Positions 1-33,625 of a DNA stretch of 33,625 nt are shown piece by piece. A program made the position numbers and the translations under genes. Origin of the DNA: Pirellulales bacterium (GTDB lineage: Bacteria > Planctomycetota > Planctomycetia > Pirellulales > DATAWG01). The first letter of the stretch is position 1; every line of letters starts with the position of its first letter. The notes below the pieces were generated by a model. The model was not told where the DNA came from. It did not search any database and was given only the letters and a program-made list of their open reading frames with translations. The DNA lies in the NCBI GenBank assembly GCA_035939775.1, contig DASZFO010000372.1, positions 1 to 33,625 of the forward strand, in the 5' to 3' direction.

Positions 1-256
<256 letters not shown>

Positions 257-265
257 AGGATATCC

Positions 266-293
266 AACCCTCCGGTGGTGACACCGTTGGGTT
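266..293 (+). other. Hairpin just after 16S, possible rRNA processing stem
   Basis: AACCC (266-270) pairs with GGGTT (289-293), and CGGTG (273-277) pairs with CACCG (282-286) around a GTGA loop. It lies 14 bases past the mature 16S end and has no T run, so a role in 3' processing of the precursor fits better than termination. The role is inferred from position only. Confidence 0.4.
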
Positions 294-396
294 TATCATG
301 TGGAGACAGTTTCTTGTACAACAGGGCTAGAGAAGTCACGCCAAGCAAGTCGCGCAAGCGACCCGCAAGGCAAACTACCGGATTGACTTGATAGGG

Positions 397-436
397 CCCG
401 TCCAGACCTAGCCAGGCTGGACGGGTCTTTTTTTTT
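397..436 (+). terminator. Rho-independent terminator of the 16S transcript
   Basis: CCCGTCCAG (397-405) pairs with CTGGACGGG (417-425). An inner CCT/AGG stem closes an AGCC loop. The hairpin is followed by TC and nine T residues (428-436). This is a textbook intrinsic terminator about 145 bases after the 16S end, which means the transcript stops before any other rRNA gene. Confidence 0.9.
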
Positions 437-455
437 GCGCGCATGGTGTCGACCG

Positions 456-506
456 CCGCTTGCGGGTTAGCATCAATCGCGCGAGAATCTGCTAAACCGC
501 AAGCGG
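456..506. repeat. REP-like inverted repeat beside the RAYT gene
   Basis: The left arm 456-472 (CCGCTTGCGGGTTAGCA) and the right arm 490-506 are reverse complements over 17 bases with one mismatch, separated by 17 bases. The element ends 26 bases before the ATG of the transposase-like gene at 533. A third copy of the 17-mer lies inside that gene at 911-927. The three copies differ only at position 11 (G, T and C). This is the arrangement expected of a REP element next to its RAYT. Confidence 0.75.
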
Positions 507-532
507 ATCGATGCAAACGCGATAGGCGCAGC

Positions 533-1121
533 ATGGTGATCGCATACCATTTGATTTGGACCGCCTACGGCACTTGGCTCCCCAACGATCCGCGCGGCAG
601 CGGCTCTCGTTGCGTCGCTTCGCTTGCAATTGGCCGAGCTTGGCGAACTCCATTTCGGCCGCAAAAAAGTGCAGCCGCCGCGCCACGTCGTCCGCGAGTT
701 CTACGACCGCGCCGAACCGCTCCTGCTATTCCCCATGATCCGTTTCGACGCTGCGCTGATCGACGAAATCGCTTGCGGTTTTGCCGAAGCGATCGCCCAG
801 CAGTACTACACGTGCTATGCCGGCGCGATCATGCCGGACCACGTGCATCTGGTCATCCGCAAGCACCGCCATCGCGGCGAAGACATGATCGGCAACTTAC
901 AAAGCGCCAGCCGCTTGCGGCTTAGCACGCACGGCGCCCTCCCCAACGATCATCCTGTTTGGACCCTTGGCGGCTGCAAACGCTTTCTCGGCACTCCGGA
1001 CCACGTTCGCACAGCGATTCGCTACGTCGAGAACAATCCGATCAAGATCGGCATGCCGGCGCAGAATTGGCCGTTCGTCATGCCGTACGACAATTGGCCA
1101 TTCCATAAGCGACGAATGTGA
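533..1121 (+). pseudogene. REP-associated tyrosine transposase-like (Y1/IS200 fold), frameshifted
   Basis: RAYT proteins are HUH-type single-strand nucleases of the Y1_Tnp superfamily that recognise REP hairpins. The start is ATG 533, giving MVIAYHLIWTAYGTWLPNDP, a typical opening of this family. The reading frame then breaks between about 595 and 625, and the rest continues in the next frame. It carries the HUH metal-site motif MPDHVHLVIRKHR (about 829-867), the C-terminal catalytic helix with its tyrosine (RYVENNPIKIGMPAQ, about 1020-1064), and a conserved end NWPFVMPYDNW. Each half is too short to act alone, so the gene is either inactivated or carries a sequencing error. A REP-like palindrome lies just upstream, and another 17-mer copy sits inside at 911-927. 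Confidence 0.75.
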
Positions 1122-1235
1122 ACGACGATTCGCCCTTTGGTCGTCTTCGGTCCGCCCAGCTCGCTCTTTCTTCTAGGAGCGACGGCGCTTGAAAACTTTG
1201 CCGTCGAAGCCGATCCAACGACCCAAAAACTTCGC

Positions 1236-1255
1236 CCAATCACGGCCGTGATTGG
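1236..1255. repeat. 20-base perfect palindrome
   Basis: CCAATCACGG followed by CCGTGATTGG forms a perfect dyad with no spacer. It lies in the non-coding gap between the RAYT remnant and the gene starting at 1367, about 110 bases before that start. It could be an operator or a chance dyad; nothing else in the gap (1122-1366) is recognisable. Confidence 0.45.
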
Positions 1256-1366
1256 CTCTGCGTGGGCGATACGGCCGGAGCCGATGGCCGCAAATGACAA
1301 GTGACGGGTGGGCACCTTTGCGCCATTCAATGGACGATCCCGCGTGCGACTGGTACAACTTTTGTT

Positions 1367-2128
1367 ATGGCAAAGCTATCGAAACGGGAAATTCAAGATC
1401 TGGCGCGCCGCATCGTTGCGGCGAACCCTGGTGGCATCCGGTATAGCAGTCTGGTTCGAGAAATTGTCACGTCGAATCCCGAGACGCCGAAAAACACGAT
1501 TCACGGGTCGGTGTGGGACTTGGCGGCGCGCTTTCCGACCGAAGTTGCTAAACCGAGTCGTGGCCTCTTTATTCCTTCATCGGCCGTTTCAGAAAACGGG
1601 AATGCCGACGTTTCAATCGACGACGCTCCATCCAAAGTCCACGAGGAGGCGTTCTACGATCCGTTCGCTGAATGGTTGAAGAATGAATTGGATGAAGCGA
1701 CGGTTGCAATTCCTCTCGGTGGCGCTGGGCTTCAAAAGAAATGGGGCACTCCAGATGTCGTCGGCGTATATAAGCCATTGGCCTCGCATCGCATCAAGTT
1801 CGATCTAGAATTGATCGCAGCTGAAATCAAAATCGATCCGCAGACGCCCGTTGTGGCATTTGGTCAAGCAGCCGCATATCGACTGTTTTCAGCAAAGTCG
1901 TACGTGGTGATGCCCGCGACTATCTCCGAGCAAGATTACAGCCGTCTCGAATCGTTGTGCATGCTCTTTGGAATTGGCTTGGTACTTTTCGAATTGGAAC
2001 CAAGTGACCCGGACTTTAAGATACGCGTCCGCGCGCAGCGATTTCCGCCGGACATGTTCTACGTAAACGAGTTTGCAGAGCGGATTTTTCAACTCGATCC
2101 GGCCGCGTTCAACCAACTCTTCGGATAA
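1367..2128 (+). CDS. Winged-helix protein with PD-(D/E)XK nuclease-like domain
   Basis: This is a 253-residue protein. ATG 1367 was chosen because the protein then opens with MAKLSKREIQDLARRIV, the start of a helix-rich N-terminal domain (about residues 1-75, with GGIRYSSLVREI and NTIHGSVWDLAARFP) that resembles the winged-helix fold of restriction-system proteins. The C-terminal half shows a PD-(D/E)XK-like pattern: KWGTPDVVGVY, then LIAAEIKID after a beta-strand, then a QAAAYRLFS helix. Together these suggest a nuclease or a decayed relative. No methyltransferase lies next to it, and no named family can be assigned with certainty. Neighbours are a RAYT remnant and a toxin-antitoxin pair, an accessory-gene setting. 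The function is inferred. Confidence 0.75.
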   Translation: MAKLSKREIQDLARRIVAANPGGIRYSSLVREIVTSNPETPKNTIHGSVWDLAARFPTEVAKPSRGLFIPSSAVSENGNADVSIDDAPSKVHEEAFYDPFAEWLKNELDEATVAIPLGGAGLQKKWGTPDVVGVYKPLASHRIKFDLELIAAEIKIDPQTPVVAFGQAAAYRLFSAKSYVVMPATISEQDYSRLESLCMLFGIGLVLFELEPSDPDFKIRVRAQRFPPDMFYVNEFAERIFQLDPAAFNQLFG

Positions 2129-2208
2129 ATCACTCTCTTCCCACCGAACCATGACGTCAGAAGTCGGCTTGCGGAGCAGTCGAAGTGCTCAACGGTGATA
2201 GTCTCTTT

Positions 2209-2245
2209 ATCGGCGATCCAAGCCTCGGCTTGACCGATCGCCGAT
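2209..2245. other. Hairpin between nuclease-like gene and antitoxin
   Basis: ATCGGCGATC (2209-2218) pairs perfectly with GATCGCCGAT (2236-2245), and a nested CAAGCC/GGCTTG stem lies between them. There is no T run afterwards, so it is a poor intrinsic terminator. It lies about 58 bases before the antitoxin ATG and could be an operator for toxin-antitoxin autoregulation. A TACAAT (2275-2280) downstream could serve as a -10 box, but no good -35 box is visible. Confidence 0.45.
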
Positions 2246-2302
2246 TTGGCCGTGCGGCCGCTTTATTTGTAGGGTACAATTCAGACATTGCAGGATTCTG
2301 TC

Positions 2303-2569
2303 ATGACACCTCAACTTACTGACGAACAACGGCAGGCCCTTGAAGAGGCTGCCGAGAGCGGTCCCGTGACCATCATTGACTCGGCCAGCGGGCGAAAATT
2401 TGTCCTGTTCAGCGCCGCGCTTTATGACCGCTATCGGGCGTTGTTCGAGACCGATGATTTCGACATCCGGGAGACGTATGCGGCTCAGGATGCTGCTGCC
2501 GACGCGGCATGGAGTCATCCCGACGACGCGGTTTACGACAATTACGACTCGCACCGTAGTCGGCCATGA
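2303..2569 (+). CDS. Putative antitoxin of a MazF-type module
   Basis: This is an 88-residue acidic protein encoded directly before a MazF toxin, with the ATGA overlap (2566-2569) typical of translationally coupled toxin-antitoxin pairs. ATG 2303 was preferred over TTG 2288; a weak AGGA lies seven bases upstream. The N-terminal part (LTDEQRQALEEAAESGPV, then a short strand-rich ASGRKFVLFS) could be a small dimerisation or DNA-binding domain. The acidic, Asp/Ala-rich C-terminus is what one expects of a flexible toxin-binding tail. It does not read as classical MazE, and the antitoxin family is unassigned. The role rests mainly on position. Confidence 0.75.
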   Translation: MTPQLTDEQRQALEEAAESGPVTIIDSASGRKFVLFSAALYDRYRALFETDDFDIRETYAAQDAAADAAWSHPDDAVYDNYDSHRSRP

Positions 2570-2922
2570 AGGTGAAACGCGGTGACGTGGTACTGCTGTC
2601 GATGCCGTTCGCGCAAGGCGGGGGATCGAAGATTCGTCCGGCCGTAGTTGTTCAAAACGACCGCAACAATGCGAGATTGGGCAACACGATTGTCGCCGCG
2701 ATCACTCGCAATGTGAGTCGCGCGAGTCTACCGACCCAATTGCTGATCGACCCGGCGACGCCGGCGGGACAAAAGTCCGGTCTCGTTGCCGTCTCGGCGG
2801 TAACGTGCGAGAACCTATTCACAGTCGGCCAGAACTTGATCCACCGCACCATCGGCAGTCTCTCAGTGGATGCGATGCGTCAAGTTAGTGATTGCTTGCG
2901 GGCGGCGCTGGAAATCGATTGA
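2566..2922 (+). CDS. mazF: MazF/PemK-family endoribonuclease toxin
   Basis: MazF toxins are small SH3-like ribonucleases that cut single-stranded mRNA at short sequences and arrest growth when not bound by antitoxin. This 118-residue protein has the standard length. It carries the family opening KRGDVVLLSMPFAQGGGSKI, the RPAVVVQND strand with the conserved Arg-Pro, the mid-protein AAITRN segment, and the C-terminal LSGLVAVS/AVTCENLF-type region that precedes the final helix (DAMRQVSDCLRAALE). It overlaps the antitoxin by four bases. No frame damage is visible, so the toxin looks functional. The cleavage sequence cannot be predicted. Confidence 0.93.
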   Translation: MKVKRGDVVLLSMPFAQGGGSKIRPAVVVQNDRNNARLGNTIVAAITRNVSRASLPTQLLIDPATPAGQKSGLVAVSAVTCENLFTVGQNLIHRTIGSLSVDAMRQVSDCLRAALEID

Positions 2923-3055
2923 GCAGTCTCAGCGTTTATCCACGCGAGACTGAAATCGAAGCCAATTCCCGCGCTGCCTGCAAGGAGCACTGGACGCCGC
3001 TTGCGCTCAACCCGGACCTCCCCAAGAGGGAAAGGGACGGAGTTAGAATTCCAGT

Positions 3056-6000
3056 CTATTGTAAATTCGGCTGCGGCAGCGGCTCTGGCATTCGCGGCGG
3101 GTTCGGTGTTGGCAGCGGCGCCGGAGGATGATCGTAGATTTCGTCGTCCCAGGGGTTGTCGCTGGTTTTCCAGACCGTGCCGTTCGGGCGGAGGTAGAGC
3201 TTGCGCTGCTCTTCGAGATCGAGCGGGCGGGCGCCGATGCGGCCGAACACTCCGATCTGATTGCCCGATTCGTCCACCGCTCGATCGCGATCGATGCCCT
3301 TCGAGATGGCCAGCGCGCGGCCGCCTTTGCCGATCGGATAGCTGGCGATTAGGGCGGGCGTCGGGTGGGGGCTGAAGCCTTGGTTGCCCGGCGTTTCCGG
3401 CGAGGTAAGCTGCACGACTTTCAGACCGTTGCAGCCGTCGGCCAGGTAGGCGAATTCGCTGGTGTAGGTAATCCCCAGTTTTACATCGCACAGATCGTTG
3501 ATGCAGCCGCCGGCGTTGAAAATCTGATCGATCCGCGGCCGCTCGGGATTGGTGATGTCGAGAATCAGCAAGCCTTGCGAGCCGCCAGCCACATACGCGT
3601 AGGTTCGGGCCAGATAAATGTTCCGCGCCTCGGGCAAGAAGAGCGCGGCGCCGGGGATCGGCCGCGGCGCTTCGAGGTGCGTCGTGTCGAGCACCTTGAT
3701 CCCTTCATCGTCGCAGACGAAGCCGTAGCGGAATTGCACCTGCACGGCGCGCGGATTGCGGAGCACGTCAGGACCAAGCACCCGTGTGACGAAGGGATGC
3801 TTCGGGTCTTCGAGCGAGACGACGACCAAGCCCGCGTCGCAGCAGATGTACGCATAGGTGCCGGCGATCGTGATCGCGCGGGCGCCGCAGAGGATGCCGC
3901 CGGGGTTAAAGGTCAGTTCGCGGTCCAAGAAATTGTTGAGCGGGTTGCCGTCCAACAGCGTGCCCGCCCCGACGAGGATCAAGCCCTCGAACTTATCGAC
4001 GACATAGAGATAAGCGTATAGCGAGTTCACTTCCTGCTCGTGATTCTCCGCGCGGTGCTTGCGCGTTGGATCCGGGGCAATCGTGGTCGGCGCGGCGACG
4101 GCCGTGGCGTATTTCGTCGGCACGAAGAACCGCTGCCCGATTGGCGACACCGGGGCGGTCGTGATCCGCTCCGAAAAACCCTTATCGTCGATGAAGGCGA
4201 CGTCGAACACGCGCAGCCCGCCCGTCCCGCAGGCGGCGTAGAGATATTCGCCGCGAAGCTGCAGGCCGAGAATCTCCGGCTGGCGGAACGGGTGCGCGAT
4301 ATTGTCGCTCACGTCCTTGGCGGAATGCTCGTGGGCATTGGCCAGCACGCGGCCGCGCTCGAGGTGTTGCCGGAAGTAATCGGGGAACGCCATTTCATGC
4401 AGCGCGCTGCCGATCACGGCCTGCGGCTCCTCGCGCTCGGTTACTTCGACGGCTGCCAGCCCACGATCGCCTTCGCCAACCCAGCAATAGCGGCCGATGA
4501 AGTTCACATAGTTCGTCCCTTGCATCAGAAGCTGGGCCATGATCGCATTGTTGTCGTTCTGCTTCGAGACGTGGCAATCGGTACACATCTTCGTCTCGGT
4601 CACGCCGGGGCGGAAATCGTCCCGGAAATTCGGATCGGCCGGATGCGGGCCGCCGCGCACCGTGTGCGGCACGTTGGTGCTGAAGGCGATGCCGCTCATC
4701 CCGTCGCCCGAGATCGTCTGCTGCTGGACGTAAATCGATTCGCGGTTGTTGTTGTACGAGCCGACGTGGATCGCGCAGCTCGACCGGGCCGGCCCAATGC
4801 GATTCTTCGTCACGTCGCCGTCGCGGGCGAGCATGAACACGTCGTCCCGCAGGGTCTGGAAGTTGTACGAAACGAAATTGCGGCTGACGTCTCCCTCATC
4901 GTGCAGGCCGGGGAGTTTCTTGTTCGCCTTCTGCGGCAGGTGGCAGCCGAAGCAACTCGGGTTCCACGAGGAATGGCAGGTGATGCAGCTCATCCGCTCG
5001 TTCTGGTGAGCGCACTGCCGCGACTCCGGCTGGCCGCCCCAAATGAGCTTGCCGCTATCGCCGACGCGAACGGTTTTGGCCATCGCCGACTTTACGTTGT
5101 AATGCTCGCTCCGCGGGTCGATCGTGTCGGCCGTTTGCACAACTTCCCACCGCAGAGTCGGCTCGACCATCGAGTTCTGGTAGATCCTGTCTCCCTCGCG
5201 CTCGAAGCGACGGCGTCCGGATGGCGTGCGCAAAGCCGTGAGATCGCGAGTGCCGTCGGGACCGGAGGTGTACGCGGCGGGGCCGGAGGTGGTGAGCGTG
5301 GCCCGGGCGATCGAGCTGCCGTGGCAATCGATGCACTGGATTTCGATCCCTGCCCGCACTTCGCGTTGCAGCCGCGCATTTCCATGAGCATCTTGAACGA
5401 AGTGGCAATCGATGCAGTGCATCCCCTTTTCCATGTGAATGTCGAGCAGATGCACCGGTAGATTGTCGCGCTTGGCCGTTAGTGCCGACTCCTCAGAATG
5501 AATTTGAGCGGGAGTCTTCTGATCGGCGTTGCGATACGGCTCCTTGAGCCAGGCGGGGATGGCCACCGCGGCTTGCAGCTTTTCGTTCGTCACCGGCTCG
5601 ACGATCTGGCCGCGATAATCGAGCAGATTGCCGGCGCGGTCTTTCTTGAACACGGCGCGGAACACCCAGCCGTGACCGTGGAAATCGGCGAACTGCGTGT
5701 GCCGCGTCTGGGTATTGAGATCGGTCAGGTTCGCCAGGAATTGCGGATCGCTCCACAGACCGCGGCCAGACGCTTCGTCGGGGTTGGACATTTGGGCCTG
5801 AATGGCTTCCTCGGAAGTGAGATAGCGCTGCTTGGCCGGATACATAAGCTGGCCGTCGGTCTCCTCGTCCCACCACTGAAAGCCGACATAGCTGTTCACG
5901 ACGTTGGTGCCCGGATGGATATGGCACACCAGGCATTGGCTGGTCGGAATGCTATTGCCGGCGGCGAACTGATGCGTGATGGGATGCCCCGATTCGTTCT

Positions 6001-7129
6001 TCGGGATCGTCGGATCGGGATTGAAGGAGAATCCGCGGTTGCCGAAGACGGCGTATGGCCCCGAATGCACGAGCGAGCGATCGTTGGCGTAAACGACGTG
6101 GCAAGCCGTGCAGCCGCTCGAGCGATAGTCGCCTGGATGGTCCATTGTGCCGTGAAAATTGAGCGTGGGGTCGAAGAGCCGAGTCTTCTGCAAGCCGATG
6201 AAGGTCGGATCAGTGCGGTTTTCGGTCCCCAAGCCGCGATTGCTCAGCCGAGTGCGCGGGCGGCCGGGGTCTTCTTCGCGCTCGGGGATGCCGACCTCGG
6301 GACGGAAACGGCCGCCGCGCTCGAAGATGCGAAGGATGTTGCCTGGCTGCGAGATTTCGAATCGCGGCAACGGATCGAGATAAGGCACGACCCCTTTCTC
6401 GGCAATCTCGCGCTCGTTCGGCGGCGGCACGGTTTGAATCCGCTGCGGACTGCCGAGCATGCTGTAACTCTCGCCATAGTGCGGAGACTTGGTCGGGATC
6501 GAGCCGTTGTTGTATAGTGCGGCGCCCCAGAGCATGCAGCCGTGGGTCATCATGCTCTTGCGCACTTCGAGCACCTCGCGCTCGTGGCATACCCCACAAC
6601 TGATATGCGCCACGCGCAGGTCGCCGGGGTTCACGAAGCGAATGAATTCGGGAGACTCATGGTTCAAAAGCGTATACGAGCGCACCGGCTTGGCGCTGCC
6701 AGGCCAAGCGCCCGGGAACCGCGGCGCGACGTGAGCACATTCCTTCGTATCCGCCGCCGGATTGCCGCCGTGGCAATCGCAGCAACCCAATCGGACCGTC
6801 GCCTTGCCGTGCATGTCTTTCACGTTCTCATGGCAGACAATGCAGCCGCGGCTCTTGGCATAGGCGTCCGCTTCGGTCTGTTTGCTGAGATCGACGCCGA
6901 TCAGCTCGGGAGGGAATGGAAACGGCTCTTCGCCAGCGGGATTCTGTGGCCGAGCGAGTGGCGCAAGCGTCGCCGGTTGCAAGTTTGCGTCAGTCGTCGC
7001 GCGACTGCTCGCGCGAACGACATCATATTGAGGCTCGGCGGCCCGGCTCGATAGAGCCGCGGCGGCCGCCAGCGATAGCAGCACGGCGATTGCCAAGAGC
7101 CGTCGTGGTATGTAATTCCGTGATCCCAT
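3056..7129 (-). CDS. Giant decahaem cytochrome c with C-terminal LVIVD beta-propeller
   Basis: This is a 1357-residue exported protein. ATG 7129 is preferred over the upstream TTG 7153: an AAGGA ribosome site lies nine bases before it, and the protein then opens with a signal peptide ([18 protein letters not shown], Ala-rich cleavage zone). Ten CXXCH haem sites are visible in the first 850 residues, including CIVCH, CCDCH, CGVCH, CTACH, CLVCH, two CIDCH, CITCH, CFGCH and CTDCH. From about residue 960 to 1290 at least five LVIVD-type repeats follow (for example [20 protein letters not shown]), predicting a beta-propeller. The end is proline-rich. Its start overlaps the end of the beta-barrel-like gene upstream, so the two are co-transcribed. 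The likely role is periplasmic or surface electron transfer; the electron acceptor or substrate is unknown. Confidence 0.9.
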
Positions 7130-7138
7130 CAATGGACA

Positions 7139-7143
7139 TCCTT
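7139..7143 (-). promoter_or_regulatory. Ribosome binding site fixing the decahaem cytochrome start
   Basis: The minus strand reads AAGGA here, nine bases before ATG 7129. It lies inside the longer TTG-initiated frame, so it argues that translation begins at 7129 and not at 7153. Confidence 0.6.
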
Positions 7144-7149
7144 GTCGCG

Positions 7150-9540
7150 TCAATAGAGTAATTTCACATCAAGAAAGCTGGCGAACAGGGCGCCGATTCG
7201 GCCGGCTTGCGTTCGGTATATGTCTTCAAAACCTTGGCCGGGGATCAAGCTCTGAATCCCGGTGTCAATGATGCAATTGTTGTTGAGCCACGGACGATAC
7301 TCGAAGCCGAGGCCGAGGTCGGTGCCGATGCTCTGATGGATGTTGGGCTGAAACACGAACTGCTCGATCACGGCCGTTTCGTCGAACCAGAGGAAGTTGA
7401 CGTTGCTGATCACTTTCAGCTTTGGTGTGACCTCGAAATCCATGCCAAGATTGGCGATGAACACGCCAGGGTTCACGAAATTGGATTGACCCTCGGTCTT
7501 CGACGAGCGCAGATCCGGCACCAGGCTGAACGGTTGCTTCAGGTTCACGCCGAGCAGCTTGATCGGCTGCCGCTGCCAGTAGCTGAACGGCCCTCCGGCG
7601 AAGTTCGGATCATCGAGGATCGTGTCGAAACCATGAGCTTCGGTGTCGAACGGATTGCTGTCTCCACTCGCGTAAAAGATCGACGACCGGAATCGGATCC
7701 AATCGCTGTCGTACGACAATTCGACCGCCGCCATTTCAGCGCTGATCCTCTCCGGCTGCCCGGCCATCGGGTTCAGGCTGTCCTGGCCGAAGACCCAATA
7801 GAAGGCATGATCGACGTTCAGGCGGTTGATATGCCCGTCGCCGGCCCAGCCCAGATAACAAGCGTCGATCGTGTGCGGCTGGAAAATGCCGACCGGATCG
7901 GGGCGGACGAGGAAGCCGTTTTTGTCGTAGTGCAGGCTGGCGTCGTCATGGTTGTAGTGGATGCTGAGCTGCGTCGTGTAGCCGGGCCAAATAAAGTCCT
8001 GCCGATAATAGTTGGCGATCAACACCTTCTGTCCGCGGTCGTCGAACGTATTGAGATCGCTGTTCGTGTCTTTCTCAAGCTGATCGAAGAAGGCGACGTT
8101 GAACTGATCGCGGTTCGAGAGCCGAGTGCCGAACAGGCGGACGGCCCGATTCGTGTCGTCGAAGATGAAGCCGCGGAAATCGCTGTTGAAGGGCTGCGAG
8201 CCGGCGCGGAGGGAGACGAAATCGTAGTTCGGGCTTAAGTCGGCAAGCTTCGTTTCGGCGAACCATTCCTGGAGCGTGAACCACGTCCGCCCGCGTGTAT
8301 GCCCGCGAGTCACGTCCGGGCTGACGACCCCCAATTCTTCGACGTCGAGAAAGTTCACGTTAAAGATCGGCGTGAGCTTCAGTCGCCAATCGACGGGCTT
8401 GAATGAGGAATCGCCGTGCACGAGATCGAAGGAGACGCTCAGATTCTCCTGAAAGACGAACTGATTCGGGTTGCCGAAGAACTCGCTCTCGCCGGGGTTC
8501 GCGGTACTCTCGCCGCTAGGGGTCGGCACTTGCCGCGTCTCGAGCTGCGTGTCGCTCACGGCCGTGATATTGAGAAACGTATGCTGGCCGATGATCGGAT
8601 AGTCTCCCTTGAGCACGTTCTGGTTGTAGGAGTCCCAGCGGTCTCCTTCGACGTACGGATAGTCATCGATGAGCGGATGGCCTTTTCCGTAGCGGTCCCA
8701 GGGAGTGAATCCCAATCGCCAGCGGTCTTCCAACGGCACGAAGTCGCTCGTGCTCTGCCCTTCGCGCGGCAAGACGCCCGAGCGGCCGGTGAATCCCAAC
8801 GGCGGCGGCTCGGGATAGCGCAGCAATGTGCCCGGCACGATTGGCTCGACCGGCAGATCATCCCAAGGCGGCGGCAGCTCGGTCGGCGATTTCAGCACCG
8901 GCGGACTCGAATCGGACTGTCGGTTCGGCGCGTCGTTGAATGGCGCGCCGAGCGTCGTCTGCTTCGCGGCGGCCACGACCGTTGGCTGTATCGATCGAAA
9001 TGTTGTTTCTGGCGGCGGTCCGCCGATGGCTCGACCCCGATCGTCACCATGCGCGTCGGCCGGCGCCTCGAAGGTGGCTTGGACAACGCCATTCGCTCCG
9101 CCGCGCGAGTCACGGTCCGAGGCCAGATTCGTGAATTGGTTCGGCGGAGCGACGAACGGACTTGGCGCCGGCGCGGCGACCGGAGCGGACATGCTGTCCG
9201 AATAATCCCATTGCACATCGACGAACACGTTGGGAACTGGTGCTTGCCAGCTCGCTGCTGCCGCGCTGATTGGCACCGGCGAAGATTCCGGCGAATTCAT
9301 CGCTGAGCTGGCAGCCCATGTCGTTGCCGCGTCATTCGCTCGCGTCCCGCCGTGAAAGAGCAGCCAAAGTGCAACGACGAGGCACCACCCGCCGCGCCGC
9401 TTAAATCGCGGGGGTCTCTCAGCAATCGTCTCGATATGACGCACAATAGAAATGGCTGTCGTTCCCGTAGTTGCTCGACGCGCGAACTCGCGCGATCCAG
9501 TGCTCGCCGAAATTCGAGCTTGCTTGCATCGCCGCGACAC
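7150..9540 (-). CDS. Outer-membrane beta-barrel-like (porin-type) protein
   Basis: This is a protein of up to 796 residues. The start is uncertain: GTG 9540 gives a long N-terminus before the hydrophobic signal segment ([11 protein letters not shown], residues 52-62), while GTG 9444 would place it in a normal signal-peptide position; neither has a clear ribosome site. Residues of about 70-250 are Ala/Pro-rich and probably disordered. From about 260 onwards the sequence alternates short polar turns with amphipathic strands rich in Tyr, Phe and Trp ([30 protein letters not shown]) and ends in an aromatic residue (VKLLY), as outer-membrane barrels do. It is the first gene of a pair with the decahaem cytochrome. 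Together they resemble porin-cytochrome conduits in organisation, though the proteins are not recognisable MtrB or MtrA. Confidence 0.75.
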
Positions 9541-9761
9541 CGACGCTGAAAGCCGAACGGCCCGACGTCGGTCGAAATACTTTTGGGGGGACTCGTCATA
9601 AGTATCGGCTGTAACGATTGTGACGATGGAGAAGATGCGGTCGAATTTGATGGCAAACTGTGATGTCGGACAGCGCTCCGTGGTAAGCCGCCGCGAATTC
9701 GCTTGCTAGCACGCCAGGGTGCGCCGCCCCAAATTCACTGGCTTGTGCCGTTTGCGCAAAA

Positions 9762-9767
9762 TATAAT
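9762..9767 (+). promoter_or_regulatory. Possible -10 box for the GlcG-domain gene
   Basis: A perfect TATAAT lies 63 bases before the ATG at 9831 in the divergent gap 9541-9830. No convincing -35 hexamer stands at the usual 16-18 base distance, so the call is tentative. The rest of this 290-base gap holds no recognisable element. Confidence 0.35.
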
Positions 9768-9830
9768 CGGCTTAACGACTGTGCTGGCCGAATCTTGAAG
9801 TAGGTGGACGGATCGGCAAGGAATCGACTC

Positions 9831-11858
9831 ATGGCAAAATCAGATCGAGTGCGCGGGCGGAAGCTCTCGATCGAGCGGCTCGAGCCGCGTTTGGCGCTGA
9901 ACGCGCAACCGGTGATCACGCCGAGCGACGTCAATAGTTTGCTCCAGCGCGCCGCCGCGGCCGCCTCGCGCAACGACGCGATCATCGCGGTGGTCGACCG
10001 CAACGGGAGCATCTTGGGAGTGAAGGTCGAGTCGGGCGTCAGCGTCTCGCTGCAAGGCCAGCCAGTCACTCCGGCAAACCAATTGAACGCGCTGGTGTTC
10101 GCCATCGACGGCGCGGTCGCCGAGGCCCGCACCGCGGCTTTGTTCTCGAACAACAACGCCCCGCTCACGTCGCGCACGATCCGCTTTATCAGCCAATCGA
10201 CGATCACGCAGCGCGAGGTCCAATCCGATCCCGATCTCAACGATTTGACTTCGCCCTATCAGGGTCCCGGCCTCATCGCTCCGGTGGGCTTAGGCGGAGA
10301 ATTCCCCGCAGGGATCATGAACACTCCGCAGGTCGATCTGTTCGGCATCGAGCTGACGAATCGCGATAGCCTACTCGACGCCGGGGCGGATGGAATCAAG
10401 GGAACCGCCGACGACATCGTGCTGCCGAATCGCTTCAATATCCCGACGGCGAATCTTGCCCTCGATCCCACTACATTAACGCCAATCACGTTGGTCGCGC
10501 CGGAATCGTATGGCTACGTTTCGCAGATTCTGGTCGATTCGCAGTCGCGCGGCGTGGCGACTTTGCCCGGCGGCGTGCCGCTGTTCAAGAACGGCGTGCT
10601 CGTAGGAGCGATCGGCGTTTTTTTCCCCGGCCCTTACGGCTATGCCGATTTCGAGCAGACGTTCAACACGATTCCTTCGAATAACGCTAATGCCGAGGCC
10701 GCCCGCGAGAATGGCGAGGTCAATTCGCCGTACACCGACTTGGCCGAATGGATGGCGTTCGCAGCGGCGGGCGGCACTCGCGCGACGGCGGCGGGGCAAT
10801 CGGGCTTGAGCGGTGCGCTGTTTCCGGTTCACACCGTCGGTGGAGTGCCCGAGGTTTCCGGCTACGGTCTACCGCTGGGGCAGATCAATCTGGCGGGCAT
10901 CACGCTCGACATTTACGGACCCAACGGCCCGTTCCTCGGCGTTCAAGAGCTTCGCCACGAGGCGAGCATCGCGGGAGTGGGCAATCCCAATAGCAGCTTA
11001 TCGCTTGGCGCATTCAATCCGGGCAATTCGCTGGCGCTCGATTCGCTCGCGCATTATGCGACCGGAACGCCGGTGCCCGACGGCTGGCTCGTCGTGCCGC
11101 ATGGGACGGACGTCGCCGGTCAGTATCAAATCATCAAGCAAGGTGTTCTGCAGGCAATGGCGACCCGCGCGCAGATTCGTCTGCCCCTCGGCACCCCGAC
11201 CGCGATGGTCTTTTCCGTGTCGGACTTGAATGGGAATCTGCTGGCGCTCTATCGGATGCCTGATGCGACCGTTTTCTCGATCGACGTGGCGGTGGCCAAA
11301 TCGCGCAACGACGCTTACTACGATGATCCGGCGCAACTTATTTCGGCCGACATGGTGAGCAACACGCCGGGTGGGCCGGCGGTGGTGCCGGCGGGCACGG
11401 CCTTCTCTTCCCGCACCTACCGCTTCCTCGCCGAGCCGCGGTATCCGATCGGCACCAGCGGCACTCCGCCCGGGCCGTTTTCGAGCTTGATCGATCCGGG
11501 CATCGATCCGACGACGGGAGACACGATCGGCACGCCGCTGCCAGCTTCCGCTTACTCCGGCATGACGACGAGTGTGCTCGGCTTTGCGGCATTCAATCCG
11601 AATCGCAACTTCCGCGATCCGAACAACATTGCGAACCAGGACGGCGTGGTGTTCTTCCCGGGCAGCTCGCCGCTATACATCGGCGGAGTCATTACGTTCG
11701 GCTTGGGCGTGAGCGGCGACGGCGTGGATCAGGACGACGTGGTCACGGCCGCGGCGATGGCCGGCTTCGCGCCCGTCCCGGCGATCCGGGCCGATCAATT
11801 CTTCGTGCGCGGCGTGCGCCTACCGTTCATGAGCTTCGATCGGAACCCGCAAGGCTAA
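9831..11858 (+). CDS. Secreted protein with two GlcG/HbpS-like haem-binding-type domains and LEPR motif
   Basis: This is a 675-residue protein. ATG 9831 has AAGGA eight bases upstream. The N-terminus RKLSIERLEPRLALNA is a variant of the LEPRxLL motif that marks many exported planctomycete proteins. Two domains resembling GlcG/HbpS (DUF336, known to bind or degrade haem or small metabolites) are visible. The first is near residues 30-125 (AIIAVVDRNGSILGVKVE, later FAIDGAVAEARTAALFSNN). The second is near residues 450-520 (MVFSVSDLNGNLLALYRMPD, then SIDVAVAKSRNDAYY). Between and after them lie Gly/Pro-rich segments such as GVFFPGPYGYADF. Haem or cofactor handling would suit the cytochrome-rich neighbourhood. 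The function is inferred from fold resemblance only. Confidence 0.85.
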   Translation: MAKSDRVRGRKLSIERLEPRLALNAQPVITPSDVNSLLQRAAAAASRNDAIIAVVDRNGSILGVKVESGVSVSLQGQPVTPANQLNALVFAIDGAVAEARTAALFSNNNAPLTSRTIRFISQSTITQREVQSDPDLNDLTSPYQGPGLIAPVGLGGEFPAGIMNTPQVDLFGIELTNRDSLLDAGADGIKGTADDIVLPNRFNIPTANLALDPTTLTPITLVAPESYGYVSQILVDSQSRGVATLPGGVPLFKNGVLVGAIGVFFPGPYGYADFEQTFNTIPSNNANAEAARENGEVNSPYTDLAEWMAFAAAGGTRATAAGQSGLSGALFPVHTVGGVPEVSGYGLPLGQINLAGITLDIYGPNGPFLGVQELRHEASIAGVGNPNSSLSLGAFNPGNSLALDSLAHYATGTPVPDGWLVVPHGTDVAGQYQIIKQGVLQAMATRAQIRLPLGTPTAMVFSVSDLNGNLLALYRMPDATVFSIDVAVAKSRNDAYYDDPAQLISADMVSNTPGGPAVVPAGTAFSSRTYRFLAEPRYPIGTSGTPPGPFSSLIDPGIDPTTGDTIGTPLPASAYSGMTTSVLGFAAFNPNRNFRDPNNIANQDGVVFFPGSSPLYIGGVITFGLGVSGDGVDQDDVVTAAAMAGFAPVPAIRADQFFVRGVRLPFMSFDRNPQG

Positions 11859-11882
11859 TGGTAACTTCGGCAAGGACGCCTG

Positions 11883-12278
11883 ATGAAAGATCGAACCAAC
11901 ATTCGCCCGCTTCTCGGCGCGATTGCCGCATCCTGTATCGCAGCAATCGCTACAATATCCATTTCCCGGAACAGCGGTGCTGAAGGCGATGTCTGCCCGC
12001 CGCGGCGTTATGCGGAGAACGGGTATGACCGCGCCGGAAATCCGCAGGAAGTCGCTTGCCGCGCCCGCCCTTCGGATTCGTCGGCCTTCAGCGGCTACTA
12101 TGTCGGCGGCGGCGCGCCACATCGTGGCGAGCCGCGCTATTTCAACGAAGGCACCTGGGGCTGGGACTATTTCGGCTTCTATTTCCAGCGCGGCGTGCAG
12201 CTCGATTGGTGGCACGGCCAGCGCAGCCAAGGCGGCCCCGGCGCGTACCAAACGGATGGGCCGCGTTTGATCCACTGA
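11883..12278 (+). CDS. Small secreted protein of unknown function
   Basis: This is a 131-residue protein that I do not recognise. ATG 11883 is preceded by AAGGA at a good distance, and the gene follows the GlcG-domain gene after 24 bases in the same direction, so the two are probably co-transcribed. Residues 9-30 (LLGAIAASCIAAIATISI) form a signal peptide or membrane anchor. The rest is rich in Gly, Tyr, Trp and Arg (GTWGWDYFGFYFQRGVQLDW). Only two cysteines lie in the mature part, and there is no haem motif. It may be a cell-envelope partner of the upstream protein. Confidence 0.7.
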   Translation: MKDRTNIRPLLGAIAASCIAAIATISISRNSGAEGDVCPPRRYAENGYDRAGNPQEVACRARPSDSSAFSGYYVGGGAPHRGEPRYFNEGTWGWDYFGFYFQRGVQLDWWHGQRSQGGPGAYQTDGPRLIH

Positions 12279-12286
12279 TCTCAGAA

Positions 12287-13345
12287 TTAGATATCCACCG
12301 CGAAATCCTCACGCGCCAATTGCAACTGGCAGGCGTCCGAAGCGCAGCTTGCATCGCGAAGCGAGTCGGCCAGCAACCGTTCAGCTAGGTGCTCAATCCG
12401 ATTCAATTCGGCATCGCCTCGCGCCGGTTCGTGGTGGCCGAGATGAAGCATTCGGACACAGGCCGCGACCGCGGTTGCGACGGCCGCCTCGACGGTCGAA
12501 TGACCCCAGCCGTGCAGCACGCGCGGGGCTGCATCGCCGATACCGATCTTCCCGTCGTATTCCGCCGCTAGATACTGGGCGTCGGCGTAGAGCAAATCGG
12601 CATCGCGGGCAAACTCGGCCAGCCCTTGGTCGGGCGTCTCCAGATGCTCGTGATCGGTCGCGAAGACGAACTTGCGCCCGCCGCGCTCCAAGCGGTAGGC
12701 AACGCAGCCGCCCGGATGGTTGAGGGCATACGTTTTCATGGTCGTTTGGCCGATGTAAAACTCCGCGCCGATCGCGATCGCGCGAAACTCCTTGATGCCA
12801 CTCATCTCGGCATAGTTCGTCGGCACATAGGTGCGCGACAACTGCGCCCGCTCGCCGAACACGGCCTCCAGATTGTCGAGCACACCTTGCGGCGCCCAAA
12901 GCGTGAAATGATTGGTCGAATCGTAGAGCGGATCGACAAACGGAATCGCCACGATATGGTCGATGTGCGAATGGGTCAGCAGGATATGCGCCGCGCGGCG
13001 GCCGCGGAAATCAGGCGCACTCCAGCGTCGGTTCAACTCGCGCCCCAAGTCGCGAAATCCGCTGCCGCAGTCGAGAATGATCAGCTCGCCGGGCGTTTCG
13101 ACTTCGACGCAGGTGCTATTGCCGCCGTAAGTCGATCGCAAGTGCAGCGGTACGCGGCTCTCCAAATGCCGCCGGATTGTCGCTAAATCCGGCTGGCCGT
13201 GAACGATTTCAGCGAGCGATTCATCGTCGAGCAAATGCTGGATGGCCAGCGCAAGCTTGTCGGTCACCTCGCCGGGGCTCAAGCTGCGGGCGAGGGTGCC
13301 GGTGACGCCCCAATACCTAATCCGGAATTGTCGGCTGTCGTCCAT
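12287..13345 (-). CDS. Metallo-beta-lactamase-fold hydrolase
   Basis: This is a 352-residue protein starting at ATG 13345 (MDDSRQFRIRYWGVTGTLA), the usual opening of PhnP/RNase Z-type members; a longer frame to 13396 adds an unlikely 17 residues. The binuclear zinc site is clear: THSHIDHI (HxHxDH), an Asp in FATDHEH, a His in LNHPGG, and later LHGWGHST and LHLGHHEP. An STYGGNSTCVEV segment and an ILDCGSGFRDLG strand fit the same family. The substrate is unknown: relatives cleave phosphodiesters, cyclic phosphates or RNA. It faces the preceding genes and lies only a few bases from 12278, so the two units converge. Confidence 0.88.
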   Translation of the reverse strand: MDDSRQFRIRYWGVTGTLARSLSPGEVTDKLALAIQHLLDDESLAEIVHGQPDLATIRRHLESRVPLHLRSTYGGNSTCVEVETPGELIILDCGSGFRDLGRELNRRWSAPDFRGRRAAHILLTHSHIDHIVAIPFVDPLYDSTNHFTLWAPQGVLDNLEAVFGERAQLSRTYVPTNYAEMSGIKEFRAIAIGAEFYIGQTTMKTYALNHPGGCVAYRLERGGRKFVFATDHEHLETPDQGLAEFARDADLLYADAQYLAAEYDGKIGIGDAAPRVLHGWGHSTVEAAVATAVAACVRMLHLGHHEPARGDAELNRIEHLAERLLADSLRDASCASDACQLQLAREDFAVDI

Positions 13346-13480
13346 CGATGGGCGGCAAATGGCGAAAAGAGACCTGGGCGGCCATAGGTTCGGCATCTCT
13401 CAGAATAGCAGGCCAGGCCGGCGGCAAGTAGCTGGCGCTGAAAATTGACATTTTTCGCGGGCCGTGCTACAAAACGCCAT

Positions 13481-13573
13481 GTTGGAGTTCAGGCTTCAGC
13501 CTGTCTTGCGCACGCCACGGCGTCAGCGCTAACGTTCAACGAGTGCACTGCAGGCTAAAGCCTGAACTCCAAC
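13481..13573. repeat. 93-base MITE-like element with 23-base inverted ends
   Basis: The left end 13481-13503 and the right end 13551-13573 are reverse complements over 23 bases with one mismatch; the core reads GGAGTTCAGGCTTCAGCCTG. The 47-base centre has no reading frame. It fills the gap between the divergently oriented hydrolase gene and the cytochrome operon and ends 13 bases before that operon's first ATG, so it could affect its transcription or leader. Confidence 0.75.
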
Positions 13574-13586
13574 GTTTCCGAAAAGC

Positions 13587-14573
13587 ATGTTAGTCAACCG
13601 CCAGAATCTCGCATCGCATTACGGTTGGTGCGGTGTCTTTATCGTGGGAACGGTTGCGGCCATCGCGTGGTATGCGATTTTTAGCCGCGGTGCTGCCCAG
13701 TGGCCGGGGGGAAGCAGCTTGCCGGGGCTCGTCTGCGGCGCTCTGGCCGGGGCGATTATCTTGTTCGAGTTTCTCCTCTGGCCCCGCAAAACGCTGGTGC
13801 GGGTCTGGCGGATCGGCCGCACGCAAACCTGGATGCGAGCGCATATTTGGCTTGGGCTGTTGGCGGTGCCGTTGGTTGCCGTTCATGCCTGGAAAGAACT
13901 CGGCGGAACGCTCAGCACCATGCTCGTGGTGCTGTTTGCGATCGTGATCGCCAGCGGTGTTTTTGGCTTGGTGCTGCAACAGATTCTGCCGCGCGTGATG
14001 CTCGAACGCGTGCCCGCCGAGACGATCTACTCCCAAGTTGACCGCATGGCTCGGCAGTATTGCGACGAGGCGGATGAACTGGTGTCGGCGATTTGCGGTG
14101 TGCCGGCCGATGAGGACTCGAAATCGACATCGGTCGAACGCGGCGATCCGGTCGAGGCGGCGGTCGCGACGACTCACGTCACGATCGGCGCGATGAGGAG
14201 CATCGGGGCCGTCCGCGGTCGCGTTTGGCAGATGCAAGCGGCCGTGACCGCGGTTCCTGATTCGGGGGTGCTGCGGACGGCCTTTTCGTCGATTATCCGC
14301 CCTTATTTGCTCGCCGGCCGCAGGTCCGGATCGGTGTTGGCGAATGAATTACAAGCCGGAAGCTTCTTCGCAGGACTCAAGGGCAAGCTGCCCGCTCCAG
14401 CACACACGGCGGTCGATCAAGTCGAAGGGCTTTGCGACCAACGCCGGCAGTTCGATTTGCAAGTGCGGCTGCACGCCTGGTTGCACGGCTGGTTATGGGT
14501 CCATCTGCCGCTGTCGGTCGCGCTCGTGCTGCTGATGTTCGTTCACATCTTTGTCGCATTGAAGTACTGGTAA
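13587..14573 (+). CDS. Dihaem b-type cytochrome-like integral membrane protein
   Basis: This is a 328-residue protein with predicted membrane helices near residues 13-33, 46-66, 85-103, 109-131 and 303-325, plus a soluble loop of about 150 residues in between. His86 and His100 lie 14 apart on one helix, and His306 and His320 lie 14 apart on the last helix. This is the spacing by which two b haems are held by paired helices in cytochrome b561, NarI and ferric-reductase-like proteins. It is the first gene of the electron-transfer run, and the membrane decahaem protein follows after a short repeat. It probably passes electrons across the membrane between the iron-sulphur proteins or quinone and the c-type haems. 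The direction is unknown, and no exact family could be named. Confidence 0.8.
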   Translation: MLVNRQNLASHYGWCGVFIVGTVAAIAWYAIFSRGAAQWPGGSSLPGLVCGALAGAIILFEFLLWPRKTLVRVWRIGRTQTWMRAHIWLGLLAVPLVAVHAWKELGGTLSTMLVVLFAIVIASGVFGLVLQQILPRVMLERVPAETIYSQVDRMARQYCDEADELVSAICGVPADEDSKSTSVERGDPVEAAVATTHVTIGAMRSIGAVRGRVWQMQAAVTAVPDSGVLRTAFSSIIRPYLLAGRRSGSVLANELQAGSFFAGLKGKLPAPAHTAVDQVEGLCDQRRQFDLQVRLHAWLHGWLWVHLPLSVALVLLMFVHIFVALKYW

Positions 14574-14584
14574 GGTCAGAAACT

Positions 14585-14658
14585 GGGGTCAGAATTATTT
14601 ATCTTGAGCGAGCGATGGCTCCAGTTGGAATAACGGCGAGATAAATAGTTCTGACCCC
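14585..14658. repeat. 74-base inverted repeat (GGGGTCAGAA family)
   Basis: GGGGTCAGAATTATTTATCT (14585-14604) and its reverse complement at 14639-14658 match at 19 of 20 bases around a 34-base centre. GGGGTCAG ends are characteristic of REP/RAYT-type elements, but no transposase of that type is in the window. It occupies almost the whole gap between two genes of the electron-transfer run and would fold in the polycistronic mRNA. Confidence 0.75.
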
Positions 14659-14674
14659 TTTTTCTGGTTGACCC

Positions 14675-16222
14675 ATGCCGCGTGAAACTGGCAAGCAGCG
14701 AGCCTCCGGGATTCCGCTGGACTACTTTCGCCATCGCAATTCGCTCGATCGTGGCAAGCTGATTCTGGCCGCGGTCGTTGCGGCCGTCACGGCGGGGTGG
14801 CTTTCGGCCGGAAGTCTGTCCGGACACCGTGCAGCGGCTTGGTATTCCCCAGGACAAGTGAGCGCGGCCCACGCCATGTGGGAGAACGATTGCTCGGCTT
14901 GTCATGTCAGCTTTACACCGATTGCCGGCGATGCGGCAGCGGCCGAATTGTTCGGCGACAAGGCCGCGATCGACGCCAAGTGTCAAGCCTGTCACAACGT
15001 CGCAGGCAAAACGAACTCGCTCGGACATCACGCCTCGAAGGACCCGGCGATGCTCGCGTGTTCGAATTGTCATTTTGAGCACCGCGGGCGGACGGAATCG
15101 CTCGTGCGCATGGCCGACGCATCCTGCACGAGGTGCCATGCCGACATCGAGGCCCATCGCGAAGTTCCGTCACTTCGTCCGCAGTCAATCCAAAACGTCA
15201 GCCGGTTCGACGCGGAACATCATCCTGGGTTCCGCTCGATCGCGACCGACCCGCGGACGCTAAAGTTCACTACCGCTACGCACCATTTGCACCTGACGCC
15301 GGGCCTTGCCGCGGATGCCAAGCACCAGCCGGTGATGACCGTCGGCATGCTCAGCGCGGCCGACAAGACGCGGTATGCGCTGCCGGGACAAAAGGACGCC
15401 GATTTAGTTCAGCTTTCCTGCGGCTCCTGCCATCAACTGAGCGGGACGGTGCTCGGCGCGGGCACTGGCCGACTTCGCTGGCCAGTGCTACCCAGCGCGC
15501 CAGTGCCACCCAGTGAGTCGGCGGCGCCCAGCGCCTCAGTGAAATCGACAGGCGGCGCTTATATGCAGCCGGTCGTTTTCGAGAACCAATGCAGCGCCTG
15601 CCATCGGCTGACGATCAATCCGGGGCAGGACTTTAAATCGGACATGAAAGTCGCCGGCGACGTCGTAGCTCACCGGTTGCAACCGGCCCAACTTGCGACG
15701 GAGGTGCGCCGCTATTGGGGAGATCGGTATTTGCACGATCATCCCGCGCAGCTCGCGCGCAATTTGCCGCTGCCGAGCCATCCAAGGGAACTTGAAAACC
15801 GCGACGCCCGCGAATGGATCCGCGACAACGCTACCGGCTCCTTAAATCATTTGCGCACGGTATGCTCCGAGTGCCACGAACTTGGCGGTGTGGCTGCGGA
15901 AAAGCTGTCGCTTGACGGCGAGGCCCCAGGGATTCTCCCGCCACCGGTCCTTCCGGTGCAGGTTCCGCACCCATGGCTGGAACATGCGAAATTCGATCAT
16001 TCGGCCCACCGGAGCGTCAATTGCCGCGATTGCCATGCAGGAGCCTATCCGTCCGATGCCGGCGTTCAAGCGGGACCAAGTACCTCCGCGCCGATGATTC
16101 CCGGCCGCGAAACTTGCGTTCGATGCCACGGCCCGCGTGACGAATCATCCGCTCCGCCGCGCGGCGGGGCGCGATTCGATTGCGTTGAATGCCATCGCTT
16201 CCACAACCGCGACGAACCATGA
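14675..16222 (+). CDS. Membrane-anchored decahaem cytochrome c
   Basis: This is a 515-residue protein with one membrane helix near residues 28-48 and no clear cleavage site, so it is probably anchored with its body in the periplasm. Ten CXXCH motifs begin at residues 73, 103, 129, 151, 249, 306, 397, 450, 481 and 503. Extra histidines (HH, HLH) around residues 118-206 could be distal ligands. Residues of about 262-292 form a Pro/Ser/Ala linker encoded by a palindromic repeat (15462-15488) that appears to have inserted in frame. The stop overlaps the ATG of the NuoEF gene (ATGA at 16219), showing tight coupling. It probably accepts or donates electrons to the dihaem b protein. Confidence 0.92.
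   Translation: MPRETGKQRASGIPLDYFRHRNSLDRGKLILAAVVAAVTAGWLSAGSLSGHRAAAWYSPGQVSAAHAMWENDCSACHVSFTPIAGDAAAAELFGDKAAIDAKCQACHNVAGKTNSLGHHASKDPAMLACSNCHFEHRGRTESLVRMADASCTRCHADIEAHREVPSLRPQSIQNVSRFDAEHHPGFRSIATDPRTLKFTTATHHLHLTPGLAADAKHQPVMTVGMLSAADKTRYALPGQKDADLVQLSCGSCHQLSGTVLGAGTGRLRWPVLPSAPVPPSESAAPSASVKSTGGAYMQPVVFENQCSACHRLTINPGQDFKSDMKVAGDVVAHRLQPAQLATEVRRYWGDRYLHDHPAQLARNLPLPSHPRELENRDAREWIRDNATGSLNHLRTVCSECHELGGVAAEKLSLDGEAPGILPPPVLPVQVPHPWLEHAKFDHSAHRSVNCRDCHAGAYPSDAGVQAGPSTSAPMIPGRETCVRCHGPRDESSAPPRGGARFDCVECHRFHNRDEP
15462..15488. repeat. Palindromic repeat inside the decahaem cytochrome gene
   Basis: GCACTGGCC (15462-15470) and GGCCAGTGC (15480-15488) form a nine-base stem with a nine-base loop. 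A further CCAGTGCCACCC follows at about 15500, repeating the sequence CCAGTGCTACCC that ends the palindrome. The segment encodes a low-complexity linker with no haem motif. It looks like a dispersed repeat tolerated in the reading frame. Confidence 0.55.
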
Positions 16223-17988
16223 TCGTTCAAGAACTTTACAAGATTCAACACCGGCACGGCTTTCTCCCGGCCGACGAGTTGCGTGGATTGTCGGAGCGGA
16301 TGGCGGTGCCGCTTTATCGGTTGCACGAGGTGGCGAGTTACTTTCCGCACTATCGCTTGCAGCCGCCCTCGACGGTTGAAGTTCGGGTCTGCCGCGACAT
16401 GGCCTGCCACCTGCACGGCAGCACAGACTGCCGCAAAGCGCTCGAGCAGATAGCGAGCGAAATCGGCGGCTCGCAAGTGAAAGTGGATGGCGCTTCGTGC
16501 CTCGGGCGGTGCGACGGGCCGCCGGCAGTCGCCATCAACGATCAAGTGTACTGGGGCAAATCGGCGATGGAATTGGAGTCGATCATTCGAGGCGCGCTCG
16601 CGGGTCAGCCATTGCCCCACCAGCATGGCGACACGGGGCCGCTCGAATGGAAAATCGATCCTTATGCGGGAGAGCCGCTGTACGAGGTCGCCCGGCGGTT
16701 AATCGAATCCTGGAAGGCCGATCCCGACACGGACCGCCAGCGGAAGCGGATTCGACTCGGGGATCCGGTCCTCGCCGCGCTCGAAGCGGCCAAATTGCGC
16801 GGCATGGGGGGAGCGGCGTTTCCCACCTTCAAGAAATGGTCGATCGTCCGCGGTGCGCCGGGTTCGCCAAAGTATTCCGTTTGCAACGGCGATGAAAGCG
16901 AGCCGGGCACGTTCAAAGACCGCGAGTTGCTCCGCCGCGCGCCGCATCTGGTGATCGAAGGGATGATCGTGGGCGCGCTCGTTACCGGCTGTGAGCGCGG
17001 CTGGATTTTCATCCGCCACGAGTACGAGCAAGAGATCCAATGTGTTCGCCGCGCGTTGGCCGATGCCGAGCGACAAGGCGTTTGCGGCCAACGCCTGCTC
17101 GGTTCCGATCTTTCATTTCCGCTGGAGGTGTTCGTCAGTCCCGGTGGCTATATCTGTGGCGAGGAGACGGCGCTGGCCGAAGTACTCGAAGATCGCCGAG
17201 CCGAGCCGCGAAACAAGCCGCCGCTAATGTCGCTTGAAGGATTATTCGGCAAGCCAACTTCGATGAACAACGTGGAGACGTTTTCCTGGGTCCCCGCGAT
17301 TCTGACTCACGGCGGCGCCTGGTATCGCGATCAGGGGATCAATGGCGCCACGGGATTGCGGCTCCATTCGATCAGCGGCGATGTGAATCGGCCGGGAGTA
17401 TACGAGATCCCCTTCGGCCTGACGCTCGGCGAACTGGTGAACGGATTGGCCGGCGGAATCCGCGGCGGGCAGCGCCTCAAAGCGGTCGCCACGAGCGGCC
17501 CCTCAGGAGGTTTTCTCCCGCCGCAAATTCCGCTCCCCCGCGAATCGCACCATTTCACCGAAGGCCTTGTGAAGCGCAAAGTCGTCGCCGAGGGGGCCGA
17601 ATCGCTCGATCTGCTCACGATGCCGCTCGATCCGGATTTGTTTCGGCCATTCCCAGACTTTATGCTAGGGGCGGCCATCGTCGTGTATGGTGACCGAGCG
17701 AACCTGCTCGAACAAGCGCTCAACTGCGTCGAGTTCTTTCGCAACGAATCCTGCGGCAAGTGTGTCCCCTGTCGGATCGGCACGACCAAATTGGCCGCGA
17801 TGCTCCGCGAGCGCTTGCAAAGCAACGAATCGACCGATTTCAGCCTCGTCGGCGAATTGGCAGACGCGATGTTCACGACCTCAATCTGCGGCCTCGGCCA
17901 AGTCGCCCCCAGCCCGATCCGCTCCGTGATGAAATACTTTCCCGAGGAACTCTCTTGTCGTCCGAAGCTGAAGAATTCGAAGCCCTGA
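16219..17988 (+). CDS. NuoE-NuoF fusion: NAD(P)H-binding flavin/iron-sulphur subunit
   Basis: This is a 589-residue protein starting at ATG 16219, which overlaps the previous stop. Residues 1-130 are NuoE-like, with a thioredoxin-fold [2Fe-2S] site: Cys58 and Cys63 (CRDMAC), Cys94 and Cys98 (CLGRC). Residues of about 150-570 are NuoF-like: the FMN loop LRGMGGAAFPTFKKW (near 193), the NAD-binding CNGDESEPGTFKDR (near 222), GGYICGEETAL (near 309), and a [4Fe-4S] site Cys512, Cys515, Cys518 and Cys557 (SCGKCVPC, ICG). Such fusions occur in soluble NAD-dependent formate dehydrogenases and NADP-reducing hydrogenases. Here neither a catalytic dehydrogenase nor the membrane Nuo subunits are nearby, so it is likely the NAD(P)H port of the adjacent cytochrome system. 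It acts in the cytoplasm. Confidence 0.93.
   Translation: MIVQELYKIQHRHGFLPADELRGLSERMAVPLYRLHEVASYFPHYRLQPPSTVEVRVCRDMACHLHGSTDCRKALEQIASEIGGSQVKVDGASCLGRCDGPPAVAINDQVYWGKSAMELESIIRGALAGQPLPHQHGDTGPLEWKIDPYAGEPLYEVARRLIESWKADPDTDRQRKRIRLGDPVLAALEAAKLRGMGGAAFPTFKKWSIVRGAPGSPKYSVCNGDESEPGTFKDRELLRRAPHLVIEGMIVGALVTGCERGWIFIRHEYEQEIQCVRRALADAERQGVCGQRLLGSDLSFPLEVFVSPGGYICGEETALAEVLEDRRAEPRNKPPLMSLEGLFGKPTSMNNVETFSWVPAILTHGGAWYRDQGINGATGLRLHSISGDVNRPGVYEIPFGLTLGELVNGLAGGIRGGQRLKAVATSGPSGGFLPPQIPLPRESHHFTEGLVKRKVVAEGAESLDLLTMPLDPDLFRPFPDFMLGAAIVVYGDRANLLEQALNCVEFFRNESCGKCVPCRIGTTKLAAMLRERLQSNESTDFSLVGELADAMFTTSICGLGQVAPSPIRSVMKYFPEELSCRPKLKNSKP
17944..17948 (+). promoter_or_regulatory. Ribosome binding site supporting a TTG start
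   Basis: GAGGA lies six bases before TTG 17955, inside the end of the NuoEF gene. It decides the start of the following iron-sulphur/cNMP protein; the frame stays open far upstream, but that part is antisense-like, Arg-rich shadow sequence. Confidence 0.65.
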
Positions 17989-20327
17989 TCGGCGATCAGC
18001 TTGTGACCGTCGGGCGGTCCCATGCCGATTTGCTCCGCCAGGGGACGATCGACCTTGAGATCGACGGGCACAAGGTGACCACCTCGCGCGTCAAGACCTT
18101 TGCCGACGCCACGGGCAAGGTCATCTCGACGCGGCTGATGACGATCTACGACGCCGCCACTCAGCTATATGACGAGCATCTCAGGGAGAAAAACCCAATT
18201 CCGCTGCTCTGTCATCGCGAACACATGACTCCGGCTGCCGTCTGCCGCGTTTGTATGGTCGAGGTCAAGGGGCAGCCGCGCTTGGCCCCAGCCTGCCAGC
18301 GGCCGATCGAGCCGGGGATGACGGTCTCGACGATCAGCACCAGCCGAAAGGTGCAGTCGGCGGTGAAAATTCTCACCGAACTCCTCGTGGCCGATCATAT
18401 CCGCCCGCGCGAAACCGGTCGGCAATATGGCGACAACGAGTTGGCGCTATTGGCCGACCGCATGCAAATCTCGGAGCCACGATTTCCAAAGGCCACAAAC
18501 GACCGCGGCCAGGACGAATCGTCGCTGGTGATCGCAGTGGACCACAACGCGTGCATCCTGTGCGATCGCTGCGTGCGGGCCTGCGACGAGGTCCGCCGCA
18601 ACAACGTCATCGGCAGGATGGGGAAGGGCTATTCGGCCCGGATCGCCTTCGATTTGAACGACCCGATGGGGAATTCGTCGTGTGTGGCGTGCGGCGAGTG
18701 CATGATCTCCTGCCCGACCGGCGCCCTGACGAATCGGGCCGTAGTCGACCTTACCTCGGTGGTGGCCGATTCGCCGGGGGCGACGCTCGTCCCAGCCGCT
18801 GAACTGGCCGAGAATCCGCTTTTCTCCGGAATCTCGCGCCCGTTCCTGGAATGGAACCGGGGGGCCGTGATCCGACGGAGTTTCAAGAAAGGGGAAGTCA
18901 TTTGCCGTGAAGGGGAATTCGGCTCAACAGCGTTTGTGATGGAACGCGGCAAGTTCGAGGTCCGAATCCGCTCGCCGCTCAGCCACGTCGCCTCCGTGAA
19001 AAAGGGACTGTTGGGATTCTTCGGGCGATTGGCAAACGGGCTTACTCGCCGCGATGACGATCGAGCGGCCGGCGGACAAGCAAATCGATTTATCCACGTC
19101 GATGCGCCGGTTTCATTGGAGTATGGCGATCCGGTTGCGATTCTGACGCCCGACGACGTGATCTTCGGCGAAATGACCTGCATGAGCCATTATCCGCGAT
19201 CGGCCACGGTGACGGCCGCGGAAGATTGCACGGTGCTCGAGATTCTTCGCAACGTGCTCTATATGCTTCAGCGCAACAAGGCCTCGAAGCGCGTTCTCGA
19301 CGATCTCTATCGTCGCCGCTCGCTTGAGACCCACCTGAAAAGCGTGCGCATTTTTTCGGAGGGGCTAGCCGACAAAACGGAGTTCGGCCGGTTCGTCGAT
19401 TTCCTCCGCAATCGGGTACAGTTGATCCGCGTCCATCCGGGCCAAGTGATCTTTCGCCAAGGCGATCGAGCCGACCATTTTTACATGGTCCGCGTCGGCT
19501 TCGTCAAAGTTTCGCAGAGCCGGCTCGGCGGCGAGCACGTGCTGAATTACATCGGCCCTGGCGGCTATTTCGGCGAGATCGGTCTGCTAGCCCATCTGCC
19601 CGAGATTCAGGCACTGGCGGCAACAGGGGTGCGCACGGCGACTTGCACCGCGCTCGACCACGTCGATCTGGTGCGAGTCGGCGGCGATGATTTTCGGGAA
19701 TTGGTCGAAGCGTTTCCCACATTGCGGCGGCAACTGGCAAAGCTGGCCATCGAGCGGTTGGAAGAAAACGAACGGGTCCGCACGCAGATCGAACACGTGC
19801 CGCTGGCAGAATTCTTGAGCCAAGGATTGATGAACGCTCAAAGTCTGTTGGTGCTCGATTTGGAAAAATGCACCCGCTGCGACGAATGCACGAAGGCCTG
19901 CGCCGACGCTCACGACGGCGTGACGCGACTGATCCGTGAAGGCTTACGATTCGATCGGTTCCTGGTGACCAGCTCCTGCCGCTCCTGTTTGGATCCCTAT
20001 TGCATGGTCGGGTGCCCGGTTGGATCGATCCGAAGGCGGAACAGCCGCGAGATCGTCATCGAGGATTGGTGCATCGGCTGTGGCAAATGCGCTCAGAATT
20101 GTCCGTATGGCAATATCAACATGCACGGTTTTATCACGGGCGAGCAGGCGCCCGATCCGCAGCGGCCGGAGCGGATGATCCCCGTCGTGCGGCAGAAGGC
20201 CACGACCTGCGATTTGTGTGCCAGCGTCGATGGCCAGCCGAGCTGCGTTTACGCCTGCCCGCACGACGCCGCGCATCGGATGAGCGGCACGGAGCTGCTC
20301 GATTTGGTCGACCTACGGGAAGGATAG
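17955..20327 (+). CDS. NuoG-like iron-sulphur protein fused to two cNMP-binding domains and a four-cluster ferredoxin
   Basis: This is a 790-residue cytoplasmic protein starting at TTG 17955 and overlapping NuoEF by 34 bases. In order, it has a NuoG-type [2Fe-2S] domain (Cys86, 97, 100, 114) and a remnant of the His/Cys domain with the His kept but its cysteines missing (near residue 148). Then come two [4Fe-4S] sites (CILCDRCVRAC from 200; CVACGECMISC from 243). Two cyclic-nucleotide-binding domains follow, at about 295-435 (phosphate cassette FGEMTCMSHYPRSATV) and 476-590 (FGEIGLLAHLPE, with a short insertion before RTAT). The tail (639-768) resembles DmsB/HybA, with four cysteine quartets. 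No molybdopterin domain is present. It probably carries electrons from the flavin subunit towards the membrane cytochromes. Whether it binds cAMP or cGMP is unknown, but cassette 1 keeps its Glu and Arg. Confidence 0.92.
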   Translation: MSSEAEEFEALIGDQLVTVGRSHADLLRQGTIDLEIDGHKVTTSRVKTFADATGKVISTRLMTIYDAATQLYDEHLREKNPIPLLCHREHMTPAAVCRVCMVEVKGQPRLAPACQRPIEPGMTVSTISTSRKVQSAVKILTELLVADHIRPRETGRQYGDNELALLADRMQISEPRFPKATNDRGQDESSLVIAVDHNACILCDRCVRACDEVRRNNVIGRMGKGYSARIAFDLNDPMGNSSCVACGECMISCPTGALTNRAVVDLTSVVADSPGATLVPAAELAENPLFSGISRPFLEWNRGAVIRRSFKKGEVICREGEFGSTAFVMERGKFEVRIRSPLSHVASVKKGLLGFFGRLANGLTRRDDDRAAGGQANRFIHVDAPVSLEYGDPVAILTPDDVIFGEMTCMSHYPRSATVTAAEDCTVLEILRNVLYMLQRNKASKRVLDDLYRRRSLETHLKSVRIFSEGLADKTEFGRFVDFLRNRVQLIRVHPGQVIFRQGDRADHFYMVRVGFVKVSQSRLGGEHVLNYIGPGGYFGEIGLLAHLPEIQALAATGVRTATCTALDHVDLVRVGGDDFRELVEAFPTLRRQLAKLAIERLEENERVRTQIEHVPLAEFLSQGLMNAQSLLVLDLEKCTRCDECTKACADAHDGVTRLIREGLRFDRFLVTSSCRSCLDPYCMVGCPVGSIRRRNSREIVIEDWCIGCGKCAQNCPYGNINMHGFITGEQAPDPQRPERMIPVVRQKATTCDLCASVDGQPSCVYACPHDAAHRMSGTELLDLVDLREG

Positions 20328-20332
20328 AGATC

Positions 20333-21949
20333 ATGCGGTGGTTATTCGCAGCGATTGTCGCGGCGGCCACGATGGCTTTGGCCGCTTGGCTCGCTGCCGC
20401 CGACTCGACTCCCGCACCAATGGCTCCGGAAACGATCTCGTCGCCCAGTCCCACGTCGCACCCGACCGATCCCGCCTCTGAAACGACCGCATCGATCGCT
20501 CGACGCTTTCTTGGTGTCAGTTCCTGCGCCTCAGTGGCGTGCCACGGCGGCCCGATCTCGGCCGATCCGAGCGCCAAGTGGCGCAGTTCGTATACCGTCT
20601 GGGCCACGATCGACAAGCACAGCCGCGCGTTTTCCGTGCTCTTCGAGCCGCGCTCGAAGCGAATTGTCCAGTTGCTCGATCATCTGCCGAGCGTCGATCA
20701 GGCTCGGCCGTATCAGGAAGAGCGCTGTCTGGCCTGTCATTCGACCGGCCAAAGTTTCCAGAAGACGGACACCAGCATTCTGGCCGACGGCGTCGGCTGC
20801 GAACTCTGCCATGGCCCGGCCCAGAATTGGCTCAAGAAACACACGGAGCGAGCCTGGCTCGATTCTCGCGCCGCCAAGTTCGAGCCATTGCCGGACATGA
20901 CCGACACCCGCGACCTGCTCCCCCGAGCAATGGCTTGTGCGAAATGCCATGTCGGGTCACGAGAGCCAGGCCAGCCGGCCCGCGACGTGAATCACGACCT
21001 GATCGCCGCGGGCCATCCGCGGCTCGATTTCGAGTTCCACGCTTATTCGGGCGTAATGCCGAAGCATTGGACGGATGAACCAGGAAAGAAACCAAACTAC
21101 AAGACCGATCGCGAGACGCACGCCGCGGCCTGGGCCATTGGCCAAGCGGTCTCGGCGGAGGCGGCGCTTAAGCTCATCGCCGCTCGCGCGGTGGCGGACA
21201 AACCGCAATCGGTTGCTGCCGCGAAGACATTGCCGATCGCCCGCCATCCCGAATTCTCGGAATACGACTGCTACGCTTGCCATCATGAACTCAGCAGCAA
21301 GTTCCCCAGCAGCCGCCAGGCGCTTGCCCGAATGGATCCCAGCCATCATTCGCCTGGATCATTGCCGAGGAGTACGTGGTATTTCACATCTCCCCAACTG
21401 CTGAGCGACGCCCAGTCCGGGTTAGCACCGGCGGGCCAACTCGCGAAATCGCTAACCAAACTCATTGGCGGCACGTGGTCGCCGGACGATCCGTCGACAG
21501 CGGATCAAAATGTCGCGGAATTGGCCGCGTCCATGCGCCATCTGGCCGAGGCAGAAGCCAAAGCGTCATGGGACGAATCGATGATCGACCGGCTACTAGC
21601 CCGCGCGACCGATGTTTCCACACTCGCGCCGAATTGGGACAGCGCCGCGCAGCGGTTCCTCGCGATCGAGGCGCTGTTGGCGGCGCGGCGCGAGTTGCCT
21701 TCGCGATTGGGTCAAGCCGCGTCGGCCGAAGAACTTGAGATCGATCAGGCGCTCGGAGAAATTCACAAGCTCCTCGAATTCCGAATTGACGCCAGCACGG
21801 GGTCGAGCGAACCCGTCAAAGGGGCAACGGATCACGCCGCGCCGCGGATTGACAGCCCGCGCGGCTACGATCCGCTCGCCGTGCAACAGGCATTTTCTCG
21901 AGTCTTCGCGGCCATCGGCAAGACGCTGCGCGTCGGGGAGAGTAAATGA
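20333..21949 (+). CDS. Cytochrome c554-like multihaem protein
   Basis: This is a 538-residue protein. ATG 20333 follows GGAAGGA and a five-base gap from the previous gene. Residues 1-23 form a signal peptide or anchor. Haem sites: an unusual CX4CH (CASVACH, residue 65), then CXXCH at 132, 156, 202 and 313. GVGCELCHGPAQNWLKKH and the AGHPRLDFEFH segment are typical of the cytochrome c554/HAO-like superfamily. The C-terminal 200 residues have no haem sites and are helical and Ala-rich. It forms a pair with the next gene, which shares the same plan. It is probably periplasmic, either an electron carrier or the site of substrate turnover; catalysis cannot be claimed. Confidence 0.88.
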   Translation: MRWLFAAIVAAATMALAAWLAAADSTPAPMAPETISSPSPTSHPTDPASETTASIARRFLGVSSCASVACHGGPISADPSAKWRSSYTVWATIDKHSRAFSVLFEPRSKRIVQLLDHLPSVDQARPYQEERCLACHSTGQSFQKTDTSILADGVGCELCHGPAQNWLKKHTERAWLDSRAAKFEPLPDMTDTRDLLPRAMACAKCHVGSREPGQPARDVNHDLIAAGHPRLDFEFHAYSGVMPKHWTDEPGKKPNYKTDRETHAAAWAIGQAVSAEAALKLIAARAVADKPQSVAAAKTLPIARHPEFSEYDCYACHHELSSKFPSSRQALARMDPSHHSPGSLPRSTWYFTSPQLLSDAQSGLAPAGQLAKSLTKLIGGTWSPDDPSTADQNVAELAASMRHLAEAEAKASWDESMIDRLLARATDVSTLAPNWDSAAQRFLAIEALLAARRELPSRLGQAASAEELEIDQALGEIHKLLEFRIDASTGSSEPVKGATDHAAPRIDSPRGYDPLAVQQAFSRVFAAIGKTLRVGESK

Positions 21950-23457
21950 AATCGCGCCTCGCGCTAGTCCGACCTGGCATCGCCGCGGCGCTAGCGCTGC
22001 TCGCGCCGGCCGCTTGGTTCGGCTTCGGGCTGGGGGCCGGAGCAGACGGTCAAGGTGTCCCCGCACTCAATGCCGCAGAGAAGCCGGAATCGCCGTCGGC
22101 CCGATATATGGGGACCGCCTCCTGCTCGCTGTGCCACGACAACGGCTCCCCTCGATTCCCTACCGACCTGGTCAGTCTAAACGAGTATCACATCTGGGCA
22201 GCCGACGACAAGCAAGATCGCCACGCCGCCGACGTGCATCATTTGGCATATAAGGCGCTAGTCGGCCCTCGGGCGAAGGAAATCGAGCAGGCAATGGGGC
22301 GGCCCGACGGCTGGGCGACCACCGCCGAGAGCGGCTGCTTAAGTTGCCATTCCGCGAACCTGCACGCCAATAATTGCGATCACTCACTAAATATCCCGGT
22401 GGAACTCGCGCAAGGGGTCGGTTGCGAGGCCTGCCACGGCCCGGCATCGCTCTGGATCGACAAGCATTGGAAGCGCTCCGAGTGGCGCGACGACAAGCAG
22501 CTTTCCGCGGAGGCGAAGCAAGATCGCTACAAGTTGACGAACGTTCGCGATCCTGTCGCGCGGACGGAGCTTTGCCTTTCGTGCCATCTCGGCAATAGGA
22601 CGGAGGGAAAGTTCATTACACACGAAATGTTCGCCGCTGGCCATCCGCCGCTGCCGCCGTTTGAAATCGAGGCGTTTCTAGACAACATGCCGCGACATTG
22701 GCGGCCCGCCGCGGAAAAGCCGCCCGACGCGCAGGCGTATCTTGGCTTTCGTCCGCTCGAGCGAACGCGGGCAGTCGTCTTGGAAGGATTGATCGAATTA
22801 CGAGCTTCAATCCGATTGCTCGCCGAACAGACGAAGGAGTCCCGGCCTCCCAACGCCGAGCCGAATCGCGGCGTGTCAGATTTCGCGCTCTACGATTGCG
22901 CCGCCTGCCACCACGAACTCATCATTCCGAGCCAGCGGCAGGAGCGAGGCTACAATGACTTCGCTCCCGGCCGGCCGGCGCTGCGCTATTGGGCTTTGCC
23001 ACTGGCCGAGCTTGGCCTGGGCGCCGTCAAGCCGGATGATGCTGCGTCAGATCGGACAAAGCTCGAAGCGATTCTGTCGCCACTGGCGGCCGCTGCAAAC
23101 GAATCACCGTTCGGCCTGCCGGCTGCGATTGGCGCTGCGGCGCACAAAGTCGCTGCCGAACTGGACAAGTCGATCACGTCACTCGCGGCGAAAGATTTTG
23201 ACACGGCCAGCGCCAAACGGATGCTCGCTCAGGTGTGCCGAATTGGCAGCGATTCGCCGCTGGATTACGATTCGGCGCGGCAAATGACGTCGGCGATCGA
23301 GGCAATCGTTGCCGATTTGGGAGACAAGCTCGACACAAACTCCGTCGCAGCGGCCGAGTCGCTCTTGCGTGGGACGTCATTGACCAACACTTCGGGTTTC
23401 GACCCCGAAGACTTCCGCGCCAAGCTCAAAAACCTCGCCAATGCTTTGGCACATTAG
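21946..23457 (+). CDS. Cytochrome c554-like pentahaem protein
   Basis: This is a 503-residue protein whose ATG overlaps the previous stop (ATGA, 21946-21949). Residues 10-32 form a signal peptide or anchor. CXXCH motifs start at 60, 131, 160, 210 and 318. The order CSLCH, CLSCH, GVGCEACHGPASLWIDKHW, ELCLSCHLGN, AGHPPLPPFEIEAF and YDCAACHHEL follows the preceding protein motif by motif, so the two are diverged paralogues. The C-terminal part is again haem-free and helical. Here the first site is a normal CXXCH, whereas its partner has CX4CH. It is the last gene of the electron-transfer run. Confidence 0.9.
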   Translation: MKSRLALVRPGIAAALALLAPAAWFGFGLGAGADGQGVPALNAAEKPESPSARYMGTASCSLCHDNGSPRFPTDLVSLNEYHIWAADDKQDRHAADVHHLAYKALVGPRAKEIEQAMGRPDGWATTAESGCLSCHSANLHANNCDHSLNIPVELAQGVGCEACHGPASLWIDKHWKRSEWRDDKQLSAEAKQDRYKLTNVRDPVARTELCLSCHLGNRTEGKFITHEMFAAGHPPLPPFEIEAFLDNMPRHWRPAAEKPPDAQAYLGFRPLERTRAVVLEGLIELRASIRLLAEQTKESRPPNAEPNRGVSDFALYDCAACHHELIIPSQRQERGYNDFAPGRPALRYWALPLAELGLGAVKPDDAASDRTKLEAILSPLAAAANESPFGLPAAIGAAAHKVAAELDKSITSLAAKDFDTASAKRMLAQVCRIGSDSPLDYDSARQMTSAIEAIVADLGDKLDTNSVAAAESLLRGTSLTNTSGFDPEDFRAKLKNLANALAH

Positions 23458-23675
23458 TCATCGCCATCCGACAGGTCAACGCGGTGCGATGCGCGCCACT
23501 CGAACGAGTATCACGGAACCCGGGACGTCAGTTACGAGAAAGAAGGGATTGGATTGCCACGAATGCCGGAGATTGGCCCATGAATTGCAGATCAACTCTT
23601 CCGGAATTTGATGTCGCCTCGCGGGACTTGATGACATGCCCGCGCGGCTCGATACGAGAAAACGAGGGTCCGTCG

Positions 23676-24044
23676 ATGTATTGCCCAACTGAGTGCGTAC
23701 CGCGCGGAGCGCCTTTGGTGCTGGCTCGACAGCGACTAGTGCAGATTTCGCAGATTGCTCGCGAATCGCGGGGGAGCGACGTTATTTGTCGTCACTGGCC
23801 GAACTCGCGTTTCGACCGGATTGAGCGGCTCGCTTCCACGCTGCTGGAATCTCCGCCTGCCGACCTAACGGCGATGGCGATGGACGAACTGGAACTGTTG
23901 CGCAGCGCGCTCCACAGCAATATGTCGCGATTTACGGACCTCCTGGAAGACGTGCACGACAAGCCGGATTGGCGCTTGGCCTATTTATGTTATTTCGTGC
24001 CGTTTGCGCTGGCGGTGCTCTGCGACGCGACCTGGGGAAAATAG
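23676..24044 (+). CDS. Hypothetical protein, Cys-containing with hydrophobic C-terminus
   Basis: This is an open frame giving 122 residues from ATG 23676 (GAGGG-like site upstream); an in-frame ATG at 23580 would give 154. I do not recognise it. The protein starts MYCPTECVPRG, has a helical middle (MAMDELELLRSALHSNMSRF) and ends in a hydrophobic stretch (RLAYLCYFVPFALAVLC) that could be a tail anchor. It follows the cytochrome run by about 220 bases in the same direction and ends before the convergent flagellin terminator. The frame may be real but has no outside support. Confidence 0.45.
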   Translation: MYCPTECVPRGAPLVLARQRLVQISQIARESRGSDVICRHWPNSRFDRIERLASTLLESPPADLTAMAMDELELLRSALHSNMSRFTDLLEDVHDKPDWRLAYLCYFVPFALAVLCDATWGK

Positions 24045-24125
24045 TAGCGGCCGGGGACTGGGGGCTCGAGACGCGCAGGCGGAGCCTGGACTATCTTCCA
24101 GTCAAACGCGCCGGTGCATCGGTTC

Positions 24126-24170
24126 GAAAAAAACCGGCCCGCCGATCACGAGGAGCGGCGGGCCGGCGGT
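24126..24170 (-). terminator. Rho-independent terminator of the flagellin gene
   Basis: CCGGCCCGCC (24134-24143) pairs with GGCGGGCCGG (24157-24166). Read on the minus strand, the stem is followed by seven U residues (the plus-strand A run at 24127-24133), about 30 bases after the flagellin stop. For plus-strand transcripts the hairpin is followed only by GTTTATT, so it may also act weakly in that direction. Confidence 0.85.
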
Positions 24171-24193
24171 TTATTGAGTTTCGCTGGCGACGA

Positions 24194-26545
24194 CTAGAGG
24201 TTCTTGAATAGGGCCAGCACTTGCTGCGGGGCCGAGTTCGAGATCTGCAAGACCGAGGTGCCCGATTGCACCAGGATTTGCGCCCTGGTCAGGTTCGCCG
24301 TTTCGACGGCGAAGTCGGCGTCCTGAATGTTGCTCTGAGCGTTCGTCAGGTTCGAGACCGTATCGGTCAAGGTATTGATGTTGGTCTGGAGCGTCGTCGA
24401 TTGGAAGGCGCCGAGTTGACCACGCAGGCTGGCGACTTTCGTGATCGCTTCACTGACGACGGCGGCCGCGCCGGTCGTGTCGGTGGTCAAACTCTTGTCT
24501 CCGCCGGAACGAAGCTCGTAGAGGGTTCCGGACACGCCGCCGAGCGTTGTGGTGCTAACGCTGGGGATGCCGAGGCGAGCCTGTTCTTGCGAGACTACAT
24601 CGGGACCGAGCTGGAAGTTCGCCCCGCCACCGGTGATCGAGAAGTTAAAGCTGTCTCCCGAGGCGAAGTTCGCGTTCACCGAGAAGCTGAGGTTCAGCGT
24701 CGAGGTGTTGAGCGAGGCCGCCAGCCCATTGCCGTTCGCCTCAACGCCGTTGATCCGGGCCTGAATGTCCGTTCCGACGTTTCTGGTCGAGGCGGTGTGG
24801 TCGGCGAGATGGGTCGAGAACGATCCCGACAGGGCCTTGGCCGACACGAAGGCGGCCGATCCATAGTCGGTCGAATCGAGCTTGAGCTGGCTGCCGGAGA
24901 TCGTGGCGGTTACGCCGGTCGAGTCACTGACCTGATTCACGGCCGTCTGGAGCTGGGCCAGCGTCGTGCCGGCGCCGAAATTGAACACCTGGAATCCCTT
25001 GTCGCCGCCGATCTGCAGGATCGTGTTCGAGGCCAACGGGCCGCCGGAGTAAATCAATTGGCCTTGCTTCGCCTGTTGATCGACGTTGACTAGCACGCCG
25101 ACCGAAGTGCCAGTCCCAAAATCGGCCTGATTGATCTGGAGATCGGAGATGGCCGCGCTTCCCGTGGCGCCTCCGGTAGTGACGTTGGTCAGCGTGCCCG
25201 CGGCATTGCTGCCCAATCCTCCGCCCGCAGTCGCGGCGCTGAACGTTCCGTTGGCGTTGATTGCCGAAATCAATTGGCTTGTCGTGGAATTGGCATTCGA
25301 GTGGATCGTCAACGTGTTGGTGCCGGCGTTGTACGAGGCGGTTTCGTGCCCCGTCGCCGCGTTCTGATTGATGACCACGCTGGTGTTGTTGAATGCGGTC
25401 CCTCCGGTGACGGCGGTCAAGTTGATTTCGTTGTTGTACGCGCCCCCGGTCGTCACCGCTGACGTTGTGCCGGCCTGAACCGGATTCGTGCCGGCGCTGG
25501 TAGTGCTGCCGCTGAATACGCCGGTGGCATTGATCGCCGCGACGATTTGAGCGGTGGTGGACGCGGCGTTCGAGTGGATCGTCAACGTATTGGATCCAGC
25601 GCTGTAGGCGGCCGTCTCGGCGCCGGTTGCGGCATCGTTCGTCACCGTGACGTTCGCATTGTTGTAGGCCGTACCCGCCGCCGATGCGGAAAGTACGATC
25701 TGATTGTTGAAGCTGCCGCCGGCGGTCGTGCCACTACCCGTGCCGACCGTGCCGGCATTGGCCACCACCGCGGCGAAGGCCGAATTGGCACTGGCGTTGG
25801 CTGCCACGGCGGCGACCACGCTCGCGGCGGTCGCGGCGCTGTTTGCGGTTATGGTGAGGGTCTTGGCGACCGAATCGTATGCCGCGGTGGCCGTTGCGCC
25901 TGAGTTGCCGGCGACGTAGTCGATCGTGACGCCGTTGTTGCCGTAGCCGTTGCTCTTGGCAGTGAATGTCACCGAGCCACCGCCCGTGCCCACGACCGTT
26001 GCGGCCGCGGCCGCATCCGAGGTCCCTCCAAAGCTGCCGGTGGCTTCGACGTTAAGCTGTGTGCCGATCGTGCCGGTCGCTTTCGGATCGACGGTGCCGG
26101 CCGAGGACGTGAGGAAGTCCAAGCTGCCGTCCAAGAGGCGGCGGTTTTGGAACGAAGTGGATTGCGAGATGCGGTCGATGGCCGCCAGGGACGAATCAAC
26201 CTGCAATTGATTGGCCGCGATTTGGTCGGTGCTCAAGGCGCCGGTGTTGGCGGCGTCGCTCACCAACCCGCGAATGCTGTTCAACAAAGTGCTGACCTGG
26301 CTGAGCGCGCTGTCAGCGGTCGAAATCAGCTCGTTGGCCTGCTGGCTATTGGTGATCGCTTGATTCGTGCTGTTGATATCGCTTTGCAACACTTGGCTCG
26401 CGATCAGGCCGGCCGGGTCGTCGGCGCCGGTGTTGATCCGCAAACCAGTGCTGAGCCGAGTGAGAGCTTGCTGCAATTGATTGTGCGACCGCGCCAACGC
26501 CGTTTGGGCGACCAAGGAACTGACATTTGTGTTAATTCGGCTCAT
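24194..26545 (-). CDS. fliC: Flagellin with repeated variable domain
   Basis: Flagellin forms the flagellar filament and is exported through the flagellar type III apparatus. This 783-residue protein is much longer than the usual 270-500. The conserved D0/D1 N-terminus is intact (MSRINTNVSSLVAQTALARS, TRLSTGLRINTGADDPAGL, QVDSSLAAIDRIS), as is the C-terminus (NLTRAQILVQSGTSVLQISN, ending VLALFKNL). The centre is Ala/Thr/Gly/Asn-rich and holds at least two clear copies, and a third diverged one, of an approximately 91-residue unit containing NTLTIHSN and AAIN (about 25170-25990). The N-terminal, Asn/Thr-rich domains would be exposed on the filament. A sigma-28-like promoter lies upstream and a terminator downstream, so it is a separate transcript from csrA. 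Confidence 0.96.
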   Translation of the reverse strand: MSRINTNVSSLVAQTALARSHNQLQQALTRLSTGLRINTGADDPAGLIASQVLQSDINSTNQAITNSQQANELISTADSALSQVSTLLNSIRGLVSDAANTGALSTDQIAANQLQVDSSLAAIDRISQSTSFQNRRLLDGSLDFLTSSAGTVDPKATGTIGTQLNVEATGSFGGTSDAAAAATVVGTGGGSVTFTAKSNGYGNNGVTIDYVAGNSGATATAAYDSVAKTLTITANSAATAASVVAAVAANASANSAFAAVVANAGTVGTGSGTTAGGSFNNQIVLSASAAGTAYNNANVTVTNDAATGAETAAYSAGSNTLTIHSNAASTTAQIVAAINATGVFSGSTTSAGTNPVQAGTTSAVTTGGAYNNEINLTAVTGGTAFNNTSVVINQNAATGHETASYNAGTNTLTIHSNANSTTSQLISAINANGTFSAATAGGGLGSNAAGTLTNVTTGGATGSAAISDLQINQADFGTGTSVGVLVNVDQQAKQGQLIYSGGPLASNTILQIGGDKGFQVFNFGAGTTLAQLQTAVNQVSDSTGVTATISGSQLKLDSTDYGSAAFVSAKALSGSFSTHLADHTASTRNVGTDIQARINGVEANGNGLAASLNTSTLNLSFSVNANFASGDSFNFSITGGGANFQLGPDVVSQEQARLGIPSVSTTTLGGVSGTLYELRSGGDKSLTTDTTGAAAVVSEAITKVASLRGQLGAFQSTTLQTNINTLTDTVSNLTNAQSNIQDADFAVETANLTRAQILVQSGTSVLQISNSAPQQVLALFKNL
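25170..25990 (-). repeat. In-frame tandem repeats in the flagellin variable region
   Basis: The plus-strand sequence CGAGTGGATCGTCAACGT recurs with a spacing of 273 bases (GTGGATCGTC at 25301 and at 25574), equal to 91 codons, and the encoded units share YNN, GAETA/GHETA, NTLTIHSN and AAINA. A third unit towards 25850 (KTLTITANS) is more diverged. Boundaries are approximate. Confidence 0.75.
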
Positions 26546-26624
26546 CTCTGAACACCTTGGATGGTAAAAGGGTGCTTTGGATCGTCGCGCAACTTGATCG
26601 CCGACAAGAGCGATCTAGGGGGAG

Positions 26625-26652
26625 CTATCGACTATTCAAAATGAGGGCTTTA
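26625..26652 (-). promoter_or_regulatory. Sigma-28 (FliA)-like promoter of flagellin
   Basis: On the minus strand the sequence reads TAAAGCCC, 12 bases, GTCGATAG, close to the FliA consensus TAAAGTTT-N11-GCCGATAA. It lies about 80 bases before the flagellin ATG, giving a leader of roughly 70 bases. Spacing is one base longer than the consensus. Confidence 0.6.
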
Positions 26653-26721
26653 GGTAAAATAAGGAATTCCACCAATCCTGCACTCCAGAATCTATTTCGG
26701 CAGGCGAATTGGCAAAGACCA

Positions 26722-26750
26722 AATAAAACAACCCTCTTGGGTGTGTTGCA
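26722..26750 (-). terminator. Weak terminator-like hairpin after csrA
   Basis: On the minus strand, ACACACCC and GGGTTGTT can pair imperfectly around AAGA, followed by TTTATTT. It lies about 60 bases after the csrA stop and before the flagellin promoter. The stem is short and contains a bulge, so the call is tentative. Nothing else is seen in the csrA-flagellin gap. Confidence 0.3.
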
Positions 26751-26805
26751 AACTGGTCCGCCGCGCGTGCGCGCCGCGCTAATCGCTACAAACGAGAAAG
26801 TCGGC

Positions 26806-27063
26806 TCAGCTTTTCCCGCTTGGCCCGGGCTGAGGGCGATCGCCGGCGGGTTTCCCCAAGGCCTGCGTATCCCTCGGTTCCAACCGGCTCGCGCGGAGGT
26901 TTTCGCGCTGAATCGCGTCGTAGACCTCCTGGCGGTGCACGGGGATTTCCGCCGGGGCGTTGATCCCTAGCCGCACCTTATCGCCGCGAATATCGACAAT
27001 CGTGATGACGATGTTATCACCGATCACGATGCTTTCGTCGCGCTGTCTCGACAACACAAGCAT
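26806..27063 (-). CDS. csrA: CsrA carbon storage/translation regulator
   Basis: CsrA is a small dimeric RNA-binding protein that binds GGA motifs in mRNA leaders and usually blocks translation. This 85-residue protein carries the whole conserved core: [16 protein letters not shown], the strand [20 protein letters not shown], and the RNA-binding helix [17 protein letters not shown]. It is longer than usual at the C-terminus by about 20 polar residues ([20 protein letters not shown]), which may be an unstructured tail. A strong GGAAGGAG site precedes the ATG. It starts 17 bases after fliW ends, so the two form an operon, and flagellin follows on the same strand. Confidence 0.96.
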
Positions 27064-27080
27064 CGGTGGCTCCTTCCTAA

Positions 27081-27518
27081 CTACGCGGTCTTAAGCAAAC
27101 GACGCGTGACGTTTAGTTCGTATTGAATCGGATAATCGTTGTTGGCAATCACCTGTCGCCCCAAGTGCCGCTGGAGGTTGACCACCAGCGGGGCTTTAAG
27201 GTTTAGGGTGATTGTGCCCTCGTTCTTGCCGACGATGACCAACACTTGGGCCTGCCGCGGCTCGGTCAGTTCGAGCGGCGCAAGTTCACTTCGCGACACG
27301 CGCAATTGGTAGCCTGCCACAAACCGACGTGGGCTAATCACCGCCACCGCGATTTCGCGACGCGCCGTGCTCTGCAGCCAACCCAAGGCATCGTTCTCGG
27401 CATCCGCCAGCAAGACCCATTCGCGGCAATCCTCCAGCCCGAGGATTCCCGCGGGAAAGAGAAGCCGATCATTGGCGCCGACTTCGAGCCGACCGAAACG
27501 AGTTGTGTTGATCCACAT
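27081..27518 (-). CDS. fliW: Flagellar assembly factor FliW
   Basis: FliW binds CsrA and releases flagellin mRNA from repression; free flagellin in turn titrates FliW, giving a homeostatic loop known from Bacillus. The start at ATG 27518 yields [20 protein letters not shown], which fits the family; a longer frame from 27560 adds 14 unlikely residues. Length is 145 residues. Family hallmarks are [17 protein letters not shown], a [20 protein letters not shown] strand pair, and the end [16 protein letters not shown]. It is followed directly by csrA and then flagellin, the order expected for this partner-switching circuit. Confidence 0.93.
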
Positions 27519-27725
27519 CTTCTCTGCCTCCGTGCAAATCGGGTCCTCCTGACCATGCATTGACTACATCGGACGTGGAGGCGATTACGGAAAAGAAAAT
27601 GTCTCGGCAATATACGAAGTTAGGGCGGTCCGGCACGGCCCCACCACTGTTCGCCTCGGCATTGCCGTTTCAGACGACATAAACCGAGGAATTGTCCTGG
27701 GCCTGCCGCAATCCGTCCCACACCA

Positions 27726-27801
27726 CGGAACGCCACGGAGGTCGTTCCCTGCAACTCGGCGGCTACGCCGCCTGTAGGGAACGGGCCTCCGTGCCGTTCC
27801 G
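27726..27801. repeat. Imperfect 76-base inverted repeat with nested hairpin
   Basis: The left arm 27726-27753 and the right arm 27773-27801 pair with a few mismatches and one indel (CGGAACG, CACGGAGG and CGTTCCCT shared), and GGCGG/CCGCC forms an inner stem. A further palindrome ACTCCGCGGAGT (27802-27813) and another GCCGTTCCG follow. The surrounding non-coding gap, 27519-27930, holds no reading frame I trust; this element fills its centre. It is probably a dispersed palindromic repeat. Confidence 0.65.
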
Positions 27802-27930
27802 ACTCCGCGGAGTTCCGTCTCCGTGCCGTTCCGAATATTGCCGAGCGGCGCGAATGAACTTGCTGAAATGGCGAGAATCCATCAAGATCGGCCCAGCCGA
27901 CAAGCTCAATGCGCGAAAAGGGAACTTCGG

Positions 27931-28779
27931 ATGAATGATCTGACCATCTGCTCGGTCTCGTTTCACAGCGGGCTGCATCTAGCCGCCAACTACGATTTGA
28001 CTCGCGAAATCAATGGCGATGTGCGCTGGATCGTCGCGCAAAACGGCCCGGTGGAAGACCTCCCTCGATTCACCGTGATTCCCGGCGCGATCGCGCCGGC
28101 GAGCATCGGCCCCGGCAACCAGAACATCAAGGCCGCCAGCTACCATCACGCCCTGGGGCTCAATGCCACATTGCCGCACATCAAGACGCGGTTCGCGCTG
28201 TTTCTCGATCCCGACTTCTTCGTCGTGCCGCCGCTGGCTCTAATCCTTGATCACATGACCTCTCAGCGGTTGGCATTCTTCGGGGCGCCCTACGCCATCG
28301 ATCCCAACAAACCGCGCCGTCAAGACTTCCCGTGCGCCTTTTGCATGTTCGTCGACACGGAGCAAGTCGACGTCGCCAAATTCGATTTCATGCCGGACGT
28401 ATCCCGTCTGGACGTCATGGCCGACACAGGCTTCCAGATTTGCACTCGATACAGCAACTCGCCGCACGACGTGGCGCTCCCTTCCTACTCGGCCGGCCCA
28501 ACACCGTATCGCCACACGACGCGCCAGTTGAGCGACATCTGCAAGCACCAATTTGCCAAGGCATCGACCGACGCCTATTTTTGGGAGGATAAACTTTTCG
28601 GCATCCACTTGCACATGAAGCTGCACATTAATCTGCTGACGATCGGGAAATTCGCGACCAAACTTGCTGCGAGGGCCGACTTGCAAACCGTGCGGCAAAT
28701 CGTCACCACCGCCCGCGGCCATTGGGACCTAACGGCGAACTCGTCGCCCAGCACACGATCCGCGTCCGACGCCGCGTAA
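27931..28779 (+). CDS. Glycosyltransferase-like protein (family 2 type)
   Basis: This is a 282-residue protein. ATG 27931 with AAGGGA upstream gives MNDLTICSVSFHSG, the first strand of a GT-A fold. The DPD of FALFLDPDFFVV (about residue 92) stands where GT2 enzymes have their metal-binding DXD, and GNQNIKAASYHHALGLNA resembles the nucleotide-sugar side of the fold. A CAFCMFVDTEQVD segment and a DTGFQIC segment follow. No membrane helix is present, so it would act in the cytoplasm. It leads three sugar-modifying genes and lies next to the flagellar genes, so transfer of a sugar to flagellin or to envelope glycan is plausible; donor and acceptor are unknown. Confidence 0.75.
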   Translation: MNDLTICSVSFHSGLHLAANYDLTREINGDVRWIVAQNGPVEDLPRFTVIPGAIAPASIGPGNQNIKAASYHHALGLNATLPHIKTRFALFLDPDFFVVPPLALILDHMTSQRLAFFGAPYAIDPNKPRRQDFPCAFCMFVDTEQVDVAKFDFMPDVSRLDVMADTGFQICTRYSNSPHDVALPSYSAGPTPYRHTTRQLSDICKHQFAKASTDAYFWEDKLFGIHLHMKLHINLLTIGKFATKLAARADLQTVRQIVTTARGHWDLTANSSPSTRSASDAA

Positions 28780-28864
28780 AACAGTTTGATTAGGGCGCGC
28801 TGTGCGCGCCAAATCCGCGTGGAATTCAGTTCTTGTGTAAACGCCTCGCCAAACTTGCACCCGT

Positions 28865-28889
28865 CGGTTCGCAAGCGAACCGGCTAACG
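28865..28889 (+). repeat. Short palindromic repeat, copy 1
   Basis: CGGTTCGCAAGCGAACCG (28865-28882) is a perfect eight-base stem around AA, followed by GCTAACG. A second copy lies in opposite orientation at 32456-32480. A GC-rich hairpin (GGCGCGC/GCGCGCC, 28794-28810) precedes it and a CTCCGAC triplet repeat (28903-28920) follows in the same 144-base gap. Confidence 0.6.
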
Positions 28890-28923
28890 AACGACCACTG
28901 GCCTCCGACCTCCGACCTCCGCC

Positions 28924-30048
28924 GTGCTTCCGCTCTTCAAAGTCTTCGTCGCCCCGGAAGCCAAAGAGCTGGTCGAACAGACTCTCTTCTCGGGCTATAT
29001 CGCCCAAGGCCCCAAAGTCGATGCCTTCGAGCAATTGCTCAGTGAGCATTTCGCCAATGAGCGGATCTGCACGGTCAATTCCTGCACCTCGGCGATCCAT
29101 CTCGCGCTGCATCTGATCAAGCGCGAATACGGGCTGCCGGATGCCGCCGAGGTGATCTCATCGCCGCTCACCTGCGCGGCGACAAATTTTCCCGTGGTCG
29201 CCAATCGCCTGGCGATCCGCTGGGCCGATGTCGATCAGCGTACGCTGAACATCGATTTGGCCGATGTCGAGCGAAAGCTGACTTCCGAGACCCGAATTCT
29301 ATTGTTCGTCCATTGGGGAGGTTATCCGATCGACTATGAGCGACTGAGCGAAATCAAGGCCCGATATCGCCGCCGCTATGGGCAAGACCTGATCGTCGTC
29401 GAAGACTGCGCCCATGCTTGGGAATCTTTTTACCGCGGCAAGCGCGTCGGCGCGGTCCAAGACAACTTCGCCTGCTTCAGCTTTCAAGCGATCAAGGCCC
29501 TGACCACATCAGACGGCGGCCTGCTGATCGCCCCTTCCGAGGGGCTCTGTCGCCAGGCTCGATTAGCCCGCTGGTTCGGGCTGGATCGTGACAACAAGCT
29601 CGACTTTCGCAGCAGCCAAGACATCCCCGATTGGGGCTTCAAGTTCCACATGAACGACGTGGCGGCGAGCATCGGGCTGGCGAATTATCCGCACGTCGCC
29701 GGCTTGGTCGCCCGGCACAAGGAAAACGCCCGCGTCTACTATGAGGAGCTGCGCGACCTGCCCGGGCTGATGCTTCCTGAGCGCCGCGAGGGATTCGATT
29801 CCTCCTACTGGCTGTTCACGATTCGAGTGGCTGATCGGCCGGCGTTCGTGCGCTCGATGGAAAGCCACGGCATCCAAGTGAATCAAGTCCATGCTCGCAA
29901 CGACAAATACGGCGCTTTGGCGGAGTTTCGCGCCGACTTGCCGCAGATGGACCAGATCGCCGATGATATGATTTGCATTCCGGTTGGCTGGTGGCTTGGC
30001 GACGCAGAGCGGCGGCACATCATCGATACGATCAAGCGAGGCTGGTAA
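28924..30048 (+). CDS. DegT/DnrJ/EryC1/StrS-type sugar aminotransferase
   Basis: These PLP enzymes transfer an amino group to keto-sugar nucleotides. GTG 28924 gives MLPLFKVFVAPEA; no ribosome site is visible. The 374 residues match the family length. Visible landmarks are LFSGYIAQGPKVDAFEQLL, the PLP-contact VNSCTSAIHLAL, IVVEDCAHAW (Asp that holds the pyridine nitrogen), and the Schiff-base lysine in FSFQAIKALTTSDGG. The C-terminal domain has SYWLFTIRV and a HARND loop. The next gene's ATG overlaps its stop (TAATG). With the acetyltransferase and dehydratase that follow, it would make an acylated amino-sugar nucleotide; the exact sugar is unknown. Confidence 0.93.
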   Translation: MLPLFKVFVAPEAKELVEQTLFSGYIAQGPKVDAFEQLLSEHFANERICTVNSCTSAIHLALHLIKREYGLPDAAEVISSPLTCAATNFPVVANRLAIRWADVDQRTLNIDLADVERKLTSETRILLFVHWGGYPIDYERLSEIKARYRRRYGQDLIVVEDCAHAWESFYRGKRVGAVQDNFACFSFQAIKALTTSDGGLLIAPSEGLCRQARLARWFGLDRDNKLDFRSSQDIPDWGFKFHMNDVAASIGLANYPHVAGLVARHKENARVYYEELRDLPGLMLPERREGFDSSYWLFTIRVADRPAFVRSMESHGIQVNQVHARNDKYGALAEFRADLPQMDQIADDMICIPVGWWLGDAERRHIIDTIKRGW

Positions 30049-30581
30049 TGCCGGACGAAATCTGGATCAAGCCCGCGGAGCTGGCCGACGTTTCGCAGAT
30101 CGTCGCCCTGCGCAACGATCCATCGACGCTGCTGCACCTGCACGACGCGAATCAATACAACGCGGCGCAAACGGAAATGTGGCTCCGCGGCCTTCCCGCC
30201 ACGTCGAAGCGCTATTCCGTCTTCGAGTGGCTCAATTCGCCGAGCGTCCCGGTGCAATGCGGGGAATTCGTCGGGCTGGTGCGGATCGATCGCATCGATT
30301 CAATCAATCGCAACTGCGCCGTCGGCCTGGACCTTGTCCCCCAGCACCGCGGCAAGGGGCTCTCGGCGAAGGTGTATGCCTGGCTGTTGGACTATCTCTT
30401 CCACCAGCTCAACATGCACATGGTCTACCTCGAAGTGCTCGAATCGAACGAGCGGGCGATCCATGTTTACGAGCGGCTCGGGTTCCGCGTCGATGGCCGG
30501 CTGCGGCAGCGGATTTTTCGCAACGGGACCTATGAAGACTCGATCCTGATGTCTCTGCTACGGAGTGAATACGAGTCATGA
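30048..30581 (+). CDS. GNAT-family N-acetyltransferase
   Basis: This is a 177-residue protein starting at ATG 30048 (one-base overlap with the previous stop). It has the GNAT order: an N-terminal IKPAELADVSQIVALRND, the acetyl-CoA-binding loop QHRGKGLSAKVYAWLLDYLF (motif A, R/Q-x-x-G-x-G/L type), and motif B LEVLESNERAIHVYERLGF, ending with RIFRNGTYEDSILM. This is the RimJ/WecD/PseH-like type seen in sugar-nucleotide operons. It lies between an aminotransferase and a dehydratase and overlaps the next gene by four bases, so N-acylation of an amino-sugar is the likely role. Confidence 0.9.
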   Translation: MPDEIWIKPAELADVSQIVALRNDPSTLLHLHDANQYNAAQTEMWLRGLPATSKRYSVFEWLNSPSVPVQCGEFVGLVRIDRIDSINRNCAVGLDLVPQHRGKGLSAKVYAWLLDYLFHQLNMHMVYLEVLESNERAIHVYERLGFRVDGRLRQRIFRNGTYEDSILMSLLRSEYES

Positions 30582-31564
30582 GCAGTGTTCTGGTAACGGG
30601 GGGCGCCGGTTTCATCGGCCACCATCTGATCGAGCATCTCTTCAAGAACACCGACTGGCAGATCGTCTGCCTCGATCGGCTCGACACTTCTGGCAATCTC
30701 AACCGGCTCACCGAAATCCTCGACGGCACGCCCGACTATAAGAAGCGATTCCATTTCGTCTGGCACGATTTGAAAGCGGCGATCAATAGCCAGATCGCCC
30801 ATTCGATCGGAAAGGTGCGGCATATCTTTCACTTGGCGGCAGGATCGCACGTCGATCGGAGCATCGCCGATCCGCTGTCGTTCGTGTACGACAACGTGGT
30901 GGGAAGCGCGCATCTGCTCGACTACGCTCGGCATGTCGATTCGCTGCAATCGCTCGTGAATTTCTCGACCGACGAAGTTTTTGGCCCTGCCCCGCACGGC
31001 ACTTTTTACGCCGAATGGGACCGTTACGACTCGACGAATCCTTATTCAGCCACGAAAGCCGGCGCGGAAGAGTTGGGAATTGCATTCGCCAACACCTACG
31101 GCCTGCCGGTGATCACGACGCACTCGATGAACGTGTTCGGCGAGCGGCAGCATCCGGAAAAGTTCGTCCCGATGTGCATCAAGCGGATTCTGCACGGCGA
31201 GAAGCTGCTGATCCATTGCAACAAGGCCAACGAGCCGGGAAGCCGGCACTACATCCACGCCCGCAACGTCTCCGACGCGGTGCTATTCCTGGCTGAGAAG
31301 GGCCAGAAGCGCGAGAAATACAACATCGTCGGCCACAAAGAGGTGAACAACCTGGAGATGGCCCAGTTCATCGCCGACATTCTCGGCAAGCCGCTCAATT
31401 GCGAGCTGATCGACTTCCACTCCAGCCGCCCCGGCCATGACCTGCGCTACGCCCTGAAGGACACCAAGCTCAGCGGCCTGGGCTTCGAATACAAAGTGAG
31501 CTTCGACGAATCGCTGCGCCGCGCCGTCTGGTGGAGTTTTACGAACAAGCGCTGGCTCGAGTAA
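30578..31564 (+). CDS. NAD-dependent sugar-nucleotide epimerase/dehydratase
   Basis: This is a 328-residue member of the extended SDR family, ATGA-coupled to the previous gene. It carries the NAD-binding GGAGFIGHHLIEHL at the N-terminus, HLAAGSHVDRSI, the active-site sequence NFSTDEVFG (Thr-Asp-Glu, typical of 4,6-dehydratases such as RmlB), the catalytic YSATKAGAEEL (YxxxK), and the substrate-side NVFGERQHPEKFVP. GSRHYIHARNVSDA also matches RmlB-type enzymes. It would convert an NDP-hexose to its 4-keto-6-deoxy form, the substrate for the aminotransferase. That it opens the pathway although it is encoded last is inferred from enzyme logic. Confidence 0.92.
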   Translation: MSSVLVTGGAGFIGHHLIEHLFKNTDWQIVCLDRLDTSGNLNRLTEILDGTPDYKKRFHFVWHDLKAAINSQIAHSIGKVRHIFHLAAGSHVDRSIADPLSFVYDNVVGSAHLLDYARHVDSLQSLVNFSTDEVFGPAPHGTFYAEWDRYDSTNPYSATKAGAEELGIAFANTYGLPVITTHSMNVFGERQHPEKFVPMCIKRILHGEKLLIHCNKANEPGSRHYIHARNVSDAVLFLAEKGQKREKYNIVGHKEVNNLEMAQFIADILGKPLNCELIDFHSSRPGHDLRYALKDTKLSGLGFEYKVSFDESLRRAVWWSFTNKRWLE

Positions 31565-31690
31565 TGACGAATGTCTAACGTCGAATGACGAAAGAATGAC
31601 GAAGCACTAATGACGAATCGCAAGCGGATTTGATCTTCTTAGTCATTCGTGCTTCGTCATTCTTTAGACATTCGTCATTCGTCCTTCAAC
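31563..31690. repeat. Long imperfect inverted repeat of ATGACGAA units between convergent genes
   Basis: AATGACGAATGTCTAA (31563-31578) is the exact reverse complement of 31664-31679, and AAAGAATGACGAAGCAC (31591-31607) of 31649-31665. Units of ATGACGAA recur several times per arm. The whole gap between the dehydratase stop and the SDR stop folds into one long hairpin, which may end transcription from both sides, but there is no clear U run. Confidence 0.75.
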
Positions 31691-31695
31691 ATTCT

Positions 31696-32427
31696 TCAAG
31701 CATACTCTTGCGTCGTCGGCTTGATGACCAACTCGGCCACGTGCGCTCGCGGCGGCAGGCAGGCGATCATCACCACGGCCGCCGCCACGTCCTCGGCCTG
31801 CAAGATTCGCGCGCGATGCTCGGCAGTGACCGGCGTCGGCCGATTGTCGAGGATCGGCGTATCCACCTCGCCCGGATAGATATTCGTCACGCGGATGCCG
31901 TTCCGCCCTTCTTCATTCGAAGCAAATGTGCCAAGCGCCGACATCGCAAACTTCGAGGCGGAATACGCCACGCCCCCCAGCCGCAACGCTCGCTTCCCCG
32001 CGATCGACGAGATATTGATCACCAGCCCGTCGCGCCGCTCGCGCATCTGCGGCAGCACCGCCTGCAAGCAGTTGAACGCCCCGGTGGCATTGATCGTCAC
32101 GAGCCGGTCCCATTCCTCGGACGTCGTCTCGGCCAACAAACGATGCACGACATTCAGCCCCGCCCCGTTCACGAGAATATCGATTGGCCCGAGCTTCTCG
32201 GCCGCCCATTGAAACAGCCGGGCCACGCTCGCCCGATCGGCCACATCGACGGCGTGCGTCAAGAGCGGCATCGCCCCGCGATATTTCCCGGCCGCCTCGC
32301 GCAGCTTCTCCTCGCGCCGTCCAGCGATCGCCACCCGGCATCCTTCATCAGCCAGCGCCGCGGCAATGCCAAACCCGATCCCAGTCGCGCCGCCAGTGAC
32401 CAGCGCCGTTTTTCCCGATAGTTTCAT
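31696..32427 (-). CDS. Short-chain dehydrogenase/reductase
   Basis: This is a 243-residue classical SDR. The cofactor motif TGGATGIGFGIA (residues 11-22), the following AGRR (an Arg pair that favours NADPH), LVNGAG, the catalytic Ser in NISSIAG, and YSASK (Tyr and Lys) are all present. The C-terminus PGEVDTPI is the common PG-x-x-x-T segment. The substrate is unknown. It stands alone on the minus strand, convergent with the sugar operon, and has no visible ribosome site. Confidence 0.93.
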   Translation of the reverse strand: MKLSGKTALVTGGATGIGFGIAAALADEGCRVAIAGRREEKLREAAGKYRGAMPLLTHAVDVADRASVARLFQWAAEKLGPIDILVNGAGLNVVHRLLAETTSEEWDRLVTINATGAFNCLQAVLPQMRERRDGLVINISSIAGKRALRLGGVAYSASKFAMSALGTFASNEEGRNGIRVTNIYPGEVDTPILDNRPTPVTAEHRARILQAEDVAAAVVMIACLPPRAHVAELVIKPTTQEYA

Positions 32428-32455
32428 GTGAAATGATCGTGCGAGTGCTCGGTCT

Positions 32456-32480
32456 CGTTAAGCGGTTCACTTGCGAACCG
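32456..32480 (-). repeat. Short palindromic repeat, copy 2
   Basis: The reverse complement reads CGGTTCGCAAGTGAACCG followed by CTTAACG, which matches copy 1 (28865-28889) except for three bases. It lies in the 225-base gap between the SDR gene start and the tRNA; no other element is seen there. Confidence 0.6.
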
Positions 32481-32652
32481 AAGTGTCCGTGCGACGTAAC
32501 GACGAGCGCCGTCGTTCCGTCCGCCACGTTCACCCATTCATACACCGCCCCGCGGCACATCGCAACATGCGTCGCCCGCTCCCGACCTCATCCTTCATCC
32601 TTCACCCCATCCCTAGCCCCGCGACCCCCGACCCTTGTATAACCACACTATC

Positions 32653-32726
32653 GGGGCCGTAGCTCAATTGGTTAGAGCAGCAAACTCATAATTTGTTGGT
32701 TCCTGGTTCGAGTCCAGGCGGCCCTA
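32653..32726 (+). tRNA. tRNA with CAU anticodon, probably elongator tRNA-Met
   Basis: This is a 74-base cloverleaf. The acceptor stem GGGGCCG/CGGCCCT closes with a G-U pair, the D arm is GCTC..GAGC, and the anticodon stem GCAAA/TTTGT carries loop CTCATAA (anticodon CAT). The T stem is CCTGG/CCAGG with loop TTCGAGT, and the discriminator is A. CCA is not encoded. A CAU anticodon also occurs in lysidine-modified tRNA-Ile; overall likeness favours elongator Met, while the initiator is excluded because its C1-A72 mismatch is absent. Confidence 0.92.
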
Positions 32727-32916
32727 CTCGCGTGAGGCCGGCACGGCGGCCGGCCGATCGCCACAGTTGAATTCACAACCGATTCAACCACGGCGGCCTA
32801 TCGTTTCGGCCCGGCGTTTTGCACGACGTTGACAACGACCGGCCGGCGCTCTTTGGCTTCAGTTGCCTTGACGACGCGCCGAGCGTGAATGATGCGGGGG
32901 ATTCCATTGCACAACG

Positions 32917-33450
32917 TCAACAGCGGGCTAATAACCAAGCCAGAAAACATACGCCCGAACACCCGCCGAGTACGGTAGCGCAGACAAGGACGCAGCCGAC
33001 ACCCCCGCCAGCATACCGCTCGATGAGTTTTCGGTACTCGTCATGACCGAGACCTTTCATGCCCGCCGTGTCGGAACGGTCTGCCCAGCGAATAAAGAAC
33101 CACTCTGCCATAGCGTCGTGCTTGCGCTTGATAATTCGCAGGGATACTTCGCGCATGATCCTGTTCAGTTCCGGCGAGTAATTCGCGTTACCGGCACTAT
33201 AGACGCGGAACGTTTTCTCCGAATCGTTGCGAAGTAACCTCCATGTTTTCGCGAATTGGTACTTGTTATGGCAGCCAAGCACGATGTCAGAAAGCGCTCT
33301 GAAATCTCCCTCAAGACCGAATTGCTCAATGCCGCGAACCAGCTTGTTTTCGTCATCCGAGAGCGAGGCTAACCAGACATCGGGGGCGGGGGTCCAGTGC
33401 TTCCGAGTCCTTTCAAGGAACTCCGTGGCGACCGAGTATATGTTCGACAT
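32917..33450 (-). CDS. Uncharacterised protein with C-terminal membrane anchor
   Basis: This is a 177-residue protein that I do not recognise. ATG 33450 gives MSNIYSVATEFLERTRKHW. The first 140 residues are soluble, charged and probably helical (DENKLVRGIEQFGLEGDF, LNRIMREVSLRIIKRKHDA). Residues of about 148-177 form a Gly/Cys-rich hydrophobic segment (GCVLVCATVLGGC, VCFLAWLLARC) suited to tail anchoring. Base composition is lower in GC than in the sugar and cytochrome genes, and it lies 190 bases past a tRNA, both compatible with acquired DNA, but no integrase or attachment repeat is seen. The last 175 bases of the window (33451-33625) hold nothing recognisable. Confidence 0.6.
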   Translation of the reverse strand: MSNIYSVATEFLERTRKHWTPAPDVWLASLSDDENKLVRGIEQFGLEGDFRALSDIVLGCHNKYQFAKTWRLLRNDSEKTFRVYSAGNANYSPELNRIMREVSLRIIKRKHDAMAEWFFIRWADRSDTAGMKGLGHDEYRKLIERYAGGGVGCVLVCATVLGGCSGVCFLAWLLARC

Positions 33451-33625
33451 AATATTGGCCGCTAGCTTTTCGTTTATTCGCGGAGCAATCGGCGAGAGTG
33501 CGCACCCATCGGCGAGACCGAATTCCGGCCGGCTAACGTAACTCCAAGCAACTGTCGGGACCGTCGTTGAACGAAGTTAGGCTACGTAGTCGGCTCGCCG
33601 CTTGATGCTCCGGCCGGCGGTTGCT

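Follow-up and report, generated by a model that had tools for sequence, protein, structure and literature searches.

A Pirellulales locus with a proposed link from NuoEF to multihaem cytochromes through an Fe-S protein with predicted cyclic-nucleotide-binding domains

Introduction

Several described systems resemble parts of the locus analysed here. The Geobacter ext genes (extHIJKLMNOPQS) encode an outer-membrane barrel, the multihaem ExtM, the decahaem ExtN, the pentahaem ExtKL and a b cytochrome; they also include genes for a rhodanese and a Rieske protein and, as described, none for NuoEF or a cyclic-nucleotide protein (PMC5877670). The likeness to our locus lies in the set of barrel, multihaem and b cytochromes, one of our cytochromes being weakly ExtM-like. 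In Verrucomicrobia, porin-multihaem cytochrome clusters with a novel porin have been proposed to perform extracellular electron transfer; here, too, a novel porin adjoins multihaem cytochromes, but the clusters as described differ in that the periplasmic partner has eight haems and 20 or more membrane strands are predicted (PMC5615132). Within Planctomycetota, Kustd1480-1485 and Kuste4569-4574 of Kuenenia are described as Rieske/cytochrome b complexes with an FAD NAD(P) reductase, in which membrane b haems connect an NAD(P)-active module in the cytoplasm with multihaem c subunits, a plan similar to the one considered here. However, their build is of the Rieske/b6 and FAD NAD(P) reductase type, and no sensor domain is described there; this anammox counterpart was set aside as different (PMC12954380). 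A Pfam search of the nine proteins discussed below (A-I) returned no Rieske, Cytochrom_B/b6-type or FAD NAD(P) reductase match, whereas a member of the Rieske/bc/b6f group should have a Rieske protein and a Cytochrom_B family subunit. The NuoEF-NuoG/HoxU electron-input modules of NAD-linked formate dehydrogenases, hydrogenases and complex I resemble protein C and the N-terminus of protein D. Nevertheless, in D this part is followed by two sensor domains and a HycB ferredoxin, and b- and c-type cytochromes are encoded by the partner genes.

Here, we analyse a window of 33,625 nucleotides (positions 1 to 33,625 of contig DASZFO010000372.1 from a Pirellulales bacterium, assembly GCA_035939775.1) and compare its gene content, cofactor ligands and genomic linkage with those of these systems. 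A preliminary description of the window had proposed a self-contained six-gene oxidoreductase joining an NAD(P)H site to c-type haems.

Results

Layout of the six-gene run

All six reading frames of the run that had been placed at 13587-23457 on one strand are open there on the + strand.

13587..14573, + strand: A, dihaem b-type membrane protein, 328 aa, with four invariant His (H86, H100, H306, H320)
14675..16222, + strand: B, decahaem cytochrome c, 515 aa, with an N-terminal membrane anchor (residues 29-47) and 10 CXXCH
16219..17988, + strand: C, NuoE-NuoF fusion, 589 aa, from ATG 16219 (longest ORF from 16189)
17955..20327, + strand: D, 790-aa Fe-S hub with two predicted cyclic-nucleotide-binding domains, start TTG 17955
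20333..21949, + strand: E, pentahaem c554-like cytochrome, 538 aa, PF13435, with a signal-like N-terminus and a match to PDB 1bvb
21946..23457, + strand: F, pentahaem c554-like cytochrome, 503 aa, PF13435, 5 CXXCH

The tight packing reported for four of the five junctions agrees with the measured distances. Only A-B is wider (101 bp gap); B and C overlap by 4 bp when C starts at its ATG, C and D by 34 bp, with GAGGA preceding the TTG start of D, and E and F by 4 bp, and D and E are separated by 5 bp. The motif count for B, E and F (10 + 5 + 5) gives 20, in accord with the roughly 20 c-type haems first claimed, and the components named at that time (a dihaem-type b protein, an anchored decahaem cytochrome c, a NuoE-NuoF fusion and two c554-like multihaem proteins) are all borne out by the motifs and family matches given here.

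The b-type protein and the c-type cytochromes

Protein A carries two H-x13-H pairs on two helices, invariant in 83/83 rows of the alignment (five duplicated loci are included in this and the other conservation counts for A-E), and these four axial-type histidines mark it as a predicted dihaem transmembrane cytochrome b. Pfam and NCBIfam assign it no family, and a PDB sequence search gave no match, including to any solved quinone-reactive b subunit. In its AlphaFold model (pLDDT 87.3), about 150 residues between helices form a soluble insert, and the best Foldseek E value was 0.65. STEAP2, cytochrome b561, NOX5 and SpNOX reached Z 8.4-9.0 in VIA-align, tied with unrelated sensor and transporter helical bundles and hence at noise level, so we claim no membership of the NOX, STEAP or b561 families for A. 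Like them, it has two His pairs on two helices, with a spacing of 14 residues, but it differs in its insert and in the lack of a sequence match.

The ten haem motifs of B and ten further histidines are kept in 75-77 of the filled rows (n = 77); taken together, the motif and extra histidines suggest an all bis-His wire. A PDB sequence search matched B to no characterized protein. Cytochrome E has four CXXCH motifs and one CX4CH, the cysteines and histidine of which are kept in 88/88 E-family rows, and it matches PDB 1bvb at E 7.6e-7. Five further conserved histidines accompany its five haem motifs, consistent with haems that would all be bis-His.

NuoEF and the Fe-S hub

Protein C contains the Pfam domains 2Fe-2S_thioredx, Complex1_51K, SLBB and NADH_4Fe-4S and is assigned to NuoE plus NuoF by NCBIfam as well. 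All eight of its Fe-S cysteines are kept in 79/79 rows, and the FMN/Fe-S ligands expected of NuoE and NuoF can be read from its sequence. The best PDB alignment is to the beta subunit of W-formate dehydrogenase (7e5z_B, E 1.3e-90), and C also aligns to NuoF. The hub protein D is built as follows.

18042..18764, + strand: N-terminal NuoG/HoxU-type region, 2Fe-2S and two 4Fe-4S; Fer2_4 and Fer4, with HoxU and FeFe_hydrog_A6 matches
18852..19259, + strand: predicted cyclic-nucleotide-binding domain 1, PF00027, cassette FGEMTCMSHYPRSATV
19395..19769, + strand: predicted cyclic-nucleotide-binding domain 2, PF00027
19848..20309, + strand: C-terminal HycB/DmsB-type ferredoxin, 16 Cys (four 4Fe-4S)

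The earlier label 'NuoG-like' is correct for residues ~78-266, the sole part matching NuoG, HoxU or [FeFe]-hydrogenase (residues 81-268 align to the alpha subunit of W-formate dehydrogenase), and wrong for the remainder, which comprises the cyclic-nucleotide-binding domains at ~300-605 (PF00027 E 1.6e-33) and the ferredoxin at 632-785. We could therefore rule out an ordinary NuoG, of which D lacks the molybdopterin-type body. Ligands of an N5-like cluster are lost here (R152, N161) and in about one third of relatives, and each of the 16 ferredoxin cysteines is kept in at least 93 of 96-97 rows. Both nucleotide cassettes are intact: E406 and R415 of the first domain are each conserved in 97/97 rows, and E541 and R560 of the second in 97/97 and 92/97. 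The PF00027 match and the Glu/Arg of both cassettes place D in the cyclic-nucleotide-binding domain family, with nucleotide binding predicted. The sensor domains are still present in divergent relatives adjoining G and H (L159, L162), and the genome itself has four class III nucleotide cyclase matches.

The preliminary description saw no complex I, formate dehydrogenase or hydrogenase partner at the run, and Pfam finds no molybdopterin, NiFe or FeFe catalytic domain in the A-F proteins. Full-length NuoG and the membrane arm of complex I are absent from the locus, as is any catalytic subunit of an NAD-linked formate dehydrogenase or NiFe hydrogenase alongside the NuoEF genes. The genome has no PF00374 match, and PF00384 occurs on other contigs only. 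The statement that Nuo membrane subunits are lacking holds at the locus but fails genome-wide, where NuoH occurs twice, both copies on contigs other than that of the locus.

The outer-membrane module

Upstream of the run lie three further genes.

3056..7153, - strand: G, decahaem cytochrome with C-terminal LVIVD repeats (PF08309), 1365 aa, weakly ExtM-like
7150..9540, - strand: H, outer-membrane beta-barrel, 796 aa, directly upstream of G
9804..11858, + strand: I, HbpS-like protein (PF03928, 3 stretches), 684 aa, recurring beside G/H

No protein scored above the cut-off of an Ext family in NCBIfam; H, B and E had no match at all, and G stood far below (64 bits against NF040943, ExtM, with a cut-off of 800). 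The AlphaFold model of H shows about 18 strands within residues 321-795, with a fold like AlgE and other porins (Foldseek, AlgE, E 1.2e-16). We rejected H as a known porin-cytochrome porin, as it has neither an NCBIfam nor a PDB sequence match. A barrel of about 18 strands need not house a cytochrome. Where a locus has both G and H, H is directly upstream on the same strand in 22/28 cases, and the H-G pair has the make-up of a porin-cytochrome conduit, namely a barrel and an adjoining same-strand multihaem cytochrome. I is probably secreted. G, H and I belong to the same system as A-F; they travel with the run, so A-F is not self-contained as had been supposed, and the system extends over 3056-11858 as well.

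Conservation and linkage

Gene orders A-B-(E)-C-D or E'-C-D-A-B recur in Planctomycetota, Acidobacteriota and Rokubacteria. Among the best 80 of 573 confirmed loci, a choice that favours long forms close to the window, C is present in 75/80, A in 65/80, B in 64/80 and E in 58/80. Many of these 80 loci have no G/H nearby. Of the named Planctomycetota loci, 13/33 had no A within the stretch examined. Genes at the loci were labelled by HMM with a crude gene picker that sometimes chooses antisense frames, and tblastn was therefore added to the comparison of long and short D forms. This comparison kept 107/112 loci, the other five being contigs that duplicate loci already counted; NuoEF was found in 83/89 long-D loci versus 0/18 short-D loci, the short forms being drawn from Planctomycetota samples only (n = 107 distinct D loci; Fisher p 1e-15, which overstates certainty, not the pattern, because relatives are not the independent genomes that the test assumes). 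This argues that the NuoG-type end of D and NuoEF would act as one docking module and, judged by gene content, NuoEF is an add-on missing from some relatives. The D alignment used 28/32 sequences (31 loci and the window, leaving out the partial L048 and L067, L068 and L069). In a quick unrooted tree with long branches, the long/short label of D needs three changes; some MAG labels are doubtful, as rows labelled 'Kuenenia' (three), Rhodanobacteraceae (one) and Actinobacteria (one) are placed with other lineages in the tree.

At genome level, D is present in 25/392 Planctomycetota genomes (21/267 by genus), every one of which also has A, and A is found in only three others. G and H occur in the same 38/392 genomes. 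D and G coincide in 22/392 (association p 8e-23, subject to the same overstatement by relatedness), leaving 3/25 D genomes without G. No D match at the 1e-60 cut-off was found in 16/38 G/H genomes, and G/H is thus not confined to genomes with the long complex; of 12 stretches inspected from such genomes, two hold a divergent D. Recurrence in three phyla and genome-level co-occurrence rule out a chance neighbourhood, and the link between the Nuo-like genes and the cytochrome genes is conserved widely, whereas the outcome named beforehand as refuting was that they are usually unlinked. The view that no named complex has this composition also stands: there is no close characterized match in the PDB (A, B and H by sequence), and open-access literature searches found no named counterpart of the gene set or of the cyclic-nucleotide Fe-S protein.

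Discussion

On balance, we lean towards reading the locus as an NADH-oxidizing transmembrane complex that passes electrons into a haem chain of the periplasm and outer membrane, this flow being under cyclic-nucleotide control. The proteins would form one complex, and electrons from NADH would enter the FMN and Fe-S clusters of C, pass to the NuoG/HoxU-type and then to the HycB-type clusters of D, cross the membrane over the two stacked b-haems of A, reach decahaem B and pentahaem E/F, and leave through the decahaem LVIVD protein G with barrel H towards an acceptor on the cell surface or beyond it. Since D has cytoplasmic clusters at both ends and two sensor domains between them, a nucleotide could control this wire; its binding could open, close or dock it. 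More tentatively, the set may represent a respiratory-type gated wire found in three phyla, in which a second messenger binds within the electron path itself, at D, and switches flow from NADH to the outer-membrane conduit, with interchangeable NADH-dependent (long D with NuoEF) and NADH-independent (short D) inputs. Cultured carriers include Tautonia sociabilis, Rhodopirellula sallentina, Roseiconus nitratireducens and Neorhodopirellula pilleata. Against the proposed reading, several carriers of the set are aerobic isolates, for which an anaerobic acceptor is not obvious.

Two alternatives keep the complex but change its working. The sensor domains of D may be structural spacers or bind other ligands, with no nucleotide control, as CRP-superfamily domains often change ligand; the near-invariant nucleotide-contacting Glu/Arg pairs, the persistence of the domains in divergent relatives and the four cyclase matches make this somewhat unlikely, although it deserves serious weight. 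We regard it as rather unlikely that A has a quinone site, which would make the complex an NADH:quinone or quinol:cytochrome respiratory enzyme and not a direct wire. Formate dehydrogenase-N and similar quinone-linked enzymes pair a HycB-type subunit with a dihaem b protein, and the C-terminus of D is of the HycB/DmsB type; yet A matches no solved quinone-reactive b subunit in sequence, and the only redox-relevant fold neighbours among its top rows are STEAP2, cytochrome b561 and NOX, at noise level.

The remaining alternatives would redirect or divide the chain. A role of E/F as terminal reductases of a nitrogen or oxygen species in the periplasm, the outer-membrane part being unrelated, is suggested by their c554-like character and by the many loci without G/H nearby, but seems improbable given the bis-His pattern predicted for the haems of E and the genome-wide co-occurrence of G/H with D. 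Inward flow, with the haems reduced by a donor in the periplasm or outside the cell and NADH made by the complex, is in principle open to redox carriers, all of which are reversible, and the preliminary description left the direction open. Electron transfer from c-haems to NAD+ runs against both the potential and the membrane charge, however, and no gene here provides the driving force that it would require, so we hold this to be quite improbable. Finally, C and the N-terminus of D could be the NADH module of a second complex I with its membrane arm elsewhere: contig C62 has the second NuoH with NuoJ- and NuoL/M/N-like neighbours, and no NuoF was found on it. Across the 107 D loci, however, C accompanies long D, usually with A/B as well, and D has no NuoG-type molybdopterin body, which leaves this reading highly improbable.

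If the reading of an NADH-oxidizing complex feeding an outer-membrane haem chain is true, phyla common in soil and water but seldom regarded as electroactive would have a dedicated route for electrons from NADH to the cell surface. A second-messenger sensor would sit inside the electron-transfer chain, which could let cells switch respiration through a protein, ahead of any change in transcription. The way in which Planctomycetota and Acidobacteriota get rid of electrons under oxygen shortage would then become a question with a testable gene set in cultured strains.

Organization of the locus

The run of six genes placed at 13587-23457 by the preliminary description was recovered in full, with each gene where it had been located and with four of the five junctions within 6 bases or overlapping, as had been claimed. 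Its figure of about 20 c-type haems also agrees with our count of 20: ten motifs in B and five each in the c554-like cytochromes E and F, including one CX4CH motif in E. The run had also been regarded as self-contained; this does not hold, as three further genes (G, H and I) adjoin it and recur beside D in other genomes.

Genes of the locus
3056-7153, strand opposite to the run: G, cytochrome with ten CXXCH motifs and C-terminal LVIVD repeats; weak ExtM match
7150-9540, strand opposite to the run: H, modelled outer-membrane barrel
9804-11858: I, HbpS-like protein
13587-14573, strand of the run: A, 328-aa dihaem b-type membrane protein with hydrophobic segments; no known family
14675-16222, strand of the run: B, 515-aa cytochrome with a single N-terminal membrane segment and ten CXXCH motifs
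16219-17988, strand of the run: C, NuoE fused to NuoF
17955-20327, strand of the run: D, 790-aa Fe-S protein; TTG start, GAGGA ribosome-binding-like site

G and H overlap by 4 bases. The C-terminal part of the H model is confident, with ~18 strands, and structural comparison matched the model to AlgE and further porins of the outer membrane (E = 1.2e-16); the overall mean pLDDT of 61.9 reflects low confidence over most of the first 315 residues. By eye, an inverted repeat (ttggagttcaggcttcagcctg ... caggctaaagcctgaactccaac) resembling a REP or MITE-type element lies at 13480-13580, immediately 5' of A, and a second one (ggggtcagaattatttatct ... agataaatagttctgacccc) with a T-run lies in the A-B gap at 14588-14662; the latter could be an element or an intra-operon terminator. 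Beside the locus, at 24194-27560 on the - strand, are a flagellin (783 aa, repetitive in its middle) and FliW.

Domains and conserved ligands

D had been described as NuoG-like, which is borne out for residues ~78-266, matching HoxU, NuoG and group A [FeFe] hydrogenase, but not beyond them. A match to the cyclic-nucleotide-binding family PF00027 (E = 1.6e-33) covers residues ~300-605, in three stretches because an insert splits domain 1, and residues 632-785 match four-cluster ferredoxins of the HycB/DmsB type. Among 97 relatives with a length of 650 aa or more, Glu406 and Arg415 of domain 1 are kept in 97/97, as is Glu541 of domain 2, and Arg560 in 92/97. The most frequent cassettes, LFGEMTCMS[LF]YPRSATV, look like the textbook cyclic-nucleotide motif of CRP and PKA. 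The 16 C-terminal cysteines are each conserved in 93 or more of the 96-97 filled rows. An N5-like cluster has its cysteine ligands in 63 of 95 rows; Arg152 and Asn161 replace them in the window protein, which therefore probably lacks this cluster. The insert in domain 1 (residues ~345-390) contains a basic, seemingly amphipathic segment also seen in relatives, and may serve for docking or for contact with the membrane.

The four histidines H86, H100, H306 and H320 of A, forming two pairs each 14 residues apart, are kept in 83/83 rows; two stacked b-haems are expected to show this spacing. AlphaFold gave a confident model of A (87.3), and Foldseek returned no convincing match to it. Alignment by VIA-align gave STEAP2, b561, NOX5 and SpNOX at Z 8.4-9.0, tied with unrelated helical bundles, and this modelled likeness is a lead only. 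In B, the ten motif histidines and ten further histidines are kept in 75-77 of the filled rows, a pattern suggestive of bis-His ligation for all its haems. The CX4CH motif of E is kept in 88/88 rows and its five additional histidines in 80/88 to 88/88, and the eight Fe-S cysteines of C in 79/79.

NuoEF as a proposed modular input

Over 107 distinct D loci, the NuoG/HoxU-type N-terminus is present in 89, and NuoEF lies within the stretch compared in 83 of these; of the six without it, three are on contigs of <7 kb. NuoEF was found in none of the 18 loci with short D, which lacks this N-terminus, and A and B are each present in 16 of them. The simplest reading is that the N-terminus of D would dock NuoEF, while the sensor and HycB-type part would dock A and B and could take electrons from another source.

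A rival explanation, which we consider very improbable, is that C and the N-terminus of D serve as the NADH module of a second complex I. It is based on a NuoH/J/L/M-like membrane-arm set at 3167-9959 of stretch L167, from another contig of the same genome (C62), where no NuoE, F or G was assigned. NuoH occurs on C62 and on contig C148, which also carries a separate NuoE/F/G set. As for other partners of NuoEF-like modules, the genome gave no match to NiFe hydrogenase, and its molybdopterin proteins lie on other contigs only. It has four class III nucleotide cyclase matches.

Conservation and distribution

We compared 31 loci from Planctomycetota genomes and the best 80 of 573 confirmed loci together with the window. 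By recorded phylum, these 80 comprise Acidobacteriota (42), Planctomycetota (33), Rokubacteria (3), Actinomycetota (1) and Pseudomonadota (1), the last two labels being doubtful on the D tree. Metagenomic labels (Kuenenia, Rhodanobacteraceae, Actinobacteria) disagree with the D-tree position at L080, L112, L119, L146 and L128, which are probably mislabelled bins or transfers.

Genes found beside D among the best 80 of 573 loci (in brackets, counts for the 41 stretches that span 20 kb or more)
C 75 (40)
A 65 (37)
B 64 (37)
E 58 (34)
G 30 (21)
I 25 (19)
H 24 (20)

In Acidobacteriota the genes run E'-C-D-A-B, and G' and H' are often adjacent. Within the same 80, A is absent from the stretch compared in 13 of the 33 Planctomycetota loci. 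Some long stretches (L083, L084, L046) contain C and D without the other genes.

Across 392 Planctomycetota genomes, D is present in 25 and A in 28, including all 25 carriers of D (p = 1.6e-36); G occurs in 38 and H in the identical 38 (p = 9.5e-54). D and G coincide in 22 genomes (p = 8.2e-23), D occurs without G in three (G044, G076, G152), and 16 carry G but gave no D match at the cut-off applied. The distribution is patchy, with D in only 4 of the 39 nearest genomes examined, the window's included. G-H-I form a cluster of their own in genomes without a close D; in two of 12 such stretches inspected, G/H lie near a cytochrome with 13 or 18 haems and a two-sensor Fe-S protein of divergent sequence:
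L159, 15104-19898
L162, 2508-6820

The observation in the preliminary description stands, and its linkage of Nuo-like and cytochrome genes recurs; its interpretation is partly right, failing for D beyond the N-terminus and in having missed G, H and I.

Discussion

Four known systems come closest: the NuoEF-type input modules found in formate dehydrogenases and in hydrogenases, the ext cluster of Geobacter (PMC5877670), the anammox Rieske/b NAD(P) complexes (PMC12954380) and the porin clusters of Verrucomicrobia (PMC5615132). As described in these sources, none of the four combines NuoEF with a cyclic-nucleotide Fe-S protein, and our searches of open-access papers gave no description of such a system.

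The system is assembled from known modules. Besides the parts, ligands, linkage and co-occurrence observed, we infer an electron path in which electrons would enter at C from NADH, run through D, cross the membrane via the haems of A and travel onwards through B and E/F to G/H. The locus may encode a conserved cyclic-nucleotide-sensing electron-transfer system reaching from NADH to the outer membrane. Outward flow, being downhill in potential and along the membrane charge, would serve to shed reductant and not to conserve energy, and placing such a valve under cyclic-nucleotide control would be physiologically sensible.

Follow-up and report, generated by a model that had tools for sequence, protein, structure and literature searches.

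The protein described here is probably a seven-cluster Fe-S 'wire' leading from NADH to a chain of haem proteins that reaches the outer membrane. It is encoded in the window (the whole stretch of 33,625 nucleotides of DNA that was analysed), and it joins in a single chain a HoxU/NuoG-like half, two cyclic nucleotide-binding (CNB) domains in tandem and a four-cluster half that resembles DmsB. We consider it very probable that, as an Fe-S protein, it carries electrons in a chain running from NAD(P)H to cytochromes. Judging from its sequence, there is a good chance that the first of its two phosphate-binding cassettes would bind a cyclic nucleotide; that binding of this ligand would then control the flow of electrons is about an even matter, perhaps slightly better. 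Table 1 places the features on the window.

Table 1. Positions of the focus protein, of its parts and of the neighbouring genes in the window
Feature	Positions	Strand	Basis or remark
Giant decahaem cytochrome, LVIVD repeats	3056..7153	-	Distant ExtM match
Predicted outer-membrane porin	7150..9540	-	Signal-like N-terminus, C-terminal aromatic residue
Two HbpS-like haem-binding domains	9804..11858	+	Pfam PF03928; linked in many loci
Metallo-beta-lactamase-fold hydrolase, possible cyclic-nucleotide phosphodiesterase	12287..13396	-	
Membrane protein, predicted dihaem cytochrome b (His 86/100, 306/320)	13587..14573	+	Conserved His
Membrane-anchored decahaem c-type cytochrome	14675..16222	+	10 CxxCH, N-terminal hydrophobic segment
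NuoE-NuoF fusion (NADH diaphorase)	16189..17988	+	Pfam 2Fe-2S_thioredx, Complex1_51K, SLBB, NADH_4Fe-4S
Focus protein, 790 aa	17955..20327	+	HoxU/NuoG-like half, CNB1, CNB2, four-cluster DmsB-like half
[2Fe-2S] cysteines 86, 97, 100, 114	18210..18296	+	Invariant in 74/74
Dicluster cysteines 200/203/206/210 and 243/246/249/253	18552..18713	+	Invariant in 74/74
CNB domain 1, beta4-beta5 insert with predicted amphipathic helix	18795..19274	+	Pfam PF00027; AF2
Phosphate-binding cassette 1, FGEMTCMSHYPRSATV (E406, R415)	19164..19211	+	E, R and spacing 9 in 74/74
CNB domain 2; C-helix to residue ~614, directly before four-cluster half	19293..19790	+	AF2
Cassette 2 (E541, R560), 10-residue insert	19569..19655	+	E, R in 74/74
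Four DmsB/HybA-type [4Fe-4S] quartets	19869..20258	+	16 cysteines, 74/74
c554-like multihaem cytochrome	20333..21949	+	
Second c554-like multihaem cytochrome, 5 CxxCH	21946..23457	+	

Translation of the open frame 17955-20327 (+) into 790 residues begins with a TTG at 17955, with which the ATG starts of several relatives align; a GAGGAA Shine-Dalgarno sequence stands a few bases 5' of it, and the gene overlaps by 34 nt the end of the NuoEF gene (stop at 17988). A chance open reading frame is ruled out at this place, as the protein is conserved at hundreds of loci. Pfam recognizes Fer2_4, a Fer4 dicluster, two cNMP_binding stretches (PF00027, 115 bits for a cutoff of 27.5, E 1.6e-33) and C-terminal Fer4 modules. 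Together with alignment, this bears out the domain order that an earlier note had read from the DNA alone: one [2Fe-2S] and two [4Fe-4S] sites, two CNB domains, then four cysteine quartets. Not one of the 28 cluster cysteines varies among 74 full-length relatives (from Planctomycetota, Acidobacteriota and one Rokubacteriota record), a conservation that goes far beyond chance.

That the first three sites are of NuoG type, as the note had it, needs to be qualified. The same three sites are there, but among named proteins this half comes closest to NADH-dependent [FeFe] hydrogenase A6, to HoxU and to formate dehydrogenase alpha, not to NuoG, and the NCBIfam cutoff for NuoG is not reached (67 bits versus 470). 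In a full-chain AF2 model (pLDDT 76.3, with a modest pTM of 0.65), the structural matches of the N-terminal half are NfnABC, complex I and formate dehydrogenase (FDH; Z about 19-20). With the N-terminal domain of HoxU, HydA and FDH-alpha it has in common a [2Fe-2S] and two [4Fe-4S] clusters in the same order, adjoining a NuoEF diaphorase. It differs from them in that the His-Cys3 site usual for this half is degenerate across relatives and lost in the window protein (74-sequence alignment), in being without a hydrogenase, FDH or quinone module, and in being followed by the CNB pair and the four-cluster half. The latter (quartets at residues 639-649, 675-687, 706-716 and 752-768) shares its four cysteine quartets with ferredoxin subunits of the DmsB/HybA/HycB type, and a haem-b membrane protein is its partner. 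Unlike those subunits, it is fused to CNB domains and usually also to a diaphorase subunit, and its partner is a decahaem cytochrome, not a molybdoenzyme or a hydrogenase; the DmsB equivalog cutoff is not reached (42.5 bits versus 214.1).

In known CNB structures, the glutamate of the phosphate-binding cassette contacts the ribose 2'-OH and the arginine contacts the phosphate. The claim that cassette 1 retains the Glu and the Arg of a ligand site is well founded, E406 and R415 being invariant, with a spacing of exactly 9, in all 74 relatives; the accompanying claim that both contact the cyclic phosphate is right for the arginine, while the glutamate would be expected at the ribose. Canonical Glu, Arg and spacing recur in those remoter relatives that were read, at about 29-36% identity, as well as where extra sequence separates the two CNB domains and in the split gene of one genome (G216, see below). 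The Glu-Arg spacing of cassette 2 is 9 in 39 of the 74 relatives and 19-24 in 31, the window protein being non-canonical; inserts are found in this cassette in about 40% of relatives, and it is degenerate in the remoter clade. When modelled alone, the CNB tandem gives pLDDT 86.5 and pTM 0.81, and its best structural matches are SthK, HCN, PKG and PKA, ligand-bound structures among them, as well as the cAMP-bound acetyltransferase Rv0998. CNB2 matches CNB-B of PKG II bound to a cGMP analogue (5jiz, Z 19.5, rmsd 2.1) and the cGMP-bound structure 5bv6 (Z 19.1). A predicted fold shared with ligand-bound structures is not proof of function. As a separate observation, the beta4-beta5 insert of CNB1 (18960-19106, residues 336-384) comprises a basic, amphipathic helix-like stretch, KKGLLGFFGRLANGL, which is present family-wide, remoter members included; from its sequence it might be a membrane or cytochrome b docking element.

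A scan of genome contigs gave 389 places that encode relatives. The best 80 of these 389, which were kept, come from Planctomycetota, in many cases from Acidobacteriota, and in one from a record titled Rokubacteriota; strong hits to the focus protein are found in 19 of 294 phylum genomes. Three records titled 'Candidatus Kuenenia stuttgartiensis' (L047, L100, L111) group with other Planctomycetota in the tree of the protein, and their names may be wrong. Many relatives consist of CNB-CNB-Fer4 only, the NuoG half being missing. Among seven such loci (L014-L020, neighbourhoods L115-L121), several keep cytochrome b, decahaem c, the giant cytochrome and the porin. Cytochrome b, the decahaem protein and a CNB-CNB-Fer4 chain are also found in a remoter clade (L125, L127, L128, L129, L130), where an FAD/NAD/2Fe-2S reductase, likely the electron input, replaces NuoEF upstream. 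In one member of that clade (L125:1980-4423), genes upstream of the cluster encode a Rieske protein and also a cytochrome b that has c-type haem sites. In G216 (L137:9973-13241; G216:C36), the gene is naturally broken after CNB2, giving two that adjoin: the first, NuoG-CNB1-CNB2, ends at 12618, and the second, for the four-cluster protein, begins a few bases on. Cassette 1 keeps its Glu and Arg there, and cassette 2 is altered (FGD). Remote relatives (L135, L138, L139) carry between CNB1 and CNB2 a long extra stretch that is FHA-like by eye.

Homologues in which the CNB domains are freely replaced, the case that the earlier note had set against itself, were looked for and none was found: every relative examined has both domains, and the idea that they are replaceable was rejected. 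Its example, a gate lying between the NuoG-like and the ferredoxin-like halves, does not hold in general, many relatives being CNB-CNB-Fer4 only and G216 being split after CNB2. The CNB pair is the constant junction, and such a gate is only one of the possible arrangements. What stays constant, as far as these architectures tell, is the CNB pair adjoining the four-cluster half, so that control at the four-cluster end, or at docking, is at least as likely. Another reading gives the pair a structural or docking role without ligand sensing: having lost the latter, and with its conserved Glu and Arg forming an internal salt bridge, it would be a scaffold that ties the four-cluster half to the diaphorase, or both of them to the membrane. 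The position of the pair at the junction in all variants, which survives the fission of the chain in G216, would suit such a scaffold, as would the conserved basic and amphipathic insert in CNB1 and the decay of cassette 2 in the remoter clade. Yet a scaffold would hardly demand that both ligand residues be 100% conserved in 74 relatives with the spacing of cassette 1 exact, and it would leave the recurrent linkage to cyclases and phosphodiesterases, presented below, without a reason; we regard it as unlikely, while granting it some weight.

The neighbourhood of the gene tells where the electrons might go. The window has, in order, cytochrome b, decahaem c, the NuoE-NuoF fusion, the focus gene and two c554-like cytochromes; the giant cytochrome and the porin lie upstream on the minus strand, followed by the HbpS-like gene on the plus strand. 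Window genes were compared by tblastn with the 80 loci. NuoEF adjoins the focus gene in nearly all of them, cytochrome b and the decahaem protein are present in most, c554-like cytochromes often accompany them, and the giant cytochrome and porin lie at most 10 kb away in many Acidobacteriota and several Planctomycetota. Across the 294 phylum genomes, cytochrome b occurs in the same 19 as the focus protein and in G216, the genome with the split focus gene; 17 of these 19 also have the giant cytochrome. The histidines of cytochrome b (86/100 and 306/320) are kept in 78-80 of 80 homologues. The decahaem cytochrome matches the DmsE family weakly, the giant cytochrome stays below the ExtM equivalog cutoff (64 bits versus 800), and the porin has no Pfam or NCBIfam match. 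Genes for the decahaem cytochrome, a barrel-like protein and a decahaem/LVIVD cytochrome are found linked, the barrel and the localization being predicted. Read from its genes, the conserved cluster looks like an NADH-to-envelope electron conduit. Beside it, flagellar genes are found: a large flagellin (24194-26545, -) and a gene that is FliW-like by sequence reading (27081-27560, -). At the contig edge, the window also contains a 16S rRNA 3' end (1-252, +), and it has a gene for tRNA-Met (32653-32727, +).

A chain of this kind could be run the other way, with cytochromes as the source of electrons and NAD+ as their acceptor; the CNB domains would then gate reverse transfer, a possibility compatible with ligand sensing. 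NuoEF-type diaphorases are reversible, and a porin-cytochrome conduit can carry electrons either way. However, two unrelated types of NAD(P)H-oxidizing input, NuoEF and the FAD/NAD/2Fe-2S reductase, are used upstream in different clades, so that NAD(P)H fits better as the donor, and an energy-coupling subunit for uphill transfer was not identified in the cluster. Reverse flow is therefore, in our estimate, improbable to much the same degree as a mere scaffold.

Evidence of yet another sort comes from the enzymes that handle cyclic nucleotides. A class III cyclase (PF00211) is encoded upstream of the L125 cluster and was used as a tblastn query against the 80 loci (L035-L114). Cyclases of this class stand beside the cluster in 18 of them, for about 1.2 expected from a background of 0.79 per Mb (160 cyclases over about 202 Mb in 37 of these genomes, 14 of which had been picked because of a hit) and 1.46 Mb of flanks; the Poisson P is about 7e-16, ignoring shared ancestry within clades. 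At four loci (L065, L071, L074, L112), the adjacent cyclase is the only one found in the genome. The adjacent-cyclase label undergoes at least 8 changes on the protein tree, and the architectures differ, CHASE2-, GAF- and FHA-GAF-linked, so that these cyclases appear, from sequence comparison, to have been gained repeatedly and from different subfamilies. They retain the metal-binding Asp pair. PDEase_II (PF02112, cAMP-phosphodiesterase-like) is above cutoff at L054, L057 and L111, with a homologue at L100. The window's own cluster is without a cyclase, its genome having four on other contigs, and most relatives with adequate flanks have none nearby. That a genome has a cyclase somewhere is weak evidence as such: 18 of the 19 genomes with the focus protein have one, as do 190 of the 275 others (Fisher p 0.01), and both genome size and phylogeny confound the comparison. 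Position is the stronger evidence, and of all that is new in favour of ligand sensing, the linkage counts most. The hydrolase gene at 12287-13396 was considered as a sure phosphodiesterase and rejected as such: it matches RNase Z and phosphodiesterase models weakly, and stays a possible one. At two loci (L093:3013-5480, where the cyclase is FHA-GAF-linked, and L112:2969-5422), a class III cyclase is followed by a homologue of this hydrolase beside the conduit cluster, and the two might form a pair making and breaking a cyclic nucleotide.

CNB folds can accommodate other ligands, and the domains might here sense one of these, or a redox or gas signal as does the haem-binding CooA, the linked cyclases regulating something else. 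HbpS-like haem-binding proteins are among the cluster neighbours, and in the alignment the cyclases of Planctomycete clusters miss the usual adenine-specifying residue pair, which would be in line with such a role; against it, those of Acidobacterial clusters carry the K/T pair expected of adenylyl cyclases. CNB domains have indeed diverged to other ligands, but families such as CooA have non-canonical cassettes (PMC2246266), while Glu and Arg are kept here, and we find this alternative distinctly less probable than the two preceding ones. Finally, an ordinary subunit of a complex-I-like enzyme, hydrogenase or formate dehydrogenase with accidental domain fusions would explain the matches of the N-terminal half to HoxU, HydA and FDH alpha, yet it is very improbable, for catalytic subunits of complex I, hydrogenase and FDH were not recognized among the cluster genes analysed and the whole architecture is kept across Planctomycetota, Acidobacteriota and a Rokubacteriota record.

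Ligand sensing in the electron path, as the earlier note proposed, is thus well supported, if indirectly, because the phosphate-binding cassettes are invariant in their ligand residues, the CNB folds match ligand-bound structures and the linkage to cyclases and PDEase_II recurs; binding itself we infer. From what the sequences display (domains, clusters, conserved cassettes, gene neighbourhood, linkage to cyclases and phosphodiesterases), we also infer a direction and an order of steps for the electrons, an allosteric effect of the ligand and its sign. The focus protein would be the cytoplasmic Fe-S subunit of an NADH-driven conduit. Electrons from NADH would enter the FMN and 4Fe-4S centres of the NuoEF fusion. 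The HoxU/NuoG-like half would receive them at its [2Fe-2S] and [4Fe-4S] sites and hand them on to the DmsB-like half, whose four [4Fe-4S] clusters would deliver them to the dihaem cytochrome b and thence to the decahaem cytochrome c, the c554-like cytochromes and the outer-membrane cytochrome/porin pair. The tandem CNB module would be an insert with a regulatory role: a cyclic nucleotide, produced by class III cyclases that several lineages encode beside their cluster, would bind to cassette 1 and probably to cassette 2 as well. Binding would move the C-helix of CNB2 that leads into the four-cluster half, altering its docking on cytochrome b or the contact between clusters, and so turn electron flow up or down. 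Conduit and CNB control taken together, this mechanism seems to us moderately probable. A bolder version is put forward tentatively, its chances falling a little short of even: the respiratory carrier would itself be the second-messenger receptor, with cluster cyclases making and cluster phosphodiesterases removing the cyclic nucleotide, and the conduit would be switched directly, without transcription or phosphorylation.

Known CNB effectors such as PKA-R, PKG, the SthK/MloK1 channels and the mycobacterial acetyltransferase Rv0998 share with the focus protein the CNB fold and the Glu/Arg phosphate-binding cassette. PKA-R also has its CNB domains in tandem, and Rv0998 and the channels are, like the focus protein, not transcription factors; the difference lies in the effector part, here a multi-cluster electron carrier. 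A survey of CNB proteins is without the words ferredoxin and iron (PMC2246266). The Geobacter extHIJKLMNOPQS cluster (PMC5877670) and the Mtr and PCC conduits have multihaem cytochromes, a porin and an inner-membrane cytochrome b as well, whereas electron entry is predicted here from NADH via a soluble Fe-S/CNB carrier; the term 'cyclic nucleotide' is absent from the Ext paper. An ACIII-like cluster of Planctomycetota (PMC10732223) and porin-cytochrome clusters (PMC5615132) are described differently from the present one. Each of the domains is known; their combination, an Fe-S electron carrier with CNB domains, was not found described in the literature searched.

Planctomycetota and Acidobacteriota are common in soil and water, and their anaerobic or extracellular respiration is poorly understood. 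If the present reading is true, a widespread NADH-to-envelope conduit would be defined in both phyla. Were gating true, this would be a new kind of system; with binding and gating both true, it would be, within the literature searched, the first electron-transfer chain under direct cyclic-nucleotide control. Bacterial second-messenger signalling would then be tied to respiration with gene expression unchanged; indeed, the two built-in sensors suggest that cells may switch respiration directly by a messenger of the cAMP/cGMP type.
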